Of a stretch of DNA of 64,000 nucleotides, positions 1 to 64,000 are shown one piece after another. A program made the translations under genes and the position numbers. The DNA comes from Rugosimonospora africana (GTDB taxonomy: Bacteria; Actinomycetota; Actinomycetes; Mycobacteriales; Micromonosporaceae). Position 1 is the stretch's first letter. Each line of letters starts with the position of its first letter. The stretch is taken from contig NZ_BONZ01000045.1 of the NCBI RefSeq assembly GCF_016862975.1, positions 62,001-126,000 on the forward strand, given 5' to 3'. The notes under the pieces are model-generated. The model was not told where the DNA came from. It made no database searches and saw nothing but the letters and a program-made list of their open reading frames with translations.

Positions 1-643
1 CGACGCCGATGCCGTACGCGACGCGGATCTGGTGCTCAGCGTCAACAGCGCCCACGACGCCATTCCCGCACTGGACAACGCACTGCCGAGGCTCCGTGAC
101 GGCGCGATCTGGGCCGATCTGAACACCGCCGCCCCGTCGGTGAAGGCCACGCTGGCAAGCCGGCTCGCGGGCCGGCCGATCGCCGTGGTCGACGTCGCAC
201 TCCTTGCTCCCGTACCGAAACAGGGCCTGCGTACACCGATGCTCGTATCCGGCGACGGCGCGGAGCGCTACGCGGACATCCTGATTCCCCTCGGCGCGCA
301 CGTCACGGTCCAACCCGGACCCGCGGGCGCCGCGATCTCCCGCAAACTTCTGCGCAGCGTCTTCTACAAGGGTCTCGCCGCCGCGGTCGTCGAAGCGCTC
401 GCCGCGGCCGAGGCGGCCGGCTGCGAGACGTGGCTCTACGAGAACATCAGTGCCGAATTGACCGGCTTCGACAAGCACACCATCGACCGCCTGGTCACCG
501 GCACCCATCGGCACGCTCGGCGGCGGGCGGACGAGATGGCCGCCGCCTCCGAGCAACTACGCGAACTCGGGGTCCAACCGCGCATCGCCACCGCCGCTCA
601 CGACCTGCTCGCCGAGTTGCGGGATCAGGAGACGCACGAATGA
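1..643 (+). CDS. NAD(P)-binding dehydrogenase, DUF1932 type, 5'-truncated
   Basis: The reading frame is already open at base 2, so the N-terminus with the Rossmann GxGxxG motif lies outside the window. What remains is the last strand of the nucleotide-binding domain (ADLVLSVNS...), then a helical C-terminal domain (CETWLYENISAELTG...) of the kind found in 6-phosphogluconate/3-hydroxyisobutyrate dehydrogenase relatives with a DUF1932 tail. The substrate is not known. The stop overlaps the start of the next gene (ATGA), so the two are translationally coupled. The partner is a LigJ-like hydratase, which suggests a role in dicarboxylic or aromatic-acid catabolism; this is inference. Confidence 0.75.
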   Translation, partial: DADAVRDADLVLSVNSAHDAIPALDNALPRLRDGAIWADLNTAAPSVKATLASRLAGRPIAVVDVALLAPVPKQGLRTPMLVSGDGAERYADILIPLGAHVTVQPGPAGAAISRKLLRSVFYKGLAAAVVEALAAAEAAGCETWLYENISAELTGFDKHTIDRLVTGTHRHARRRADEMAAASEQLRELGVQPRIATAAHDLLAELRDQETHE

Positions 644-1671
644 TCATCGACTGCCACGGCCACTACACGACCGCGCCCGAGGCGCACACCGCGTGGCGCG
701 AAGCGCAGCAGGCGGCGTTTCGGGACGGGCTCCAACCGAGGCCCTATCCCGCGATCCCGGACGACGACATCCGCGCGTCCATCGAGAACAGCCAGTTGCG
801 GTTGATGCGCGAGCGCGGCGTCGACCTCACCATCTTCTCGCCGCGCGCTTCCGCCATGGGCCACCACTTCGGCGATGAGACCGTCAGTACCGCCTGGTCC
901 CGCGCCTGCAACGACCTGATCGCCCGGGTCACGCTGCTCTACCCGACCAACTTCGTCGGCGTATGCCAGCTGCCGCAGTCACCCGGACTGCCGATCGGTC
1001 ACGCGGTCGGCGAACTGCGCCGCTGCGTGGAAGAGCTCGGCTTTGTCGGCTGCAACCTGAACCCGGATCCCAGTGGTGGCCACTGGACGTCGCCGCCCCT
1101 CACCGACCGCTGGTGGTATCCGCTCTACGAAGCCATGGTGGAACTCGACGTTCCCGCGATGGTCCATGTTTCGGCGGTCACGAATCCGAACTTCCACGCG
1201 ACCGGCTCGCACTACCTCAACGCGGACACGACCGCGTTCATGCAACTGCTTCAGTCCGATCTGTTCCGGGACTTCCCGGAGCTGAGACTGATCATCCCGC
1301 ACGGCGGTGGAGCGGTGCCGTACCACTGGGGGCGCTTCCGCGGGCTCGCCGACATGCTCGGTCGGCCCGCGCCCAGCGAGTCGGTCATGACCAATGTCTT
1401 CTTCGACACCTGCGTCTACCACCAGCCCGGCATCAACCTGCTGTTCGACGTCATCGACATCGACAACATCCTGTTCGGATCGGAAATGGTCGGTGCCGTC
1501 CGAGGTGTCGATCCAGAGACCGGGCAGCATTTCGATGACACCCGCCGCTACATCGATGCTCTGCCGCTCAGTCCTGGCGATCGCCACAAGGTCTACGAAG
1601 CCAATGCTCGCCGGGTCTATCCACGGCTCGAAACGGTATTGACCACCACCACAGCGGCTCATTCGGAATGA
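640..1671 (+). CDS. ligJ: 4-oxalomesaconate hydratase (LigJ-like amidohydrolase)
   Basis: A 343-residue protein beginning MIIDCHGHYTT, the metal-binding start typical of the amidohydrolase-2/ACMSD superfamily. It carries the LigJ-type stretches LTIFSPRAS, NLNPDPSGGHW, FMQLLQSDLF, HGGGAVPYHWGRFRG and FDTCVYHQPGINLL almost unbroken. LigJ hydrates 4-oxalomesaconate in the protocatechuate 4,5-cleavage and gallate pathways. The ATG overlaps the preceding stop (ATGA). No other lig or gal gene is visible in the window, so the rest of the pathway must lie upstream or elsewhere. The family call is strong; the exact in vivo substrate is inferred. Confidence 0.85.
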   Translation: MIIDCHGHYTTAPEAHTAWREAQQAAFRDGLQPRPYPAIPDDDIRASIENSQLRLMRERGVDLTIFSPRASAMGHHFGDETVSTAWSRACNDLIARVTLLYPTNFVGVCQLPQSPGLPIGHAVGELRRCVEELGFVGCNLNPDPSGGHWTSPPLTDRWWYPLYEAMVELDVPAMVHVSAVTNPNFHATGSHYLNADTTAFMQLLQSDLFRDFPELRLIIPHGGGAVPYHWGRFRGLADMLGRPAPSESVMTNVFFDTCVYHQPGINLLFDVIDIDNILFGSEMVGAVRGVDPETGQHFDDTRRYIDALPLSPGDRHKVYEANARRVYPRLETVLTTTTAAHSE

Positions 1672-1784
1672 CCGGGTCGCCCGCGGTGTGTCAGATCCTT
1701 GGCCCTGGCTCCAGACGCGGGTCTCTCCGAAAATTCGGCGCCACTCGGTGAACCAAAGGCCGTCGAGCGGCAACAGATAGGGCG

Positions 1785-2330
1785 ATGGACAACAATGGCC
1801 TGATCATGGCGGTAGCCCGCGGTGATGACGCGGCGCTGCGCGAGCTGTTCGTGCGGCACGCACCGTGGATCGCCGCGCGGCTGCACGCGGTGTTGCCAGC
1901 CGCCGATGTCGAGGACGTGATCCAAGAGACGTTCCTCGGGGTCTGGCGGGGTGCGGCCGGCTACCGGGCCGACGGGGCCGGGGCGTGGTTGTGGGGCATC
2001 GCCCGCCGGCAGGCGGCGCTGTGGCTGCGCCGCCGCGGCCGGAACGAAGCTGTGCTGGCATCGCTCCCGACCGACGACCTCGCGCATACCGCGGACCCGG
2101 CGGACGCGGCGGTCGATCGGCTGGATCTGGCCGAGGCTGTCCGCGCACTGGGAGCGGAGGGCAGTCCGCATCGGGAGACCTGGCGACTGATCTACGTCGA
2201 GGAGCGGACGGTGGCCGAGGCGGCCGAAGCGATGGGCGTACCCGCCGGGACGGTGAAGAGCCGTGCGCACCACGCCCGCGCCCTGCTACGGGCGGCGCTG
2301 CGGCGTGGTCCCGCGGCCGAGGAAGGATGA
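1785..2330 (+). CDS. ECF-family RNA polymerase sigma factor
   Basis: 181 residues with sigma region 2 (LFVRHAPWIAARL ... DVEDVIQETFLGVWRG ... AWLWGIARRQAALWLRR) and region 4 (WRLIYVEERTVAEAAEAMG followed by GTVKSRAHHARALL). It heads a tightly overlapping five-gene set in which every stop overlaps the next start (ATGA or GTGA). No anti-sigma factor with a zinc-finger motif is seen; the next gene is a small membrane protein that may take that role. The sigma factor probably autoregulates this ABC exporter cluster, which is inference from the gene order. Confidence 0.9.
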   Translation: MDNNGLIMAVARGDDAALRELFVRHAPWIAARLHAVLPAADVEDVIQETFLGVWRGAAGYRADGAGAWLWGIARRQAALWLRRRGRNEAVLASLPTDDLAHTADPADAAVDRLDLAEAVRALGAEGSPHRETWRLIYVEERTVAEAAEAMGVPAGTVKSRAHHARALLRAALRRGPAAEEG

Positions 2331-3034
2331 GCATGACAGAGCCGGGACACGAGCCGCTCGACGTCGCTTTGGGCCGCGCCTGGATCGAGGTCGCGGCACA
2401 GTTGTGGCGGCGCCGCCCGGGGCCGGTCGAGCGGGTCGCGGCGCGGCTGCTGCGTTCACCGGGCCTGGCACGGGCGCTGGTGGCGACGCCGTCGCTGTTG
2501 CTGGGCTGGGTCCTCGCGACCGCCGTGGTGCTGACCGTCGGCATGCTCGCCACCCGCGAGACCGGTACCCCCTATGTGGCGTTGTTTGCCCCGGCGGTGG
2601 CGGCGGTCGGTATCGCCTATGCGTACGGACCGGGCGTCGACGATGCCTGGGAGTTGACCTGCAGCATGGCCGTCAGCGACAGGATGGTGTTGTTGGTGCG
2701 CGCGCTGGCGGTCTTCGGTCTCAACGCTGTCCTGGGCCTGGCCGCCGCGGCGGCCTCCGGCGTCGCCATGGCGGTCACGTTCGGTTGGCTGATCCCGATG
2801 ACGGCGGTCTGCGCGCTGGCGCTGGCGACCGCCACGTTCGCCCGGTCGGCGCTCGTCGGCTCGGCGGCCGGGGTGGCCGGGTGGGTCATCACCGTGCTGG
2901 CCGGCCAGGCCGCCGCCGGGCGGCCGACCACCGTGGTCACCGAGTCCGCTCTGATCGTCCCCTACCTGGCCGTCGCGGCCGGGGCCACGGCGATAGCCGT
3001 GTATTGGACCCGCGTCCCGAAAGGTACCGCGTGA
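2327..3034 (+). CDS. Integral membrane protein, possible sigma partner or ABC permease
   Basis: 235 residues. A short cytosolic head (PLDVALGRAWIEVAAQLWRR) precedes about six hydrophobic segments from residue ~45 onward. The ATG overlaps the sigma-factor stop; a second ATG two codons later is equally possible. The head resembles the N-terminus of small membrane proteins that follow actinomycete ECF sigma genes and sit next to ABC exporters. It could act as an anti-sigma factor or as an exporter subunit. No HxxxCxxC zinc motif is visible, so a classical ZAS anti-sigma factor is unlikely. Confidence 0.7.
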   Translation: MSMTEPGHEPLDVALGRAWIEVAAQLWRRRPGPVERVAARLLRSPGLARALVATPSLLLGWVLATAVVLTVGMLATRETGTPYVALFAPAVAAVGIAYAYGPGVDDAWELTCSMAVSDRMVLLVRALAVFGLNAVLGLAAAAASGVAMAVTFGWLIPMTAVCALALATATFARSALVGSAAGVAGWVITVLAGQAAAGRPTTVVTESALIVPYLAVAAGATAIAVYWTRVPKGTA

Positions 3035-3777
3035 ACATCGACATCACCGACGTGACCAGAAGGTTCGGCCGGACGCGGGCGGTGGCCGGGGTGACGATGT
3101 CGGCCGGTCCCGGCGTGCTGGGCCTGCTGGGACCCAACGGCGCCGGGAAGACCTCGCTGCTGCGGATGCTGGCCACCGTGATCCCGCCGACGTCCGGGCG
3201 GATCCGCCTGCTGGAGCGCGATCCCGGTGTCGCCGCCCAGCGCCGGGCGATCCGGCGCCGGCTCGGCTACGTCCCGCAGCACCTGGGCTACTACCCCTCG
3301 TTCACGGTGGTCGAGTTCGTCGAGTACTTCGCGCTGCTCAAGGAGGTGCCGGCCGCCCAGGTGCCGCGCGCGGTGGCGACCGCGGTCGAACGGGTCGGCC
3401 TCGGGGACAAGGCGAGGGCGAGGATGCGGACCCTGTCCGGCGGCATGCTGCGCCGGGCCGGTATCGCCCAGGCGATCGTCAACGATCCCGAGTTGCTGCT
3501 GCTCGATGAGCCCACTGCCGGCCTGGATCCGGAGCAGCGCGTCGCCTTCCGCGGTCTGCTGCGCGACCTCGGCCAGACCGCGACCGTGGTGGTCAGCACC
3601 CATCTCGTGGAAGACGTCGGTGCCGCCTGCGCCCAGGTCGCCCTCATGGACGGCGGTCGGATCGTCTTCCACGGCACCCCGCAGGAGTTGACCGCTCGCG
3701 GCGAGGGCCGTACCGCGGCCGGCGACGCCCCGCTTGAGCGCGGTTACAGCACGGTGCTGGCCGAGGCCCGGTCATGA
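3031..3777 (+). CDS. ABC exporter ATP-binding protein
   Basis: 248 residues from a GTG that overlaps the preceding stop. Walker A is GPNGAGKTS, the signature is LSGGM, Walker B is LLLLDEPT with the D-loop GLD, and the switch histidine is in VVVSTHL. This is the single-domain ABC-2 exporter ATPase type. It lies between two membrane-protein genes with overlapping starts and stops, so it surely energises them. The cargo is unknown; such sigma-linked exporters often serve antibiotic or envelope-stress resistance, which is inference. Confidence 0.92.
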   Translation: MNIDITDVTRRFGRTRAVAGVTMSAGPGVLGLLGPNGAGKTSLLRMLATVIPPTSGRIRLLERDPGVAAQRRAIRRRLGYVPQHLGYYPSFTVVEFVEYFALLKEVPAAQVPRAVATAVERVGLGDKARARMRTLSGGMLRRAGIAQAIVNDPELLLLDEPTAGLDPEQRVAFRGLLRDLGQTATVVVSTHLVEDVGAACAQVALMDGGRIVFHGTPQELTARGEGRTAAGDAPLERGYSTVLAEARS

Positions 3778-5258
3778 CCGCCGCCACCGTCGAGGACCGT
3801 GGGCCCGGCCGTGCCTGGGTTGCCGGCGCCGCCCGGCTGATGCGGATCGAGCTGCGCCGCAACGCGATGATCTGGATGCTGCCCGTGGCCGGCGTGCTGT
3901 TCTGGGCGCTCACCTACCGCCGAAGCATGGCGTTGGCGCCGCTGTGGAACGTACGCGCGATGACCATGCAGAGCACCACGATCGCGGTGTTCATCCCGAC
4001 GGTGACCGGCGTGGCCGCCTGGACCGGTACCCGCGAAGCACGACGCCGCCTCACCGACCTGCTGTCCGTGACCTCACGGTCGCGGTGGAGGCGCCAGCTC
4101 GCCTCCTGGGCCGCCACCACCGCTTGGGCGCTGGGCTGCTATCTGGCCTGCGTCGGCGTCCTGTACGGGGTCACCGCAACCCAGGCCACCGGCAGCGGGC
4201 CGCCGTGGTGGCCGGTCCTCGTCGGCGCGGCCAGCGTCCCGGCCCTGGCCGCGCTCGGCTTCACCGCCGGCACCGTGCTGCCGAGCCGCTACACACCGCC
4301 GCTGGTGGCGATGGGCGCCTTCCTCATGTTCGAGGCCGGTCTCGAACTCGTCCACGGCGCCGGATCGCCATGGCAGATCTCGCCGCTGGTCACCGGGCCC
4401 TACCAGCTCGGCGACTACGAGGGGCTGGCCACCTTCTACCCGTACCTGCCGGACCTGCCGATCGCCCAGGTCATCTTTCTCGTCGGCCTGACTCTCGCGC
4501 TGCTGGGAATCCTCGGCCTGCCCTCCCTGGCCGGCGGGCGGTGGCCGCGGCTTGTGGCCGCGGCGCTGACCGTGACCGGCGTCCTGTCCGCCGCCACCGC
4601 GACCGCGCTGGCCGGGACGGGCCGGCTCGATCCGCACGGGATGATCGCCATTCCCGCCCTGCACAACGCGGCTGACGACCGACCGGTGGCCTACACGCCG
4701 GTGTGCAGTCACACCGCGATCCCGGTCTGCCTGCATCCCGCCTACCGGGCGTACCTCGGCGCGGTGAGCACCGACCTGGCACCGCTGCTGGACGAGCTGG
4801 CCGGCGTTCCGGGGGCGCCGGCCCGCATCGCGCAGACCACCACCACGTACCGGTGGACCGACGACGGCATCGACATCGCCACCTCCGCCTGGACCATGCA
4901 CGGCACACCGCCGGTGTACACGATCGTGCTGCCCAACCAGGCCGGCGAACCCGCGCTCAGCGTCGACCAGTCAGCCAACCGGGTCAAAGGCAGAATCGCG
5001 CGGGATCTGGTGACCGCCGTCGTCGGCGGCGGCTCCGACCCGGCCCAGCAGGCGGTCACCGCGGGCGTCCTGAAGGGGGTACGGCCGGTGCTGGGCTCCG
5101 AGCCGCCGGACCTCGGCCGGCGGATCACGCCCAATACTCCGGCAGCGGTGGCGGCCCAGCGATTCGCCGCGCTGCCGGTCGGCACCCGGCACGCCTGGTT
5201 GGTCGTCCACGCCGCCGACCTGAAAGCCGGCCGCATCACGCTGGACCAGTTGCCGTGA
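3774..5258 (+). CDS. ABC exporter permease with large extracytoplasmic domain
   Basis: 494 residues. The first ~290 residues hold about seven hydrophobic segments in the ABC-2 permease arrangement. After a last membrane segment (AAALTVTGVLSAATATALAG) comes a ~190-residue soluble tail containing CSHTAIPVCLHPAYRAYL, with two cysteines that could pair outside the cell. The ATG overlaps the ATPase stop. The extracellular tail is unusual for a plain ABC-2 permease and could sense or bind the exported substrate. Confidence 0.85.
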   Translation: MTAATVEDRGPGRAWVAGAARLMRIELRRNAMIWMLPVAGVLFWALTYRRSMALAPLWNVRAMTMQSTTIAVFIPTVTGVAAWTGTREARRRLTDLLSVTSRSRWRRQLASWAATTAWALGCYLACVGVLYGVTATQATGSGPPWWPVLVGAASVPALAALGFTAGTVLPSRYTPPLVAMGAFLMFEAGLELVHGAGSPWQISPLVTGPYQLGDYEGLATFYPYLPDLPIAQVIFLVGLTLALLGILGLPSLAGGRWPRLVAAALTVTGVLSAATATALAGTGRLDPHGMIAIPALHNAADDRPVAYTPVCSHTAIPVCLHPAYRAYLGAVSTDLAPLLDELAGVPGAPARIAQTTTTYRWTDDGIDIATSAWTMHGTPPVYTIVLPNQAGEPALSVDQSANRVKGRIARDLVTAVVGGGSDPAQQAVTAGVLKGVRPVLGSEPPDLGRRITPNTPAAVAAQRFAALPVGTRHAWLVVHAADLKAGRITLDQLP

Positions 5259-5860
5259 CACGACTCGTGCACCTGCACCTGGCCAGCCGCCGCGTGCCCG
5301 CCGCACTGGCCGCGCTCGCGGGATGCGCGATCGTGCTCTGGGCCGCGCTGCACCGACACTGGGACGCCTACGGTGCGCTCCAGCTACCGTTGCTGTTCGA
5401 GACCGCCTGCGCCAGCGTCGTCGCGATCGCCACCGCCAGCCCGTTCGGCGACCCGGAACGCGTCACCGGCCACCGCCTGCCCTGGCTACGGATGGCCACC
5501 GCCGTCACGCTGACCATCGCCGCCGCAGCAGTACTCGCCGCCACCGGCATCGGTACCGACCTGGCTGGCGGAACGACCACCGCCGTTCGCAACCTCGCCG
5601 GTCTCACCGGGCTCGGCCTGCTGTGCGCCGCCCTGCTGGGTGGCGCGCTGGCCTGGATCGCCCCGGTCGCGTACGCATTGCTCGGCGTCTACGCCCTCTA
5701 CACCCAGTGGCACGGCCCCGCCCTCACCTCGCCGTGCATCTGGCCCGGCCGGCCCGGCGACGATCTCGGCGGGGCGCTGTGCTCCGGAATCGTCCTATGC
5801 GCCGGGCTCGTCGCGATCGCCATCCGTGGCGCCCGCGACACCCCGCCCCCGGCAGGGTAA
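5255..5860 (+). CDS. Hypothetical membrane protein of the ABC cluster
   Basis: 201 residues from a GTG overlapping the permease stop (GTGA). It has about five hydrophobic segments, including AALAALAGCAIVLWAAL and LAGLTGLGLLCAALLGGALAW, and no recognised domain. Its position as last member of the chained sigma-exporter operon suggests it is a second, shorter permease subunit. A strong hairpin terminator follows. Confidence 0.75.
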   Translation: MTRLVHLHLASRRVPAALAALAGCAIVLWAALHRHWDAYGALQLPLLFETACASVVAIATASPFGDPERVTGHRLPWLRMATAVTLTIAAAAVLAATGIGTDLAGGTTTAVRNLAGLTGLGLLCAALLGGALAWIAPVAYALLGVYALYTQWHGPALTSPCIWPGRPGDDLGGALCSGIVLCAGLVAIAIRGARDTPPPAG

Positions 5861-5912
5861 GGCACCTCTTGAGATGTCGTGTTCCGGCATCCGATGGATG
5901 CCGTCGTGCGGT

Positions 5913-5957
5913 GCTGTCCGCGCTCTCCGTGGTGCTGCTCCGGTGAGCGCGGACAGC
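5913..5957. terminator. Bidirectional hairpin terminator
   Basis: GCTGTCCGCGCTC at 5913-5925 is perfectly complementary to GAGCGCGGACAGC at 5945-5957 (13 bp stem, 19-nt loop). It lies between the convergent exporter operon and the sedolisin gene. There is no clear U-tract, as is usual in actinomycetes. Confidence 0.6.
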
Positions 5958-5965
5958 CCGGCGTG

Positions 5966-7372
5966 CTAGTGGGTGTGCGCCACGAGCAGCGGCAGGAGTG
6001 CTGCCGCGTTCGGAGTGCCGAGTCCGGTCACCGGATCCCAACGGGTGCCGGCGTTGAAGCCGCCGCCGATCTCGGCGACGTCGTTGTTACCGATCGTGAT
6101 GTCGTGCAGGGCCGCGGCATATTGCTTCTTTGCCTGCGCGATCGAGTACAGCGCGGGGTTGATGTTGCCCATCCGGTGCCGGTTGAGCTGGTCGGCGTCC
6201 GCGACCAGACCGGCCCACTGCGGCGAACCCGCACTCGTGCCGCCGATGACGAAGAACACCGCCGAGTCCGCCGGGAGCCCCTCGACCACGTTGATCGTCG
6301 CGCTGAAGATGAGCACGCCGCCCGAGACGCCCGCGTTGTAGGCGACATCCGGAACGCCTCGGGCACGGTTCTTCTGCAGCGCGGACTGGTAGCCCGGCCG
6401 CCGGTAGACGGTGCTGAACCCGCCGCCGCTGCAGTTCACGTCGCTCGGCGCCACCGCCGGCGGGTTGCAGCCGAAGGGCTCGGTCCACGCGGTCTCGCTC
6501 TGGTAGGCACCCGTGCTGGGGTCGGCCGTGAGCGTGGTGCCGCCGACGGCGGTCACGTTCGGGTCCGAGGCCGGTGTGCTCGCGGCGAACAGCGCGGCGG
6601 TGCTGTTCGCGTCGCAGCTCGGCTGCGAGGCGCCGCTGTCACCCGACGAGGCGACGAGCGTGATTCCCTTGCTGACCGCCTTGGCGAACAGCGCGTGCTG
6701 CTCCTTGAGCAGGGTCGGGTCCATGCACGCCTCGGCCTCGCCGAAACTCTGCGAGATGACGTCACCGACGTTGTGGTCGACCACGTACTTGGTCGTGTTG
6801 AGGATGTCGGCGTCGTTGTTGCTCGGCGCCACGGCGAGCACGATGTTCGCGCCGGGTGCGGTCACGTGCGCCCACTCGACGTCGAGCGTCGTCTCGACCG
6901 ACCAGCCGAACTGGTTGGGGTCGTTGGCGTCGAACGGTGGCGGCGAACCCGCCGGCGTGATCTGCCTGAACGACGAGTTGGGCAGCCCCATCGCCGCGTC
7001 GAAAGTCTGCAGGTCGGAGGCGATCGTCGGGCTGCCGAAGGCGTCGACGATGACGATCGTGCGCCCGGCGCCGTTGATGCCGTGGTTGAGCAGCGGAGTG
7101 ATGTTGTACGCGTTCTGGATCTGAGCTGCCTGGTAGCAGCGCGGTCCCTGTGAACCGTCCATCGGACGGCTCTGGCAAGTGAAGGTGGCGTTCGGCGCCT
7201 TCGCGCCGGCCTGGAATATCTCCGGGTGGACGGTGATCCGGTGGGCCTTCGGTTCCGTTGTGGCCGAGGCCGGCGCCGCGCCGATCAGGCCGCCGAAGAC
7301 CAGACCCGCCGTCGCGAGCAATGCCGCGCCGATCGAGGCTCGGCGCGGTCGAAATTTGCCGATTGCGCGCAT
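5966..7372 (-). CDS. Secreted sedolisin (S53 family) serine-carboxyl peptidase
   Basis: 468 residues from the ATG at 7372, preceded by GGGAG at about 8 nt; an upstream in-frame extension to 7510 has no such site. A signal peptide covers residues ~1-37 (hydrophobic GAALLATAGLVFGGLIGAAPASA). The sedolisin catalytic set is visible: Glu160 and Asp164 in ETTLD, the oxyanion Asp245 in SSGDSGA, and Ser380 in GGTSAGSPQWAG. The calcium-site end, WDPVTGLGTP, is also present. Only ~50 residues separate the signal peptide from the mature-like start (QIQNAYNI), so the usual large propeptide is missing. It is probably an extracellular protease, perhaps acting with the divergent chitinase. Confidence 0.9.
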   Translation of the reverse strand: MRAIGKFRPRRASIGAALLATAGLVFGGLIGAAPASATTEPKAHRITVHPEIFQAGAKAPNATFTCQSRPMDGSQGPRCYQAAQIQNAYNITPLLNHGINGAGRTIVIVDAFGSPTIASDLQTFDAAMGLPNSSFRQITPAGSPPPFDANDPNQFGWSVETTLDVEWAHVTAPGANIVLAVAPSNNDADILNTTKYVVDHNVGDVISQSFGEAEACMDPTLLKEQHALFAKAVSKGITLVASSGDSGASQPSCDANSTAALFAASTPASDPNVTAVGGTTLTADPSTGAYQSETAWTEPFGCNPPAVAPSDVNCSGGGFSTVYRRPGYQSALQKNRARGVPDVAYNAGVSGGVLIFSATINVVEGLPADSAVFFVIGGTSAGSPQWAGLVADADQLNRHRMGNINPALYSIAQAKKQYAAALHDITIGNNDVAEIGGGFNAGTRWDPVTGLGTPNAAALLPLLVAHTH

Positions 7373-7590
7373 GCGCCACTCCCTTGTGACAAGCAAATGG
7401 GTGACCGATTGAGGGCACCGGAAGCGTCTCATCAAGCAAGCCGGCCGGTCAACGCTCGCGAGGGAGCGTGTGCGGTACCGCCGAACGCCCGGCCACTCGG
7501 CCCGAACCACGGCCTGTCCCCCCGCGTTCGCGCACGTTGCACGTCCCCGGCACTCCGTCGCACTGAAAGGCGGTCGCCAGTGCGAGCCGC

Positions 7591-7619
7591 TTACATCGAC
7601 GGGCGTGGTTTGCTACGCT
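7591..7619 (+). promoter_or_regulatory. Likely promoter of the chitinase gene
   Basis: TTACAT at 7591-7596 and TACGCT at 7614-7619 are separated by exactly 17 bp and lie 35 bp before the chitinase ATG. AAGGAG at 7638-7643 provides the ribosome-binding site. The elements match the actinomycete housekeeping consensus only moderately. Confidence 0.5.
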
Positions 7620-7654
7620 CGCAGCGCGGCCAACTGTAAGGAGTGTTAAGTGTT

Positions 7655-9037
7655 ATGAGTTCACGACGTCGAACCTTCGCCCTGGCAGCCGCCATATCGC
7701 TGGGAATCGCGACGATGACCGCCGCGATGGGACTACTCTTCGCACCGAGCGGCCAGGCCGCCGTCAACACCGCGGTCACGCCGCTGGTCGCCTGCACGTA
7801 CCCGGCGTGGGCCGAAGGCACCAGCTACGCCGCCGGTGCCCGGGTCACCTACCAGGGCCACGCGTACCAGGCCCTGCAGGCGAACACTCCGCCGGTCGGC
7901 GCCGGCTGGACCCCCGTCGCGGTACCGGCACTGTGGCAGGACCTCGGTGCGTGTACCGGCGGCACCACGCCCGCAACGCCCTCCCCGACCCCGTCAGCGT
8001 CGGCCTCTCACCCGGCATCGCCGTCCCCCACCCCCTCACACACCACGTCGCCCTCGCCCACGACGTCCGCGCCCTCGGGCGGCAGCACCTGTCCAGTGAA
8101 GTCTCGACCGGCGGGCAAGGTGCTCCAGGGCTACTGGGAAAACTGGGACGGCAACCTGAACGGCGTCCACCCGCCGCTGGGTTGGATCCCGATCACCGAT
8201 TCGCGCATTAAGGCACACGGGTACAACGTGATCAATGCGGCGTTCCCGGTCATCCGGTCCGACGGTACCGTGCTGTGGCAGGACGGGATGGACGCGAACG
8301 TGAAGGTCGCCACCCCGGCCGAGATGTGTCAGGCCAAGGCGGCGGGAGCCACGATCCTCATGTCGATCGGGGGCGCCGCGGCCGGCATCGACCTGAGCTC
8401 CACGACGGTGGCGGACCGGTTCGTCTCGACGATCGTACCGATCCTGAAGGCGTACAACTTCGACGGCATCGACATCGACATCGAGACCGGCCTGACCGGC
8501 AGCGGCAGCATCAACACCCTGTCCGCCTCGCAGGCCAACCTGGAGCGCATCATCGACGGCGTACTCGCCCAGATGCCCTCGAACTTCGGCCTGACGATGG
8601 CGCCGGAGACCGCCTACGTCACCGGTGGCAGCGTCACGTATGGCTCCATCTGGGGCGCTTACCTGCCAATCATCAAGAAGTACGCCGACAACGGCCGGCT
8701 GTGGTGGCTGAACATGCAGTACTACAACGGCAGCATGTACGGCTGCTCCGGCGACTCGTACCAGGCGGGCACCGTACAGGGGTTCACGACGCAGACCAAC
8801 TGCCTGAACACCGGCCTGGTCGTTCAGGGCACGACGATCCGGGTGCCCTACGACAAGCAGGTACCGGGCCTGCCGGCCCAGCCGGGTGCCGGCGGCGGAT
8901 ACATGACCCCGTCGCTGGTGACACAGGCATGGAACGCCGAGAGCGGCCTCAAGGGCCTGATGACCTGGTCCATCAACTGGGACGGGTCGAAGAACTGGAC
9001 GTTCGGCGACAACGTCAAGGCCCTCCAGGGACGCTGA
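7655..9037 (+). CDS. Secreted chitinase, CBM5/12 plus GH18
   Basis: 460 residues from the ATG at 7655, 11 nt after AAGGAG; a GTG at 7643 overlaps the ribosome-binding site and is less likely. Residues 1-36 are a signal peptide. Residues ~47-100 form an aromatic-rich CBM5/12 chitin-binding module (YPAWAEGTSYAAGARVTYQG ... LWQDLGAC). A Pro/Ser/Thr linker runs to ~145. The GH18 barrel (~155-460) has the full DxxDxDxE motif as DGIDIDIE, with catalytic Glu277. It hydrolyses chitin outside the cell. The layout is that of single-domain streptomycete GH18 chitinases. Confidence 0.95.
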   Translation: MSSRRRTFALAAAISLGIATMTAAMGLLFAPSGQAAVNTAVTPLVACTYPAWAEGTSYAAGARVTYQGHAYQALQANTPPVGAGWTPVAVPALWQDLGACTGGTTPATPSPTPSASASHPASPSPTPSHTTSPSPTTSAPSGGSTCPVKSRPAGKVLQGYWENWDGNLNGVHPPLGWIPITDSRIKAHGYNVINAAFPVIRSDGTVLWQDGMDANVKVATPAEMCQAKAAGATILMSIGGAAAGIDLSSTTVADRFVSTIVPILKAYNFDGIDIDIETGLTGSGSINTLSASQANLERIIDGVLAQMPSNFGLTMAPETAYVTGGSVTYGSIWGAYLPIIKKYADNGRLWWLNMQYYNGSMYGCSGDSYQAGTVQGFTTQTNCLNTGLVVQGTTIRVPYDKQVPGLPAQPGAGGGYMTPSLVTQAWNAESGLKGLMTWSINWDGSKNWTFGDNVKALQGR

Positions 9038-9074
9038 CACGAGCCGTCCACACTGGACGAAGCGTGTCGTGAGC

Positions 9075-9109
9075 GGGCGCCGTTCCCGGATTTGCCGGGG
9101 GCGGCGCCC
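9075..9109 (+). terminator. Terminator hairpin after chitinase
   Basis: GGGCGCCG (9075-9082) pairs with CGGCGCCC (9102-9109), and the inner CCCGG/CCGGG arms pair around ATTTG. It lies 38 bp after the chitinase stop. Confidence 0.5.
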
Positions 9110-9249
9110 CGGGACGACCGTCCACTTCGCACCAGCAGCGGGTACCCCCGGGGTGGTAGCAGCTCCTACTCTCGCGGAGGTAGCCGCAGTCGTGGATCTC
9201 CGCCCGCCGGGGGAGGACCGCACCGGCAGTGCCGCCTACGCTACCGGGC

Positions 9250-9666
9250 ATGTCCACCACGACGACGCCTTCCCTCGACGGCTATCGCGCGACCACCACG
9301 CAGGTGATGCGTTACCTGGCCATGGCTGGCGGCACGCTGGCTCTGGCACAGTTCGCACTGGCCGGCTTCGGGGCTTTCAACTCGGTCAACGGCCACCGGC
9401 ACGGGTACACGGCACACGAGACCGTCGGCACGATCGTCGAGTTGGTCGGCCTCCTGGTGCTGATCGCCGCACTGGTGGCCCGGCCGAACCGACGTACGAT
9501 CATCCTGGCCGTGGTGCTGTTCCTGCTCGCGGGGCCGATCCAGCCGTCGCTGGCCGAGTTGGCCAAGAACGACCAGTCCTGGCTCGGTGCGCTGCACGGC
9601 CTGGTCGGCCTCGCCATCCTCGGCCTGTTCTTCCAGCTGAGTAGGAAAGTCACGGCTGACGGGTAG
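9250..9666 (+). CDS. Small four-helix membrane protein (DUF6220-like)
   Basis: 138 residues with about four hydrophobic segments. It has His residues near the second helix (NGHRHGYTAHE) and a motif LHGLVGLAILGLFFQLSRKV near the end. This pattern matches small DUF6220-type actinobacterial membrane proteins; no function is known. The ATG at 9250 follows TACGCT (9237-9242) by 7 bp, which is the signature of a leaderless transcript. The GTG at 9229 would lie upstream of that promoter. Confidence 0.7.
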   Translation: MSTTTTPSLDGYRATTTQVMRYLAMAGGTLALAQFALAGFGAFNSVNGHRHGYTAHETVGTIVELVGLLVLIAALVARPNRRTIILAVVLFLLAGPIQPSLAELAKNDQSWLGALHGLVGLAILGLFFQLSRKVTADG

Positions 9667-9715
9667 CACGACAGAGCGGATCAGCGCTCGCGGACACTCG
9701 GCAACCCAAGCTCGC

Positions 9716-9751
9716 GTCGGGTGTGGCCCAGGATTCTGGGCCACACCCGAC
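9716..9751. terminator. Bidirectional terminator, 15-bp perfect stem
   Basis: GTCGGGTGTGGCCCA (9716-9730) and its exact complement (9737-9751) flank a 6-nt loop, between convergent genes ending at 9666 and 9763. Confidence 0.75.
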
Positions 9752-9762
9752 GGGTGTGTCGG

Positions 9763-10797
9763 TCAGGACGGCAGTTGGCCGGCGTTGTCGACGATCGCCT
9801 GCCGGACCATCGCGAACATCGGGGTTCCGAGGAAGGCGTGGCTGTTCCGGTCGAAGATCAGCTGCGTGAACTTGGCCTGAGGTGCCGTCGTCGGTGTCGC
9901 CCCGGGCGTCGGCGTTGACGACGCCGACGGACCGACCGCGATCCCGTGCCGGCCCGAGGGATCGGTCACGTTGTCCTGCACCGTGATGCCCGGCAGTTGC
10001 GCCAGAGCGTTGAACACCGCCGACTCCATCGGCGCGGTCAGGTAGTAGTCGCTGAGCAGGTCGCTTGCGTTGTTGAACGCCACCACCAACTGGTCCGCAC
10101 CGGCCGGCTGCTTGCCGCCCGTGGCGGTCGCGCTGCCGGGCTCGCCGGCGAACGCCTTCGGGTTGCTCAACCAGCTGAGCATCGCCGCCGGGTCAGTCGG
10201 CAGGCTCGCCAGGAACGCGGGTACCGGATGGCAGGCGAGTGACTCGTACTTCCCGGCGATGATCCTGCCGTTCGTGCCGACCTCCGGCATGCGACCATCC
10301 CGGCACGCCGGCTTCGCGAAGGTCTGGGTCTGACCGTCGCCGGTGGCTGGCCCGATCGTGATGACGCCGTCCCGGCTACCATCCACCGACGCCCAGACCT
10401 GGTGCCGCTGCGCCACACTGCCCGCACCCAGGGCCTGGCTCGACACGTCCTGCGTATACAGGAACTGGCCCGGACGCGGCACCACCGGGCTCTGCGGCAG
10501 CGCCAGCGCGGCCTCGCGCAGCACCTGGGCGCCGCTGGTCGGGGGCTGCGCCGAGGTCGGCCCGGTCGCCGTCGTACCCGATCCGGGCGTCGCCTGTGCC
10601 CACACCACGCCACCGACGGCCACCACGGCCAGCCCCGCCGACAGTCCCAGCGACCAGGCGAGGCGGGGTGTCCGGGCCCGACGACGGGTAGGCGCCGTGC
10701 CACCGGACAGCACCCGGACCCGCACCGCCGCCGGCGGAGCGGCCGACGGCGACACCTGCGCGTCACGCCACCGGGACAGCAGACCCATGTCGTTCAC
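9763..10797 (-). CDS. CU044_5270-family membrane-anchored protein, sigma partner
   Basis: 344 residues from the GTG at 10797, which overlaps the sigma stop (GTGA) and follows GGAGG by 7 nt; an ATG three codons in is a weaker option. One membrane segment (LGLSAGLAVVAVGGVVWA, ~residues 55-75) separates a cytosolic head from a secreted domain with PGQFLYTQ and AFLGTPMFA. This architecture is that of the CU044_5270 family, regularly encoded directly after an ECF sigma factor in actinomycetes. It may control the sigma factor or respond to cell-envelope signals; no direct evidence of function is seen. Confidence 0.8.
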   Translation of the reverse strand: MNDMGLLSRWRDAQVSPSAAPPAAVRVRVLSGGTAPTRRRARTPRLAWSLGLSAGLAVVAVGGVVWAQATPGSGTTATGPTSAQPPTSGAQVLREAALALPQSPVVPRPGQFLYTQDVSSQALGAGSVAQRHQVWASVDGSRDGVITIGPATGDGQTQTFAKPACRDGRMPEVGTNGRIIAGKYESLACHPVPAFLASLPTDPAAMLSWLSNPKAFAGEPGSATATGGKQPAGADQLVVAFNNASDLLSDYYLTAPMESAVFNALAQLPGITVQDNVTDPSGRHGIAVGPSASSTPTPGATPTTAPQAKFTQLIFDRNSHAFLGTPMFAMVRQAIVDNAGQLPS

Positions 10798-11372
10798 AGG
10801 GATACCTCCACATCGTTGCTCTTCAACATTTCGCGCATCTTGCGGCGGGCGCGGTTCAGCCTCGACCGCACCGTTCCGACCGGGATGTTCAGCGTCTGGG
10901 ACACCTGCTCGTAAGTCAGCTCGGCCCACGCCACGAGCAGCAGCACATCCCGGTCCCTGGCCGCCAGCCGCGCCAACGACTTCGCCAACGTGCGGCTGGC
11001 CGCCACCGCGCTGACATGACTGTCCACCAGCTCGGCGAATTCGAGCTCGACCTGCTCCGATCCGCTGGACTTGGCCAGCGCCCGATACCGGGCCCGCTCG
11101 GTACGGCGGTGCCGTGCCAGCACATTGGTCGCGATACCGAACAACCACGCCCTCGCGTCCGGTCGGGTGGTGTCGTAGCGGTCGATCGACCGGAACGCCG
11201 CCAGGAACGTGTCGGCCACCACGTCCTCCGCGGCCTCACGACCCACCCGGGGATAGGCGTACCGGTACAACTGCGCCGCGTGCCGGTCGTACAGCAGCGC
11301 GAACGCATCCTCGTTCTGGCCCACCGCCGCGATGAGCTCGGCGTCGGCCGCCTCCCCCGTCACGCTCACCAT
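10794..11372 (-). CDS. ECF-family RNA polymerase sigma factor
   Basis: 192 residues from the ATG at 11372 (GAGG ~9 nt upstream); the frame stays open further upstream but without a good start. Region 2 is FALLYDRHAAQLYRYAY ... AEDVVADTFLAAFRSI ... RAWLFGIATNVLARH, and region 4 is RDVLLLVAWAELTYEQVSQ with GTVRSRLNRARRKM. It is translationally coupled to the CU044_5270 protein, so the two form a regulator/partner pair. Confidence 0.9.
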   Translation of the reverse strand: MVSVTGEAADAELIAAVGQNEDAFALLYDRHAAQLYRYAYPRVGREAAEDVVADTFLAAFRSIDRYDTTRPDARAWLFGIATNVLARHRRTERARYRALAKSSGSEQVELEFAELVDSHVSAVAASRTLAKSLARLAARDRDVLLLVAWAELTYEQVSQTLNIPVGTVRSRLNRARRKMREMLKSNDVEVSL

Positions 11373-11621
11373 GAGGCGCCTCGTTGCGCACCCACCATGC
11401 GACTCCTTCCTGTAGCCCCAGAAGAGACCTGTCACCCATGTATTTCCACCGGCGGCCATCTGGGTTCACGCCTTTTTGAGCGAAGGACGATTCTCAACGA
11501 CCTACTGGGCGAACTCCCCTGGTGGAACAGCACCTGGCGGGTCACGCAGGTCGAGCCGGCTGACCCGCGCGAGGTCGCCAGCGACCATGACCGACAGAAG
11601 AACAGGGTCACCGAGGTTTCA

Positions 11622-12014
11622 GTGCCGGGGACGCTCGCTGGCGATGCGGGGCAGACGTTGCCGTTCTTCGCGCGGGTCCGGTTCGAGGGCAATCGGCTGC
11701 TGCGATTTCAGGCGAAGACCGCGGACACGGTCATCGGGCCAGCGCTCGCGGAGGCCGGCGCCCCGGAACCGCACCCGTTCGGCGCTGTCCTACGCAAACT
11801 GATGGACAACCGCGGGGTCTCGGTGAGAAAACTGGCCATGGACACCGGTCGCGCGATGTCCACCACCAACGCGGCGCGAACCGGGTGGCACAATCCGCAC
11901 CCCGTCCTGGTTCGAGAGATCGCTCGTGCCTTGGGCATACCGGAGGCGGACCTGGCCGCAGTTGCCGGCGTTGACGATACAACGGCCGACGTTTCGAAGA
12001 ACACCAGCACGTAG
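11622..12014 (+). CDS. Possible small HTH (XRE-like) DNA-binding protein
   Basis: From the GTG at 11622 (GAGG 5 nt upstream) the frame encodes 130 residues. The C-terminal ~65 residues (FGAVLRKLMDNRGVSVRKLA ... REIARALGIPEADLAAVAG) look like a Cro/C1-type helix-turn-helix. The frame is open for far longer upstream, but that part overlaps the opposite-strand sigma gene and is largely shadow. The section from ~11470 reads protein-like (ELPWWNSTWRVTQVEP), so the true start may lie further 5' at a rare codon or the gene may be decayed. No target is known. Confidence 0.45.
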   Translation: MPGTLAGDAGQTLPFFARVRFEGNRLLRFQAKTADTVIGPALAEAGAPEPHPFGAVLRKLMDNRGVSVRKLAMDTGRAMSTTNAARTGWHNPHPVLVREIARALGIPEADLAAVAGVDDTTADVSKNTST

Positions 12015-12231
12015 CCTGGCGGTCCAGCCCGGCGGCGATGTCGATCCATGTCGACGCGGGCGACAAGACCAGAGTGCTGGCCTGGTTCGTCCCGCACGCT
12101 GGTGTGCCAGGCCCGAGTGGGCTCGGCACGCCACCGCTTTGCGGGATTGTTACGGCGAGAACCAACTCGACGCATCGACAGTCTTGCATTCTCCGAGATG
12201 AGCTAATAAGTTCTGGCTCACAACAAAGCCA

Positions 12232-12253
12232 TTCCCTCCGCCGGCGGAGGGAA
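12232..12253. promoter_or_regulatory. 22-bp perfect palindrome upstream of GH30 gene
   Basis: The half-site TTCCCTCCGCC is followed directly by its exact complement, 55 bp before the GH30 start. It could be an operator or a leader-RNA hairpin. Confidence 0.5.
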
Positions 12254-12307
12254 GCAAATCAGGTGCACCCCGAACCTGCCTCCGTCCCCGCAGAAGGGCA
12301 CACCACC

Positions 12308-14167
12308 ATGGCCGATCACCCGTTCCGTATCCGACCAGGAACCCGCCGCCACCGCCGATACCTGCTGCTGGCGGCGGCCGCCGCCCTGTTCACCTCCGGC
12401 GCCGCCTACGTGGTCACCGACGCGACCCCGTCGTTCGCCGCGACCACAGCGAACGTCTGGCTCACCACCCCTGACCAGTCCAACAAACTGACCCAGAAGA
12501 CCGCCGTCAGCTTCGGTACCGGCGGCAGCGGCCAGGTCATCACCGTCAACCCGAACGTCACCTACCAGTCGATGGTCGGTTTCGGAGCGTCGATGACCGA
12601 CGCGTCAGCCTCCAACATCTGGAACTCGTCCGCCCGTACCTCGATCATGAACAACCTGTTCGGCTCGGGCGGCATCGGTGTCAGCTGGCTGCGGCAGCCC
12701 ATCGGGACCTCGGACTTCTCCGTGCAGTTCTACAGCCTCGACGACGGCGCCGCCGATCCGAACCTGACCCGATTCTCGGTTGCCCGCGACCAGTCGTACA
12801 TCATCCCGCTGCTGCAGCAGGCGAAGTCACTGAACCCGCAGCTGTCGGTGATGGGCAGCCCCTGGAGCGCGCCGGGCTGGATGAAGACCAGCGGCAACAT
12901 GGTTGGCGGCAGCCTGATCGGCGGCGACGAGAACGTGTTCGCCGGCTACCTGACCAAGTTCGTGCAGGCATACCAGGCGGCCGGCATCCCGATCTCCTAC
13001 CTCACCGTGGCGAACGAGCCGCAGTACTCGCCGGCGGCGTACCCCGGCATGCTGATGTCCGCCTCTCAGGAGAGCACGATCATCAACGACCTCAAGCCGA
13101 AGCTGACCTCGGCCGGGCTGACCACGAAGATCCTCGTGCTGGATCACAACTGGGACCTCATCTCGTACGCCGAGCAGGTACTCGCCGCCACCGGCAGCAA
13201 CGCCGACGGCGTCGCCTGGCACCACTACGGTGGCAACGTCAGCGCCCAGACCACCGTGCACAACGCGTACCCCAGCAAGGAAGTACTTTTCACCGAGGGC
13301 TCCAACACCTCGGGCAACAACTTCGGCAACATCATCACGGGCCAGGGTGGCGGCACGGCGATCAACACCGTTCGCAACTGGTCGCGCACCGTCACCTTCT
13401 GGAACCTCGCCCTCAACCCGAGCGGCGGCCCCGTGATCGGCAACGGCTGCGCGTGCACCGGCCTGGTGACCGTCAACGGCGGCACTGTCACCTACAACGC
13501 CGAGTACTACGTGATGGGGCACTTCTCCAAGTTCGTCAAGCCGGGCGCGGTGCGCATCGACTCCAACGTCAGCGGCAACGTCAACAACGTGGCGTTCAAG
13601 AATCCGGACGGCTCGATCGTGCTCGTCGCGGTCAACCTCGCCGGCAGCGCGCAGAACATCTCGGTGTCCTACGGTGGTGCGTCATTCGGCTACAGCATGC
13701 CCGCCGGCGCTATGGCCACGTTCACCTGGCCCGGTGGCACGGTCACCCCCACCTCACCGCCGCCGACCACCGGCGGCCCGGGATCGGGTACCGGTGCGAT
13801 CACCGGGTACGGCGGCAAGTGCGTGGACGTCGCCGGCGCGAACCCGGCGAACGGAACGCCCATCCAGCTGTACACCTGCAACGGCACCGGCGCGCAGCAG
13901 TGGACGGCCGGTAGCGATGGCACCCTGCGGGCACTGGGCAAATGCATGGACGTCACCTCCGCCGGCACGGCCAACGGCACCAAGGTGCAGCTGTACGACT
14001 GCAACGCCACCAACGCCCAGAGATGGACACGCAGCGGCACTCAGCTGATCAACGCCGGATCCGGCCGATGCCTCGACGCCACCGGACCCAGTTCCGCGGA
14101 CGGCACCCGACTACAGATCTGGGACTGCACCGGCGCCGCCAACCAGCAATGGAACCTGCCGAGCTGA
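12308..14167 (+). CDS. Secreted GH30 glucanase (beta-1,6-glucanase or glucosylceramidase type) with CBM13
   Basis: 619 residues from the ATG at 12308, preceded by AGAAGGG. A signal peptide covers ~1-45 (RRHRRYLLLAAAAALF ... SFA). The GH30 (alpha/beta)8 barrel and side beta-domain span ~50-470, with acid/base Glu237 in TVANEPQY and nucleophile Glu330 in LFTEGS. A Pro/Thr linker leads to a ricin-B CBM13 (~485-619) with three QxW-type repeats ending QQW, QRW and QQW. GH30 members of this shape cleave beta-1,6-glucan or glucosylceramide; the fungal-wall context favours beta-1,6-glucan, which is inference. Confidence 0.9.
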   Translation: MADHPFRIRPGTRRHRRYLLLAAAAALFTSGAAYVVTDATPSFAATTANVWLTTPDQSNKLTQKTAVSFGTGGSGQVITVNPNVTYQSMVGFGASMTDASASNIWNSSARTSIMNNLFGSGGIGVSWLRQPIGTSDFSVQFYSLDDGAADPNLTRFSVARDQSYIIPLLQQAKSLNPQLSVMGSPWSAPGWMKTSGNMVGGSLIGGDENVFAGYLTKFVQAYQAAGIPISYLTVANEPQYSPAAYPGMLMSASQESTIINDLKPKLTSAGLTTKILVLDHNWDLISYAEQVLAATGSNADGVAWHHYGGNVSAQTTVHNAYPSKEVLFTEGSNTSGNNFGNIITGQGGGTAINTVRNWSRTVTFWNLALNPSGGPVIGNGCACTGLVTVNGGTVTYNAEYYVMGHFSKFVKPGAVRIDSNVSGNVNNVAFKNPDGSIVLVAVNLAGSAQNISVSYGGASFGYSMPAGAMATFTWPGGTVTPTSPPPTTGGPGSGTGAITGYGGKCVDVAGANPANGTPIQLYTCNGTGAQQWTAGSDGTLRALGKCMDVTSAGTANGTKVQLYDCNATNAQRWTRSGTQLINAGSGRCLDATGPSSADGTRLQIWDCTGAANQQWNLPS

Positions 14168-14176
14168 CCCTTCCGG

Positions 14177-14212
14177 GTCCGTTGGCACCGGAACAGTCCG
14201 GTGCCAACGGAC
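14177..14212. terminator. Bidirectional terminator, 16-bp perfect stem
   Basis: GTCCGTTGGCACCGGA (14177-14192) pairs exactly with 14197-14212 around an ACAG tetraloop. It sits between the convergent GH30 and hypothetical genes. Confidence 0.8.
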
Positions 14213-14245
14213 CTGTTCACGGTGTTCGACCCGGACGTTAAGACC

Positions 14246-14557
14246 TCAGCTGGGGAGTTCGCAGATCAGGTTGGCGAGGTCGCGCAGCCTGCGATAGTAG
14301 CGGACTTCGAGCGGGTCGGTCAGTAGCGGCAAGACGCGGTCGAGGTTGCCAAGGCGGATAGACATCCGTGTACCGGATTCGGAAGCTCGCTGACTGGTGT
14401 GCTGTAGCCAGGTCCTGACGCAGCCAGCGGTGTCGGCGTCGAGCAGCACCATGTCGATGCCGGCGATCTCGGCACCTCGAAGGCTGGGCGGGAACGGTGC
14501 CCGCAAGTGCGCTTGCCATAGCCGGGCTACCGCCGCGACGCGATCATCGTCCACCAT
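14246..14557 (-). CDS. Hypothetical protein, about 103 residues
   Basis: No family recognised. The protein is charged and probably all-alpha (VAAVARLWQAHLRAPFPPSL, VLLDADTAGCVRTWLQ), ending RRLRDLANLICELP. The ATG at 14557 follows GGATACT by 4-5 nt, so the transcript could be leaderless. An in-frame start at 14608 is upstream of that box and less likely. It is convergent with GH30 and not part of an operon. Confidence 0.6.
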   Translation of the reverse strand: MVDDDRVAAVARLWQAHLRAPFPPSLRGAEIAGIDMVLLDADTAGCVRTWLQHTSQRASESGTRMSIRLGNLDRVLPLLTDPLEVRYYRRLRDLANLICELPS

Positions 14558-14873
14558 GCCAGTATCCGGCGGGTCACCGCGGTCCCGTTCCCGGCGGCAC
14601 AGGCGCATCGGCGAAGCTGTGGCCGCGGGCTAATCTCTCCGGTCCGGCGGTCCGGCGGTCCGGCGGTCCGGCGGTCCGGGCCGGGGAGACAGACCGAACC
14701 AGGTCAGTGAGTGTCGCAGCGCCGATGGGTGCTCCACCACGAAGGCGCGCGGCTACGGGGCCGCTTCTCCGGCTGCTTGCGGACGCTCGTACCCCGGCGG
14801 GTCCGCAGTCACCACATGCCCGGCCACCGCGGCGCAGTCGGGCCCCGACGCCACGTAACCGCCGGTAGAGGGG
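14558..14873. other. Gene-poor intergenic stretch
   Basis: Apart from the 8-bp tandem array at 14641-14680, nothing coding is convincing here. Several short frames overlap on both strands without start sites or family signals. Confidence 0.5.
14641..14680. repeat. Five tandem copies of GGTCCGGC
   Basis: The 8-bp unit GGTCCGGC repeats five times, the last ending G instead of C, in non-coding sequence between the hypothetical gene and the sugar ABC promoter. Confidence 0.8.
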
Positions 14874-14923
14874 TTGACAGGGTCACTGATAGCGCTAACA
14901 TACGACACTGATAGCGCTAACAT
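14874..14923 (+). promoter_or_regulatory. Promoter with twin LacI-type operators for the sugar ABC operon
   Basis: TTGACA at 14874-14879 and TAACAT at 14896-14901 (16-bp spacer) form the promoter. An 18-bp motif CACTGATAGCGCTAACAT occurs identically at 14884-14901 and 14906-14923, 22 bp apart (two helical turns). The near-palindromic core TGATAGCGCTAACA with central GCGC is typical of LacI/GalR operators. The first copy covers the -10 region. The LacI gene at 19723 ends the same cluster and is the likely ligand. Confidence 0.75.
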
Positions 14924-14998
14924 TCGCCCGATCCTCGGGCGTGACCATGCCAAACTGCCGCTCCGCAACTACTGATGTAAATCGAGGAGTTTCTGTCG

Positions 14999-16390
14999 AT
15001 GCGCAGAGTAGGAATATCCGTTACCTTACTTGCAGTCCTCGGCGCTACCACGCTCATCGCCGGCTGCTCCAGCTCCGCCAATTCGTCCGGTGACGGCGAC
15101 AGCATCACCGTGTGGAGCCTCGAGGAGCAGCCCGACCGCCTCGCCAAGGCGAAGGCCGACGCCGCCGACTTCACCACGAAGACCGGCATCAAGGTAAAGC
15201 TCGTCGGCATCAACGAGGATCAGTTCCCGCAGCTGCTGACCGCGGCCGCGGCCGCCGGCACGATGCCGGACGTCATCGGCGCGCTCCCGCTCAACGACGT
15301 GCGCACCATGTCGAGCAACGACCTAGTCGACACCAAGACCGCCACGCAGATCGTCAAGGACCTGGGGCCGGACACATTCTCGAAGTCGGCGCTCGATCTC
15401 ACGCGGGACGGCAGCACCCAGCTCGCGGTGCCCAGCGATGGGTTCGCGCTGTCGGTCATCTACCGCAAGGACCTGTTCGCGAAGGCGGGCCTGCCCGCGC
15501 CGAAGACCTACGCGGATCTGCTCAACGCGGCCCAGAAGCTCAACAGCCCGCAGATAGCCGGTTTCGTGGGCGGAACCAGCCCGAGCACGGCATTCACCCA
15601 GCAATTGTTCGAGTGGGCGGCGCTCGCGAACGGGTGCCAGTTGGTCGACGGATCCGGCAAGGTAACTATCGACAGCAAACAATGTGTCGACGCGTTCAAC
15701 TTCTACGGTAATTTGATAAAGAACTATTCGGTGCCGGGGTCGCTGGATTCGACGGCCGTGAAAACGACCTACATGGCCGGCAAGGCGGCGATCACGATCT
15801 GGGCGTCGTTCATCCTTCCGGAGATGGCCGGGCAGGACAAGGACATCATGCCGACCTGCCCGCAGTGCAAGACCGACCCGTCCTTCATCGCCAAGAACAG
15901 CGGCTTCGTCACCTCGTTCCAGGGGCCAGACGGCAGCTCGCCGGTTCAGGGCGGGGACGTCACCTCCTGGGTCGTCACGTCGACCGCGAAGACCTCCGCG
16001 GCGACCAAGTTCGTCGAGTACTTCATGAACGACGGGTACCTGCCCTGGCTCAACCAGGCTCCGGAGGGCAAATTCCCGACCCGGCACGGCACGTCCGACG
16101 ACCCGCAGAAGTTCATCACGGGGTGGTCGAAGCTGTCGACCGGCATCGATACGAAGGCGCCGCTGTCGACCTACTACACGCAAGACGAGATCACGGCGTG
16201 GCAGAAGAGCGTCGACTCGTTCTCCCGGTGGGCCTTCACCGAGGGTCAGGGCAACCTGATGGGCGCGATTCTGACGCAGTTGCCGGTACCCAAGGCCATC
16301 AACGCCCTCGACAACGGGGACGTCGACGGCGCCGGCGCGGCCGCCCAAGCGCAGAAGGCGGTCAAGTCGATCCAGAGCAGCACCAAGTGA
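14999..16390 (+). CDS. Sugar ABC transporter solute-binding lipoprotein (family 1)
   Basis: 463 residues from ATG with GAGGAG 9 nt upstream. A lipobox LIAGC sits at the end of a short signal peptide, so the protein is lipid-anchored outside the membrane. The body is a family-1 binding protein (ITVWSLEEQPDRL ... GTMPDVIGALPLNDV ... GKAAITIWASFILPEM). It delivers a sugar or sugar-acid to the two permeases that follow with a TGATG overlap. No ATPase gene is present, so a shared MsiK-type ATPase encoded elsewhere would be needed, as is common in actinomycetes. Confidence 0.93.
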   Translation: MRRVGISVTLLAVLGATTLIAGCSSSANSSGDGDSITVWSLEEQPDRLAKAKADAADFTTKTGIKVKLVGINEDQFPQLLTAAAAAGTMPDVIGALPLNDVRTMSSNDLVDTKTATQIVKDLGPDTFSKSALDLTRDGSTQLAVPSDGFALSVIYRKDLFAKAGLPAPKTYADLLNAAQKLNSPQIAGFVGGTSPSTAFTQQLFEWAALANGCQLVDGSGKVTIDSKQCVDAFNFYGNLIKNYSVPGSLDSTAVKTTYMAGKAAITIWASFILPEMAGQDKDIMPTCPQCKTDPSFIAKNSGFVTSFQGPDGSSPVQGGDVTSWVVTSTAKTSAATKFVEYFMNDGYLPWLNQAPEGKFPTRHGTSDDPQKFITGWSKLSTGIDTKAPLSTYYTQDEITAWQKSVDSFSRWAFTEGQGNLMGAILTQLPVPKAINALDNGDVDGAGAAAQAQKAVKSIQSSTK

Positions 16391-17427
16391 TGAAGCAACA
16401 GGTTGTCACCCCTGGCGGCGACACGGCCGCACCGGCGCCGCCAGGGGCACCCCCCGCACCGTCAACCCCGGCCGGGCGCCGTGCGTCGCGGCCCGGAGGG
16501 ATGCGCCGCAGCGAGGCACGCGCCGGCATCGGGCTGATCGCGCCCACGGTCGTCATCGTGATCGCGGTCGTCGTGCTGCCGATCATCTGGAGCATCTCGC
16601 TGTCCTTCCAGCGGGTACGGCTGCTCACGTTGCACAGCGCGGGCTTTTTCGGCCAGTACTCGCTGGAGAACTTCAAGCTCGTGTTCACCTCGCAGGGCTT
16701 CGTGTCGACCCTGCTGACCACCGTCGCATACTCCGTCCTGGGTACCGCGGCGTCCATCGCTCTTGGTCTGGTTGCGGCGCTCGCGTTGCGCCGGCGGTTC
16801 AAGGCCCGGGGCCTGGTCCGATCAATCATGCTGCTGCCCTACGTCGCGCCGGTCGTCGCGGCGACGTTCGTCTGGCAGGTCATGCTCAGCCCGCAGTTCG
16901 GCATCGTCGACTACTGGGGCAAGCGCCTGTTCGGCTGGGACAAGCCGGTTGCCTTCCTGAGCCAGCAGACCAGCAGGGTATCGATCTTCGGGATACACCT
17001 GGGCATCCCGCTGGCGCTGATCATGGTCATCCTGTTCGAGGCGTGGCGACAGTTCCCGTTCGCGTTCCTGTTCCTGACCGCCCGGCTGCAAGCGATCCCG
17101 GGCTCCCTGGAGGAGGCCGCGAAGGTCGACGGGGCCACCGTCTCGCAGCGTTTCCGCTACGTGGTGTGGCCGCAGCTGGTACCGACCATCGCGGTGTTGT
17201 CGGTGCTGCGCTTCATCTGGACGTTCACCAAGTTCGACGACATCTACCTGCTCACCGGGGGCGGTGCCGGCACCGAGGTGGTCAGCGTGCGGGTCTACAA
17301 CTTCCTGACCGGCAACGGGGACATCGGCCTGGCCTCCGCCCAGGCGCTCGTGCTGGCCGTCGTGATGGCCGTGCCCGTGGGCTTCTACATGTGGCGCTTC
17401 GGCCGACGAGAGGAGCGGCTGTCATGA
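16390..17427 (+). CDS. Sugar ABC transporter permease 1 (MalF type)
   Basis: 345 residues, ATG overlapping the previous stop. A Pro-rich ~45-residue head precedes six membrane segments. The cytoplasmic EAA loop is LEEAAKVDGATVSQRFRYV ... WPQL, which docks the ATPase. It pairs with the next gene to form the channel. Confidence 0.93.
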   Translation: MKQQVVTPGGDTAAPAPPGAPPAPSTPAGRRASRPGGMRRSEARAGIGLIAPTVVIVIAVVVLPIIWSISLSFQRVRLLTLHSAGFFGQYSLENFKLVFTSQGFVSTLLTTVAYSVLGTAASIALGLVAALALRRRFKARGLVRSIMLLPYVAPVVAATFVWQVMLSPQFGIVDYWGKRLFGWDKPVAFLSQQTSRVSIFGIHLGIPLALIMVILFEAWRQFPFAFLFLTARLQAIPGSLEEAAKVDGATVSQRFRYVVWPQLVPTIAVLSVLRFIWTFTKFDDIYLLTGGGAGTEVVSVRVYNFLTGNGDIGLASAQALVLAVVMAVPVGFYMWRFGRREERLS

Positions 17428-18359
17428 CGGCGATCGACGCACGGCGGTCGGTCCCCGCCGGAACGGCGGGACCGGCACGCAAGCCACGGTGGACCCGGGA
17501 CGGCTTCGAGACCCGGTTCTTCGGGATCGCGCGCTGGGTCGTCATCGGGGCGCTGCTGATCGTGACGGCCTTCCCGTTCTACTACATGGCGCTGCTGTCC
17601 ATCCGCGACCTGGGCTCGGTGCTCAACAACCCCGGCGCACTGTGGACGGATGTGAGGCACCTGAACCTGAGCGCGTACAAGCGGGTGCTGGTGTCGGTCT
17701 CCTCCGGCGGCGAGGGTTTCCTCGGCTTCATGCGCAACAGCGCCGTGCTGTCCTTTGGTACGGTCGCGCTGACCCTGCTGGTCTCGATTCCCGGGTCCTA
17801 CGCCATCAGCCGGCTCCGGTTCTTCGGCCGCAGGCACATCAGCGTGCTGTTCCTGGCCGTGTACCTGTTCCCGAGCATCATCCTGGCCGTGCCGCTGTTC
17901 GTGTTCTTCACTCGGGTGAACATGCGCGGCTCGCTGGTCGCGGTGCTTCTGGTGTACGTGTCGCAGACCGTCGCGGTGTCCATCTACATGCTGCGCAACT
18001 ACTTCGACACGATCCCGGTGAGCCTGGAGGAGGCGGCCGCCCTGGACGGGTGCGGCCGGCTGGGCACGATGTGGCGGATCAGCCTGCCGTTGGCGATGCC
18101 GGCGATCCTGGCCAATGCCCTGTTCATCTTCATGGTGGCCTGGAACGAGTTCCTCTTCGCGCTGCTCTTCCTCGCCGATGACCGCAGCCGCTGGACGGTC
18201 TCCCTCGGCCTGTCCGAGCTGACCGGCAACAGCATCGAGATTCCCACCACGGTACTGATGGCCGCCTCGGTGGTCACCACGATCCCGATCATCGTGCTCT
18301 TCTTCGCCAGTGAGCGTCTGCTGGCCGGCGGGCTCACCGCCGGCGCCGAGAAGGGCTGA
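17424..18359 (+). CDS. Sugar ABC transporter permease 2 (MalG type)
   Basis: 311 residues with ATGA overlap to permease 1. It has six membrane segments and an EAA loop (SLEEAAALDGCGRLGTMWRI). The pattern AWNEFLFALLFL near the end is typical of MalG/CarbD-like permeases. Confidence 0.93.
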   Translation: MTAIDARRSVPAGTAGPARKPRWTRDGFETRFFGIARWVVIGALLIVTAFPFYYMALLSIRDLGSVLNNPGALWTDVRHLNLSAYKRVLVSVSSGGEGFLGFMRNSAVLSFGTVALTLLVSIPGSYAISRLRFFGRRHISVLFLAVYLFPSIILAVPLFVFFTRVNMRGSLVAVLLVYVSQTVAVSIYMLRNYFDTIPVSLEEAAALDGCGRLGTMWRISLPLAMPAILANALFIFMVAWNEFLFALLFLADDRSRWTVSLGLSELTGNSIEIPTTVLMAASVVTTIPIIVLFFASERLLAGGLTAGAEKG

Positions 18360-18467
18360 TAGCAAAGCGAGCGGACGACCGGTTTGTGGCCAGTGGCATG
18401 TCCGGCGATGCGGCGACGGCCGGCCGGGTGGGTACGACACAGGAAAACTTCAGAAGGGCAGCTGTAG

Positions 18468-19628
18468 GTGCGTATTGAACGCGTGACCCCGATTTTTATC
18501 GACCGCTATCTGTTTGTTGAGGTAGCGACCGACACCGGGCTTGTCGGGTTGGGTGAATCCGGTGCGTGGGGTCTGCAGGAGGGGACGGCGGCCACCATCG
18601 AGCGGTTCGCCGAGTACCTGGTCGGGCAGGACCCGCTGAAGATAGAGCACCACTGGCAGTACCTGTACCGCTGGACACACTTCCGGGGCTCGGTGGTGAT
18701 GGGCGCTATCAGCGCCATCGACATCGCCCTCTGGGACATCGCCGGAAAGCACTTCGATGCGCCGGTCCACGCGCTGCTGGGCGGCAAGGTCCGCCATCGC
18801 GCGCGGGTCTACTCGCACGTCTTTGGCCAGACCACCGACGAGCTGTGCGAGGGCGTTGCCGACGCCCGGCGGCAGGGGTTCACCGCAGTCGGCCACCTGA
18901 CGCCGTTTTTGGACTCCCCGAGGGAGGAGCCCTACTTCGAGACCCACGCCCAGAAGATAGGTCGCGCGGTGACCGCGGTCGCGCGCTACCGCGAGGCCGC
19001 CGGAGACGCCGTCGACCTGTGCATCGAGATCCACCGGCGGCTCGCCCCGTTCGAGGCGGTCCAGCTCGGCCTGGGCATCCAGCAGTACACGCCGCTGTTC
19101 CTCGAGGATCCGGTGCTGCCGGACAACGTCGACGAGATGGCGTACGTGGCGTCGAAGATCAATATCCCGATCGCCACAGGCGAGCGGTACACCTCCCTGT
19201 GGGACTTCCAGATGCTGCTCACCCGCGGCGGGGCGCAGATCGTGCGACCGGACGTCTGCCTGGTCGGCGGGATCACCGGCGCCCGTAAGGTCGCCGCGCT
19301 GGCCGAGGCGTCGCACGTCGGCGTCGTACCGCACAACCCGCTCAGCCCGGTCTCGACGGCGGCCTGCCTGCAGATCGCCGCGACCGCACCCAACTTCGTG
19401 CTGCAGGAGTTCCCGAACGAGTCGTGGGGCGACGGCGACGTCATGCGTCCCGAACCCGACCAGCTCGTCTCAGGCGCCGCGCAGCACGACGGGGAAGGCT
19501 TCGTGCCGATCAGCGACGAGCCGGGCATCGGCGTCGCGCTGCGGCCCGACGCGACAGAGAGGTTCCCCTACGCCAAACGGCACATCCTCACCCGGCTGCA
19601 TGTCGATGGCTCCGTTGTCGACCAGTAA
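18468..19628 (+). CDS. Enolase-superfamily sugar-acid dehydratase (galactonate/mannonate dehydratase-like)
   Basis: 386 residues from a GTG, 108 bp after permease 2. Residues 1-125 form the capping domain and the rest the barrel. Metal ligands and base are seen in CIEIHRRL (Glu and His at the end of a strand), FLEDPV, IATGERYTS and VVPHNPLSPVST, the order found in DgoD/RspA/ManD-type dehydratases. The first ligand is Glu in ExH, where DgoD has Asp. It should dehydrate an aldonic or uronic acid imported by the adjacent transporter to a 2-keto-3-deoxy acid. The substrate is not determined. Confidence 0.88.
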   Translation: MRIERVTPIFIDRYLFVEVATDTGLVGLGESGAWGLQEGTAATIERFAEYLVGQDPLKIEHHWQYLYRWTHFRGSVVMGAISAIDIALWDIAGKHFDAPVHALLGGKVRHRARVYSHVFGQTTDELCEGVADARRQGFTAVGHLTPFLDSPREEPYFETHAQKIGRAVTAVARYREAAGDAVDLCIEIHRRLAPFEAVQLGLGIQQYTPLFLEDPVLPDNVDEMAYVASKINIPIATGERYTSLWDFQMLLTRGGAQIVRPDVCLVGGITGARKVAALAEASHVGVVPHNPLSPVSTAACLQIAATAPNFVLQEFPNESWGDGDVMRPEPDQLVSGAAQHDGEGFVPISDEPGIGVALRPDATERFPYAKRHILTRLHVDGSVVDQ

Positions 19629-19722
19629 CCTTACGGCGCAGGCGAGCCAAGGGCGGTGACCGATGTGTGCGCAACAGTATGATGGCGGAGCCGTTCGGCC
19701 CGGAAGGCGAGGATGAACTCCG

Positions 19723-20724
19723 GTGGCAAAGATTTCGGATGTGGCGCGGCTTGCCGGAGTGTCCCCGCAGACCGTCTCCCGGACCATCAACTACCCGGAC
19801 CTGGTCCGGCCGCAGACCCGCGCGACGGTGCAGGCCGCAATCCGACAGCTGAACTACCACCCCAACAACGCCGCCCGTACCCTGGCCACCCGCCGGAGCA
19901 ACACGATCGGTCTGATCAGCACCGGCGTGTCCGCACACACCATCTCCAAGCGGATGCGTGCCGTCGACGAGGCCGCGCGCGACGCCGGCTATCAAGTCAG
20001 CATCGCGAATCTGGACTCAGCCGACCGCGGCCAGCTGTTGGCGGCCCTCGACGTGCTGCTGCGGCAGCAGATCGAGGGACTGGTCCTGATCGCGGCCGAC
20101 CACGACGCACTGGACGCCATCCAGTCGATCGAGCTGGATGTGCCTCTGGTGACCGCCGAGAGCAGCGGCCGGCCCGATCTGCACAGCGTTTCGATCGACC
20201 AGTTCCTCGGCGCCCGGCTTGCGGTGCGCCACCTGGTCGAGTTGGGACACCGCGAGATCCTGCACTTGTCCGGGCCGCTGCGCCACCTGGACGCGGCCGA
20301 GCGGCTACGGGGATGGCAGGCCGAGCTGACACACCACGGGCTGACGGTGCGCGATCCGCTGATCGGCGACTGGCGAGCCGATAGCGGATACACGGCCGGT
20401 GTCCAACTGGCCGGCTCGCTCGACGGCACGGCGGTCTTCGCCGGGAACGACGAAATGGCCCTCGGTCTGCTGCACGCCTTGCGGGACAGCGGGGTCCGGG
20501 TTCCCGAGGACATCAGCGTCGTCGGATTCGACGATCTGCCGGGGGCGGCACATTACCTTCCGCCACTGACGACGATCCGGCAGGACTTCGACGAGCTTGC
20601 CCGGGGCATCATCGCCACCCTAATGGCCATGCTCGACGGCACCGAGGTGGCCACACCACTGCACACCGAGCCCGAGCTGGTGGTCCGGGAGTCGACCAGG
20701 CGGCTGGAGCCGTCTGGTTCCTGA
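19723..20724 (+). CDS. LacI-family regulator of the sugar-acid operon
   Basis: 333 residues from GTG. The HTH is ISDVARLAGVSPQTVSRTIN, followed by the hinge (NNAARTLATRR) and a periplasmic-binding-like effector domain (SVVGFDDLPGAAHYLPPLTTI). It lies 94 bp after the dehydratase on the same strand. It most likely binds the twin operators at 14884-14923 and is released by the sugar acid or its product. No copy of that operator is visible directly before this gene, so autoregulation would be through the operon promoter. Confidence 0.9.
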   Translation: MAKISDVARLAGVSPQTVSRTINYPDLVRPQTRATVQAAIRQLNYHPNNAARTLATRRSNTIGLISTGVSAHTISKRMRAVDEAARDAGYQVSIANLDSADRGQLLAALDVLLRQQIEGLVLIAADHDALDAIQSIELDVPLVTAESSGRPDLHSVSIDQFLGARLAVRHLVELGHREILHLSGPLRHLDAAERLRGWQAELTHHGLTVRDPLIGDWRADSGYTAGVQLAGSLDGTAVFAGNDEMALGLLHALRDSGVRVPEDISVVGFDDLPGAAHYLPPLTTIRQDFDELARGIIATLMAMLDGTEVATPLHTEPELVVRESTRRLEPSGS

Positions 20725-20766
20725 GCCCGGCAGGAGCACCTCAGGCCGGTGCTGACACGATCTGAG

Positions 20767-22560
20767 TCACGGGACAGCGATCAGCGCCAAGCTGAACACG
20801 CCGCCAGCGCTCACTGCCCTGATCCCGCCGACGCCGTGCGGAACCGCACACTGCTCATAGGTGTTGTCACCCCAGGCATGCAGGACTCCGTCGTGGCTCA
20901 GCGCCAGACAGTGGGACTCTCCGGCGGACAGGGCGAGTGCGCCTTCCAGCCGGCGCGTGTCAAGCCCCGTCGGCGCTCGGCCCCAGGTGACGATCCGCCC
21001 ATCGACGCGAAGAGCCATGCTGTACGAACCGCCCGCCGCGAGGGCCGCCACATTCGTGGCCGTCGCCGGCACGCTTGACTGCCCGTACTCGTCACTGCCC
21101 CACGCGCTCACCGTAGCGTCTCCGTGCAGGGCCAGGCAGTGCGCCTCGCCGGCCGCGATCGCCACCACGTCTGCCAGTCCCCGGGGTACCCGAGCCTGCC
21201 CGTGGTGGTTGTCGCCCCAGGCGGTGACTGTCCCATCCTTCAGGAGCGCCAAGCTGTGCCAGCCGCCCGCCGCGATGTCGATCGGCTCGCTGGCGGTCTT
21301 CGGCGGTTTCGCTTGGCGACCGTTGTTGTTTCCCCAGCCCACTATCGAGCCGTCACCGCAGATGGCGAGACTGTGCGCGCCACCGGCGGCGATCGCTCGC
21401 ACATCGCTCAGCCGACGCAGTGGAGCTCGAGCCTGCCCGAAGGTGTTCTCCCCCCAGCAGTGCACAGTCCCGTCCACCGTCAGGGCTAGCGCGTGCCGCC
21501 CTCCGGCGGAGATCGCCGTCACCCCGAGCAGTCCGGCCGGCACGACCAGCCTGCCGAACTCCAGACCCGTGGCGAGCGCGCGGGCCACGCTCGGATTGCG
21601 CCCTCCCCATCCGATCACCGTCCCCGGCGGCGCCAGTCGCGGCCCGGGTGTCCTGTGTTGCTGCCGGGGCCTGCGCGCGACCGGTGGCGAGTCGGCGACC
21701 TGTCGTTCGTCGACCGTGGCGGCGGGCTTCGGCCCAGTCTCGGGAATGGGATTCGCCGGGGGCGGCGACGTGGGCCGAGGCCGGGAATGGGCCAGCCAGA
21801 TTCTTCCTTCAGCCCCGTAGCTCCACCGTTGCGGCGTCTGCTTCACGCCGTGCCGTCGAACGAACTGGCAGGCGTGGAGGAAGGCATCTTCGACGGAGAT
21901 GCGCCCGAGGTGGTAGGTGTCGGCCTGTCCGGACCTGAGCCCGTCGATCAATCCGGCGGTGAACACCGACCCGGTAATCGCGGCGCCGGGCACAGCGTGG
22001 CCTTCGAACGAGTACTCGGTCGCCCGTGAGGCGGTCAGGACGATCCGGCCGCGCCCGTGCCCCGATAGTTCTTCCAGGTCGCGGGAGAGGTCGTCGGCAC
22101 CGCCCTTGGCCCACGACGCGAAAGCCCCGCTGAAACAGCAGTCGAGGATGACGACCTGTTGCGTCGCGTCGCACTCCTCCAGCCGGTCCTGCAGCCAGGA
22201 GGCTTCGACTCCGGTCGCCGCAAGCCGGGACTGGGAGGTGTCGGCCGCCACGAAGTACAGCCGACCTCGCGCGTCGCGGACTCCGTGGCCGGACAGGTAC
22301 ACGACGAGCAGGTCTCCGACCGCGCTCTGGGCGAGGTATTCGTCGACGGCCACCTTCATCTGTGGACCGGTCGGGTCGATGAGTGAGGTCACGTGGAAGT
22401 CGCCGATGGCCGGATCGGCGAGCACCGCGGCAAAGTCCGCCGCGTCGGCTGCGGGGGCCCGCAGCCGACGGAACGCCGGGTCGTTGTACGTCGATGTCGC
22501 GACGACCAGAGCGGTGCGCGATCGGCGCCGGATGTCAAACGTGAGCGCTGTGGCGGGCAA
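20767..22560 (-). CDS. Caspase-like (C14) protease fused to a seven-repeat RCC1 propeller
   Basis: 597 residues from a TTG at 22560 with GAGG 7 nt upstream; the start overlaps the EACC1-like gene by 26 bp. Residues ~15-255 are a caspase/metacaspase domain with catalytic His92 in YLSGHGVRD and Cys142 in LDCCFSGAF. A Pro-rich linker (~258-312) follows. Residues ~313-597 hold seven RCC1/BLIP-II-type repeats of ~37 residues (GTVxxWGxNxxGQxxxP ... xxIAAGxxHSLAL), enough for a closed seven-bladed propeller. There is no signal peptide, so it acts in the cytosol. Third gene of an overlapping operon with EACC1-like and membrane proteins. Likely a propeller-gated death or conflict effector; that role is inference. 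Confidence 0.9.
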   Translation of the reverse strand: MPATALTFDIRRRSRTALVVATSTYNDPAFRRLRAPAADAADFAAVLADPAIGDFHVTSLIDPTGPQMKVAVDEYLAQSAVGDLLVVYLSGHGVRDARGRLYFVAADTSQSRLAATGVEASWLQDRLEECDATQQVVILDCCFSGAFASWAKGGADDLSRDLEELSGHGRGRIVLTASRATEYSFEGHAVPGAAITGSVFTAGLIDGLRSGQADTYHLGRISVEDAFLHACQFVRRHGVKQTPQRWSYGAEGRIWLAHSRPRPTSPPPANPIPETGPKPAATVDERQVADSPPVARRPRQQHRTPGPRLAPPGTVIGWGGRNPSVARALATGLEFGRLVVPAGLLGVTAISAGGRHALALTVDGTVHCWGENTFGQARAPLRRLSDVRAIAAGGAHSLAICGDGSIVGWGNNNGRQAKPPKTASEPIDIAAGGWHSLALLKDGTVTAWGDNHHGQARVPRGLADVVAIAAGEAHCLALHGDATVSAWGSDEYGQSSVPATATNVAALAAGGSYSMALRVDGRIVTWGRAPTGLDTRRLEGALALSAGESHCLALSHDGVLHAWGDNTYEQCAVPHGVGGIRAVSAGGVFSLALIAVP

Positions 22561-22897
22561 GGAACGCCTCGATGATGCGGGTCTGCTCGTCGGCTGTGAT
22601 GTTGGTCAGGACGAGGACATCGCCGTCGACTTTGACTTTGACGCAACGCCGGGTACGTATCGCCCATCGCAGCACGGTCGCGACCACCGCCGCGAGCCCG
22701 TCCACGGTCAGGTTCTGTACCGTCAGCCAACGTGTGAGGGAACCGGATGCCTTCGACCCGTCGTGCGCCTCGGTGTCTTCGACAAGCCGAAGATCGAGGT
22801 CGAGGGCGCGCAGTTCGTTGTGAAGGTCCCAGGTCGCCGCGGCAGAGTCGGTGCGGTGCGCGTCGTCGAGCTGTAGGACGGCCTGCACCCCACTCAC
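22535..22897 (-). CDS. EACC1-like small effector-associated protein
   Basis: 120 residues from a GTG overlapping the upstream stop (GTGA). The order is a short beta/alpha start with AATWDLHNELRALDLDLRLVED, a middle LTVQNLTVDGLAAVVATVLRWAIR, and a final pair of strands (CVKVKVDGDVLVLTNITADE) plus helix. This matches the effector-associated constant component (EACC1) fold reported in actinobacterial NTP-dependent conflict systems, where it accompanies caspase, trypsin or other effectors. It overlaps the caspase gene, so the two are made together and probably interact. The family call rests on pattern memory and should be tested by profile search. Confidence 0.75.
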   Translation of the reverse strand: MSGVQAVLQLDDAHRTDSAAATWDLHNELRALDLDLRLVEDTEAHDGSKASGSLTRWLTVQNLTVDGLAAVVATVLRWAIRTRRCVKVKVDGDVLVLTNITADEQTRIIEAFLARHSAHV

Positions 22898-24420
22898 CCG
22901 AGCTCACCGCCCAAGGGGGCAGCGGCCGAACGGTTGTCCGCGGCGCTGGCGACCGGGGACCTCGGTGCCGGTACCGTGGCATCCCCAGCGCCGCGTCGCG
23001 CGGCAAGCGGCGCCAGCCGGTCGATCTCGTCCTCCCCCGCCTGGAGGCTTCTGCGCCGAAGACCCCACACGATGACCGCTACGGCGACCAGTGTGGTGCA
23101 GCCGATCGTCAGCCAGCCGATGTGGTAGGGACCGTAGCCCGCCGCGCCGAGAATTCCGAAGCCCCAACCACCGATCAACGCCAACACGATGGTGATCGCC
23201 AACGTGGGCCCGGTGAAGTTCACGATGGCGGCGGACAGGATGCTCGGCTGTACGGCCGACAACGCTGTCCAGGCGAGGGTCAGCAGCACGTACGACGCCG
23301 CCGCACAGCCGAGCAGCAGCCCAACGTCCGCGAGCGATCCGGTCTTGACGTAGTCGACGTGGGCGTGTGTGAACGACAGCATCAGCACCGCCGCGACCAG
23401 CAGGCTCACCGCCGGGATGGCGATGACTCTGGTGGCGCTCCACGCCGCGCTGCGCAGCAGGACGGCAGCCCGCACAACGATCGTGACCATCGCCGCGAGC
23501 CATGACAGCAGCCAATTGGCCACGGCGACCAGGATCCCGAGGATTCGGTAGTACAGCAGACCGATGAGAACATCCAGGACCGCGAGCACGAACTGAACCA
23601 TCACTCCGAAGACGCCCTCGATGATCCGATCCACGGCCTGCGGCCCCCGAGCGGCGGATGCCGGGTCCGCACCCCACCGAGCGAGTCTCCGCGGTCGTGA
23701 CGGCGGTTTGATCAGCCGCAGTCCACGATCGCGCCAAGCGTCTGTGCCGAGCCCGGCGGCGAAGCCCGCCCATGCCACCACCGTCACCCCGAGCATGACG
23801 CGCACGCTCCAGATCAACGGAGCGCGCAGAGCGGCGGGTAGATGGGTGGCAGGGTCAGAACCAGGAGGCCCGGTGAGCAGCCACAGCAGGGCGGTTACCG
23901 CCGCGATGGCAAGACCGGCGGCGACGAACGCGGCCCCGGCGACGCCACCGGACGAGTCTGCCCGCTTGTTCAGGTCCGCCGCCGATCGACTCAGCCGCAC
24001 CGCCCAGCCGATCGCGATAGCGAAGACAATGACCGTCGCTACGATTTGGAACGCTTTATGGTGAGGCCGATCGAGAACCGGCGCGAGTGCGCAGGCAATG
24101 ATCCATCCGGCCAGGATGGAGCGTCCGGCAACGGGGAACGTTCGTAGCGGCAGGACCACGATCCCGGCCCCTGCCAGTGCGAGTACGACGAACGTGGGAA
24201 CAATGTTATTGAGTGCGGGCGCCGCGAAGAAAGCGGCCCAGATCAGCGCGCACGCGAGCACGCCGAGCACGTAGCGTGTGCGTGGAGGTATTTCCTTGAA
24301 GACGAGCAGCGCGCCGTGGTCACGGCACAGCACGTCGACCGGCTTGGGATCGCAATCGGCCAGGCCACATCCCTCGACGGTGCCACTGGGATTGAATATT
24401 GCGAGGCGTATCGTCGTCAT
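22894..24420 (-). CDS. Polytopic membrane protein of the caspase operon
   Basis: 508 residues from ATG with GGAGAA 8 nt upstream. A ~45-residue cytosolic head contains a C-x4-C-x7-C-x2-H arrangement (CGLADC ... LCRDHG) that could bind zinc. About ten to eleven hydrophobic segments follow, in two blocks split by a basic loop (RLIKPPSRPRRLARWG). The tail is a ~60-residue disordered cytosolic stretch. No transporter family is recognised. As first gene of the operon it could be the membrane sensor, or a pore that is opened or cleaved by the caspase; both are inference. Confidence 0.8.
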   Translation of the reverse strand: MTTIRLAIFNPSGTVEGCGLADCDPKPVDVLCRDHGALLVFKEIPPRTRYVLGVLACALIWAAFFAAPALNNIVPTFVVLALAGAGIVVLPLRTFPVAGRSILAGWIIACALAPVLDRPHHKAFQIVATVIVFAIAIGWAVRLSRSAADLNKRADSSGGVAGAAFVAAGLAIAAVTALLWLLTGPPGSDPATHLPAALRAPLIWSVRVMLGVTVVAWAGFAAGLGTDAWRDRGLRLIKPPSRPRRLARWGADPASAARGPQAVDRIIEGVFGVMVQFVLAVLDVLIGLLYYRILGILVAVANWLLSWLAAMVTIVVRAAVLLRSAAWSATRVIAIPAVSLLVAAVLMLSFTHAHVDYVKTGSLADVGLLLGCAAASYVLLTLAWTALSAVQPSILSAAIVNFTGPTLAITIVLALIGGWGFGILGAAGYGPYHIGWLTIGCTTLVAVAVIVWGLRRRSLQAGEDEIDRLAPLAARRGAGDATVPAPRSPVASAADNRSAAAPLGGELG

Positions 24421-24936
24421 CGACTTCTCCCACTGATTGACAATGGTCGTTCCAACCCCGTACGCACCAGCGTCACAGTGACGCGATCGGCGAGCTACAT
24501 CCGACCCGGCAAATCAGCTGGGACAAAGATGCAATGCGTTCGCCCCACGTGTCAGCTCGTGCGACATCATCGGGCCAACCTCTAACGGCGTTGGGTTGAG
24601 CAAGCCAGGTCCGATCCGGTGTAGACGACCGAATTCTTGGTCGGCGCTACATCATCCAGTTCGCCCGGCGTCCTCCATGCCGGTAGCCCGGCCCGATGTG
24701 CCGCGACCGCATGCCGCGTTATCCGCTCGTACCACCGCCGAAGCGAGGCAACGGCCGGCGGCGCCCCCTCGAACACCGCCGACCGTTTGGCCCGGCCGGT
24801 CAATCGCTGCATGGTGTACTCCGACGGTTAGGTACGTGCCGCCGAGGGTAGGGCCGACAGTCCGACGCACGGAGATCGATTGCGAACGACAATTCGCGCT
24901 GCAAGATCTGGCCTGAATCTCGGTAGAATGCGAAGG
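24421..24936. other. Divergent intergenic region of the conflict locus
   Basis: 516 bp between the start of the caspase operon and the divergent HTH gene. A reverse frame at 24582-24812 has protein-like composition (SLRRWYERITRHAVAAHRAG) but no start site and may be a remnant. No insertion-sequence ends or tRNA were recognised. Confidence 0.5.
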
Positions 24937-24939
24937 GTG
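24924..24939 (+). promoter_or_regulatory. Leaderless promoter box of the HTH/helical-repeat gene
   Basis: TAGAAT (24924-24929) followed by 7 bp and GTG (24937) is the standard leaderless arrangement. It decides the start against the ATGs at 24880 and 24928. Confidence 0.5.
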
Positions 24940-26424
24940 ACGGGCGAACCGTCCTGGCCGACTGGCCCCATACTGACCGGCCGGCTGTTGCGCGCCAGCC
25001 GGGTGCATGACCCCGCCCACCAGTTCGCCAACGCCAAGGCGTTCGCGGCGACATTTCCCGGCGGCTATTGGTGCCGTGCCGCCGGCGAATCGCAGATCTC
25101 CCGTTGGGAGACCGGAGTTCAACAGGCGCCGCTGGCCGCCGTCCGGCGCTACGAACAACTGCTGAATCTGCACCCCGGACAGCTGACCGGACCGCTGCAG
25201 GCCCTCGGGCGCTACCGGAGTTCCGGACGCGGTAGCAGGCCGGCCCTGCCCGGCGGTCCCGCGGCCGACCCGGAGGCTGTCCGAGGGCGCCTCGGAGACC
25301 TGCTCGACCTGATCGACTGCGACGGCGACTTGGTCGGCAGCGACTGGGACGAGCTGACCACACTACTGGCCCACGATCCAGTGTGGACGATCGCGCCCCG
25401 CAGGCTCTGGCAGCGCACCGCCGAACGACTGGTCACAGAAATGATCATCTCCGACGGGTTGGCCTGGCAGCAGCGTTTCGAGGCGCTCAACCGGCTGATG
25501 CACCACCGCGACGGGCAGCATGCCGCGATCGCGGCCTGTGCCGACCTCGCCGCCGATCCCGCCAATCGAGTGATGATCGAGGTGGTCAGCATGTTCGACG
25601 CGACCGCCGCACCGGAAGCCGCCACACAGGTGCTCCGGCAGCTGCACCGTCCCACCAACGACGGCGCGCTCTACGGGGCCCTGCTGGCGTGCATCCGAAA
25701 GATTCAGCACCGCCACTTCACCGGTGACCAGTCGCTCCGGCTGTCTGAAGCGGTGCGCGCACTGGCGCGAGACACGGGCGGACCGGCCGACATCCGCGCA
25801 CTCGGCGCGCGCGTGCTGGACAGGCTGTCCGGCAGCAGACCCGTACCGATCGCCCCGCGGATGTCCACCCAGCTCGACCGACGCGTGGCGGGTGCGATCG
25901 GGGGCACCAGCGACGAGGTGTTCTGCGCGATGGTCGCCGAGATGTTCAACAGCCCATTCCCGGACGTACGGCTGTACAGCGCGATGTACCTGGCTGCCAG
26001 CCCGTTCCGGGAACCCATCGCGAGGGAGACATTGGCGGCCACGATGGCGTCCGTGACCACTGATCCGGCCACCTCTGTCGCCGGACTTGAGGCGCTGCAG
26101 GTGATTGGTGGCGCCGCGGAGCGCACTCGGGTCGAACGGCTGCTGCTGGCACCCGGGATACCGGCCGCGGTCACGGCCAACATCGCCCGCACCTTGGCGC
26201 ACATCGGTGGGCGCAGCGGCACCCCGTTCTGGCGGGCCGCCGTACACACTCACGCCGGGCGGGAGGACGTACTGGTTCCTCTCGTGTACGCACTCGGCAT
26301 CACCGGGGAAGACGATGTGCTGCGCGCTGTGCGCACCGACGTGGCTCTGCGGCACGACGCGCGGCAAGCGGCGGCGTGGTGGCTCGGCCTGCCCCGGCAG
26401 GCTCGCACCCGGGCACGCGCATAA
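24937..26424 (+). CDS. XRE-type HTH protein with HEAT-like helical repeats
   Basis: 495 residues from the GTG at 24937. Residues ~1-85 include an HTH with SQISRWETGVQQAPLAAVRR, preceded by an insert-rich start. A polar linker follows, and from ~95 the protein is wholly alpha-helical with repeated pairs such as AERLVTEMIIS, VFCAMVAEMFNSPFPDVRLYSAMYLAA and GIPAAVTANIARTLAHIGG, resembling HEAT/armadillo repeats. It is divergent from the caspase operon and separated by 516 bp, so it may be its regulator or a peptide/ligand sensor. No ATPase motif is present, unlike STAND proteins. Confidence 0.75.
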   Translation: MTGEPSWPTGPILTGRLLRASRVHDPAHQFANAKAFAATFPGGYWCRAAGESQISRWETGVQQAPLAAVRRYEQLLNLHPGQLTGPLQALGRYRSSGRGSRPALPGGPAADPEAVRGRLGDLLDLIDCDGDLVGSDWDELTTLLAHDPVWTIAPRRLWQRTAERLVTEMIISDGLAWQQRFEALNRLMHHRDGQHAAIAACADLAADPANRVMIEVVSMFDATAAPEAATQVLRQLHRPTNDGALYGALLACIRKIQHRHFTGDQSLRLSEAVRALARDTGGPADIRALGARVLDRLSGSRPVPIAPRMSTQLDRRVAGAIGGTSDEVFCAMVAEMFNSPFPDVRLYSAMYLAASPFREPIARETLAATMASVTTDPATSVAGLEALQVIGGAAERTRVERLLLAPGIPAAVTANIARTLAHIGGRSGTPFWRAAVHTHAGREDVLVPLVYALGITGEDDVLRAVRTDVALRHDARQAAAWWLGLPRQARTRARA

Positions 26425-26523
26425 CCTCTTCCGGCCGGCACTACGGACACGTCCTGATCAGCGTCCGCGACTCCCCCGAGTCACCTCCGGTCGCCTGCTG
26501 GCGCCCCGGCGCACGCGCGATGG

Positions 26524-27351
26524 TCAAGCAATGCTCGGCCTCGGGGGAAGTCGGAGTGGGCGCATGCGTGCGTTCTGGTACACCCGCTTGATCGCCGCGG
26601 CGTTGAATCGATCGTTCTTGGCAGGCTCGAACGAGCGATCGTAGTAGATCCGGCCGTCCTTCAGGACAGAGATGGCGCCGGGCCGGGTCTCGCCGTGCGG
26701 GAAGTTGTAGATGGCGACTGAACCCTCATGGAAGCTCCAGCCTGGATAGCGACACTGCTTTACCCCAAACAGGCCCTGCTCATGTATCAGGATGTTGCCC
26801 AACGGAGGGCTCGCATGCGCGATCAGCCAGTCGGCGATCGCCCGATCGCTGGGTTGATCGCTGATCAGCGCCTTGAGTTCCGGGGTCTGCGCGTGTTCGA
26901 CTTCGGCAACGGCCCGGACGAACCGCTCGACACGATCCTGGACCGCGAGGAGCGCTCGGACCACGTCCGCTTCCCACGCACGCAACGCCTGGAGCTGCCG
27001 CTCCTTATGTTGCGCCCTCTCCTGAACCCTAGCCTGCTCAACGGCGCTCGCGTGCTCCGCACAGAAGACGGTGTCGTTGCGGATGTTGACGTGCCTGCCG
27101 CACAACGGCTTGCCACAGTCACGACACGCCCCCACGGCGTACATGCCGCACGCACATTGCGGCGTACCGGCAGAGGTGGCACCAGATTGGTAGCGATGGC
27201 CGCACGGCTGATAGACGGGTACCGAGCCCAGATTGCCCTGGGCGCCGGGCGGTATCACATTGACCAAGGCTTGGCTGGTGCACTCGTAGTATCCGGGTGC
27301 GAGCACGTTGCTGCTGGTTCCCCCGCAACGCGGGCAAGCAGACGTCGTCAT
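26524..27351 (-). CDS. Zinc-ribbon protein of unknown function
   Basis: 275 residues from the ATG at 27351 (MTTSACPRCGG); the frame extends upstream but no better start is seen. The first ~100 residues carry at least five Cys/His pairs (CPRC, PCGH, CACG, CRDC ... CGRH, FCAEH), suggesting two or three zinc ribbons. A ~60-residue coiled-coil-like helix (EQARVQERAQHKERQLQAL) follows. The C-terminal ~100 residues form a beta-rich domain (SWFHEGSVAIYNF-like strand, KDGRIYYDRSFEP). Function is unknown. Convergent with the HTH/helical-repeat gene. Confidence 0.7.
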   Translation of the reverse strand: MTTSACPRCGGTSSNVLAPGYYECTSQALVNVIPPGAQGNLGSVPVYQPCGHRYQSGATSAGTPQCACGMYAVGACRDCGKPLCGRHVNIRNDTVFCAEHASAVEQARVQERAQHKERQLQALRAWEADVVRALLAVQDRVERFVRAVAEVEHAQTPELKALISDQPSDRAIADWLIAHASPPLGNILIHEQGLFGVKQCRYPGWSFHEGSVAIYNFPHGETRPGAISVLKDGRIYYDRSFEPAKNDRFNAAAIKRVYQNARMRPLRLPPRPSIA

Positions 27352-27558
27352 GGGGAAATTCTGCCGACGGTGGAATTCCACGGACAAGCGATACCAGCCG
27401 ATCGATCTGCATGAACTGGATTCTCGGCTTCGGCAGCTCCCACGGATTGCCCCCCGCTTCTGTCCGAACGTTCAACCAACCCGGGAAATGGCGGAGGGCG
27501 CCGGACACGCGTGCCGGCCGTTCCCGCGAGCCTGCCGCCGCGCCGTTATGATCGCCGT

Positions 27559-27903
27559 ATGATCAATGGCGCTCATGTGATCATCTACAGTCGCGATCCC
27601 GAGGCCGACCGCGCCTTCTTTCGGGACACCCTCGGCTACGACCACGTCGACGCCGGCCACGGCTGGCTCATCTTCGGGCTGCCGCCGGCCGAGCTCGCCG
27701 TGCATCCGACCGACGGCGAGCAGGCCCACGAGCTGTTTCTGATGTGCGACGACGTCGCGGCGACCGTGGCCGAGTTGTCGGCGAAGGGCGTCGAGTTCAC
27801 GATCCCGGTCACCGAAGAGCGGTGGGGGCTGCGCACCGCTCTGCGGCTGCCCGGCGGCGGCGAGCTCGGCCTCTACGAGCCAAGCCACCCGGTCGCAATC
27901 TGA
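27559..27903 (+). CDS. VOC-fold (glyoxalase/bleomycin-resistance-like) protein
   Basis: 114 residues with the paired beta-alpha-beta-beta-beta modules of the VOC superfamily (GAHVIIYSRDPEADRAFFRD ... GGGELGLYEPSHP). Metal ligands of the family would be His6 and the Glu near the end (ELGLYEP). The ATG follows TATGAT (27547-27552) by 6 bp, a leaderless start. Substrate unknown. Confidence 0.88.
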   Translation: MINGAHVIIYSRDPEADRAFFRDTLGYDHVDAGHGWLIFGLPPAELAVHPTDGEQAHELFLMCDDVAATVAELSAKGVEFTIPVTEERWGLRTALRLPGGGELGLYEPSHPVAI

Positions 27904-27952
27904 CCGCCAGGCTTGGCGAGCGGAAATGCGCTGATGAGCGAAGGTCGATCGG

Positions 27953-28066
27953 TCAGTGGCCGGTGCCTTGGATACCGGCCTGGGCAGCCGTCGCCAACGA
28001 AACGATCGAGGCGGCCACGGCGCCGGTGAGCAGGGCAAGCGCCCAGATGCGTGCGCGTCGACTCAT
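27953..28066 (-). CDS. Small secreted or membrane peptide, 37 residues
   Basis: The ATG at 28066 is preceded by a near-perfect GAAGGAGA 7 nt upstream, which is the main reason to call it. The peptide starts MSRRARIWALALLTG and continues as one hydrophobic segment to ATAAQA, where signal peptidase could cut, leaving about seven residues (GIQGTGH). No homologue recognised. Confidence 0.5.
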   Translation of the reverse strand: MSRRARIWALALLTGAVAASIVSLATAAQAGIQGTGH

Positions 28067-28300
28067 GGGGAATCTCCTTCTGCTACTCAGACCCACTTTG
28101 TGGTCGCAGACTAATCCGCGCATGCACGTACGTCGATCAGCCGAACGTTCCGCGGATGCTGCGGAAAGAGGCCGGGCATGTACCCGGAGGTCCGGTCTGA
28201 CCGCGCAATGCCTTCTGATGCACGGTTGTCCGGTTCGTTGGGACAAGCCGCGGGCAGGCGTGAACTGGCCGCTCCTGGCGGAACCTGCCACGCTTCAACC

Positions 28301-28894
28301 ATGGGGGAACGACATGATCACCTGCGGGCCGCCGACGCGGACCGGCAACTCGCAGCGGACCGGCTCCAGGTAGCGCTCAACGAGGGCCGCCTGGACCTGT
28401 TGGAGTACGACGGGCGGCTGCAGCAGGCGTACACGGCAAAGACGTACGGCGAACTGGACCGGATCCTCGACGACCTGCCGCCGGAAGTCGGGACGGGCAC
28501 CCCGTCGGTGCCGACTGACGCGGCCCGGGCGACCGGTACGGGGCGCCGCCGCGGCGTACCCACGTGGATGCTGACGCTGTGGGGCAGTTGGCTGGCGGTG
28601 ACGGCGATCAGCATGCTGATCTATGTGCTCAGCGATTTCCGCGGGTCCGCGTGGCCGATCTGGGTCGCCGGCCAATGGGCCGGCATCCTGCTCATACGCA
28701 CGCTCAAGGCGCACGCCAGCGGCAACCCCCACCGGTACGTGGCCGCGGGCCACGACGGACGGCACCAGATGTCGGGCCGTGACCCGCGGTACCGGCAGCG
28801 CCTCGACCGGCAGCCCGCGGAGGAGAGGTCGCCGGGCTGGGAGCAGTCTGACCGCCGGGCGCGCTACTACGGCCGCCAGTATCGCTGGCGGTAG
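28301..28894 (+). CDS. DUF1707 membrane protein
   Basis: 197 residues from the ATG at 28301. The N-terminal DUF1707 domain is clear (LRAADADRQLAADRLQVALN ... GRLDLLEYDGRL ... ELDRILDDLP). Two membrane segments follow (WMLTLWGSWLAVTAISML and a second from WPIWVAGQWAG). The tail is rich in Arg, Tyr and Gln (ARYYGRQYRWR). Family function is unknown; such proteins are common next to two-component systems and envelope genes. Confidence 0.85.
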   Translation: MGERHDHLRAADADRQLAADRLQVALNEGRLDLLEYDGRLQQAYTAKTYGELDRILDDLPPEVGTGTPSVPTDAARATGTGRRRGVPTWMLTLWGSWLAVTAISMLIYVLSDFRGSAWPIWVAGQWAGILLIRTLKAHASGNPHRYVAAGHDGRHQMSGRDPRYRQRLDRQPAEERSPGWEQSDRRARYYGRQYRWR

Positions 28895-29111
28895 TCGCTC
28901 GACGGTCGGGCGATCAGACGACGCCGGGCCGCCAGCTGTTCGGGTGAGCATCATGCCTGTACCGGACGCTTGCGCATCGATCGCCCGGTTCCGTGCGCGC
29001 CATCCTCTTCCCGGCCTGTCCTCGACTCCGGCAGAGCGTGTCGGCCGGGTCACCATGGGGTAGCGCCGCAGGAAGAAGCCGACGGCGGTCGCCTGACGTA
29101 GCGTCGTTGGT

Positions 29112-30296
29112 ATGGGTGCGGTAACGCTGGTGCGGCAGGCATCGCGGCTGCATCCCTACGTATTCGACGCCATTGTCGCCCTGTGTCTGTTTGCCATCAG
29201 CGTGTCGTATCCGCTGCTCGGCCCGCTGGGCGGGGAGGGGCGGCTGACCCCGGGCCAGGCCGCGTTCAGCGCGGTGGTGTGGGGCGTACTGGTCCTTCGC
29301 CGGCGTCACCCCCTGGCGGTCCTTTCGGTCAGCAGCGCGGCCACCGCCCTGTCGGTGGCGCTGAACGAGGCCCGGGGCCTGTCCACGCTCGCCGTGGTGA
29401 TCGCCGTCTACACCGTGGCGGTCAGTACGAACCGCCTGACCGCGGTCCTCGCCGGATCGTTCACCGGGCTGGTCCTGGTCGGCGGTGCCCTGTACTCGAC
29501 CAGGGGCACCGTTCTCGACCCGGACAAGGTGGTGCTCGTGCTGTGGAGTGGCCTGGCCGCGGCGGTCGGCGATGCGATCCGCAGCCACCGCGACTACGTG
29601 CTCGCGGCCGAGGAGCGGGCCAGGCGCGCGGAGCACAGCCGTGATGAGCAGACCCGGCGGCGGCTGGCCGAGGACCGGCTGCGCATCGCCCGGGATCTGC
29701 ACGACGTCATGGCGCACCACATCGCGGTGATCAACGTACAGGCCGGGGTCGCCGGCCATGTGCTGCGCAGCGACCCTTCCGGGGCACAGGAGGCGCTGGG
29801 CCATGTTCGCCATGCCAGCCGGGCGGTACTCGACGAACTCGGCAGCGTACTGCGGGTCCTGCGGGAGAACGAGGAGGTGGCCGCGCCGACCGAGCCGGTA
29901 CCGGGCCTGGGACGGATGGAAGAGTTGATCGAATCGTTCCGTGGTGCCGGGTTACGGGTGACCTGGCGGCGCGCCGGCCAGATCTACGCGCTGCCGGCGC
30001 CGGTGGATCTGGCCGCCTACCGGCTGCTGCAGGAGTCCCTGACCAACGCGCACAAGCACGGTGGCGACATCGTGCGTATCCAGCTGTCGTACCAGCCGGA
30101 GCAGCTGACCGTCGAAGTGGACAACGAGGCCCCCGCCGAGCGGCGCCGCATCCGTTCGATGGTGAGCACCGGCTACGGCCTGCTCGGCATGCGGGAGCGG
30201 GTTTCGGCCGCCGGTGGGCGAATGCACGCCGGTCCCCGTCCGGGCGGCGGGTTCCGGGTCCGGGCCGTGCTGCCGGCGTGCCAGGAGCGCGGATGA
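29112..30296 (+). CDS. Two-component sensor histidine kinase (HisKA_3 type)
   Basis: 394 residues. The first ~155 residues have four to five membrane segments with almost no external loop, so it senses within or near the membrane. A coiled stretch leads to the HisKA_3 box with phospho-acceptor His197 in ARDLHDVMAHH. The ATPase part shows ESLTNAHKHG (N box) and GYGLLGMRERV. The ATG follows TAGCGT (29099-29104) by 7 bp, a leaderless start. Its stop overlaps the response-regulator start. The downstream ABC exporter is the likely target. Confidence 0.93.
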   Translation: MGAVTLVRQASRLHPYVFDAIVALCLFAISVSYPLLGPLGGEGRLTPGQAAFSAVVWGVLVLRRRHPLAVLSVSSAATALSVALNEARGLSTLAVVIAVYTVAVSTNRLTAVLAGSFTGLVLVGGALYSTRGTVLDPDKVVLVLWSGLAAAVGDAIRSHRDYVLAAEERARRAEHSRDEQTRRRLAEDRLRIARDLHDVMAHHIAVINVQAGVAGHVLRSDPSGAQEALGHVRHASRAVLDELGSVLRVLRENEEVAAPTEPVPGLGRMEELIESFRGAGLRVTWRRAGQIYALPAPVDLAAYRLLQESLTNAHKHGGDIVRIQLSYQPEQLTVEVDNEAPAERRRIRSMVSTGYGLLGMRERVSAAGGRMHAGPRPGGGFRVRAVLPACQERG

Positions 30297-30970
30297 CCCT
30301 GCGCGTGGTGCTGGCCGACGATCAGCAGCTGATCCGTGCCGGGTTCCGGGTTCTGATCGACTCCGCCGACGATCTCGAGGTCGTCGGGGAGGCGACCACC
30401 GGCGTGGAGGCGGTGCAGCTCGCCCGGCGTATCCGCCCCGACCTTGTCCTGATGGACATCCGGATGCCGGAGATGGACGGCGTGGAGGCAACCCGGCAGA
30501 TCACCCAGGACGAGCAGCTGGCGGGGGTACGGATACTGATCCTGACCACGTTCGAGATCGACGAGTACGTGCTGCAGGCGCTGCGGGCCGGTGCCAGCGG
30601 ATTCCTCGGCAAGGGCGTGGATCCGGACGGGCTGCTTACGGCCATCAGGACCGTGGCCTCCGGCGACGCCCTGCTGTCCCCCGCGGCAACCAAGAAGCTG
30701 ATCGGCCGGTTCCTGGCCCTGCCGGAGAACACCTGTTCGGCCGTGCCGTCCCAGCTCGAGGCGCTTACTGAGCGTGAGCGCGAGGTCCTCACGCTGGTGG
30801 CTGCCGGGCTGTCCAACGACGAGATCGCCGAGCGGCTGTTCGTCTCGCCGCTGACCGCGAAGACCCACGTCAACCGGGCGATGATCAAGCTAGGTGCCCG
30901 CGACCGCGCCCAACTGGTGGTCATTGCCTACCAGACCGGCCTGGTACGTCCCGGCGAGCCGCCTCGGTAG
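30293..30970 (+). CDS. LuxR/NarL-type response regulator
   Basis: 225 residues, ATGA overlap with the kinase. The receiver domain has Asp9/Asp10, phospho-acceptor Asp55 (LVLMDIRMPEMDG), Thr and Lys switch residues (ILTTFE, FLGKG). A LuxR HTH lies at ~150-210 (LTEREREVLTLVAAGLSNDE ... TAKTHVNRAMIKL). Confidence 0.95.
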   Translation: MTLRVVLADDQQLIRAGFRVLIDSADDLEVVGEATTGVEAVQLARRIRPDLVLMDIRMPEMDGVEATRQITQDEQLAGVRILILTTFEIDEYVLQALRAGASGFLGKGVDPDGLLTAIRTVASGDALLSPAATKKLIGRFLALPENTCSAVPSQLEALTEREREVLTLVAAGLSNDEIAERLFVSPLTAKTHVNRAMIKLGARDRAQLVVIAYQTGLVRPGEPPR

Positions 30971-31093
30971 GGCGCCGGCCGCGTACTGCCGATGCAGTAC
31001 GCCCAGGTGTCTGCGGATGGACGACGGCGGGTGTACCGGCCGGTTGCCATCCTTGGGGACGCCACCGCCGCAGGGAGCGCTAGGAGTCCCCGA

Positions 31094-32026
31094 GTGATCG
31101 AAGTGAAGAATCTGAGCAAACGGTACGGCCAGCGCGCCGCCGTTGACGATCTGACCTTCACCGTCCGGCCCGGTACCGTCACCGGATTCCTCGGCCCCAA
31201 CGGCGCCGGCAAGTCGACCACCATGCGGATGATCGTCGGTCTCGACGCCGCGACGTCCGGCACGGTCACCATCAACGGCCGCCGATACGCTGACCACCGC
31301 GCGCCGCTACAGGAGATCGGCGCGCTGTTGGACGCCAGAGCGGTGCACCCGAACAGGTCGGCGTACAACCACCTGCGCGCGATCGCGGCGACCACGGGAA
31401 TTGCCAAGCGTCGAGTCGACGAGGTGATCGATCTGGTCGGCCTGCGCGAGGTCGCCCGCAAACCGGCGGGCTCCTTCTCCCTGGGCATGTCGCAGCGTCT
31501 GGGCATCGCCACAGCACTGCTCGGCGATCCAGAAACGGTGCTGCTCGACGAGCCGGTCAACGGCCTGGACCCCGAGGGCGTGCTGTGGATCCGCAACCTG
31601 CTCAGGGCCCTGGCTGCCGAGGGCCGTACCGTCTTCGTCTCCTCGCATCTGATGAGCGAAATGGCGCTGACCGCGCAGCATCTGGTCGTCATCGGGCGGG
31701 GCCGGCTCATCGCGGACGTACCCATCGCCGAGTTCACCACCCGCGCCTGCGTCAACAGCGTGCGCGTCCGCTCGCCTCACTCCGCGGCGCTCAGCGACCT
31801 GCTCGCCGGCCCGGACGTCTCGATCGCCAGCAGCGAGCGCGGCGTACTGGAGGTCATCGGGCTGAGCATCGAACAGATCGGTGAGCGTGCCGCCGAAGCC
31901 GGCATCTGCCTGTACGAACTCTCGCCCCAGCAGCCGTCGCTCGAGGACGTCTTCATGGAACTGACCAGCGGCAGCGTGGAGTACCGCGCGACCGTCGAAG
32001 TCGCGCCGGCAGGGAAGGCCGCCTGA
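31094..32026 (+). CDS. ABC exporter ATP-binding protein
   Basis: 310 residues from the GTG at 31094, 7 nt after AGGAG; the frame is open back to 30992 without a ribosome-binding site. Walker A is GPNGAGKST, the signature region is FSLGMSQRLG (an SLGMSQR variant common in bacitracin-type exporters), Walker B is VLLDEPVNGLD. A ~90-residue C-terminal domain follows the core. It lies 123 bp after the response regulator and overlaps the permease start, so kinase, regulator and exporter are one functional unit. Confidence 0.93.
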   Translation: MIEVKNLSKRYGQRAAVDDLTFTVRPGTVTGFLGPNGAGKSTTMRMIVGLDAATSGTVTINGRRYADHRAPLQEIGALLDARAVHPNRSAYNHLRAIAATTGIAKRRVDEVIDLVGLREVARKPAGSFSLGMSQRLGIATALLGDPETVLLDEPVNGLDPEGVLWIRNLLRALAAEGRTVFVSSHLMSEMALTAQHLVVIGRGRLIADVPIAEFTTRACVNSVRVRSPHSAALSDLLAGPDVSIASSERGVLEVIGLSIEQIGERAAEAGICLYELSPQQPSLEDVFMELTSGSVEYRATVEVAPAGKAA

Positions 32027-32907
32027 TGACCGTGACGAGCCTCGCGGCCCGACCGCGTACCGTCGCAGCACCTGCGGACGTACCGTCACCACCAGCGCCA
32101 TTCCTGCGCACCCGGCGCGCGGCCAGGGGACGCGTCACGCTCACCCGGGTCGTCAACTCGGAGTGGATCAAATTCCGTTCGGTCCGGTCCACGGTTCTCA
32201 CCCTGCTGGCCACCGTCGGAGCCGTGGTCGCCCTCGGACTGCTGTTCTCCGGTGTGCACTCCGGAGTCATCGGCGCGCAGACCATCGGGCTACAGCCCGG
32301 CAGCGGTGCCGGCCCGGTCGACGTCGCCCTGGGGGGCGTCAACCTCGGCCAGCTGATCATCGGGGTGCTGGGGGTCACCCTGGTGACCGGCGAGTACGCA
32401 ACCGGGATGATGCGTCCCACGCTGGCCGCCGTGCCGCGCAGGCTTGCCGTGCTGTGGGGCAAGGCCATCGTCTTCGGCGGGATCGTCACGGTCGCGATGC
32501 TGGTCGCCACGTTCACGGCGTTCCTCGGCGGCCAGGCCCTCATCGGTACGGCAGGGGCGAGCCTTGCCGGCTCGGGGGTGCTTCGAGCGGTCATCGGCGC
32601 CGCCATATACCTCACCGGCGTGGGCCTTATCGGTCTGGCGGCCGGTGCCATCCTGCGCAGGAACGCCGCCGCCATCGGCGTGCTGTTCACCGTCGTGCTC
32701 GTGATACCCGGACTGTTCCCGCTGCTGCCGCAGAGCTGGAACGACACCGTCGGCCCGTACCTGCCGTCCAACGCGGGCACGGCCTTCATGACCGCCGCGC
32801 ACGTGAGCGGCTCGCTGGCCCCCTGGGCCGGCCTGGCTGTCTTCGCCGGCTACGTGACCGCCGCGCTCGCGGTAGCGGCAATCCTGCTCAAGCGCCGCGA
32901 CGCATAG
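32026..32907 (+). CDS. ABC exporter permease (ABC-2 type)
   Basis: 293 residues with TGATG overlap to the ATPase. A ~45-residue basic head is followed by six hydrophobic segments, with the pattern LVTGEYATGMMRPTLAAVPRR typical of actinomycete drug or bacitracin-type exporter permeases. Confidence 0.9.
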   Translation: MTVTSLAARPRTVAAPADVPSPPAPFLRTRRAARGRVTLTRVVNSEWIKFRSVRSTVLTLLATVGAVVALGLLFSGVHSGVIGAQTIGLQPGSGAGPVDVALGGVNLGQLIIGVLGVTLVTGEYATGMMRPTLAAVPRRLAVLWGKAIVFGGIVTVAMLVATFTAFLGGQALIGTAGASLAGSGVLRAVIGAAIYLTGVGLIGLAAGAILRRNAAAIGVLFTVVLVIPGLFPLLPQSWNDTVGPYLPSNAGTAFMTAAHVSGSLAPWAGLAVFAGYVTAALAVAAILLKRRDA

Positions 32908-32990
32908 AACGAACGGCCTCGTCCATGGCGGCGGGGCGGGTAGGAACACGTGGCCGCAAATCCTCCGCGGCGAGCTGGACCGGATGCCCG

Positions 32991-33917
32991 TCACCGGCTG
33001 AGCGGCGTCAACTCGGCCTGCATCGGGCCGACCACAGCAATCGACTCGGCGGCGGCGCGCGCGCCGGTCGACGCAGCCTCCAGGGGGTCGGCCCCAGCCA
33101 GCGCGGCCGCGATGTAGCCGCCCGCGAAGGTGTCGCCGGCGCCGTCCGCGTCGACCTCCTTTGCCGGTACCGCCGGCACGTGCCAGGTACCGGCCGAGGT
33201 GTGGATCGAACAACCCCGGGCGCCGTCGGTGGCGCAGACCGTGGTGCCGCGGTCGGTGAGCCGCGCGACGGAAAGGCCCAGCGTCGCCAGCTCGCCGGCG
33301 CTCGGGAAGACGACGCCGGCCAGGCCGATCGCCTCGGTGACAAGCGCTGCAGACTCGGCGGTCAGCGCCTCGACGCGCACGTTCGGATCGACCGAGACCC
33401 GGGCGCCGGCGGCATGTGCCCGGCGCAACGCGGCCATCGCCGCAGCGGCCAATGGCTGGCCGAACAGCAGCGCGGAGCCGGACAGATGCAGCCAGTCGGC
33501 GGCCTCGGGCAGATCCGCCAGGTCCGCCTCGGTGACCGCGGCTGCCGCGGTGGCGGCCACGTCGAAGGTGAACGCGCGGCGCCCGTCCGGAAAGTACGTC
33601 ACGTGCGCGGTCGCGGTGCGCAGCCCGTGCCCGGACCCGGATTCGCGGCAGTTCACACCTGCCGCACGCAGCCGCTGGCGGATGATGTCGCCCTCGTGGT
33701 CTCGGCCCAGCCCGGCGACCAGGGTGGTATCCGCGCCGAGCCGGCCGGCCGCGTACGCGGTGATGGCCGGTGCACCGCTGGCCCACGGTCCGGTGAAGGG
33801 CACATCATCGGCGGTGGTGGAGCTGGTTAGGGCGGCAGACTTCGCGCGGGGTGCGGACGCGGGGCTGGTCAGCTGGCGCATGAAGGCGGCGAGGGCCTCG
33901 CCCACGATAAGAAGCAA
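32991..33917 (-). CDS. PfkB-family sugar kinase
   Basis: 308 residues from a TTG at 33917 (start LLIVGEAL, with GGAGA ~9 nt upstream); no ATG or GTG fits the conserved N-terminus. PfkB motifs are the first signature (GAPAITAYAAGRLGADTTLVAGLG) and the catalytic DADGAGDTFAGGYIAAAL with its general-base Asp. The phosphorylated sugar cannot be told; ketodeoxygluconate and fructose kinases look similar. A KDG kinase would fit the dehydratase at 18468, but that is speculative. About 60 bp separate it from the upstream mraY on the same strand. Confidence 0.88.
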   Translation of the reverse strand: MLLIVGEALAAFMRQLTSPASAPRAKSAALTSSTTADDVPFTGPWASGAPAITAYAAGRLGADTTLVAGLGRDHEGDIIRQRLRAAGVNCRESGSGHGLRTATAHVTYFPDGRRAFTFDVAATAAAAVTEADLADLPEAADWLHLSGSALLFGQPLAAAAMAALRRAHAAGARVSVDPNVRVEALTAESAALVTEAIGLAGVVFPSAGELATLGLSVARLTDRGTTVCATDGARGCSIHTSAGTWHVPAVPAKEVDADGAGDTFAGGYIAAALAGADPLEAASTGARAAAESIAVVGPMQAELTPLSR

Positions 33918-33980
33918 CGAATGGGTCTCCGGGTCGGCGGTCTGAACACTGGGCGACGCATCTGCCGTCTGTAGGGGTGG

Positions 33981-35075
33981 CTAGCCGGTCTGGGCGAGGA
34001 ATGCGCTGTAGAACAGGGCGAGGCCGATGAACGTCCCGATGCCGGCGATAATCCAGAAGCGGATCACGATGTTGACCTCGCTCCAGCCCACCTGCTCGAA
34101 GTGGTGATGCAGTGGAGACTGCCGGAAGACGCGCTTATGCCGGGTCTTCCAGGACACGTACTGGATGATCCGCGACCCGGTGATGATGACGAAGAGCACG
34201 CCGATGACCGGCAGCAGCAGGATCGTGTGCGTGGCCACGGCTTCGCCGGCGATCAGCCCGCCGATCGACATCGAGCCGACGTCGCCCATGAAGACCCGCG
34301 CCGGCCAGGTGCCCCACCACAGGTATCCGGTCAGGGCGCCGGCTGCGGCGCTCGCGATCAGCCCGGTTTCGAGCGGGTCACGGGCCTGGTAACAGTACGC
34401 CAGGTGCGTCGTATCCGAGCACCAGTGCCGATACTGCCAGAAGGAGATCGCCACATACGCGATCAGGACGATGACGGACGTTCCGGTGGCGAGCCCGTCG
34501 AGTCCATCGGTGAGGTTGACCGCGTTCGTGGAGGCCATCACGATGCCGATGAACACGATGACGATGAGGACCGAGCCCAGCCGTGCCCAGGAAATGTCGC
34601 GGATGAAGGATAGATGATCGCTAGCAACCGTCTGGCCACTGGTCGATGGGAAGTGCACGGCGACCGTCCCGAAGACCCCGCCGACGACGATCTGGAGGAC
34701 GATCTTCCACCGACCGCTGAGTCCGGCGGTGTTGCGCCGGGAAACCTTGAGCAGATCGTCGATGAAGCCGATGGCGCCGCAGAACACCATGAGCCCGAGC
34801 AGGACCAGGCCGGTAATCGTCGGGCGGGGCGGAACGATCTGCTGGCTAGGGAGGGCCTTTTCGGCGAGGTGGCCGATGAAGTACGCGACGAGGGTCGCAC
34901 CGATGAAGATGAGGCCGCCCATGGTGGGCGTACCCCGTTTGACTTGGTGGGCTTCGACATAAACGCCGCGAATCGGTTGAGCGGCCCTGAGCCGGCGCAG
35001 GCCCGCGATCACGAACGGGGATCCGATCAGCGCCAGGACAAAAGCAAGCGGAGCGGCTATGACTACGGCAGTCAT
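33981..35075 (-). CDS. mraY: Phospho-N-acetylmuramoyl-pentapeptide transferase, stand-alone copy
   Basis: 364 residues with ten or so membrane segments. MraY motifs are present: [44 protein letters not shown], the [17 protein letters not shown] loop and [13 protein letters not shown]. It makes lipid I from UDP-MurNAc-pentapeptide and undecaprenyl phosphate in the membrane. It is not in a dcw (mur/fts) cluster: its neighbours are a sugar kinase and a hypothetical. It is therefore probably a second copy, which could give antibiotic self-protection or special wall synthesis. Confidence 0.92.
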
Positions 35076-35190
35076 AGCTGGTTAACCTAGCCGATCGACA
35101 CCTAGGGCCGGAGGACCTACCCGTCGGGGGCCGCGTCGACAGATGCGCCGGCCCTATCGCGATGCGTTCTGGTTGCGTCGCCGCTGACAG

Positions 35191-36360
35191 TCAACTCGAT
35201 GCTGTGGGGAGGGCTCGTTCCTCGATGCCGGCGCCGTCGAGCCAGCGGTAGAACGTCCGGTGCTTCGGCGCGTACGACCACCCGAGGGGCTCACTGTAGC
35301 TGCTGCCGAAGTCGGTGTGCGACGGTGGGCTGGCGAGGCTGACGTCCGGCGCGTGGGCCACGACCCTCCCATTCAGCGAGAGGACGAGGGAACCGTTGCC
35401 GTCGGTCAGCGCGACGAGGCAAGCCGACTCGGGGTCGTAGTGCAGCTCGCCCTTGACCTCACCGTACTGGTTGCGGGGGAACACGTCGCAGTCCACGAAG
35501 AAGCTGGGCTCCAGCCACCGGTTCGCGTCGGAGGCCAAGGGTAGCTGCGGGATCTCGAAGAAGGCCAGTTGCCGGTACTCGTAGGAGGCGGCTTCGTCTT
35601 CGTCCAGCGCGTCCACACTGTCATCCAAGGCGAGCACGAACGTCCGGTCATCGATGAACGCGCATGGTCGGTCCCAGTTGTACCCGAAGGCCGTTCCAAC
35701 CGGGATGCTGGTCGGCTCGTAGCCGGTCAGGAACGCCTCGGTGGAGAAGACCCGCACCATGTCCACGGGCGACCACACCCAGCCGTTGCTGAGGAAGTGG
35801 CGTGAGTCCGGCGAGACGTGCAACAGCGAGTGGAAGTAGTCGATGTAGTTCCTTCGGTCGTAGACCTTGTGGCCCTGCTCGTTCAGCCGCCCAGAGTCGC
35901 GGATGAATACCTCACGCTCGGTCAGGTTCTCACCGGTCTCAGCGTCGAAGACGTCCAGTCGGTTCCATTGCGTCTGCGCGAGCAGCAGCGTACGTCCATC
36001 CCAGTCGAGAAAGCCGATCGAGTAGCTGGACACATCCGAGTGGTAGTCGGCACGGCAGAACCCGCGCGCCCTTCCGGTCGTAGTGTTGATCAGCGTCGCG
36101 TTGAGGCCGAACCGTTCGGTCACGCACACCCACGGGCCGTGGACGTACAGCCGGATCTCCAGTTCCTTGCCTTTCAGCCGTCCGTCGCCCGTGCTGTGTC
36201 CGACCTCACCGATGTCCGCGGCCTCAGCGATGACCTCGGCGTGTGTGCTTCCGGTGCCCGCCCTCAACAGTTGGCCGTCAGCGAACAGGAAGTAGGAGTG
36301 CGCGACTCGGTCATCTGGCGCAATCGCCCGTACGCGCCGGCCCGAAAGGTCCTTTCCCAC
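35191..36360 (-). CDS. Hypothetical beta-propeller-like protein
   Basis: 389 residues from a GTG at 36360; the frame is open to 36513 but the added stretch is Arg/Pro-rich and shadow-like. The sequence alternates short strands with repeated elements such as WVCVTERFGLNATLINTTTG, HSLLHVSPDSRHFLSNGWVW and GRTLLLAQTQWNRLDVFDAETG, reminiscent of WD40/quinoprotein-type blades. No signal peptide or catalytic motif is recognised. Function unknown. Confidence 0.7.
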   Translation of the reverse strand: MGKDLSGRRVRAIAPDDRVAHSYFLFADGQLLRAGTGSTHAEVIAEAADIGEVGHSTGDGRLKGKELEIRLYVHGPWVCVTERFGLNATLINTTTGRARGFCRADYHSDVSSYSIGFLDWDGRTLLLAQTQWNRLDVFDAETGENLTEREVFIRDSGRLNEQGHKVYDRRNYIDYFHSLLHVSPDSRHFLSNGWVWSPVDMVRVFSTEAFLTGYEPTSIPVGTAFGYNWDRPCAFIDDRTFVLALDDSVDALDEDEAASYEYRQLAFFEIPQLPLASDANRWLEPSFFVDCDVFPRNQYGEVKGELHYDPESACLVALTDGNGSLVLSLNGRVVAHAPDVSLASPPSHTDFGSSYSEPLGWSYAPKHRTFYRWLDGAGIEERALPTASS

Positions 36361-36581
36361 TGGGATATTGCACCAGAGTGCGTGACCCTGTGGCCAGGGG
36401 CGGGCCCGTGGAGACGGCGAAAGGCCCGTCTCTATGGTGAACCGATGGCGTTCTGGAGGATTTCCGCGAGCATGGGGGCACCCCACCCCGTGAGGCTGCG
36501 GAACGGCCCCCACTGCGCGGAACTCCCTCGGCAGTTCAATGCATTCTTCATCAGTTCAACTCCGCACACCCGGGATGAGAC

Positions 36582-38810
36582 GTGACCGTACCCGCTTTCC
36601 GTGACCCCGCCCTCACCCCCGAGCAGAGAGCGGACGACCTCCTCAGCCGCCTCACGCTGGAGGAGAAGGCGGGCCAGATCACGCAGTACTTCTATGTCAT
36701 CGACCCCGAAGCCGCCGACGAGCAGGCACGCGTCGTGGAAGACGCGATCAGAACGGGCCGTGCCGGTTCTGTGCTGTTCGTTCGCGACGCAAGCGTCGCC
36801 AACCGCCTTCAGCGCATTGCCATCGAGGAGAGCCGGCACGGCATTCCGCTCCTACTCGGCTTCGACGTCATTCATGGCCTTCGCACGATCTTTCCAGTAC
36901 CGATCGCGTTGGCGGCCACCTGGTCGCCTGAGGTGATCGAGCGAGCACAGTCTGTCGCCGCGCGCGAGGCCCGTGCTGTCGGCATCCACTGGACATTCGC
37001 GCCGATGGTCGACATCGCGCGCGATCCTCGGTGGGGGCGGATGGTCGAAGGGGCAGGAGAGGACCCCGTGCTGGGTGCCGCGGTCGCGGCGGCCCAGGTG
37101 CGCGGCTTCCAGGGCGACCTCAGCGCTGAACACGTCATCGCCGGGCCCAAGCACTTCGCCGGGTACGGCGCGGCGCGCGGCGGACGCGACTACGACGACG
37201 CCGAGATCTCCGACTCCGAACTGTGGAACGTCTATCTTCCGCCCTTCCAAGCCGCGGTCGACGCCGGCGCGGGCAACGTCATGAGTGCCTACATGGACCT
37301 GAACGGCGTGCCCGCCTCGGGCAACAACTGGCTTCTCACGGATGTCCTTCGCGACCACCTGGGTTTCGACGGATTCGTCGTCTCCGACGCCGACGCGGTC
37401 CGCTCGTTGCGGACGCAGCACTTCGCTCGCGATCTGACCGACGCGGGCGCTCGCGCCCTCAGCGCCGGGCTGGACATGGAAATGTGCATGGCCGACCCCG
37501 CGTTCGGGCATCTGCCCGAGGCTGTCGCGGCGGGACGCGTCGCGGAGGCGGCGATCGACACCGCCGTTCGAAGGGTGCTGATCGCGAAGCTGCGGATGGG
37601 TCTGTTCGAGAACCCGTTCACCGACGAGGTCGCCTCAACCTCCGTCGTGACCGCTCCCGAGCACAAGGCACTCGCACGCGCCACGGCCGAACAGAGTCTC
37701 GTCCTTCTGAAGAACGATGCACAGACACTGCCGCTGGACGCGGCTCGCCTCGCGTCGGTCGCCGTGATCGGCCAACTCGCCGCGAGCAAGAGGGACACGC
37801 TCGGGCCGTGGGTGTTCGACCACGACACCGAGGAAGTTGTCACGATCCTCGATGGGCTGCGACAGCGACTCGGTGATTCGGTGGCCGTCGAATACGCGCC
37901 AGGTGTGGGAATTCCCCGACGACTGGTCCCGTCGTTCTTCGACAACCAGGATCCGAGCGTGGAAGAGACAGCCGACGACCACGACGACGAAGCCGAGCTG
38001 CGTCGCGCCGTCGGCGTGGCCGAGGCATCGGATGTGGCAGTCGTCGTGGTCGGGCAGCGGCAGAACCAGGCAGGCGAATTCGCCTCTGCCTCGACGCTCG
38101 ACCTACCTGGCCGCCAGGTCGAGCAGCTCGAGCGAATCGTCGCGACGGGAACGCCCGTCGTGCTCGTCGTGATGACCGGCCGGCCGGTGGACCTCCGCTT
38201 CGCGGAGAAGAACGTCAGTGCGATCCTGCAGGTCTGGTATCCAGGCACACGAGGCGGAGAGGCGGTTGCCGCCACGATTCTCGGCGACGTCACACCGGCC
38301 GGAAAGCTGCCGTTCACCTGGCCCCGTCACGTCGGGCACGTGCCGATGATCTACTCGCACAACCGCACATTCAAGCCAGCGGACCAGGGGCGACGCTATT
38401 GGGACGAGGAGAGCACCCCGCTCTACGTTTTTGGGCACGGGCTGTCCTACGCCCGCTTCGAGTACTCCAACTTGCGCCTCGACGCCGAGCGGATTCGCGT
38501 GGGGCAGTCGACGGTGGTCACCGTCGACGTCAGCAACGTCTCGACGCGTGATGCGGACGAGGTCGTGCAGCTCTACATTCACCAGCGGTACGGCACGTCC
38601 TCGCGCCCACTGCGCCAGCTCGTCGGTTTCCAGCGCGTCACAGTCGAGGCGGGCAACATGCGCACGGTTCGCTTCCCGCTCGGACCGGACGAACTCAGTT
38701 ACTGGAGTGCGGCGACACGCGGCAGGGTCCAAGACGCGACGACTGTCGACATCTGGGTCGGCGGAAGCTCTGCTGCCGACCTCGGCACGGTACTCGAAGT
38801 GACCGGTTAG
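36582..38810 (+). CDS. bglX: Beta-glucosidase, GH3 family
   Basis: 742 residues from GTG, no signal peptide, so cytosolic. The GH3 N-domain (~1-330) has GPKHFAGYGAARGGRDY and the nucleophile Asp269 in GFVVSDADAV. The C-domain (~370-600) has SLVLLKNDAQTLPL and VWYPGTRGGEAVA. A fibronectin-like FnIII tail ends the protein (VDVSNVSTRDADEVVQLYI). This three-domain layout matches BglX-type enzymes that remove glucose from beta-glucosides or, in some members, xylosides. It would process imported beta-glucan fragments. Confidence 0.92.
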   Translation: MTVPAFRDPALTPEQRADDLLSRLTLEEKAGQITQYFYVIDPEAADEQARVVEDAIRTGRAGSVLFVRDASVANRLQRIAIEESRHGIPLLLGFDVIHGLRTIFPVPIALAATWSPEVIERAQSVAAREARAVGIHWTFAPMVDIARDPRWGRMVEGAGEDPVLGAAVAAAQVRGFQGDLSAEHVIAGPKHFAGYGAARGGRDYDDAEISDSELWNVYLPPFQAAVDAGAGNVMSAYMDLNGVPASGNNWLLTDVLRDHLGFDGFVVSDADAVRSLRTQHFARDLTDAGARALSAGLDMEMCMADPAFGHLPEAVAAGRVAEAAIDTAVRRVLIAKLRMGLFENPFTDEVASTSVVTAPEHKALARATAEQSLVLLKNDAQTLPLDAARLASVAVIGQLAASKRDTLGPWVFDHDTEEVVTILDGLRQRLGDSVAVEYAPGVGIPRRLVPSFFDNQDPSVEETADDHDDEAELRRAVGVAEASDVAVVVVGQRQNQAGEFASASTLDLPGRQVEQLERIVATGTPVVLVVMTGRPVDLRFAEKNVSAILQVWYPGTRGGEAVAATILGDVTPAGKLPFTWPRHVGHVPMIYSHNRTFKPADQGRRYWDEESTPLYVFGHGLSYARFEYSNLRLDAERIRVGQSTVVTVDVSNVSTRDADEVVQLYIHQRYGTSSRPLRQLVGFQRVTVEAGNMRTVRFPLGPDELSYWSAATRGRVQDATTVDIWVGGSSAADLGTVLEVTG

Positions 38811-38840
38811 CCGAGCGGCAACCGACTTTCCATGCTTCGC

Positions 38841-38871
38841 CGGCTGGGGATGACATGAAAGCTCCCAGCCG
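38841..38871 (+). terminator. Terminator hairpin after GH3
   Basis: CGGCTGGG (38841-38848) pairs with CCCAGCCG (38864-38871) 30 bp after the stop codon. Confidence 0.5.
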
Positions 38872-38954
38872 CCGGAGCGTGCGGGCGTCGGCCGTCGGGG
38901 TCATGACGGCGGCGAGATGAACCCAGTTGACCATCCTTCCGTTACGGTAGCGGC

Positions 38955-39758
38955 ATGTCAGCTACCGGCATCCCGCGGCGCGACCTCGCGCTGACCTGGC
39001 TCGGTCAGGCCGGAGTCGTCGTCGACGACCTCCAGACCCGGGTCGTCATCGACCCGTTCATCGCCCCGTCCTCCGGCCGGGCCGTGCCCGCGCCCGATCC
39101 CGCCACGCTCCCGATCGACGACGTCGACGCCGTCCTGTGCACCCACGAGCACAATGACCACCTCCACCCCGACTCGCTGCGTCTGATCCGGCGAAGGTCA
39201 CCCCGGGCAGTGATCGTCGTCCCCGAACCGCTCAGGGCCGCCGTCGAGCGCGAGCTGGGCGGCGACGTGGTCGGCGCGCGCGTCGACGCGCCGGTGTGGA
39301 TCGGCAATCTCGAGATCGTCCCGCTCCCCGCGTGGCACGCGGTCAACACCGGCGAGCCGATCGGCGACGGGTCGACGGCGCACGAACCCGCGCGCTTCCT
39401 CGGCTATGCGATCAAGGCCGGCAGCCACGTCCTGTTCCACGCCGGCGACACGGTCCGCAGCCCCCGGCACGTGGACGACCTCAAACGGCTCGGCGTGACG
39501 GTCGCGCTGCTGCCGATCAACGGCCGGGACGCTGAACGCGAGGCACAGAACATCGTCGGGAACCTCACGGCCGCCGAGGCCGTGGAGCTCGCGCGCGACG
39601 CCCAGGTCAAGGTCCTGGTCCCGATCCACTACGACATGTTCGAGGCCAACTTCGGAGATCCGTCGCATGCCAAGCGGGCCGCCGACGGAACGGGAGTGCA
39701 CGTACTCGAGCTCACACGCTACGAGCCGACGGCGATCACCGTACCCGGCGCCAGCTGA
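38955..39758 (+). CDS. UlaG-like metallo-beta-lactamase-fold hydrolase
   Basis: 267 residues. The fold starts LTWLGQAGVVVD and carries THEHNDHLHPDSL (HxHxDH-type zinc site), FHAGDTV and a final VPIHYDMFEANFGD. This set is that of UlaG (L-ascorbate-6-phosphate lactonase) and related COG2220 enzymes. The physiological substrate is unknown; no ula phosphotransferase genes are nearby. The ATG follows TACGGT (38943-38948) by 6 bp, so the mRNA is probably leaderless. Confidence 0.88.
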   Translation: MSATGIPRRDLALTWLGQAGVVVDDLQTRVVIDPFIAPSSGRAVPAPDPATLPIDDVDAVLCTHEHNDHLHPDSLRLIRRRSPRAVIVVPEPLRAAVERELGGDVVGARVDAPVWIGNLEIVPLPAWHAVNTGEPIGDGSTAHEPARFLGYAIKAGSHVLFHAGDTVRSPRHVDDLKRLGVTVALLPINGRDAEREAQNIVGNLTAAEAVELARDAQVKVLVPIHYDMFEANFGDPSHAKRAADGTGVHVLELTRYEPTAITVPGAS

Positions 39759-39770
39759 CCGGACCCCGAC

Positions 39771-40010
39771 CTACCTGTTCACCGGGCCCTGATCCGCGGT
39801 CACCACGCGCGCCGAGCGCCCCGCGGCGGCGACCAGGTCACCGGGCCGCAGTTGCCTGCCGAGTTGGGTTTCCACCCGCCCATTCACAGTGACCCAACCG
39901 ACCTCGACCATGACCTTGGCGTCGGGCGCGCCCACGGCCAGGCCAGCCAGTTTCAGGAACTGGCCGAGTCGGATCGCGTCGCCGGAGATGGTCACCTCGA
40001 TGATGCGCAC
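39771..40010 (-). CDS. Small S4-domain RNA-binding protein (YbcJ/YaaA-like)
   Basis: 79 residues from a GTG at 40010 (VRIIEVTISGDAIRLGQFLKL). The S4 fold is visible as IRLGQFLKLAGLA ... VEVGWVTVNGRVE ... GRQLRPGDLV. Members bind structured RNA, often ribosomal. The frame extends to a TTG at 40037, but a GACAAT box 7 bp before the GTG favours the shorter form. Confidence 0.8.
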   Translation of the reverse strand: MRIIEVTISGDAIRLGQFLKLAGLAVGAPDAKVMVEVGWVTVNGRVETQLGRQLRPGDLVAAAGRSARVVTADQGPVNR

Positions 40011-40202
40011 GGCTTCGATTGTCCAGTACGGTTTCAAGGCTCAGAGCGCCGATCGCCACGCACACCGGACCATCGGCACCTGTCATCGCTCGGGCTACCG
40101 CGCCGGGACCTCGGGTCGGGTGCGCCGGGTGTCGGTAACCGTGATGCCGGCCAGGACGCCCGTGGTGACGACGGACCGCTCGACGCGGTCCGGGCCCGAT
40201 CG

Positions 40203-41003
40203 TCAGCGCAGGACCACGTAGGCGATCGCCGGGTAGGTGGCGACGAACGCCCAGACGAAGTCGTTGAGACCCATGATGATCGCGCAGGACGCGTGAAACA
40301 CGACACCCCAGACCAGGAAGTACGGCAGCCAGCCGGCCGGGCAGAGCAGCACCAGTGGGAACGCCGCCTCCGAGGCGCAGAACAAGCGCGAGCACCACAG
40401 CGCGGTGCGCCGGTGCGAGTCGAACCACCGGGCCAGCGATCGATTGCCGTACGAGAGCGTCCCCAGCACACCGGTCAACGCGCTGCCGTCCCACCACGTC
40501 CGCGAGGTCACCTTGTAGATGCCGGCGGTGAAATACGCCAGGCATGCCTGCAGCGCGATGAACCACAGCCCCAAGCGGGCCGCTACGGCGCTGGGGTGCA
40601 CCGCGACCAGGGCGAGCGTGGTGAAGGTGATGAGTACCAGTTGGTCGGCGCCGTCGAGGCCGAACGTGGTGCGCAGGATCAGCATCGACGTGCCCAGTGC
40701 CACCAGCCCCAGCAGCAGCACGTGCACCGGCCCTCCGGTCGGCAGTGCGACCAGCAGCAGGGCCGCGACGAGCCGGAGCGCGACAATCCCCAGGATCCGC
40801 GGAAAGCCGAGCACCCGTCCGATCGCCGCGCCGCTGGCGCCGCCCGCGAACCACGGATGGCGCAGCCGGAACACCGGCCAGCTCATCAGGGACGCGTCGT
40901 CCACCAGCCGCGGTCTGGCAAGCAGTTCCAGCGAGGACACCACCACGCCGACCGAGGCGATCACCTCGACGAAACGCAGGCCGGTCGCTGTATCGACATT
41001 CAT
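40203..41003 (-). CDS. HTTM-like polytopic membrane protein
   Basis: 266 residues with about six to seven hydrophobic segments. The pattern LGLWFIALQACLAYFTAGIYK ... WWDGSALTGVL ... CASEAAFPLVLL is that of HTTM proteins, the membrane part related to vitamin-K-dependent gamma-carboxylase. The ATG overlaps the upstream stop (ATGA). It is the third gene of an operon with 41000-41512 and 41518-42480. Substrate unknown. Confidence 0.78.
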   Translation of the reverse strand: MNVDTATGLRFVEVIASVGVVVSSLELLARPRLVDDASLMSWPVFRLRHPWFAGGASGAAIGRVLGFPRILGIVALRLVAALLLVALPTGGPVHVLLLGLVALGTSMLILRTTFGLDGADQLVLITFTTLALVAVHPSAVAARLGLWFIALQACLAYFTAGIYKVTSRTWWDGSALTGVLGTLSYGNRSLARWFDSHRRTALWCSRLFCASEAAFPLVLLCPAGWLPYFLVWGVVFHASCAIIMGLNDFVWAFVATYPAIAYVVLR

Positions 41004-41512
41004 CGCTCCACCTCGTGGACGTGCGAGATGAACAGTGCTCTCGGCGGCTCGGTCGAGCAGGTGCCGTTCGAGACCGCCAGCAGGAACTGCACCCTCGCGG
41101 GTGCCTGGAGCCTGGCCGCGGTGCTCACGTGGTTGAGCAGGACCAGGTAGCTGACCGAGACCTGGACCGCGGTCCGGGACACCGCCTGGCTCTCCTTGGC
41201 GAGCGTGGTGGCCAGGTCGAACAGCGCCTTGCGGGGACGCCGCGCCGGGTTCCACAGACAGTTCCACCAGGCGCGGTGTGGCAACGGGCTCAGTTCCCGC
41301 CATCGCCCGAACTCGCCGGACGAAGTGGTCGCCCGGACCATGAGATGGAAATCCTTGGTACCGGGGCGTGGTGCGAAGAAGTTGTACTGCGGGACGAGGC
41401 TGAACAGGTCGAGCCGCCGGACCCGGGAAACTCCGGGTTTTATCACTTCGAGTTGGGCGACCGCCGAGACCACGAGCCAGACTCCCAGCAGGACACCGAG
41501 CGCGACGTCCAC
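41000..41512 (-). CDS. Membrane-anchored companion of the HTTM protein
   Basis: 170 residues from a GTG six bases after the upstream stop. One N-terminal membrane helix (VALGVLLGVWLVVSAVAQL) is followed by a soluble domain with SLVPQYNFFAPRPGTKDFHL and RAWWNCLWNPARRPRKALFDL. Proteins with a PxxNFFAPxP motif recur next to HTTM genes in actinomycetes. No enzymatic motif is clear. Confidence 0.7.
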   Translation of the reverse strand: MDVALGVLLGVWLVVSAVAQLEVIKPGVSRVRRLDLFSLVPQYNFFAPRPGTKDFHLMVRATTSSGEFGRWRELSPLPHRAWWNCLWNPARRPRKALFDLATTLAKESQAVSRTAVQVSVSYLVLLNHVSTAARLQAPARVQFLLAVSNGTCSTEPPRALFISHVHEVER

Positions 41513-41517
41513 GGCAA

Positions 41518-42480
41518 TCAGCGGTTCTTGATGAATTCTCGGCGGATCTGCATGAGCTCGCGCGCGGTGGCCTGCGGCCCGATCTTCCGGATCTCCTCGT
41601 CGGTCAGGTGCTGGTCGGCGTTGAAGTCGACGGGCTTGAGGAGGAGTGCGTAGAGCAGCACCATGAGGGCTACCTCGACGAGGTCGGCGTCGCATGGGGC
41701 GGTGACCGGGCCGCCATTCGGGATCGACCCGGCGGCAGCCAGCGCCGCCCGCTCCAGGTCGGTGATCGGCGGGTCGTACTTGAGGATGACCGCGTCGTAG
41801 CCCTCGGCGGCGCCGGGACGTGCGTACTCGACGAGCTGGAACGCGGCCGGGTCCAGGTCGGCGCCGGTGTACGGCAGCGTCGCCACACACATCGACGCGT
41901 CGGCGGGTACGAAGAGATTGCGGGCCAGGGTCCGGTTGCTCATCCGCAACTCGGCGAACACCGGCTGGGCAACGAGTTGGTCCACCGCAGCGGTCAGCGG
42001 AACCATCTTGCGCGTCTCGAACTGGGCGCGCAGCAGGTCGCTGAGTTTCTCGGCGCTGGCCCGATCGGCGGCGGCAGCGGCGCGGGCAGCCTCGATCGTG
42101 CCGCTGCCGGCGCGAGCCAGGAAAAGCGTCAAGGTACCGGGGTTGGTCGACGGGACCGGGTCCTTCTGCGGTACCCGCACGGTGAGCATCTCGACGCCCT
42201 TGACCCGAGCCTCCCGTTCGTAGATCTCGTCGTCTGCGACATGCAGAGCGCCGATGTCGGGCATGATGATTTTCGAGTCGTAGGTCTTCGTGACGAACTG
42301 GTCGTCCGCGGTCGCGGCGGCGGCGGGGCTGGACGCGGCGGCCGCACCGCCGATGACGCCGGCCGCGGCGGCGACCACTACGGCGTCGCGCGCCAGCCGG
42401 AAGGTGTCTCGCCGGGTCGACGACTGGTCCAAGCCGTCGGTCGTGACGGCGTCCCGGTCCCGGTCACGGTCATTGCTCAT
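41518..42480 (-). CDS. Hypothetical protein with a Tat-like leader, HTTM operon
   Basis: 320 residues from the ATG at 42480 (GGGGGA 5 nt upstream). The start has many Asp/Arg (SNDRDRDRDAV) and a possible twin-arginine leader (RRDTFRLARDAVVVAAAAGV ... AAAS). The mature part has no known domain: GALHVADDEIYEREARVKGV near the start, two separated cysteines (SMCVATLP, APCDADLV) and a helical end (LMQIRREFIKNR). First gene of the three-gene HTTM operon. Confidence 0.7.
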   Translation of the reverse strand: MSNDRDRDRDAVTTDGLDQSSTRRDTFRLARDAVVVAAAAGVIGGAAAASSPAAAATADDQFVTKTYDSKIIMPDIGALHVADDEIYEREARVKGVEMLTVRVPQKDPVPSTNPGTLTLFLARAGSGTIEAARAAAAADRASAEKLSDLLRAQFETRKMVPLTAAVDQLVAQPVFAELRMSNRTLARNLFVPADASMCVATLPYTGADLDPAAFQLVEYARPGAAEGYDAVILKYDPPITDLERAALAAAGSIPNGGPVTAPCDADLVEVALMVLLYALLLKPVDFNADQHLTDEEIRKIGPQATARELMQIRREFIKNR

Positions 42481-42627
42481 GGCGTCCCCCAGATTCGGAT
42501 GAAGGGTCGGAGGTAGCCGACCGCCACCCAGCATCGGACGGGCGACACCGCGCGAACAGAGCCACTATCCGTAGCACTTGTGAGGCGTAGTGGTCCGGTC
42601 TCGAGGCACCAAGACTCGACGAACGGC

Positions 42628-42645
42628 TGGGAGAGCGCTCTCCAA
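42628..42645. promoter_or_regulatory. LacI operator upstream of the beta-glucan regulator
   Basis: TGGGAGAGCGCTCTCCAA, an 18-bp near-perfect palindrome, ends 9 bp before the TATAAC box of the LacI gene. It fits autoregulation. The same motif recurs at 45935 and 49759. Confidence 0.8.
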
Positions 42646-42654
42646 TCTCTGTGC

Positions 42655-42670
42655 TATAACTGGCGTTGTG
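42655..42670 (+). promoter_or_regulatory. Leaderless promoter box of the LacI gene
   Basis: TATAAC at 42655-42660 is followed by 7 bp and the GTG at 42668, and fixes this start over the ORF start at 42590. Confidence 0.6.
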
Positions 42671-43711
42671 ACCGCGGATCCCCCGCCCCTGCAAGCCCGA
42701 ACCTTGGATCACGTAGCGCAGGTCGCTGGAGTGTCCCGGGCGACCGTGTCCAGGGTCATCAACCAGACCCGCAACGTGGATCCGGAGATCCAGCGGATCG
42801 TCAACGAGGCCATCGCCGCCACCGGATATGTGCCCAACCGGGCGGCCCGGTCGCTGGTCACCCGGCGCACCGGCCTGGTCGCCCTGGCCGTCTCGATGGA
42901 CGGGGCCTTCGAGGAGCCGTTCATGGGACAGGTCTTCGCGGATTCGTTCTTCGGCAGGGCGCTCAACGGCGTGATGCGGTTCCTGCGCTCGCACGACGGG
43001 CACCTCGTGCTCATGCTCGTGGACTCCGCCGAGACCCGCGGGCAGCTGATGGGCTACCTGCGTCAGGGTGAGATCGACGGTTGCCTGGTCATCTCCCTCA
43101 ACGCCCAGGACCCGTTGCCCGAAATGCTCGCCGACGCCGGCCTGCCCGCGGTGCTGTTCGCCCGGCCGTCGCGACCCATGCCGCTGAGCTACGTCGACGT
43201 CAACCACCACCTGGGCACGAAGCTGGCCGCCGACCGGCTGGTGGCCCACGGCTGCCGCCGGATCGCCACCATCGCCGGGCCACAGCAGGCGGTGGCCGGC
43301 CAGGATCGGCTCCAGGGAGTCAACGCGGCGATGGCCGTGCACGGCAACCCGTACCTGCCGTGGGAGGAGGGCGACTTCACGGTCGCGGGCGGCGCGGCGG
43401 CGATGGAGCGGCTGTTGGCCCGCAATCCCGATCTCGATGGACTGTTCGTCGCCAACGACCTGATGGCGCAGGGTGCGCTGGCCGTGCTGCACCAGCGGGG
43501 CCTGCGGATACCCGAGGACGTCGCGGTGGTCGGCTTCGACGACAGCGCGGCGGCACTGGCCTGCCGCCCCATGCTGACCACCGTGCGCCAGCCGGTGGAG
43601 GACATGGCCGCCGAGATGACCCAGATGCTGTTGCGCCGGATCGAGGAGCCGGGCCAGCGACCCACGTCGGTCATCTTCGAGCCAGTGCTGGTGGTCCGCG
43701 ATTCGGCCTGA
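42668..43711 (+). CDS. LacI-family regulator of the beta-glucan island
   Basis: 347 residues. The HTH is LDHVAQVAGVSRATVSRVIN with hinge PNRAARSLVTRR. The effector domain ends [20 protein letters not shown]. An operator of the TTGGAGAGCGCTCTCCAA type lies before this gene and before both reverse-strand glucanase genes downstream. It probably represses them until a beta-glucan oligosaccharide binds. The motif resembles, but is longer than, the TGGGAGCGCTCCCA box of CebR/CelR cellulose regulators. Confidence 0.9.
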   Translation: MTADPPPLQARTLDHVAQVAGVSRATVSRVINQTRNVDPEIQRIVNEAIAATGYVPNRAARSLVTRRTGLVALAVSMDGAFEEPFMGQVFADSFFGRALNGVMRFLRSHDGHLVLMLVDSAETRGQLMGYLRQGEIDGCLVISLNAQDPLPEMLADAGLPAVLFARPSRPMPLSYVDVNHHLGTKLAADRLVAHGCRRIATIAGPQQAVAGQDRLQGVNAAMAVHGNPYLPWEEGDFTVAGGAAAMERLLARNPDLDGLFVANDLMAQGALAVLHQRGLRIPEDVAVVGFDDSAAALACRPMLTTVRQPVEDMAAEMTQMLLRRIEEPGQRPTSVIFEPVLVVRDSA

Positions 43712-43722
43712 ACGGCCACGTG

Positions 43723-43755
43723 GGCGGGCCGCCGCGCCCCGTCCGGCGGCCCGCC
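43723..43755. terminator. Terminator hairpin
   Basis: GGCGGGCCGCC (43723-43733) pairs perfectly with GGCGGCCCGCC (43745-43755), between the convergent LacI and lipoprotein genes. Confidence 0.7.
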
Positions 43756-43797
43756 GTCGCTATGGAGCGTGCCGGTGGCTGGGCAGGATCGGTGTGC

Positions 43798-44343
43798 TCA
43801 GCTCTCCGTCCAGCAGTCCATGATGACCACCGCGACGGCCGCGGCCAGTTGACGTCGCGTGGTCGGCGGCTGGCCGAACCGTGCGGGCAGTCCGCCGACA
43901 TCGACCCGCAGCACCTTGCGGTCCTTGCGAACAACCATCGAGCCGTCCTGGCTCTGGTACGCGTCCTGGCCGATGCCGGCCAACTGCGCGGATCCCGCCC
44001 AGGAGGTGCGCACCGAGCCGAAGAACGCGTCGGTACCGGCGTCATCGGCGAATTCGGTCACCGACAACGCCATGGTTCCGGCGGGGTACGTGTAGTCGCA
44101 GGAGTATTCGTTGCCTCTCAGCGTGCCGGCGACCGGACGGCTGGTGGGCAGCCCGACCGCGGTGGCGATGTCCTCCTGCGCCTCGTCTGAGCAGATGAGT
44201 CGGCCGGTCGCGGAGACGCCCGCGGCGGAAGCACCGGCGGACACGGCGGCCCCGGGTGCGGCGACGTGCCGGTCGGGCCCGCAGCCGGCCACGGTGACGG
44301 TCAGCGCCACCAGGACGACCAGGCGTCCCAGCTTCGATGTCAT
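43798..44343 (-). CDS. Secreted lipoprotein of unknown function
   Basis: 181 residues from ATG with AAGGGAG upstream. Lipobox VAGC follows a short signal peptide. The mature domain resembles DUF3558-type mycolic/actinobacterial lipoproteins in having paired cysteines (LICSDEA ... YSCDYTYPAG) and a C-terminal MDCW. It is downstream of the DUF1996 gene on the same strand (69 bp). Confidence 0.75.
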   Translation of the reverse strand: MTSKLGRLVVLVALTVTVAGCGPDRHVAAPGAAVSAGASAAGVSATGRLICSDEAQEDIATAVGLPTSRPVAGTLRGNEYSCDYTYPAGTMALSVTEFADDAGTDAFFGSVRTSWAGSAQLAGIGQDAYQSQDGSMVVRKDRKVLRVDVGGLPARFGQPPTTRRQLAAAVAVVIMDCWTES

Positions 44344-44412
44344 CGGTACTCCCTTGTCCGGCGCAGGCGCTGACCGGTCCGTCCGACCGGCCAGCGCCCG
44401 CGCCTCCGACGC

Positions 44413-45828
44413 TCAGGGCAGGAGGTACTGGTCGTTGAGGACGGCGCCCTTCTCCGGGTGGTTCTGGTCGTAGCCGCGCGCGTCACACTGCAGGCCACCG
44501 TCGATGCAGTGGGTCACCAGGGCGGCCAGGGTGGGGTCGTCCCAGTCGTTGAAGAAGTCGTAGTGGAACGAGTAGCCGCGGCCACTGGAGAGCCGGACCT
44601 GCGACAGGTCCCCGCTGACCGGCAGCGCCATCTTGAACTCGATCATCGGGAGGGCGACCGGGTGGCCGATCGTGCACCGCCCGTCGACCGGGTACGCCAT
44701 GTGGCTCTTGTGGTCCGGGGTGTCCAGGTACTTGCCGTCCCAACAGCTGGGTGCCTGGAACCGGACGTTGAGTTGGGTACCGGCCGGGCACGAGGCCGGG
44801 AAGTCGGCGTTGTAGTAGCTGTCCCCGCACTCCCAGCCCTCGTACGATTCCTGGATGAACTGGGTGGCGTTGTTGCCCGGGCTGCCCACGAGGTACCGCA
44901 GACCTTTGGGGAACGGCCGGACGCTGGTGTAGTCGATCAGGTTGGTCTTGTAGTAGATGACCTGCGGCCCGATCGGCAGGATCGCGGTGTTGCCGTTGTA
45001 CATCGTGGGCATCCAGTAACCGGACTTGTCCCCCGGTGCCAGGCAGGTGGTGCCGCCGGCCTCGAAGCTGGCCACCGTGGTGCTGTTCGCGGTCGTCGCC
45101 TTGTTGCCCATGAAGGTGTGCATGTGCGAGGCGCCGGCCTGGCCCGGGAAGACGATCGGGTCGTCCGGGAGCGTGTGGTTGGCCGAGCAGTTGGCCTGGA
45201 ACTCGTGGAAGTAGGCGTTGGGCGGGGTGGCGTGCGACGGCGTCACCCCGGTCACCTGCGGATTGGCCAGGATGTAGCCGGGGCCGCCGGGTGCCGGGGC
45301 GCCGGGCTGCGAGCCGTACACCTGGAACTCGTACAGCGAGTAGCCGTAGCCGGTGCCGCGCTGGATTCCGTTCATCCGCACGTACCGGCCGGTGCCGGAG
45401 ACGTTGAGGTCCTGGGTGCCGCCGGTACCGGTGGTGGTGGAGTAGATCGTCGTCCAGGTGACCGCGTCGGCGGAGGTCTGGAGCTGGAATGCCTTCGCGT
45501 AGGCCGCCTCCCACTGCAGATGGACCCGGGTGATCGCGGAGGTGGCGCTGAGGTCGATCATGATCCACTCATGGTCGGTCGCGGCGCTGGCCCACCGGGT
45601 GGTGGAGTCGCTGTCGACCGCCGCGTTGCCCGGCGTGCCGCTGACCTGCGTCGAGGACACGGTGACGATCCGGTCCTGAGACAGCAGGGTGTCGGCCGCC
45701 TGGGCGGCGTGCTGGAAGCCCACGGTCAGGGCGGAGGTGAGGACCGCCGCGGCGCCGACGGCCAGCGCCGCACGCCTTCTGCGGTGCGCCCGGACGAGAG
45801 GGGGGATGGGCGGTGGGACGGAATTCAT
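44413..45828 (-). CDS. Secreted DUF1996 protein with N-terminal CBM32
   Basis: 471 residues from the ATG at 45828 with GAGGAGAA upstream. A signal peptide covers ~1-38. Residues ~40-175 are an F5/8-type C (CBM32) module (SSTQVSGTPGNAAVDSDSTT ... GYGYSLYEFQVYG). A DUF1996 domain follows, with FHEFQANCSANHTLPDDPIV, SHMHTFMGNK and HYDFFNDWDDPTL. DUF1996 is frequent in fungi and actinomycetes and is often attached to carbohydrate-binding modules; its activity is not established. His-rich motifs suggest metal binding. The operator at 45935-45952 places it in the glucan regulon. Confidence 0.88.
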   Translation of the reverse strand: MNSVPPPIPPLVRAHRRRRAALAVGAAAVLTSALTVGFQHAAQAADTLLSQDRIVTVSSTQVSGTPGNAAVDSDSTTRWASAATDHEWIMIDLSATSAITRVHLQWEAAYAKAFQLQTSADAVTWTTIYSTTTGTGGTQDLNVSGTGRYVRMNGIQRGTGYGYSLYEFQVYGSQPGAPAPGGPGYILANPQVTGVTPSHATPPNAYFHEFQANCSANHTLPDDPIVFPGQAGASHMHTFMGNKATTANSTTVASFEAGGTTCLAPGDKSGYWMPTMYNGNTAILPIGPQVIYYKTNLIDYTSVRPFPKGLRYLVGSPGNNATQFIQESYEGWECGDSYYNADFPASCPAGTQLNVRFQAPSCWDGKYLDTPDHKSHMAYPVDGRCTIGHPVALPMIEFKMALPVSGDLSQVRLSSGRGYSFHYDFFNDWDDPTLAALVTHCIDGGLQCDARGYDQNHPEKGAVLNDQYLLP

Positions 45829-45934
45829 GGATTCTCCTCGGGTGTGGGCCGCGACGCTCAGTCGGGCGGCGCGGCCGTCAGGAGGGAGCGGGGGCCAGAC
45901 GCCGGCGCCACCGTGCCCGTGGCCCGATCCGACG

Positions 45935-45952
45935 TTGGAGAGCGCTCTCCAA
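45935..45952. promoter_or_regulatory. LacI operator before the DUF1996 gene
   Basis: TTGGAGAGCGCTCTCCAA, a perfect 18-bp palindrome, 107 bp upstream of the DUF1996 ATG. Confidence 0.85.
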
Positions 45953-46120
45953 TGACCCTCAGTCTGCGGCGGCCGGTGCGTGGAAGTCAAGACATCCATC
46001 GATGTCCCGAAAGCTCTACCTGACCGTCGCGCCAGAGCCAGCCTGGGCGCGGGCCACCGCAGCGCGGCGACCCGCGCCCAGGCTCGTACCGGAACCGGAT
46101 CACCGATCCCTTGTGGACGG

Positions 46121-49100
46121 TCAGCTGTAGATGCCGAACTCGTAGAGCGAGTATCCGTAGGCGGTACCGCGGGCGGTTCCGTTCATCCGCACGTACCGGC
46201 CGGTACCGGTGAGGTTGATGTCGTCGACGCCGCCGTCCCCGGTGGTCGTGGAGTACACCGTCGTCCAGGTGTTGCCGTCGTTGGACGTCTGGATCTGGTA
46301 CGCCTTGGCGTAGGCGCTCTCCCACACCAGCTGGACGTGATGGATGGCGGTGGACTGGCCGAGGTCGACCCGGATCCACTGCGGGTCGCTCCAGTCGGTC
46401 GCCCACCGGGTGCTCAGGTTGCCGTCCACCGCGTTGCCCGGGTCGAACGTCGCCCCGTTGAGCGGCGCCTGGGTCGAGGACGCGGTCGCCGGCTTCCCCC
46501 GGCCGACGTTCGTCCCGCTGACCGGCGGCGGCACCACCGTGAACGACTTCGTCTCGATGCCCACGTTGCCGTGGCCGTCGTAGGCGTACACGTACACCTT
46601 CCAGACGCCCAGCGTCTGCGGCGCGGTGACCGAGAAGCTGGAGGTGCCGGTCTGGGTGAAGCTGGCGTAGTTGAGCCCGGTGCCACCGTCGATGTATTTG
46701 TGCGTGAGCATCAGGTTGTAGTGGATCGGGTCCCCGTTGGGATCCGAGACGTTGACGCTGACCGGGAAGGTCGAGCCGGCCGCCACGTTCTGCCCCGCGG
46801 TCATGCCGCTGATCACCGGCGGGGTGTTGGCGCCGGCGTTGCCGCCGAACATCTGCGCGACGGAGTAGTAGGCCAGGCGCCGCCAGCCACCGGTGAAGGT
46901 GTTGAGCCAGACGCCACCGAAGTCGTTCTCGATGCCGTAGTGGAACCAGGTGCCGCCCAGCGCGACGCCGGTGTGGCTCATCAGGCAGTTGTACGAACTG
47001 GTGTACCCGGCTGCCTTCTGCGGGTCGCTCGGCTCGGTGGGTACCCCGTTGGCGTCGTTGGGCACCTCCCACTCGCCCGACGGCCCGCCCTCGGTGAGGA
47101 TGTACGGCTTCGTGTACCCGCCGTTGATCCAGTCCTGCTTGACACCGCACACGGCACCGTAGGAGTTGACCGCGAGCAGATCCAGCGAGGGCGTGTACTG
47201 CTTGTAGTACGGCCACGCGCCGGTGTACGCGTCGGTCGACGTCACCGGGTGGTTGGGGTCGGCCGCGTGGACGGCCTGGACCACCTGCTCGACGTACCGC
47301 GCGTAGGCGATCCGCTCGGCCTCCACCTGGGCACCCGAGTAGTGGTCCTGGGTGGTGAGGATGACCTCGTTGCCCACGTCCCACATCAGCACGCCCGGGT
47401 GGTTCTTGTAGGTGTTCACCCAGGACACGATCGAGTTCAGCGTGCTGGTCTTGTAGGCGGTGTCGTTGACGTAGTCCGCGCCCTGGTTGAGCCAGAACCC
47501 GTTGACCACCTTGAGGCCGTAGGCCGCCGCGTTGTCCAGCAGCGGCTTGGACGTGGCGTCGGTGCCCCAGGTGCGCAGGGTGTTCACCCCCATCGCCTTG
47601 AGGCTGGCCAGGTAGGCACCGCTGGTCGCCGACGACGGGCCGAAGGTCAAACCCTTCACCTGGTACGGCGAGCCGTTCACGGTCAGCTTCCAGTTGCCCT
47701 GCGACCCGGTCACCTTCACGACGCTGCCGCCGCTGGGCACCGGCGGGGTGGTCAACGGTGGTGGTGCGGAGCCGGTCAGCTGCGAGACGTCCACCGAGTC
47801 GATGCTGAGCTGGCCGCCCGAACTCGGGCCGGCCGACGCGGAGGTGCAGCCGCACACCGTGTCCGGGAACGATCCGGCGACGCCCAGGCTGAACGTCAGG
47901 TAGAAGCCGTGGTCCACCGCCGCCTGCCAGGCGGCGACGCCGACCTGGCTCTCGCTGACGCTCCAGATCTGGTCGTTGTCCAGGTACCAGCGGATCTGCT
48001 CGTCGGAGGTGCTGCGGTCGATGATCTCGGCGTAGGTGTGGTAGCCGGTCTGGCAGGAGGGGCAGGTCAGCAGGCTGCTGGTCCGGCCGTTGTACTCCTG
48101 GCACGCACCGCCGGGCGCGACGTCACAGTGCAGGGTGGCCGCGGTCTGGCTGCGGCCGTTGACGTCCTCCATGATGTCGGTCTCGCCGGCCGCCGGCCAG
48201 CTCGCCGAGTTGCCGCGGATCGCCGCGCCGCTGGCGTAGAACTTCGGCCAGTACCCGATCCCGTTGGCCGGGTTGGGCTGCTTGAGCACGGCGGAGATCT
48301 TCAGCATGCCGCCCGCGGGCGGGGTGAAGTCGGAGCGCTGAGTCTCGATCTTCCCGGAGGTCCAGCCGCCGCCCGAGTTGACCGCGGTCAGGTTCAGGTG
48401 ACCGGCGCCGTCCAGGGCCACGTTGGTGGTCGAGTTGGTGGTGGTCTCCAGGCCGCCCGAGGTGGAGGCGCCGGTGTCGTACTTCCAGTTGGTGCCCGAC
48501 GGCGCGGTGCCGGCGTTGCCGGTGAAGCTGTCGCTCCACAGCGACGTCCAGTTGCCCGACCCGGTCGGGGACGTGGTCGGCGTGGGGCTCGGAGTCGGCG
48601 AGGAACCACCACCGCCGGTGTGCACCACGAACTCCCACAGCGAGTACCCGTACCCGCCGACCCGCACGGTGCCGTACATCCGCACGTACCGGCCGCTGCC
48701 GGAGACGTTGAGGGTCTGCGTGCCGCCGGTACCGGTGGTGGTCGAGTAGACAGGCGTCCAGTTCACCGCGTCCGGCGACACCTGGATCTGGAAACCTGTG
48801 GCGTAGGCCGCCTCCCAGGTCAGCACGACCTGGCAGATGGACTGGGTGGTGCCCAGGTCGACCTGGATCCACTGGGGATCGGAGAACTGGCTCGCCCACC
48901 GGGTTCCGGGGTTGCCGTCGAACGCCGCCGAGGCCGGGTTGGCGCCCGCGTTCTCGGTGGATGAGGCGCTCGCCGGACGGTTGAGGGCGGCGTTGTCCGT
49001 GCCGCAGGTCGGGACGCCACCTCCGGTGTCGGAGGAACCGTAGACCTGGAACTCGTACAGCGAGTACCCGTAGCCGCCGTTGCGCGCGGTGCCGTACATC

Positions 49101-49555
49101 CGCACGTAGCGACCGGTACCGGTGACGTTGAGCGTCTGCGTGCCGCCGGTACCGGTGGTGGTCGAGTAGATCGAGGTCCACGCGCTGCCGTCGGGCGAGG
49201 TCTGGATCTGGAACGCCGTGGCGTAGGCGGCCTCCCACTGCAGCACGACCTGGGTGATGCTCGCCGAGGCGCCGAGGTCGACCTGGAGCCACTGCGGGTC
49301 GGAGAACTGCGACGACCAGCGGGTGCCCGGGTTGCCGTCGACGGCCGCGGACGCCGGGGTGTCGGCCCCCTCGGTCGAGGAGGCGGTGACCGGCCGGCCC
49401 TGCGAGAGCAGGGTGGACGCCGCGTTCGCTCCGGTGGCCAGCGCCACGGCGAACGTCGCGACGATCGCCCCGATCCCGACGGCGGCCAGCAGGCGCCGGC
49501 GCCGGAAGGCGGGTGACATTCGAGGTTTCCAGCTGCTCGGCGGCAGGCGTCTCAT
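46121..49555 (-). CDS. Secreted two-enzyme glucanase: CBM32-CBM32-GH16-GH5/GH2-like-CBM32
   Basis: 1144 residues from the ATG at 49555 with AAGGAGAG upstream. Signal peptide ~1-46. Two CBM32 modules (~47-175, ~187-312), a Pro/Thr/Ser linker, then a GH16 domain (~335-595) with the catalytic GETDIMED (Glu458, Glu463). A second TIM-barrel domain (~612-930) has LRTWGTD, acid/base Glu730 in WDVGNEV and nucleophile Glu822 in LTEGGPSGEWE, resembling GH2-barrel/GH5/GH72-type glucanosyl enzymes. An Ig-like domain (~940-1030) and a third CBM32 end the protein. GH16 would cut beta-1,3(-1,4)-glucan. Operator at 49759-49776. Confidence 0.88.
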   Translation of the reverse strand: MRRLPPSSWKPRMSPAFRRRRLLAAVGIGAIVATFAVALATGANAASTLLSQGRPVTASSTEGADTPASAAVDGNPGTRWSSQFSDPQWLQVDLGASASITQVVLQWEAAYATAFQIQTSPDGSAWTSIYSTTTGTGGTQTLNVTGTGRYVRMYGTARNGGYGYSLYEFQVYGSSDTGGGVPTCGTDNAALNRPASASSTENAGANPASAAFDGNPGTRWASQFSDPQWIQVDLGTTQSICQVVLTWEAAYATGFQIQVSPDAVNWTPVYSTTTGTGGTQTLNVSGSGRYVRMYGTVRVGGYGYSLWEFVVHTGGGGSSPTPSPTPTTSPTGSGNWTSLWSDSFTGNAGTAPSGTNWKYDTGASTSGGLETTTNSTTNVALDGAGHLNLTAVNSGGGWTSGKIETQRSDFTPPAGGMLKISAVLKQPNPANGIGYWPKFYASGAAIRGNSASWPAAGETDIMEDVNGRSQTAATLHCDVAPGGACQEYNGRTSSLLTCPSCQTGYHTYAEIIDRSTSDEQIRWYLDNDQIWSVSESQVGVAAWQAAVDHGFYLTFSLGVAGSFPDTVCGCTSASAGPSSGGQLSIDSVDVSQLTGSAPPPLTTPPVPSGGSVVKVTGSQGNWKLTVNGSPYQVKGLTFGPSSATSGAYLASLKAMGVNTLRTWGTDATSKPLLDNAAAYGLKVVNGFWLNQGADYVNDTAYKTSTLNSIVSWVNTYKNHPGVLMWDVGNEVILTTQDHYSGAQVEAERIAYARYVEQVVQAVHAADPNHPVTSTDAYTGAWPYYKQYTPSLDLLAVNSYGAVCGVKQDWINGGYTKPYILTEGGPSGEWEVPNDANGVPTEPSDPQKAAGYTSSYNCLMSHTGVALGGTWFHYGIENDFGGVWLNTFTGGWRRLAYYSVAQMFGGNAGANTPPVISGMTAGQNVAAGSTFPVSVNVSDPNGDPIHYNLMLTHKYIDGGTGLNYASFTQTGTSSFSVTAPQTLGVWKVYVYAYDGHGNVGIETKSFTVVPPPVSGTNVGRGKPATASSTQAPLNGATFDPGNAVDGNLSTRWATDWSDPQWIRVDLGQSTAIHHVQLVWESAYAKAYQIQTSNDGNTWTTVYSTTTGDGGVDDINLTGTGRYVRMNGTARGTAYGYSLYEFGIYS

Positions 49556-49758
49556 GAGCTCTCTCCTTGGGACGGAGGGTGAGGACCGAGGGTGGGGCTG
49601 GGACGGCCCGGCGGCCGGGGGGGGCGCCGGGTGATGCGGGTGCACGGGCAGCCGCCGGACAGGGGCGGTCGGACGTCGCACCGAGTCCGCGGAGCCTGTG
49701 CCGCGAGGCTGGACCTGCCTGGACCTCAGCCCATCGTGAGCGGGAGAGCCGACGATCG

Positions 49759-49776
49759 TGGGAGAGCGCTCTCCAA
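49759..49776. promoter_or_regulatory. LacI operator before the GH16 glucanase gene
   Basis: TGGGAGAGCGCTCTCCAA, identical to the copy before the LacI gene, 204 bp upstream of the GH16 ATG. Confidence 0.85.
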
Positions 49777-49891
49777 ACTGCCTCAGTTTCTCTCTGGCAC
49801 CGACGCAAGTCAAGGCGGTCGATCCGTCAACATGTCGGCCCGGAGAGCGGGCCGCGACACCACTCGGTCATGGCAACTCCGTGGCCTTCTA

Positions 49892-49939
49892 TTGACAGTT
49901 GAATAAAGGCGTAGAACTCTATCGCCAGAGCGCTCAACA
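49892..49939 (+). promoter_or_regulatory. Possible GH55 promoter with degenerate operator
   Basis: TTGACA at 49892-49897 with a weak -10 near 49915-49922. GCCAGAGCGCTCAAC at 49924-49938 keeps only the AGAGCGCTC core of the glucan operator, directly after the -10. Confidence 0.45.
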
Positions 49940-50043
49940 GATCGTCGGACCTCCATGTAAGCGGAACACCGTCCCGCCCCAGTGCCCCGCCCCTGCCTGC
50001 GGTGACACCGGAGCATTCCGAATGCGTCGAGAGGAAGCCTTTG

Positions 50044-52707
50044 ATGCACGTCCCCGCAGAATCATGGGGCCGCCGCCGCGGCAGAATCTACGCGGCGATA
50101 GCCGCCGTCCTGCTCGCCCTGGTGGGCGGGTACGCGGCGACCACCGCCCTGCCGGCGAGCGCGGCCTCCAGCCTGCTCTCCCAGGGCAAGCCGGCCACCG
50201 CGTCCTCGGTCGAGAACGCCGGTACGCCGGCGTCCGCCGCGGTCGACGGCAACCTCACCGGCACCCGGTGGTCCAGCCAGTTCTCCGATCCACAGTGGAT
50301 CCAGGTCGACCTGGGCCAGGTCGCCGCGCTGACTCAGATCACCGTGGTCTGGGAGAGCGCCTACGCGACCGCGTTCCAGCTCCAGTCGTCCAACGACGGC
50401 ACCACGTGGACCACGCTGCAGAGCGTGACCAACGGTACCGGCGGCACGCAGACCTACAACGTCAGCGGCAGCGGCCGGTACGTGCGGCTGTACGGCACCG
50501 CCCGGGCCACCGGCTACGGATACTCGCTGTACGAGTTCCAGGTCTACGGCTCGACCGGCACCACCTCGCCCACGCCGAGCTCGACCGCGTGCGACACCGC
50601 CACCAACGCCGCGCTCAACAAGCCCGCGACAGCCTCCAGCACCGAGAACGGCGGCACCCCCGCCTCCTCCGCGGTGGACGGCAGCGGCACCACCCGCTGG
50701 TCCAGCGCGGCCAGCGATCCACAGTGGCTCACCGTCGACCTGGGCAGCGCGCAACCCATCTGCCAGGTGCAGATCAACTGGGAGACCGCGTACGGCAAGG
50801 CGTTCCAGATCCAGGTGTCCAACGACAACGCGACGTGGACCGTCCTTTCGTCGATAACCAACGGGACGGGTGGCAACCAGGTCATCAACGTCAGCGGCAG
50901 CGGGCGCTACGTGCGGGTGTACGGCACCGCGCGAGGCACCGGGTACGGGTACTCCATCTGGGAGTTCATCGTGCACCTCGGCGGCACCGCGACCAGCCCG
51001 AGCCCCACCCCCAGCACCAGCCCGACGCCGAGCCCGACGGGCACCACCGGCCCGATCCAGGGCGGAGGCTCGCTGGGCCCGAACGTGATCGTCTTCGACC
51101 CCTCGATGTCGAGCACGAGCATCCAGTCCCGGCTGGATTCGGTCTTCGCCCAGCAGGAGACCGCCCAGTTCGGCACCGGCCGGTACGAGCTGCTGTTCAA
51201 GCCCGGCTCGTACAGCGGCCTCAACGCCCAGATCGGCTTCTACACCTCGATCGCGGGTCTCGGCCAGAACCCCGACGACGTCGCCCTGCACGGTGACATC
51301 ACGGTCGACGCGGGCTGGAACGCCGGCAACGCCACGCTCAACTTCTGGCGCTCGGCGGAGAACATGTCCCTCTACCCGGTCTCCGGGACCGACCGGTGGG
51401 CGGTCGCGCAGGCGGCGCCGTTCCGGCGGATGGACGTGCACGGTGGCATGACCCTGGCCTCGCCGAACTGCGGCTGGGCCTCCGGCGGTTACATCGCCGA
51501 CAGCCGGGTCAGCGGCACCATCGGCCCGTGCTCGCAGCAGCAGTGGTACACCCGCAACAGCACCATCGGCGGCTGGAACGGCGCGGTGTGGAACATGGTG
51601 TTCTCCGGCGTGCAGGGCGCTCCCGCGCAGAGCTTCCCGAACCCGCCCTACACGGTGCTTCCGACCACCCCGGTGACGGAGGAGAAGCCCTACCTCTACA
51701 CCGACACCTCGGGCGCCTACCGGGTGTTCGTACCGTCGCTGCAGAACAACAGCTCGGGCGCCACCTGGCTCAACGGCAACACCCCGGGTACCTCCATCCC
51801 ACTCACCTCGTTCTACGTCGCGCAGCCGGGCGTCTCCGTGGCGACCCTCAACGCGGCCCTGGCCCAGGGCCTGAACCTGCTGTTCACCCCGGGCATCTAC
51901 CACATCAACGCACCCATCAACGTCACCCGCGCGGACACCGTGGTCATGGGTCTCGGCTACGCGACCCTCGAAGCCGACAACGGCGTGACCCCGCTGAACA
52001 TCGCGGACGTCAACGGCGTCAAGGTGTCCAGCCTGCTCATCGACGCCGGCACCACCAACTCGGCGTCACTGATGCAGGTCGGTCCGGCCGGCTCCTCGGC
52101 CAGCCACGCAAGCGACCCGAGCCTGGTCCAGGACGTGTTCTTCCGGATCGGTGGCGCCGGACCCGCCGCGGCGAGCGCCGCACTCGTGGTCAACAGCAGC
52201 AACACGATCATCGACCACATCTGGGCCTGGCGCGCCGACCACGGCGCCGGCGCGGGCTGGACCACCAACCCGGCCAACAACGGCCTGATCGTCAACGGCG
52301 CCAACGTGTCGGCCTACGGGCTGTTCGTCGAGCACTTCCAGCAGTACAACGTGGTCTGGAACGGCAACGGCGGCAAGACGATCTTCTTCCAGAACGAACT
52401 GCCGTACGACCCGCCGAGCGCGGCCGCGTGGTCGCACGACGGGATGACCGGCTGGGCGGCGTACAAGGTGGCCAACACGGTCACCACGCACGAGGCGTGG
52501 GGCCTGGGCAGCTACTGTGTCTTCACCACGGATTCGAGCATCGCCGCGTACCACTCGTTCGAGGTGCCCAACACCGCGGGCGTGAAGTTCCACGACGTGC
52601 TCACCGTCTCGCTCGGCAAAGGCTCTATCACCCACGTCATCAACGACACGGGCGACGCGGCGCTGCCGTCCTCGGTGGTACCGCACAACGTGGTCAGCTT
52701 CCCCTAG
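50044..52707 (+). CDS. Secreted GH55-like beta-1,3-glucanase with two CBM32 modules
   Basis: 887 residues from the ATG at 50044 (AGGAAG 7 nt upstream); a GTG at 50002 is less likely. Signal peptide ~1-40. Two CBM32 modules (~41-180, ~190-325) and a Pro/Ser/Thr linker precede a ~540-residue double beta-helix. The conserved run (GRYELLFKPGSYSGLNAQIGF, FWRSAENMSLYPV, GGYIADSRVSG, QQQWYTRNSTIGGW, TIIDHIWAWRADHG) matches actinomycete GH55 exo-beta-1,3-glucanases as I know them. GH87 was the alternative. It would release glucose or short oligomers from laminarin or fungal wall glucan. Confidence 0.87.
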   Translation: MHVPAESWGRRRGRIYAAIAAVLLALVGGYAATTALPASAASSLLSQGKPATASSVENAGTPASAAVDGNLTGTRWSSQFSDPQWIQVDLGQVAALTQITVVWESAYATAFQLQSSNDGTTWTTLQSVTNGTGGTQTYNVSGSGRYVRLYGTARATGYGYSLYEFQVYGSTGTTSPTPSSTACDTATNAALNKPATASSTENGGTPASSAVDGSGTTRWSSAASDPQWLTVDLGSAQPICQVQINWETAYGKAFQIQVSNDNATWTVLSSITNGTGGNQVINVSGSGRYVRVYGTARGTGYGYSIWEFIVHLGGTATSPSPTPSTSPTPSPTGTTGPIQGGGSLGPNVIVFDPSMSSTSIQSRLDSVFAQQETAQFGTGRYELLFKPGSYSGLNAQIGFYTSIAGLGQNPDDVALHGDITVDAGWNAGNATLNFWRSAENMSLYPVSGTDRWAVAQAAPFRRMDVHGGMTLASPNCGWASGGYIADSRVSGTIGPCSQQQWYTRNSTIGGWNGAVWNMVFSGVQGAPAQSFPNPPYTVLPTTPVTEEKPYLYTDTSGAYRVFVPSLQNNSSGATWLNGNTPGTSIPLTSFYVAQPGVSVATLNAALAQGLNLLFTPGIYHINAPINVTRADTVVMGLGYATLEADNGVTPLNIADVNGVKVSSLLIDAGTTNSASLMQVGPAGSSASHASDPSLVQDVFFRIGGAGPAAASAALVVNSSNTIIDHIWAWRADHGAGAGWTTNPANNGLIVNGANVSAYGLFVEHFQQYNVVWNGNGGKTIFFQNELPYDPPSAAAWSHDGMTGWAAYKVANTVTTHEAWGLGSYCVFTTDSSIAAYHSFEVPNTAGVKFHDVLTVSLGKGSITHVINDTGDAALPSSVVPHNVVSFP

Positions 52708-52721
52708 AGCACGGCACGGTA

Positions 52722-52763
52722 GGCGCCCCGCGTCCGGAACCTCGGTTCCGGGCGCGGGGCGCC
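52722..52763. terminator. Bidirectional terminator hairpin
   Basis: GGCGCCCCGCG at 52722-52732 pairs with CGCGGGGCGCC at 52753-52763, with inner CCGGAAC/GGTTCCGG pairing, between the convergent GH55 and GH1 genes. Confidence 0.75.
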
Positions 52764-52777
52764 GTGTCGCGGGTGGC

Positions 52778-54190
52778 TCAGCCCTGCTGGATCCGGCGGA
52801 TCGTGTCGCGGTACCAGTAGGCGCTGCGCTTGGGGATGCGCCGCTGGGTCGCGTAGTCCACCCGGACGATGCCGAACCGCTTGTCGTACCCGTACGCCCA
52901 CTCGAAGTTGTCCAGCAACGACCAGACGAAATAGCCGCGGACGTCGGCACCCGCCTGGCGCGCCTGCGCGACCGCGGCGATGTGCGAGGCCAGGTATTCG
53001 GTGCGGTCCTCGTCGTCCACGTGACCGTCGGCGTCCGGCTTGTCCTCGAAGGCCGCGCCGTTCTCGGTGACGACGATCGGCAGCCCAGGATAATCCCGAC
53101 CGATGCGCACCAGCAGGTTCCGGAAGTCGTCCGCCATGATTTCCCAGCCGGTCGCGGTGCGCGGCAGGCCGTAGGGCAGGCCGCGCCCGACCGGGATCCC
53201 GTCCGCGTCGTGAGTCGAACCGTCCTCGGCACTGCCCGACGCGCGCTGGCTGAAGTAGTAGTTCACGCCGAGGCTGTCCAGCGGCGCGTTGATGACCTCG
53301 AGGTCACCGTCCCGTACCGGCAGCGCCACCCCGCGCCGCGCCAGGTCGGCGATCACGTCTCGCGGGTACCGGCCGTGCACCAGCGGGTCCAGGTAGAGGC
53401 GCAGTCCCAGACCGTCCGCGCGGCGGGCGGCCTCGTGGTCCTCCGGCGCGTCGGTGGCCGGGTTGGCGGTGCCCAGGTTGAGCGTGATGGCAAGCTCCAG
53501 CGGCCCGGTCGCCGAGTCCCGCAGCCGCCGCGCGGCCAACCCGTGCCCGAGCAGCAGATGGTGTACCGCGTGGATGCCGGCGGTGAAGTCGCGCCGCCCC
53601 GGCGCCTGCACGCCCTCCACGTATCCCAGCATCGCCGAGCACCACGGCTCGTTGAGCGTGGTCCAGTGGACCACCCGGTCGCCCAGCCGGTCGTAGACGA
53701 GCTGCGCGTAGTCGGCGAACCGGTGGGCGGTGTCGCGCACCGGCCAGCCGCCCGCGTCCTCCAGCTCCTGCGGGAGGTCCCAGTGATACAGCGTGAGCCA
53801 CGGCGTGACGCCCTGCGCCAGCAGTTCGTCGACCAGCCGCTCGTAGAAGGCGATGCCGGCCGGGTTGACCGGTCCGCGCCCGTGCGGCTGCACCCGCGGC
53901 CAGGCCACCGAGAAGCGGTACGTGTCGATGCCCAGCTCGCGGATGAGCGCCACATCCCCGGGCATCCGGTGGTAGTGGTCGCAGGCGGTGTCGCCCACGT
54001 CGCCGTTGTCGATCGCACCGGGTACCTGGCAGAAGGTGTCCCAGATGGACGGTGTTCGGCCGTCCTCGGCGACGGCTCCTTCGATCTGGTACGCCGACGT
54101 CGCCGTACCCCAAAGGAACGTGGCCGGCAGGCGGTTGATGGTTTCGTCATGACGGCTGACGGCCGCGCTGGCCCCCGGATTGGTGATCAC
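52778..54190 (-). CDS. bglB: Beta-glucosidase, GH1 family
   Basis: 470 residues from a GTG with AGGAGAG upstream; no signal peptide. GH1 motifs are FLWGTATSAYQIEGA, acid/base Glu in TTLNEPW, nucleophile Glu in IVVTENGAAF, and the aglycone/glycone end VWSLLDNFEWAYGY. It cleaves beta-glucosides in the cytosol. It lies 73 bp after the ABC ATPase and ends the reverse-strand operon, so it acts on the imported oligosaccharide. Confidence 0.95.
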   Translation of the reverse strand: MITNPGASAAVSRHDETINRLPATFLWGTATSAYQIEGAVAEDGRTPSIWDTFCQVPGAIDNGDVGDTACDHYHRMPGDVALIRELGIDTYRFSVAWPRVQPHGRGPVNPAGIAFYERLVDELLAQGVTPWLTLYHWDLPQELEDAGGWPVRDTAHRFADYAQLVYDRLGDRVVHWTTLNEPWCSAMLGYVEGVQAPGRRDFTAGIHAVHHLLLGHGLAARRLRDSATGPLELAITLNLGTANPATDAPEDHEAARRADGLGLRLYLDPLVHGRYPRDVIADLARRGVALPVRDGDLEVINAPLDSLGVNYYFSQRASGSAEDGSTHDADGIPVGRGLPYGLPRTATGWEIMADDFRNLLVRIGRDYPGLPIVVTENGAAFEDKPDADGHVDDEDRTEYLASHIAAVAQARQAGADVRGYFVWSLLDNFEWAYGYDKRFGIVRVDYATQRRIPKRSAYWYRDTIRRIQQG

Positions 54191-54263
54191 GGCTCTCCTG
54201 TTCAGACAAAGGTTTCACCCGCCCTCGCGACTCGGGTGGGAGGCGCATCGGTCAAGTCCGGTA

Positions 54264-55316
54264 TCAGTCGATGGCGCCACCGGCCGGGTGCAGCCAGCAC
54301 GCGACCGTTCGCGCCTCGCGAACCCTGTCCGCTGGAGAACCGAGCACCGGTATGTCGACCGCGCACGGATCGAATCGCCGGGGGCAGCGGGGATGGAACG
54401 AGCACCCGGACGGCATCGCCTGCAGGTCGGGTGGGGATCCGGGGATCCCGGCCAGCTCGCGGCGCGGCCCGCGCAGGGCCGGGAACGAGTGCAGCAGGCC
54501 GTGGCTGTAGGGATGCAGGGCGTCTCGGTAGAGCAGGGCGGCCGGTGCCTCCTCGACGATCCGGCCGCCGTACATGATGGCGATCCGGTCCGAGAACTCG
54601 ACCAGCAGCGACAGGTCATGGGTGATGAACAGCACCGAGAAGCCGAACCGCTCGCGCAGCTCGACGATCTGGCGCAGGATCTGCCGCTGCATCACCACGT
54701 CCAAGGCCGTGGTGGGCTCGTCCATGATGACGATCTTCGGCTCCAGAGCCAGCGCCATACCGATCATGACCCGCTGGCGCATGCCACCGGAGAGCTGATG
54801 CGGGTACGCGTGGAGCCGGTCCGGCGCGATACCGACCATCGTGAGTAGTTCCCGGGCCCGGTCCAGCATCGCCCGCCGGCTCATCCCCGGCGAGTGCGCG
54901 GCGATGACGTCGATCAGTTGAGTGGACACCTTGTGCACCGGGTTCAGCGAGTTCATCGCTCCCTGGAACACGATCGAGGTCTCGGCCCAGCGGAACGCCC
55001 GCAGCGCCAGCGGGGCGAGGGTGAGCACGTCGACCGGCTCGCCGTCCGGCGGGCTGTAGATGACCTCGCCGGCGCTGATGACTCCCGGCGGCGGCAGGAG
55101 CCGGGCCAGCCCGTAGGCCAGCGTCGACTTGCCGCTGCCGCTCTCCCCCGCCAGGCCCAGCACCTCGCCGCGGCGCAGCGTCAGGCTCACGTCGCGCACG
55201 GCCCGCACGGCGTTGTCGTCGACACCGTAGTCGACGCACAGCCCGCGGATGTCCAGCACGGCGTCGGCGGCGATGGATCGGGACGGCTTCATCGTCAGGG
55301 GTTTGCTCATGCTCAT
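54264..55316 (-). CDS. Opp/Dpp-type ABC ATPase (DppD-like)
   Basis: 350 residues. Walker [11 protein letters not shown]-loop VFQGAMNSLNPV, signature LSGGMRQRV, Walker B IVIMDEPTTALD. The C-terminal oligopeptide-transport extension has SGCSFHPRCPRRFDPC with paired cysteines. The ATG overlaps the permease stop. With the GH1 partner the cargo is more likely a beta-gluco-oligosaccharide than a peptide, as is known for some Opp-family sugar importers. Confidence 0.92.
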   Translation of the reverse strand: MSMSKPLTMKPSRSIAADAVLDIRGLCVDYGVDDNAVRAVRDVSLTLRRGEVLGLAGESGSGKSTLAYGLARLLPPPGVISAGEVIYSPPDGEPVDVLTLAPLALRAFRWAETSIVFQGAMNSLNPVHKVSTQLIDVIAAHSPGMSRRAMLDRARELLTMVGIAPDRLHAYPHQLSGGMRQRVMIGMALALEPKIVIMDEPTTALDVVMQRQILRQIVELRERFGFSVLFITHDLSLLVEFSDRIAIMYGGRIVEEAPAALLYRDALHPYSHGLLHSFPALRGPRRELAGIPGSPPDLQAMPSGCSFHPRCPRRFDPCAVDIPVLGSPADRVREARTVACWLHPAGGAID

Positions 55317-56329
55317 CGTTCGTTGTCCTCACCGCGTGGGGGTGCCTGTACGACCGGGGTGAAACCCACCCGCATCCGGACCCGGCGACCGTCGGCGGCC
55401 CGGAACGACCGCCGGGCGTTGCTGCGCAGCCGAGGGTTGACGAACTCGTCGATGCCGAAGTTCACCAGCGACAGCGCGGTGCCGAACAGCGCGATGCACA
55501 GGCCGGCCGGGACGAACCACCACCAGGCACCCTGCGGCAGCGCCTGCTGGCCCTGCGCCCAGAACAGGATCTCGCCCCAGTTCCACTCGGAGATGCCGGA
55601 GACGCCGACGAACGCCAGCGCGATCTCGGTGGCCACCGCGAACATGACCGTGCCGATGAACGACGAGGCGATGATGGCGGTCAGGTTGGGCAGGATCTCG
55701 AAGCCGATGAGGCGCCAGGTCGACTCGCCGGTCGCCCGGGCGGCCTCGACGAAGTCGCGCCGGCGCAGCGACAGGGTCTGCGCGCGCAGCAGCCGGGCGC
55801 CCCACGCCCAGGAGGTGCACCCGATCACCAGGGCGATCGTCCAGTCGCCCGAGTTGGGCACCACGTTGGTGATGATGATGATCAGCGGCAGGGCCGGGAT
55901 GACGATGAACACGTTGGAGATCGCGGACAGGCTCTCGGCCGCGGCTCCCGACAGGTACCCCGACGTCACGCCGATGACCACACCGACCACGGTGGCGACC
56001 GCCCCGGCGGCCAGGCCGACGAACATCACGCTGCGGGTACCGACGATCACCTGGCTGAAGATGTCCTGGCCGATGTGTGTGGTGCCGAACCAGTGCTTCC
56101 ACCCCGGTCCCTGAAGGATGTCGCTACTGCGCTTGCTCGGGTCGTACGGCGCGATGGTGTCGCCGAGGACGGCCACCACCGCGAAGATGAGCAGGATGAC
56201 CAGTCCGGTGGTCACCTTGCCGTTGACCAGGAACCGGCGTAGGCCGCGACCGCGCCGGGGCGCGCCACCGGTACCGGTCAGGTCGGGTGGCGGCGTCGCG
56301 GTGGTCAGTCCGGTGGCTGCGGCGGTCAT
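55313..56329 (-). CDS. Opp/Dpp-type permease (DppC-like)
   Basis: 338 residues with about six membrane segments. The DppC pattern is visible as VLGDTIAPYDPSKRS, FGTTHIGQDIFSQVIVGTR and the EAA loop RDFVEAARATGESTWRLIGFEI. The ATG is 3 bp after the preceding permease stop. Confidence 0.92.
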   Translation of the reverse strand: MTAAATGLTTATPPPDLTGTGGAPRRGRGLRRFLVNGKVTTGLVILLIFAVVAVLGDTIAPYDPSKRSSDILQGPGWKHWFGTTHIGQDIFSQVIVGTRSVMFVGLAAGAVATVVGVVIGVTSGYLSGAAAESLSAISNVFIVIPALPLIIIITNVVPNSGDWTIALVIGCTSWAWGARLLRAQTLSLRRRDFVEAARATGESTWRLIGFEILPNLTAIIASSFIGTVMFAVATEIALAFVGVSGISEWNWGEILFWAQGQQALPQGAWWWFVPAGLCIALFGTALSLVNFGIDEFVNPRLRSNARRSFRAADGRRVRMRVGFTPVVQAPPRGEDNER

Positions 56330-56332
56330 CGC

Positions 56333-57313
56333 TCAGCCCTCCTTGCGGGTACGAGGATCGAGCGCCAGGTAGGCGATGTCGGCCAGGAAGTTCGCGGCGA
56401 GCACGGCGAGCGTCACCACCAGGAAGATGCCCTGGATCAGCGGGTAGTCATGCCGGGCGATGGCCTGCAGCATCTGCAGCCCGATACCGGGGTAGGAGAA
56501 CACGTACTCGACCAGAAAGGTGCCGCCGACGACCAGCCCGAGCGCCATGCCGAAGCCGGAAACGCTGGGCAGCAGTGCGTTGCGGGCGGCATAGCCCATC
56601 ACCACGCGCCGCTCGGACAGCCCCTTGGCGTGCGCCACGGTGACGTAGTCCTCGGCGGTGACGGTCACCATCATGTTGCGCATGGACAGCAGCCAGCCGC
56701 CGACCGAGGCGACGACGATGGTGATGGCGGGAAGCAGCCCGTGCTCGATGGCGTTGCCGATGAACTCCAGGTTCCAGCTGGGTACCAGTCCCGGGTCGTA
56801 CCCGCCGGAGATCGGCAGGAAGTAGCCGGCGTACGTGACGACGCTGACCGCGATCAGGCCGAGCCAGAAGTACGGGATCGACGACAGGAACGTGGTGACC
56901 GGCAGCAGGCCGTCCAGCCAGGAGCCGCGCCGCCAGCCGACGACGATTCCGAGCAGGGTGCCGATCGCGAAGCTGATGATGGTGGTGACGCCGATCAGCA
57001 GCAGCGTCCAGGGCAGTGCCGAGGCGAGCACCGAGGTGACCGGCAGCGGGAAGTTGCCGAACGAGATGCCCAGGTCGCCGTGGCTGAGCTGTTCGAGGTA
57101 GTCGACGTACTGCATCCACACGCTCTCGTGCTTGTCGAGTCCAAACAGGACGGTCAGCGACTGGATCTGGTCGCTGGTGATCTGCCCGCGCATCCCGGCG
57201 ACGAGTGCCGAGACCGGGTCGCCGGGGATCAGCCGGGGGATGAAGAAGTTGATGGTGATCGCGGCCCACGCGGTGAACACGTAGAACGCGAAGCGGCGCA
57301 GGAAGAATCTCAT
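56333..57313 (-). CDS. Opp/Dpp-type permease (DppB-like)
   Basis: 326 residues from the ATG at 57313, which overlaps the ATPase stop. DppB features: start [35 protein letters not shown], the [20 protein letters not shown] loop and an end DPRTRKE. Confidence 0.92.
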
Positions 57314-58404
57314 GCCGCGACCCCCTCGAACAGCCAGCAGGCGGCCCAGTGCTCGCCGGTGTCGCCCACCTGAAGGCGCGGCGGCAGTTCCGTGCGGCAC
57401 TTGTCCATCACGAACGGGCAGCGCGGGTGGAACCGGCAGCCGGCCGGCGGCGAGATCAGGCTCGGCGGTTCGCCGCCCGGGACGGGCGCGCCGGCCCCGC
57501 CGACACCGCCAGCCGTGCCGGCCTCGCCGGCCCCGCCGGCCTCGCCGAGCGAACCGGCCTCGCTGGTGAGGCGGTCCGGATCGGGAGCGGACTCGACGAG
57601 CAGCCGCGTGTACGGGTGCGCCGGCCGCTGGGTCACCGTCTCGCTGTCGCCGCCCTCGACCATCCGGCCGGCGTACATCACCAGGACCGTGTCCGCGAAG
57701 TAGCGCGCCGAGGCGATGTCATGGGTGATGTAGAGGATGGCGAGGTTCAGCCGCTCCTTGAGGTCACGCAGCAGATTGAGCACGCCGAGCCGGATCGAGA
57801 CGTCCAGCATCGACACCGGCTCGTCGGCCAGCAGCGCCTCGGGATCGGCCGCCAGGGCGCGGGCGATGGCCACCCGCTGGCGTTGACCGCCGGACAGCTC
57901 ATGCGGGTACTTGCTGAGGTAGCGGTCGGCGGGCGTGAGCTGCACCCGGTCGAGCAGGTTCGCCAGCGCCGCACGCAGCTGCTCCTTCCCCTGGCCCGCG
58001 CGGCCGTGGATGCGCAGCGCCCGGGTCAGGTGGTATTCGACGTTGTGCACCGGATTCAGCGAGGCGAACGGGTCCTGGAAAATCAGCTGTACCCGGCGGC
58101 AGTACGCCCGGAACCGCCGGCCTCCCCGGGCGGTGGCCAGCGGAGTGGGCTCCCCGTGCAGCCGAATGTCTCCGGAGGTGCGGGGATAGAGTTGGGCGAG
58201 CAGGCGGGCGACCGTCGACTTTCCCGAGCCGGACTCCCCCACCAGGCTGGTGACCTGGCCACGGAGCAGTCGCAGGTCCACGTCGTCGACCGCGTGGACG
58301 ACCCGGACCTCCCTGCTCAGGGCCGCCCGCCCGCGCTTGCGCACGGGAAAGTGCTTGGTGAGACCTTCAGCCTCAAGGACTACTTCGGCGGCGGGGGTCG
58401 TCAT
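57310..58404 (-). CDS. Opp/Dpp-type ABC ATPase (DppF-like)
   Basis: 364 residues from the ATG at 58404 (AAGGAG 11 nt upstream). Walker [11 protein letters not shown]-loop [12 protein letters not shown], signature LSGGQRQRV, Walker [14 protein letters not shown] Gly/Ala-rich insert ([20 protein letters not shown]) precedes the Cys-containing tail [12 protein letters not shown]. First of the four membrane-complex genes. Confidence 0.92.
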
Positions 58405-58446
58405 GGACGGGACACTCCTTGCGATCCGAGAGCGGGGATTGCGACG

Positions 58447-58489
58447 GTGCGTGCCGGACAGTCCTCGGGGATCTCGGTCCGGCACGCAC
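58447..58489 (-). terminator. Hairpin between binding-protein and transporter genes
   Basis: GTGCGTGCCGGAC (58447-58459) pairs perfectly with 58477-58489. It lies between the binding-protein stop and the first ATPase start, and may be a partial terminator or RNA-stabilising element that lets the binding protein be made in excess. Confidence 0.6.
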
Positions 58490-58501
58490 TGTCGCGAGGC
58501 G

Positions 58502-60163
58502 TCAGGAGGCAGGCGTCAGGTGCAGGACGACGTCGAGCATGCCCGGACGGGTCGGCTGGTTGGCTTCGTACGGGTTGCTCTCGTCCGGCCACCCGGTCCA
58601 CTTCGCGGTCGAGTACTCGGCACCGAGGTTGCCGGCCGAGGTCGGGATCATCGGCATCTGCTCGACCATGATCTGCTCGATCTTCTCCAGCGCGGCCTGC
58701 CGCCCGGCGTCGTCCGTGGCGGCCGTGTACGCCTTGAGCGCCGCGGTGGCGTCCGGACTGTTGAAGCGGCCGTAGTTGCCGGAGGCGGTGGTGCCGATCG
58801 GCTGCAGCTGCGCGCTGTCCATGATGTTCTGGTACATGTCGTAAGGGGTCGCCCCGCCGTTGGTCCAGTGCATCACGGCGTCGAAGTTGCCCTTGCCGAC
58901 GGCGTCGAACCACGCGTCCTGGTTCGCTTTGTCGATGCTGGCGGTGATGCCGATGGTGGCCAGGTTGTCCTTGATGATGGTCAGATCGGTCTGGTAGTCG
59001 TTCCAGTCCGCCGGGTCGCTCAGCGTCAAGGTGACCGCCTTGCCGGTCGGGTCCTTCAGCGTGTTGCCGGCGTAGGTGAAGCCGTTGTCGGTCAGCTCCT
59101 TCTTGGCCGTGGCGACGTCGGCCTGCGAGGACTTGCCCTTGTACTGTGCCGCGATGAACGGGTCACCCGCGGGGGTTGGGATACCTGTGATGTTGTCGAT
59201 CTTCGGCTTGAAGTAGCCGGCCTCGCCCTCGTTGAAGATGTCGTCCCGGTTGACCACCATGCTCATCGCCCGGCGCAGGTGCGGGTTGTCGAACGGCTTC
59301 TTGGTGGTGTTGAACCACAGGCCGTCGGCGCTGAGCGCCGGCGGGAACCACAGCTTGAAGTGCGCCGGGTCGCGGGCCACGAAGGTGGACTTCGCGTTGG
59401 CCAGGAATTCGTAGCTCCAGTCGGTCGCGCCGCTGGTCAGCGCGGGAAGCTGAGTGTCGTTGCCGCTGTAGGTGGTGCAACGGATCTCGCCGACCTTCGG
59501 CGGCTTCTGCCAGTAGTCGCTGCGCACGTCCAGCGTGACTGTCGACGGCGTGACGGACTTGATCTTGTACGGGCCGGTACCGATCGGGTTGGCGACCGTG
59601 TCCTTCGACGGGTCCGCCATCGCCGACCACTGCTTCTTGTTGACGACCTGAGTCGAGAGGATCTTCGTTCGGTTCACGTACTGCGACCCGTCGAAGTTCA
59701 CCGTCACGGTGCTGCCGCTGCTGGACACATCCTTGATGGGCAGCGCGTAGTAGTTGACTCCCTTGTTGTCCTTCATGATCTGGAAGGAGTAGGCCACGTC
59801 GTCGGCGGTCATCGCGGATCCATCGGACCACTTGACGTTGTCCCGGATAGTCAGCGTCAGGGTGCTGTACCCGTTGGACCAGTCCCACTTGGTGGCAAGC
59901 CACGGCTTCGGGTCGGCGGTCGGCTTGGCCTCGTTCTGCAGGGCCAGCGGCTCCCAGATCAGCCAGGTGTATCCCAGGTGCTTGGCGAACGAGGCGTCCA
60001 GGTACGGGTTGTTGTTGGCCGGCAGCGTCGCGCCGTCGGGCATACCGATGTTCAGCACGCCGGAAGACTTGGTGGTGGCAGCGCTCTTGCCGCCGCACGC
60101 GGCCAACCCGGTCATCGCCAGGCTGCCCGCGAGCAACGCGGTCAACGTACGGTTAACGCGCAT
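58502..60163 (-). CDS. Opp/Dpp-type solute-binding lipoprotein (family 5)
   Basis: 553 residues from ATG with GAGGA upstream. Lipobox LAAC with Cys at ~23. The family-5 fold shows [61 protein letters not shown] and [17 protein letters not shown]. It binds the oligosaccharide (or peptide) outside the membrane and hands it to the DppBC channel. Confidence 0.93.
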
Positions 60164-60201
60164 GAGTCCTCACTTCTTGTCGAGTGGTTCACCGCGGTCC
60201 G

Positions 60202-60258
60202 CCGCGGGTGACCCACCCGCGGGGTGTGGAACGCCGGACGGGACGGAGTACGTCCGGC
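60202..60258 (-). terminator. Two small hairpins between lacI and the binding-protein gene
   Basis: CCGCGGGTG/CACCCGCGG (60202-60222, 3-nt loop) and GCCGGACG/CGTCCGGC (60233-60258). They could terminate or attenuate read-through from the LacI gene. Confidence 0.45.
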
Positions 60259-60270
60259 CTGATGCGCCGA

Positions 60271-61269
60271 TCAGATTCGGGTCGAGCCCCGGACGACCAA
60301 GGCGGTGGGCAGCACCTCGGGAGCGCCGGACAGCGATGTCCCGTCGAAGTGCGCCATGAGCAGGCGGGCAGCCCGTTCGCCCATCTCCCGTAGCGGCTGG
60401 TGCACGGTGGTCAACGTCGGCTCGGTATAAGTGGCCAGCGGGACATCGTCGAACCCGACGACGGCGACGTCGTCGGGGATCCGAAGTCCCGCGTCGTGGA
60501 TCGCGCGGAGTGTGCCGGCCGCGGAGAGGTCGTTGTGCGCGAATACACAGTCGAATCCAAGGCCGGCCGCGAGCACCCGCGCGACCGAGTCACGACCGCC
60601 CTCGAAGGTGAAGTCACCGTCCACGACGCGTGACTCGTCGATGGTGATACCGGCATCCCGGTAGGTGTCCGCGAAGCCGATCAGACGTTCCTGGCTGCAG
60701 CCCAGCTCCCTGGGCCCCATCACGACCAGCGGTCGACGCCGGCCCAGGTCGAGCAGGTGTCGGGCGGCTTGCGCGCCCCCGCTGCGATTGGCCGGGGCCA
60801 CCGACGGGAACTGCGGGCGATTCTCGCGGTCATCGACCAGGACCACAGGCAGTCCGCCCGCGTGCAGTTCGGTCAGGTATTCCAGAGTTCCCGCCGGCTC
60901 GATCGCCACCAGGCCGTCGAATGCCTTCGCCGATACCTGGGAGGCGAACCGGCGGATCGAGTTCTCGCCCTGGGTGCAGCTGAACAGCAGCAGGCCGTAC
61001 CCCTCTGCCTCCACGACATCGACGACGCCCTGGAGCACCTCGCCGACCCAGGCCCAGGTCAGCGACGGTACGAGCATGCCCACCACCCGGGTCCGCCCGC
61101 GCGCGAGACTCACCGCCCGGGCACTGGGCACGTAACCGAGTTCCTCGATCACCTGCCGAACCCGCGCGGCCGTCTCGGGATCGAGATCGTCCTTGCCGTT
61201 GAGCACCCGGGAGACAGTTGTCTTGCTGACCCCGGCGCGGGCGGCGACGTCGGCCATCGTGATCGACAT
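60271..61269 (-). CDS. LacI-family regulator of the GH1/transporter operon
   Basis: 332 residues from the ATG at 61269 with GAGAGG upstream. [23 protein letters not shown], hinge [12 protein letters not shown], effector domain ending [21 protein letters not shown]. It is the first gene in the direction of transcription before the binding protein. The repeated CCGGTACCGG elements at 61329-61370 upstream are its likely operators. Confidence 0.92.
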
Positions 61270-61643
61270 GACCAGCCACCTCTCGTGTTGGGGTCGCAAA
61301 CGCAGCCGGATCCAGGGCGCCTTCGTCAAACCGGTACCGGTTCCGGTACCGGTTGCGGAACCGGTACCGTGAAGTGAACCGCGTCGATGTGAACTCGGTC
61401 AATGACGAAGAGATAACGATCGGGTACCGCGCGAACACCGCTCGGGCCGCGCCTGGACGATCACACCCTCGGCGGTTTCCGCACCGGCGCGCTGAGCGGC
61501 GCTGTACTCCCGCGCTGGCACCGGGCGTACCGGAGCAGGCCGGCACGCCCGGTGGGCGGTCACAGGGATAGACGCGCTCGGCGTCGGGTACGGGCGTCAA
61601 CCCGCGAGAATCGGGCGACCGGGTAATCGCACCGGCCTCATGC
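61270..61643. other. Intergenic region upstream of the lacI/transporter operon
   Basis: Besides the operator cluster at 61329-61370 no convincing gene is seen. Frames here are short and lack start sites. Confidence 0.5.
61329..61370. promoter_or_regulatory. Cluster of CCGGTACCGG palindromes
   Basis: AACCGGTACCGGTT at 61329-61342, TTCCGGTACCGGTT at 61341-61354 and AACCGGTACCGT at 61359-61370, plus CCGGTT/AACCGG arms at 61349-61364. They lie 60-101 bp before the LacI ATG. Confidence 0.65.
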
Positions 61644-61790
61644 TCAAGCTGCGGCGCCGGCGAGGCTTGGCAACCGCAGCGGCGATGCGAGCGCCCGGTC
61701 CCAGGTGAGGCTGATCCCGAGGCTGTCGGTGAGCAGCCGCTGATAGTCGGCCAGGTGCTCGGCGTCGCCGCGCACCGCTGCCGGGGTTCG
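61644..61790 (-). pseudogene. 3' remnant of an unidentified reverse-strand gene
   Basis: About 48 codons reading AAVRGDAEHLADYQRLLTD and ending SLAGAAA with a stop at 61644. Its composition is protein-like (helical, charged). It loses sense at ~61790, exactly where the forward GH remnant begins. It could be the end of an acyl- or arylamine-acetyltransferase-like protein, but that is a guess. Confidence 0.35.
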
Positions 61791-61793
61791 GCA

Positions 61794-62513
61794 TCCCAGC
61801 AGATGACGAGCGACCTGTCCGGTTACGACATCCACTACTACCCGACCGGCGCCACGGACATCTCCTCCGGCGCGGTCGCGCCGTGGATGCTGTCCCTGGA
61901 GAACACCATCAACGGCAACGATCCCGGCAACAAGCCGATGTACGTCGAAGAGGTCGGGTGGAAGTACGGATGGGACTCCACGAACGACGCTCAACCCCAC
62001 GTCAGTGACTACACGTACGGGCTGAACATGGCGGCCATGGGCATCCAGTTGGCATGCGACGGCGCCTCAGCGCCGATGGCATCGCGCCTCGCCGACCTCG
62101 GCAGCCCCAAGGTGTGGGGCATGTACGACGGCGCCGGCGGGGACACCTCGCTACGGCCATGGAGCTACTCCTGGACCATGCTCACTCAGGCGTTCCCCAA
62201 GGACGCGACCCTCTACAAGCCCACACAGCCGACATCCGTCTTCACCATGCTCGGATCGATCGGCTCCGGAAGCTCACGGCACTGGTCCATCGCCGTCGCG
62301 AACCTGACCTCGAACACCAGCACACAGACCTTCACCCTGCCGAACTCCGCCGGCCGTACTCTCCACGCCTACCGCTACGTCGACGGGACACGAGCCACGA
62401 ACTCGGATGGGTTCCCGGCAAGCACCGACACCGTCACTGCCGCGAGCAACGGGGACGTCACGGTCTCGGTGGCCGCGGACAGCATGCTCCTGCTGTCCGA
62501 CATCGACGGCTGA
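61794..62513 (+). pseudogene. 3' half of a secreted glycoside hydrolase (truncated)
   Basis: About 240 codons without a proper start or signal peptide. The barrel end has SGYDIHYYPTGATDISS and a likely nucleophile Glu in PMYVEEVGWKYG. A C-terminal beta-sandwich (WSIAVANLTSNTSTQTFTLP ... SMLLLSDIDG) follows. It resembles the rear half of GH39/GH5/GH30-type enzymes. The 5' half is missing and replaced by the opposing remnant at 61644-61790, so this is probably a deletion relic. Confidence 0.6.
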
Positions 62514-62552
62514 GCAGTACCGCGGACCAGCGTGGGCTCGTAGTCTGGCTTG

Positions 62553-63005
62553 GTGACGCACGCGGCTGAGCGCAGTCTCGGGTCGTCCCGAGTGGTCTAT
62601 CCGGGGACGTTCGACCCGTTCACACCGGGTCATCTGGATATCGTTGAACGGGCGCGCCGCATGTTTGATCAGGTCACGGTTCTCGTCGCCGTCAACGACG
62701 GCAAGCGGCCGTCCGGGACGACTGTTGCGCGGGCGAGGCAGATCCGGGACTTGCTTCCGGCGGGCTGGGAGAACGTCACGGTGGCCGCGTGGCATGGGTT
62801 GACTGCCGACTACTGCCGGCACACCGGGTGCGGGCTGATCATCCGTGGGGTCAGGAACTCGACCGATTACTCACGTGAGTACGAACTCGCCGCAATGAAC
62901 AAAGCGCTCGGCGTAACGACGCTGTTCATTCCTGCCCGGCCGGAATTGGTGACGATGTCGTCCACTGCAGTTCGCCTATCGGGTCAAGGCTCCTTCGTCC
63001 GGTGA
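62553..63005 (+). CDS. coaD: CoaD-like nucleotidyltransferase (phosphopantetheine adenylyltransferase)
   Basis: 150 residues from a GTG that follows TAGTCT (62541-62546) by 6 bp (leaderless). The start VVYPGTFDPFTPGHLDIVER carries the (T/H)xGH motif as TPGH where CoaD usually has TNGH. IRGVRNSTDYSREYELAAMN is the CoaD substrate loop, and MSSTAVR matches the ISSTxxR motif. The protein ends about ten residues after that motif, so the usual C-terminal helix (FVPPxV...) is missing. It may be a diverged paralogue rather than the housekeeping enzyme. Confidence 0.8.
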   Translation: MTHAAERSLGSSRVVYPGTFDPFTPGHLDIVERARRMFDQVTVLVAVNDGKRPSGTTVARARQIRDLLPAGWENVTVAAWHGLTADYCRHTGCGLIIRGVRNSTDYSREYELAAMNKALGVTTLFIPARPELVTMSSTAVRLSGQGSFVR

Positions 63006-63015
63006 TGATCGGTCG

Positions 63016-63393
63016 CTACCTCGGGTCGTCGGTCTGCCAGGGGTGGAGGAACTGTTCGGGCCGGAGGCCCCATGCTTCAAGGGCAGCGGTGAACTGGGCC
63101 TCTCCGGTGACGGTGGTGGCTTGGACGAGGGTCGCGCCGATGTCGTAGTCGAAGCCGGTGATCTGCTCGGCGTCGTAGTCCCAGTGCGCCAGCTTGAAGC
63201 TGCGATCTCGCTCGGATCGGGTCCAGCCTTGCCGTCGTGCGCGGGCGTCGGCGACGGTCGCGACGGGCCGGATCTCGACGAACGCTCGTCTGCTCGGCCC
63301 TGACGCTGATACCTCGGTCACCAAGCGACGACCGATACGCAGCGCGGTCAGCTTGTCGGTGGGCCACTGCGTCTGTCTGCCGTCGCTGTTCAT
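63016..63393 (-). CDS. Conserved hypothetical protein, 125 residues
   Basis: ATG at 63393 with AAGG upstream. A mixed alpha/beta protein with SKLAHWDYDAEQITGFDYDI-like central strands and an end ALEAWGLRPEQFLHPWQ. No family or catalytic motif recognised. Convergent with the CoaD-like gene. Confidence 0.65.
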   Translation of the reverse strand: MNSDGRQTQWPTDKLTALRIGRRLVTEVSASGPSRRAFVEIRPVATVADARARRQGWTRSERDRSFKLAHWDYDAEQITGFDYDIGATLVQATTVTGEAQFTAALEAWGLRPEQFLHPWQTDDPR

Positions 63394-63455
63394 GTCGCCT
63401 TGCCTTCTACGGAAGCCGCACGCGGGGTTCGAGCGTCAACACATTAGCCTTAGTC

Positions 63456-63815
63456 ATGCTCGAGGCCGGGAATCGGCGGCGTAGCCAACCAGCGCCGCCT
63501 CGCGTCATATTCGAAGCGTTGACTGAGCCGGATCGAGATCCGGCGCGTCCGTGGCTACTGCTCCTGGATGACGAACAACCCCCGCGCACACTCCAGGCCG
63601 ACAAGCCTGATCTCGTCGTGTGGTCCTCCATCTGGCGTAAGCGACCAGACGCGATCGTGCGCTTCGAACTGCCTTCCGACGGCGGGGCTGGAACCAATCT
63701 GCGCTGGATCCTTCTCCTGGAGGATCCGATGCCCGAACCGTCCCTGATCGGGCACATGCGCAAGCGGCTTAACCAGCTGATCAACGCGAACCTCAGGTTT
63801 ACGTTCGGTCAGTAG
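63456..63815 (+). CDS. SRPBCC-like small protein
   Basis: 119 residues from the ATG at 63456, 5 bp after TAGCCT (63445-63450). The order RVIFEALTEPDRDPARPWLL, VVWSSIWRKRPDAIVRFELP, NLRWILLLEDP and HMRKRLNQLINANLRFTFGQ is that of short actinobacterial START/SRPBCC-fold proteins. Ligand unknown. Divergent from the preceding hypothetical. Confidence 0.7.
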   Translation: MLEAGNRRRSQPAPPRVIFEALTEPDRDPARPWLLLLDDEQPPRTLQADKPDLVVWSSIWRKRPDAIVRFELPSDGGAGTNLRWILLLEDPMPEPSLIGHMRKRLNQLINANLRFTFGQ

Positions 63816-63870
63816 AGGCTGGCTTCCGGTGGCCCGGGGTTAGCAATCCAAGGAGTAATGGGGTTGATTC

Positions 63871-63919
63871 CACTCCGTGCGTGACACTCGGCCGATCGCC
63901 TCACAGGCCGCACGGAGTG
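63871..63919. terminator. Inverted repeat, possible terminator
   Basis: CACTCCGTGCG (63871-63881) pairs with CGCACGGAGTG (63909-63919), 27-nt loop, near the end of the partial reverse gene. Confidence 0.4.
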
Positions 63920-64000
63920 CCGTCAGTCCCGTAGAACCAGGCATGGGTACCGGGCGGCGATGGCGGCAGTTGCCCTCGGACGAGATCGACAATGGCATCG
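63901..64000 (-). CDS. Possible 3' end of a reverse-strand gene (partial)
   Basis: Reading from the window edge, 32 codons (DAIVDLVRGQLPPSPPG ... GTDGTPCGL) run to a TGA at 63901-63903. The composition is protein-like, but too little is present for a family call. Confidence 0.35.
   Translation of the reverse strand, partial: DAIVDLVRGQLPPSPPGTHAWFYGTDGTPCGL

Follow-up and report, generated by a model that had tools for sequence, protein, structure and literature searches.

Known systems and the layout of the protein

Beta-1,3-glucan occurs in fungal walls. In the beta(1,3)-glucan utilisation locus of B. uniformis, GH16_3 and GH158 endo-glucanases are used jointly, although they are encoded by separate genes and combined with SusC/D-type uptake (PMC7157763). 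The solved GH158 structures, BuGH158 (6pal) and GH158(Pro) (9oro, 9p25, 9p26, and 9p2f), consist of a barrel and an Ig-like domain with catalytic Asn, Glu, and Glu, and chains of about 400 residues leave no room in them for a GH16 domain or CBM32 modules. The labels CBM32, GH158, and GH16 were assigned to one protein by dbCAN3, once each in four of five Planotetraspora genomes (PMC11431748, Table 2), and the combination is already tabulated; the entry is an annotation count with nothing on what the protein does, on its residues, or on whether its GH16 domain is intact. Activity was lost in the GH16 folds of insect beta-glucan recognition proteins, and those without catalytic residues are taken as glucan binders (PMC6403176, PMC6827312, PMC4606783).

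The window analyzed here (64,000 nucleotides of the soil actinobacterium Rugosimonospora africana, contig NZ_BONZ01000045.1, positions 62,001 to 126,000) carries the same three labels on one chain. As the initial annotation had it, a single reading frame spans positions 46121-49555; it is read on the minus strand, starting with ATG 49555 and ending with the stop at 46121, and has the following features.

46121..49555, minus strand: CBM32-CBM32-GH16-GH158-Ig-CBM32 gene, 1144 aa (open reading frame, Pfam, PDB sequence matches)
49421..49555, minus strand: signal sequence of residues 1-45, in which RRRRLL precedes a hydrophobic stretch (by eye, Sec or Tat undecided)
49034..49420, minus strand: F5/8-type-C (CBM32-type) module 1, residues 46-174 (PF00754; boundaries by eye)
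48614..48997, minus strand: F5/8-type-C (CBM32-type) module 2, residues 187-314 (PF00754, three stretches; boundaries by eye)
47783..48556, minus strand: GH16 domain, residues 334-591 (PDB 7eo3 1.6e-60, 3dgt 1.3e-58)
48452..48454, minus strand: Gly368, adjoining the site of the missing 8-residue WGTGE stretch in GH16 (alignment)
48167..48184, minus strand: GH16 catalytic strand E458-T-D460-I-M-E463, with nucleophile, helper Asp, and acid/base (alignment)
46841..47710, minus strand: GH158 TIM barrel, residues 616-905 (PDB sequence matches, AlphaFold, Foldseek)
47366..47371, minus strand: GH158 Asn729-Glu730, general acid/base (aligned with 6pal)
47090..47092, minus strand: GH158 Glu822, nucleophile (aligned with 6pal)
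46532..46828, minus strand: Ig-like domain 3' of the barrel, residues 910-1008 (6pal match extends into it; model strands)
46124..46513, minus strand: F5/8-type-C (CBM32-type) module 3, residues 1015-1144 (PF22633/PF00754)

Judging by the signal sequence, the protein is probably secreted. The three CBM32 modules expected at both ends were found as F5/8-type-C domains (PF00754 in three stretches, 1.7e-77 over the whole protein), two of them N-terminal and one C-terminal, and the two different glucanase domains proposed before were identified as GH16 (7eo3, 3dgt) and GH158 (9oro, 6pal). Unlike the B. uniformis system, the window joins both glucanases in one chain with CBM32-type modules and has an ABC importer and a LacI-type regulator. 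To our knowledge, neither the insect beta-glucan recognition proteins nor Rv0315 is fused to an active glucanase. Barrels that are 58-75% identical to that of the window are encoded at 55 named loci and in 19 other genomes, so the observation is not due to chance. The genome search matched 27 genomes, of which seven had weak matches only (2.9e-7 to 4.5e-4); these were presumed to be other barrels, unchecked, and scored as without GH158.

The GH158 barrel

The second catalytic domain had been described as a retaining-type barrel with both glutamates that by eye did not fall clearly into GH2, GH5, or GH72, and all of this was borne out. It was also thought hard to place, which it is not. In a phmmer search of PDB the barrel matched solved GH158s (9oro, E = 7.5e-33; 6pal, E = 5e-22), and the six best Foldseek matches of its AlphaFold model (pLDDT 89.7) were all GH158; the solved structures superimpose on it with TM-scores of 0.72-0.83 at 22-27% identity in the fold alignment. 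N729-E730 and E822 align with GNE and TEWGP of 6pal, in which the catalytic residues are N136, E137, and E220. The Asn/Glu/Glu set is invariant in 75/75 rows, a count that includes the window and omits its own copy, L006. In the predicted model, the clan GH-A barrel is followed by an Ig-like domain, as in BuGH158 (PMC7157763). By sequence and fold model the barrel is GH158, a known standard module, as the initial annotation had allowed for, and its architecture is in print for Planotetraspora (PMC11431748). The GH158 half looks like an intact, retaining endo-beta-1,3-glucanase. Nothing was found in support of the proposed trimming or transglycosylation, and the Bacteroides GH158s characterised so far are endo-beta-1,3-glucanases (PMC7157763).

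Pfam gave only a weak GH2 TIM-barrel match for this domain (PF02836, 1.5e-7, 31.3 bits against a cut-off of 21, partial coverage), and Pfam and NCBIfam together returned nothing beyond weak GH2-type matches. This would fit the earlier view of an unusual glycosidase or transglycosylase beyond the known families, but the GH158 assignment by phmmer and Foldseek and the Ig-like domain behind the barrel make that view very improbable. GH2 itself was ruled out because GH158 matches better in both sequence and fold, and Pfam reported no GH2 sandwich domain in the window protein.

The GH16 half of the window protein

The matches to solved endo-1,3-beta-glucanases in the PDB sequence search make the GH16 identity of the other domain certain, while no Pfam GH16 model was reported on the window protein at 1e-3. 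The ETDIME motif pointed out before aligns with the GH16 catalytic strand (ExDxxE), and with Glu, Asp, and Glu all present the domain may still cut. However, the domain has lost eight consecutive residues that include the WGTGE motif, whereas the other 63 fused rows retain them with small changes. The WGTGE loop, which is common to the nearest relatives and is not a formal family criterion, is thus absent from the window GH16, and an outright gap at this place occurs only in the window among the 64 fused and 40 unfused rows. Six of the 40 unfused controls differ from WGTGE, and four of these (L103, L122, L124, and L125) have a shorter loop that retains GTGE or GSGE. A role for the loop is proposed by analogy with other GH16 structures.

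Taking the 40 unfused GH16s together with the fused rows that bear the acid (20 besides the window), 70 columns are conserved. The window departs at 11 of these columns and each of the 20 at 0-2; the unfused controls, with 0-33 departures over the same columns, vary too, so such departures alone do not show inactivity. The altered GH16 half, here and in the nearest relatives, seems to be the new part of this protein.

Lineage pattern of the fused GH16 domains

The window and 63 loci gave 64 fused rows, which correspond to 62 distinct GH16 sequences (identical pairs L008/L065 and L012/L073; further repeats are possible). L086 was scored as fused though its GH16 and GH158 sit in two overlapping frames, and the last module of L088 lies in a different frame. 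The unfused controls are 40 of 41 matches, a contig-edge fragment (G081, C66) being left out. The GH16 nucleophile and Asp are present in 64/64 fused rows. The acid/base Glu was found in only 21 of them, the remaining 43 having Thr (32), Ser (8), Ala (2), or Val (1), and it is retained in all 40 unfused controls. According to the GH16 roadmap, 0.7% of GH16_3 and 1% of the GH16s outside GH16_3 and GH16_4 have lost at least one of the two catalytic residues (PMC6827312); as the loss is so rare, a bacterial clade with fixed acid loss is unusual.

The 43 acid-less rows form a single clade in the GH16 and GH158 trees alike (SH-aLRT 99; each tree comes from a quick search, with SH-aLRT values and no bootstrap). 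In the GH158 tree the window is the sister of this clade (SH-aLRT 97). In the GH16 tree its placement is open, with a long branch (0.42) and the shortest path to acid-bearing Streptomycetaceae. A Streptomycetaceae origin of the window gene is suggested by the best identities and the GH16 tree; horizontal transfer from there is not claimed, as the GH158 tree places the window beside the Micromonosporaceae clade.

By comparing the divergence of both halves, a GH16/GH158 ratio of 1.02 was obtained for the acid-less clade, where the GH16 half is not faster, and 1.38 for acid-bearing pairs. Seven columns of the acid-less clade have switched to a residue held by 41-43 of the 43 rows, and an eighth to one held by 39. 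The window keeps E463 and has only one of these eight changes. Thr507 is replaced by Glu in 43/43 acid-less rows. Glu507 may conceivably be a replacement acid, but in lichenase complexes its strand lies outside the cleft.

Proposed function

We hypothesize, with a probability of about 0.6, that the protein is a secreted glucanase in which GH158 is the main cutter and the GH16 half, most likely weak or inactive, mainly grips glucan. The three CBM32-type modules would anchor the enzyme on its substrate, and GH158, a predicted retaining endo-beta-1,3-glucanase with E730 as acid/base and E822 as nucleophile, would do the main cutting. The ancestral GH16 half would have been a second endo-beta-1,3-glucanase. 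It has been altered within the lineage, by loss of the WGTGE stretch in the window protein and of the general acid in the sister clade, and would have shifted towards glucan binding beside GH158. The products would pass to GH55, the ABC importer, and the GH1 beta-glucosidase, with a LacI-type repressor in control. It is the loop loss in the window together with the acid loss in the sister clade that makes the GH16 half most likely weak or inactive. Of the two working enzymes suggested initially, the barrel still looks intact and the GH16 half has become doubtful.

The E269S mutant of ZgLamA is inactive and still binds laminarin with a Kd of 1.78 uM (PMC4606783). The inactivated GH16 LamA E175Q, in which E175 is the nucleophile by the authors' label order, serves as a beta-1,3-glucan capture probe (PMC13301891). 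A damaged GH16 need not bind glucan, however, because Rv0315, an activity-less GH16 fold with its glutamates, is inactive for want of laminarin binding (PMC4606783). The catalytic residues kept by the window GH16, its placement in the GH16 tree, and the unaccelerated divergence of GH16 in the acid-less clade likewise speak against this reading.

Both halves could instead be active, in a true two-enzyme endo-beta-1,3-glucanase whose GH16 and GH158 domains would attack different stretches or branching patterns of the glucan. Such a protein would unite on one chain what B. uniformis encodes as separate GH16_3 and GH158 enzymes, for which identical hydrolysis products are reported (PMC7157763). 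The presence of E458, D460, and E463 in the window is consistent with this, as are the 20 other acid-bearing fused GH16s, which look intact; the loop deletion with 11/70 departures in the window and the disappearance of the acid/base throughout the sister clade render it rather unlikely. New GH16 chemistry, in which the nucleophile acts without a normal general acid and the domain either transfers glucan or has an unusual substrate, would explain why the acid-less clade keeps nucleophile and Asp in all 43 rows, has near-fixed columns including Glu507, and diverges no faster than GH158. Yet one clade means one event, the retained Glu and Asp may reflect hydrogen bonds to the sugar, and the window has E463 and lacks seven of the eight changes; we consider such chemistry improbable.

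In a further reading, the Micromonosporaceae branch lost the acid once, kept the nucleophile, and fixed new residues. It is conceivable, at somewhat less than even odds, that its GH16 was repurposed as a glucan-gripping or glucan-transferring partner of the active GH158, the window being a sister with a separate loop-loss route. This GH16 would then have taken on another job instead of decaying. A two-glucanase annotation may hide a disabled partner, as 43 of 64 fused GH16s have no general acid, and the case is well suited to testing if a glucanase can become an in-cis binding module.

The beta-glucan locus and its operators

The neighboring genes and sites are as follows.

42590..43711, plus strand: LacI-family regulator (PF00356/PF13377; translation probably begins downstream of the palindrome)
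42629..42644, no strand: LacI-type palindrome, 5' end of the LacI reading frame
44413..45999, minus strand: CBM32-type and DUF1996 protein (PF09362 2.9e-46)
45936..45951, no strand: LacI-type palindrome, upstream of the DUF1996 gene if its start is ATG 45828
49760..49775, no strand: LacI-type palindrome, upstream of the GH16-GH158 gene
50002..52707, plus strand: two CBM32-type modules and GH55 (4pew 2.2e-229)
52778..54190, minus strand: GH1 beta-glucosidase (PF00232; TIGR03356 over cut-off)
54264..60163, minus strand: Opp-type ABC importer with two ATPases, two permeases, and an SBP_bac_5 binding protein (Pfam)

The GH55 match 4pew is SacteLam55A, a GH55 exo-beta-1,3-glucosidase (PMC10637969). 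DUF1996, a domain of unknown function, becomes tied to beta-1,3-glucan loci; its structure prediction was unusable (pLDDT 46.8), and its sequence had no match in PDB at E up to 1. Five frames beside the second DUF1996 gene of the genome had no Pfam match at 1e-5, which is weak evidence because Pfam also misses the GH16 and GH55 of the window.

Scans for promoters and terminators gave counts no higher than chance would produce (1 against 0.4 and 3 against 2.7 expected). The palindrome GGGAGCGCTCCC, which we take to be the CebR box, was not enriched in the window with up to two mismatches (7 found, 11 expected), and neither was the shorter GAGCGCTC (5 found, 2.9 expected). The core GAGAGCGCTCTC was picked after viewing the locus, so that its count in the window is not independent, while the counts in other loci are. 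The three exact operator palindromes at the locus have no further copy anywhere in the 11.1 Mb draft genome, and the locus may be controlled by the LacI-type repressor.

Domain architecture and family of the barrel

The gene initially annotated at window positions 46121-49555 (minus strand) is real and contains a reading frame of 1144 residues. It was judged mostly ordinary overall, and the part of the protein worth testing is the state of its GH16 half. Pfam identified three F5/8-type-C (CBM32-type) stretches in the chain.

Domains of the window protein (residues; signal sequence and CBM32 boundaries by eye)
1-45, signal sequence
46-174, CBM32-type module
187-314, CBM32-type module
334-591, GH16 domain, between the CBM32-type modules
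616-905, TIM barrel
910-1008, Ig-like domain
1015-1144, CBM32-type module

The initial annotation had not placed the barrel clearly in GH2, GH5, or GH72, a doubt explained by Pfam, which yields only a weak match to a GH2 barrel (31.3 bits). In a PDB sequence search, the barrel matched GH158(Pro) 9oro (7.5e-33) and BuGH158 6pal (5e-22), with GH2-type enzymes far behind. The structure predicted from 39 aligned sequences, window included, had a mean pLDDT of 89.7, and the six best PDB fold matches of this model were GH158 chains without exception, with GH2 and GH157 enzymes next. Residues N136, E137, and E220 of BuGH158 were reported to be essential (PMC7157763); they align to N729, E730, and E822 of the window protein, and these positions are invariant in all 75 aligned rows, including the window. 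By sequence search of the PDB, and alike by the fold matches of the predicted model, the barrel belongs to GH158, a known standard module, and this refutes the initial annotation on its own terms. The CBM32-GH158-GH16 architecture is not new either, because the combination has already been tabulated (as CBM32|GH158|GH16) with one copy per genome in four of five Planotetraspora (PMC11431748). Among 55 loci of relatives encoding a GH158-type barrel (named loci), 47 also have a GH16 match and span Streptomycetaceae, Micromonosporaceae, Catenulisporaceae, and Chloroflexota; the other eight belong to Kribbella (five), Pseudonocardiaceae (two), and Streptomyces (one). On the GH158 tree, the 64 rows fused to GH16 split from the 11 rows without it (SH-aLRT 100).

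State of the GH16 half

The fused GH16 domains (window and 63 loci, 62 distinct sequences) all retain the nucleophile Glu and the helper Asp, and the acid/base Glu is present in 21 of the 64, the position being occupied elsewhere by Thr (32), Ser (8), Ala (2), or Val (1). As a control, 41 GH16 matches without GH158 were collected from 61 genomes, and all 40 examined keep the acid/base Glu; one of them, from R. africana itself (L124), has lost the nucleophile and Asp. A GH16 paralogue in this genome (L142:6974-7972, contig C34) reads GQINILE, with the nucleophile Glu replaced by Gln and Asp by Asn, and is likely another dead GH16. Members lacking one or both catalytic residues are reported to make up 0.7% of GH16_3, about 9% of GH16_4, and 1% of the remaining GH16s (PMC6827312). 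The 43 domains lacking the acid group as a single clade both on the GH16 tree, for which the motif columns had been left out (SH-aLRT 99), and on that of GH158 (99), so the acid/base residue was lost once and not repeatedly. This clade comprises 27 named rows (25 Micromonosporaceae and two Chloroflexota MAGs) and 16 rows from other genomes of the window's family. One genome of that family encodes a barrel 100% identical to the one of Hamadaea tsunoensis, in keeping with Micromonosporaceae. The window is its sister on the GH158 tree (97); on the GH16 tree it is unplaced, by path closest to Streptomycetaceae, on a branch of 0.42 vs. a median of 0.087.

The median ratio of GH16 to GH158 divergence is 1.02 for acid-less pairs and 1.38 for acid-bearing pairs; pairs with the window give 1.47 and 1.41. 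Moreover, a sharp difference between the two groups is seen at eight columns, including Thr507 to Glu in 43/43 acid-less domains, and the window has one of the eight changes. Divergence on par with GH158, together with these group-specific columns in the alignment, argues that the acid-less GH16 half is not decaying and is still in use. Analogy argues for binding as, most simply, its role: ZgLamA E269S is inactive and still binds laminarin with a Kd of 1.78 uM (PMC4606783), and the inactivated LamA E175Q serves as a beta-1,3-glucan capture probe (PMC13301891). In parallel, insect GH16 proteins without catalytic residues are regarded as glucan binders (PMC6403176). On the other hand, Rv0315, a GH16 protein with its glutamates, neither cleaves nor binds laminarin (PMC4606783).

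The window GH16 keeps its three catalytic residues, and an eight-residue stretch that contains the WGTGE motif is missing from it. This stretch is kept in the other 63 fused rows (WGTGE 46, WGTGS 12, FGTGE 3, WGTAE 2); among unfused domains, 34/40 have WGTGE, six differ, and none shows an outright gap. At 70 columns conserved across the 20 other acid-bearing fused rows and the 40 unfused rows, the window departs 11 times, compared with 0-2 in each of these 20 rows, 4-8 in the 43 acid-less rows, and 0-33 in the unfused rows. In other laminarinases, sugar contacts were reported for N-terminal loop residues, namely Asn33, Gly37, and Asn38 in ULam111 (PMC5595797) and, at subsites -3 to -1, Tyr52 and Asn53 in SCLam (PMC7961093), and the lost loop would appear to be the counterpart of these sugar-binding loops. 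Either the acid or the loop is missing in 44/44 GH16 halves of the window lineage vs. 0/20 of the other acid-bearing fused rows.

Neighboring genes and putative regulon

The gene is adjoined by a GH55 gene whose PDB match 4pew (2.2e-229) is SacteLam55A (PMC10637969), and the same locus encodes a GH1 beta-glucosidase, an Opp-type importer, a CBM32-DUF1996 protein, and a LacI regulator. Two further hydrolases lie farther from the gene:
12038-14167 (+), GH30 with a ricin-type lectin domain
36582-38810 (+), GH3

Together, the GH30, GH3, GH55, GH1, and GH16-GH158 genes look like a wider glucan-degradation region. The convergent GH55 and GH1 genes have between them a near-perfect inverted repeat of 20 nt (52722-52763), possibly a two-way terminator. 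In the fetched flanks of the 55 named loci, GH55 (4), GH1 (3), and the binding protein (1) are rare, in contrast to LacI (46) and DUF1996 (34).

A LacI-type candidate operator, the palindrome GGAGAGCGCTCTCC, has three mismatch-free copies in the draft genome (11.1 Mb), each of them within the window locus:
42629-42644, exact match
45936-45951, exact match
49760-49775, exact match

The core of the palindrome was counted 97 times across 1.04 Mb of the named loci (47/55 loci) vs. 0.12 expected, and none of 59 palindromes made up of the same letters exceeds four occurrences. The genome has 13 further one-mismatch sites, of which two lie upstream of its own GH16 genes; another LacI gene accounts for two more, and single sites lie by a sugar-type binding protein and by a CBM11/GH3 protein. 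The other seven had no clear link in the frames scanned. A shared LacI-type regulon is likely, with an inferred ligand. Among the open-licence papers listed, which were part of the hits, no title points to work on the acid-less clade or on this palindrome, which is not proof of absence. A second LacI-family regulator (60271-61329, minus strand) adjoins ABC importer genes.

Genes for DUF1996 proteins, which often carry a CBM32-type module, lie near GH158 genes in the window (44413-45999, minus strand) and in 34/55 named loci. This multi-copy family was found in 19/20 genomes with a strong GH158 vs. 26/81 without (101 genomes; Fisher p 2e-7, relatedness ignored). Eight His are invariant across 28 aligned copies, which suggests a metal site, and the protein is possibly a new glucan-active or glucan-binding one. 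Fungal members were reported to be vacuolar and to influence stress responses (PMC4738358). Elsewhere in the window, a caspase-like domain is fused to RCC1 repeats (20767-22560, minus strand).
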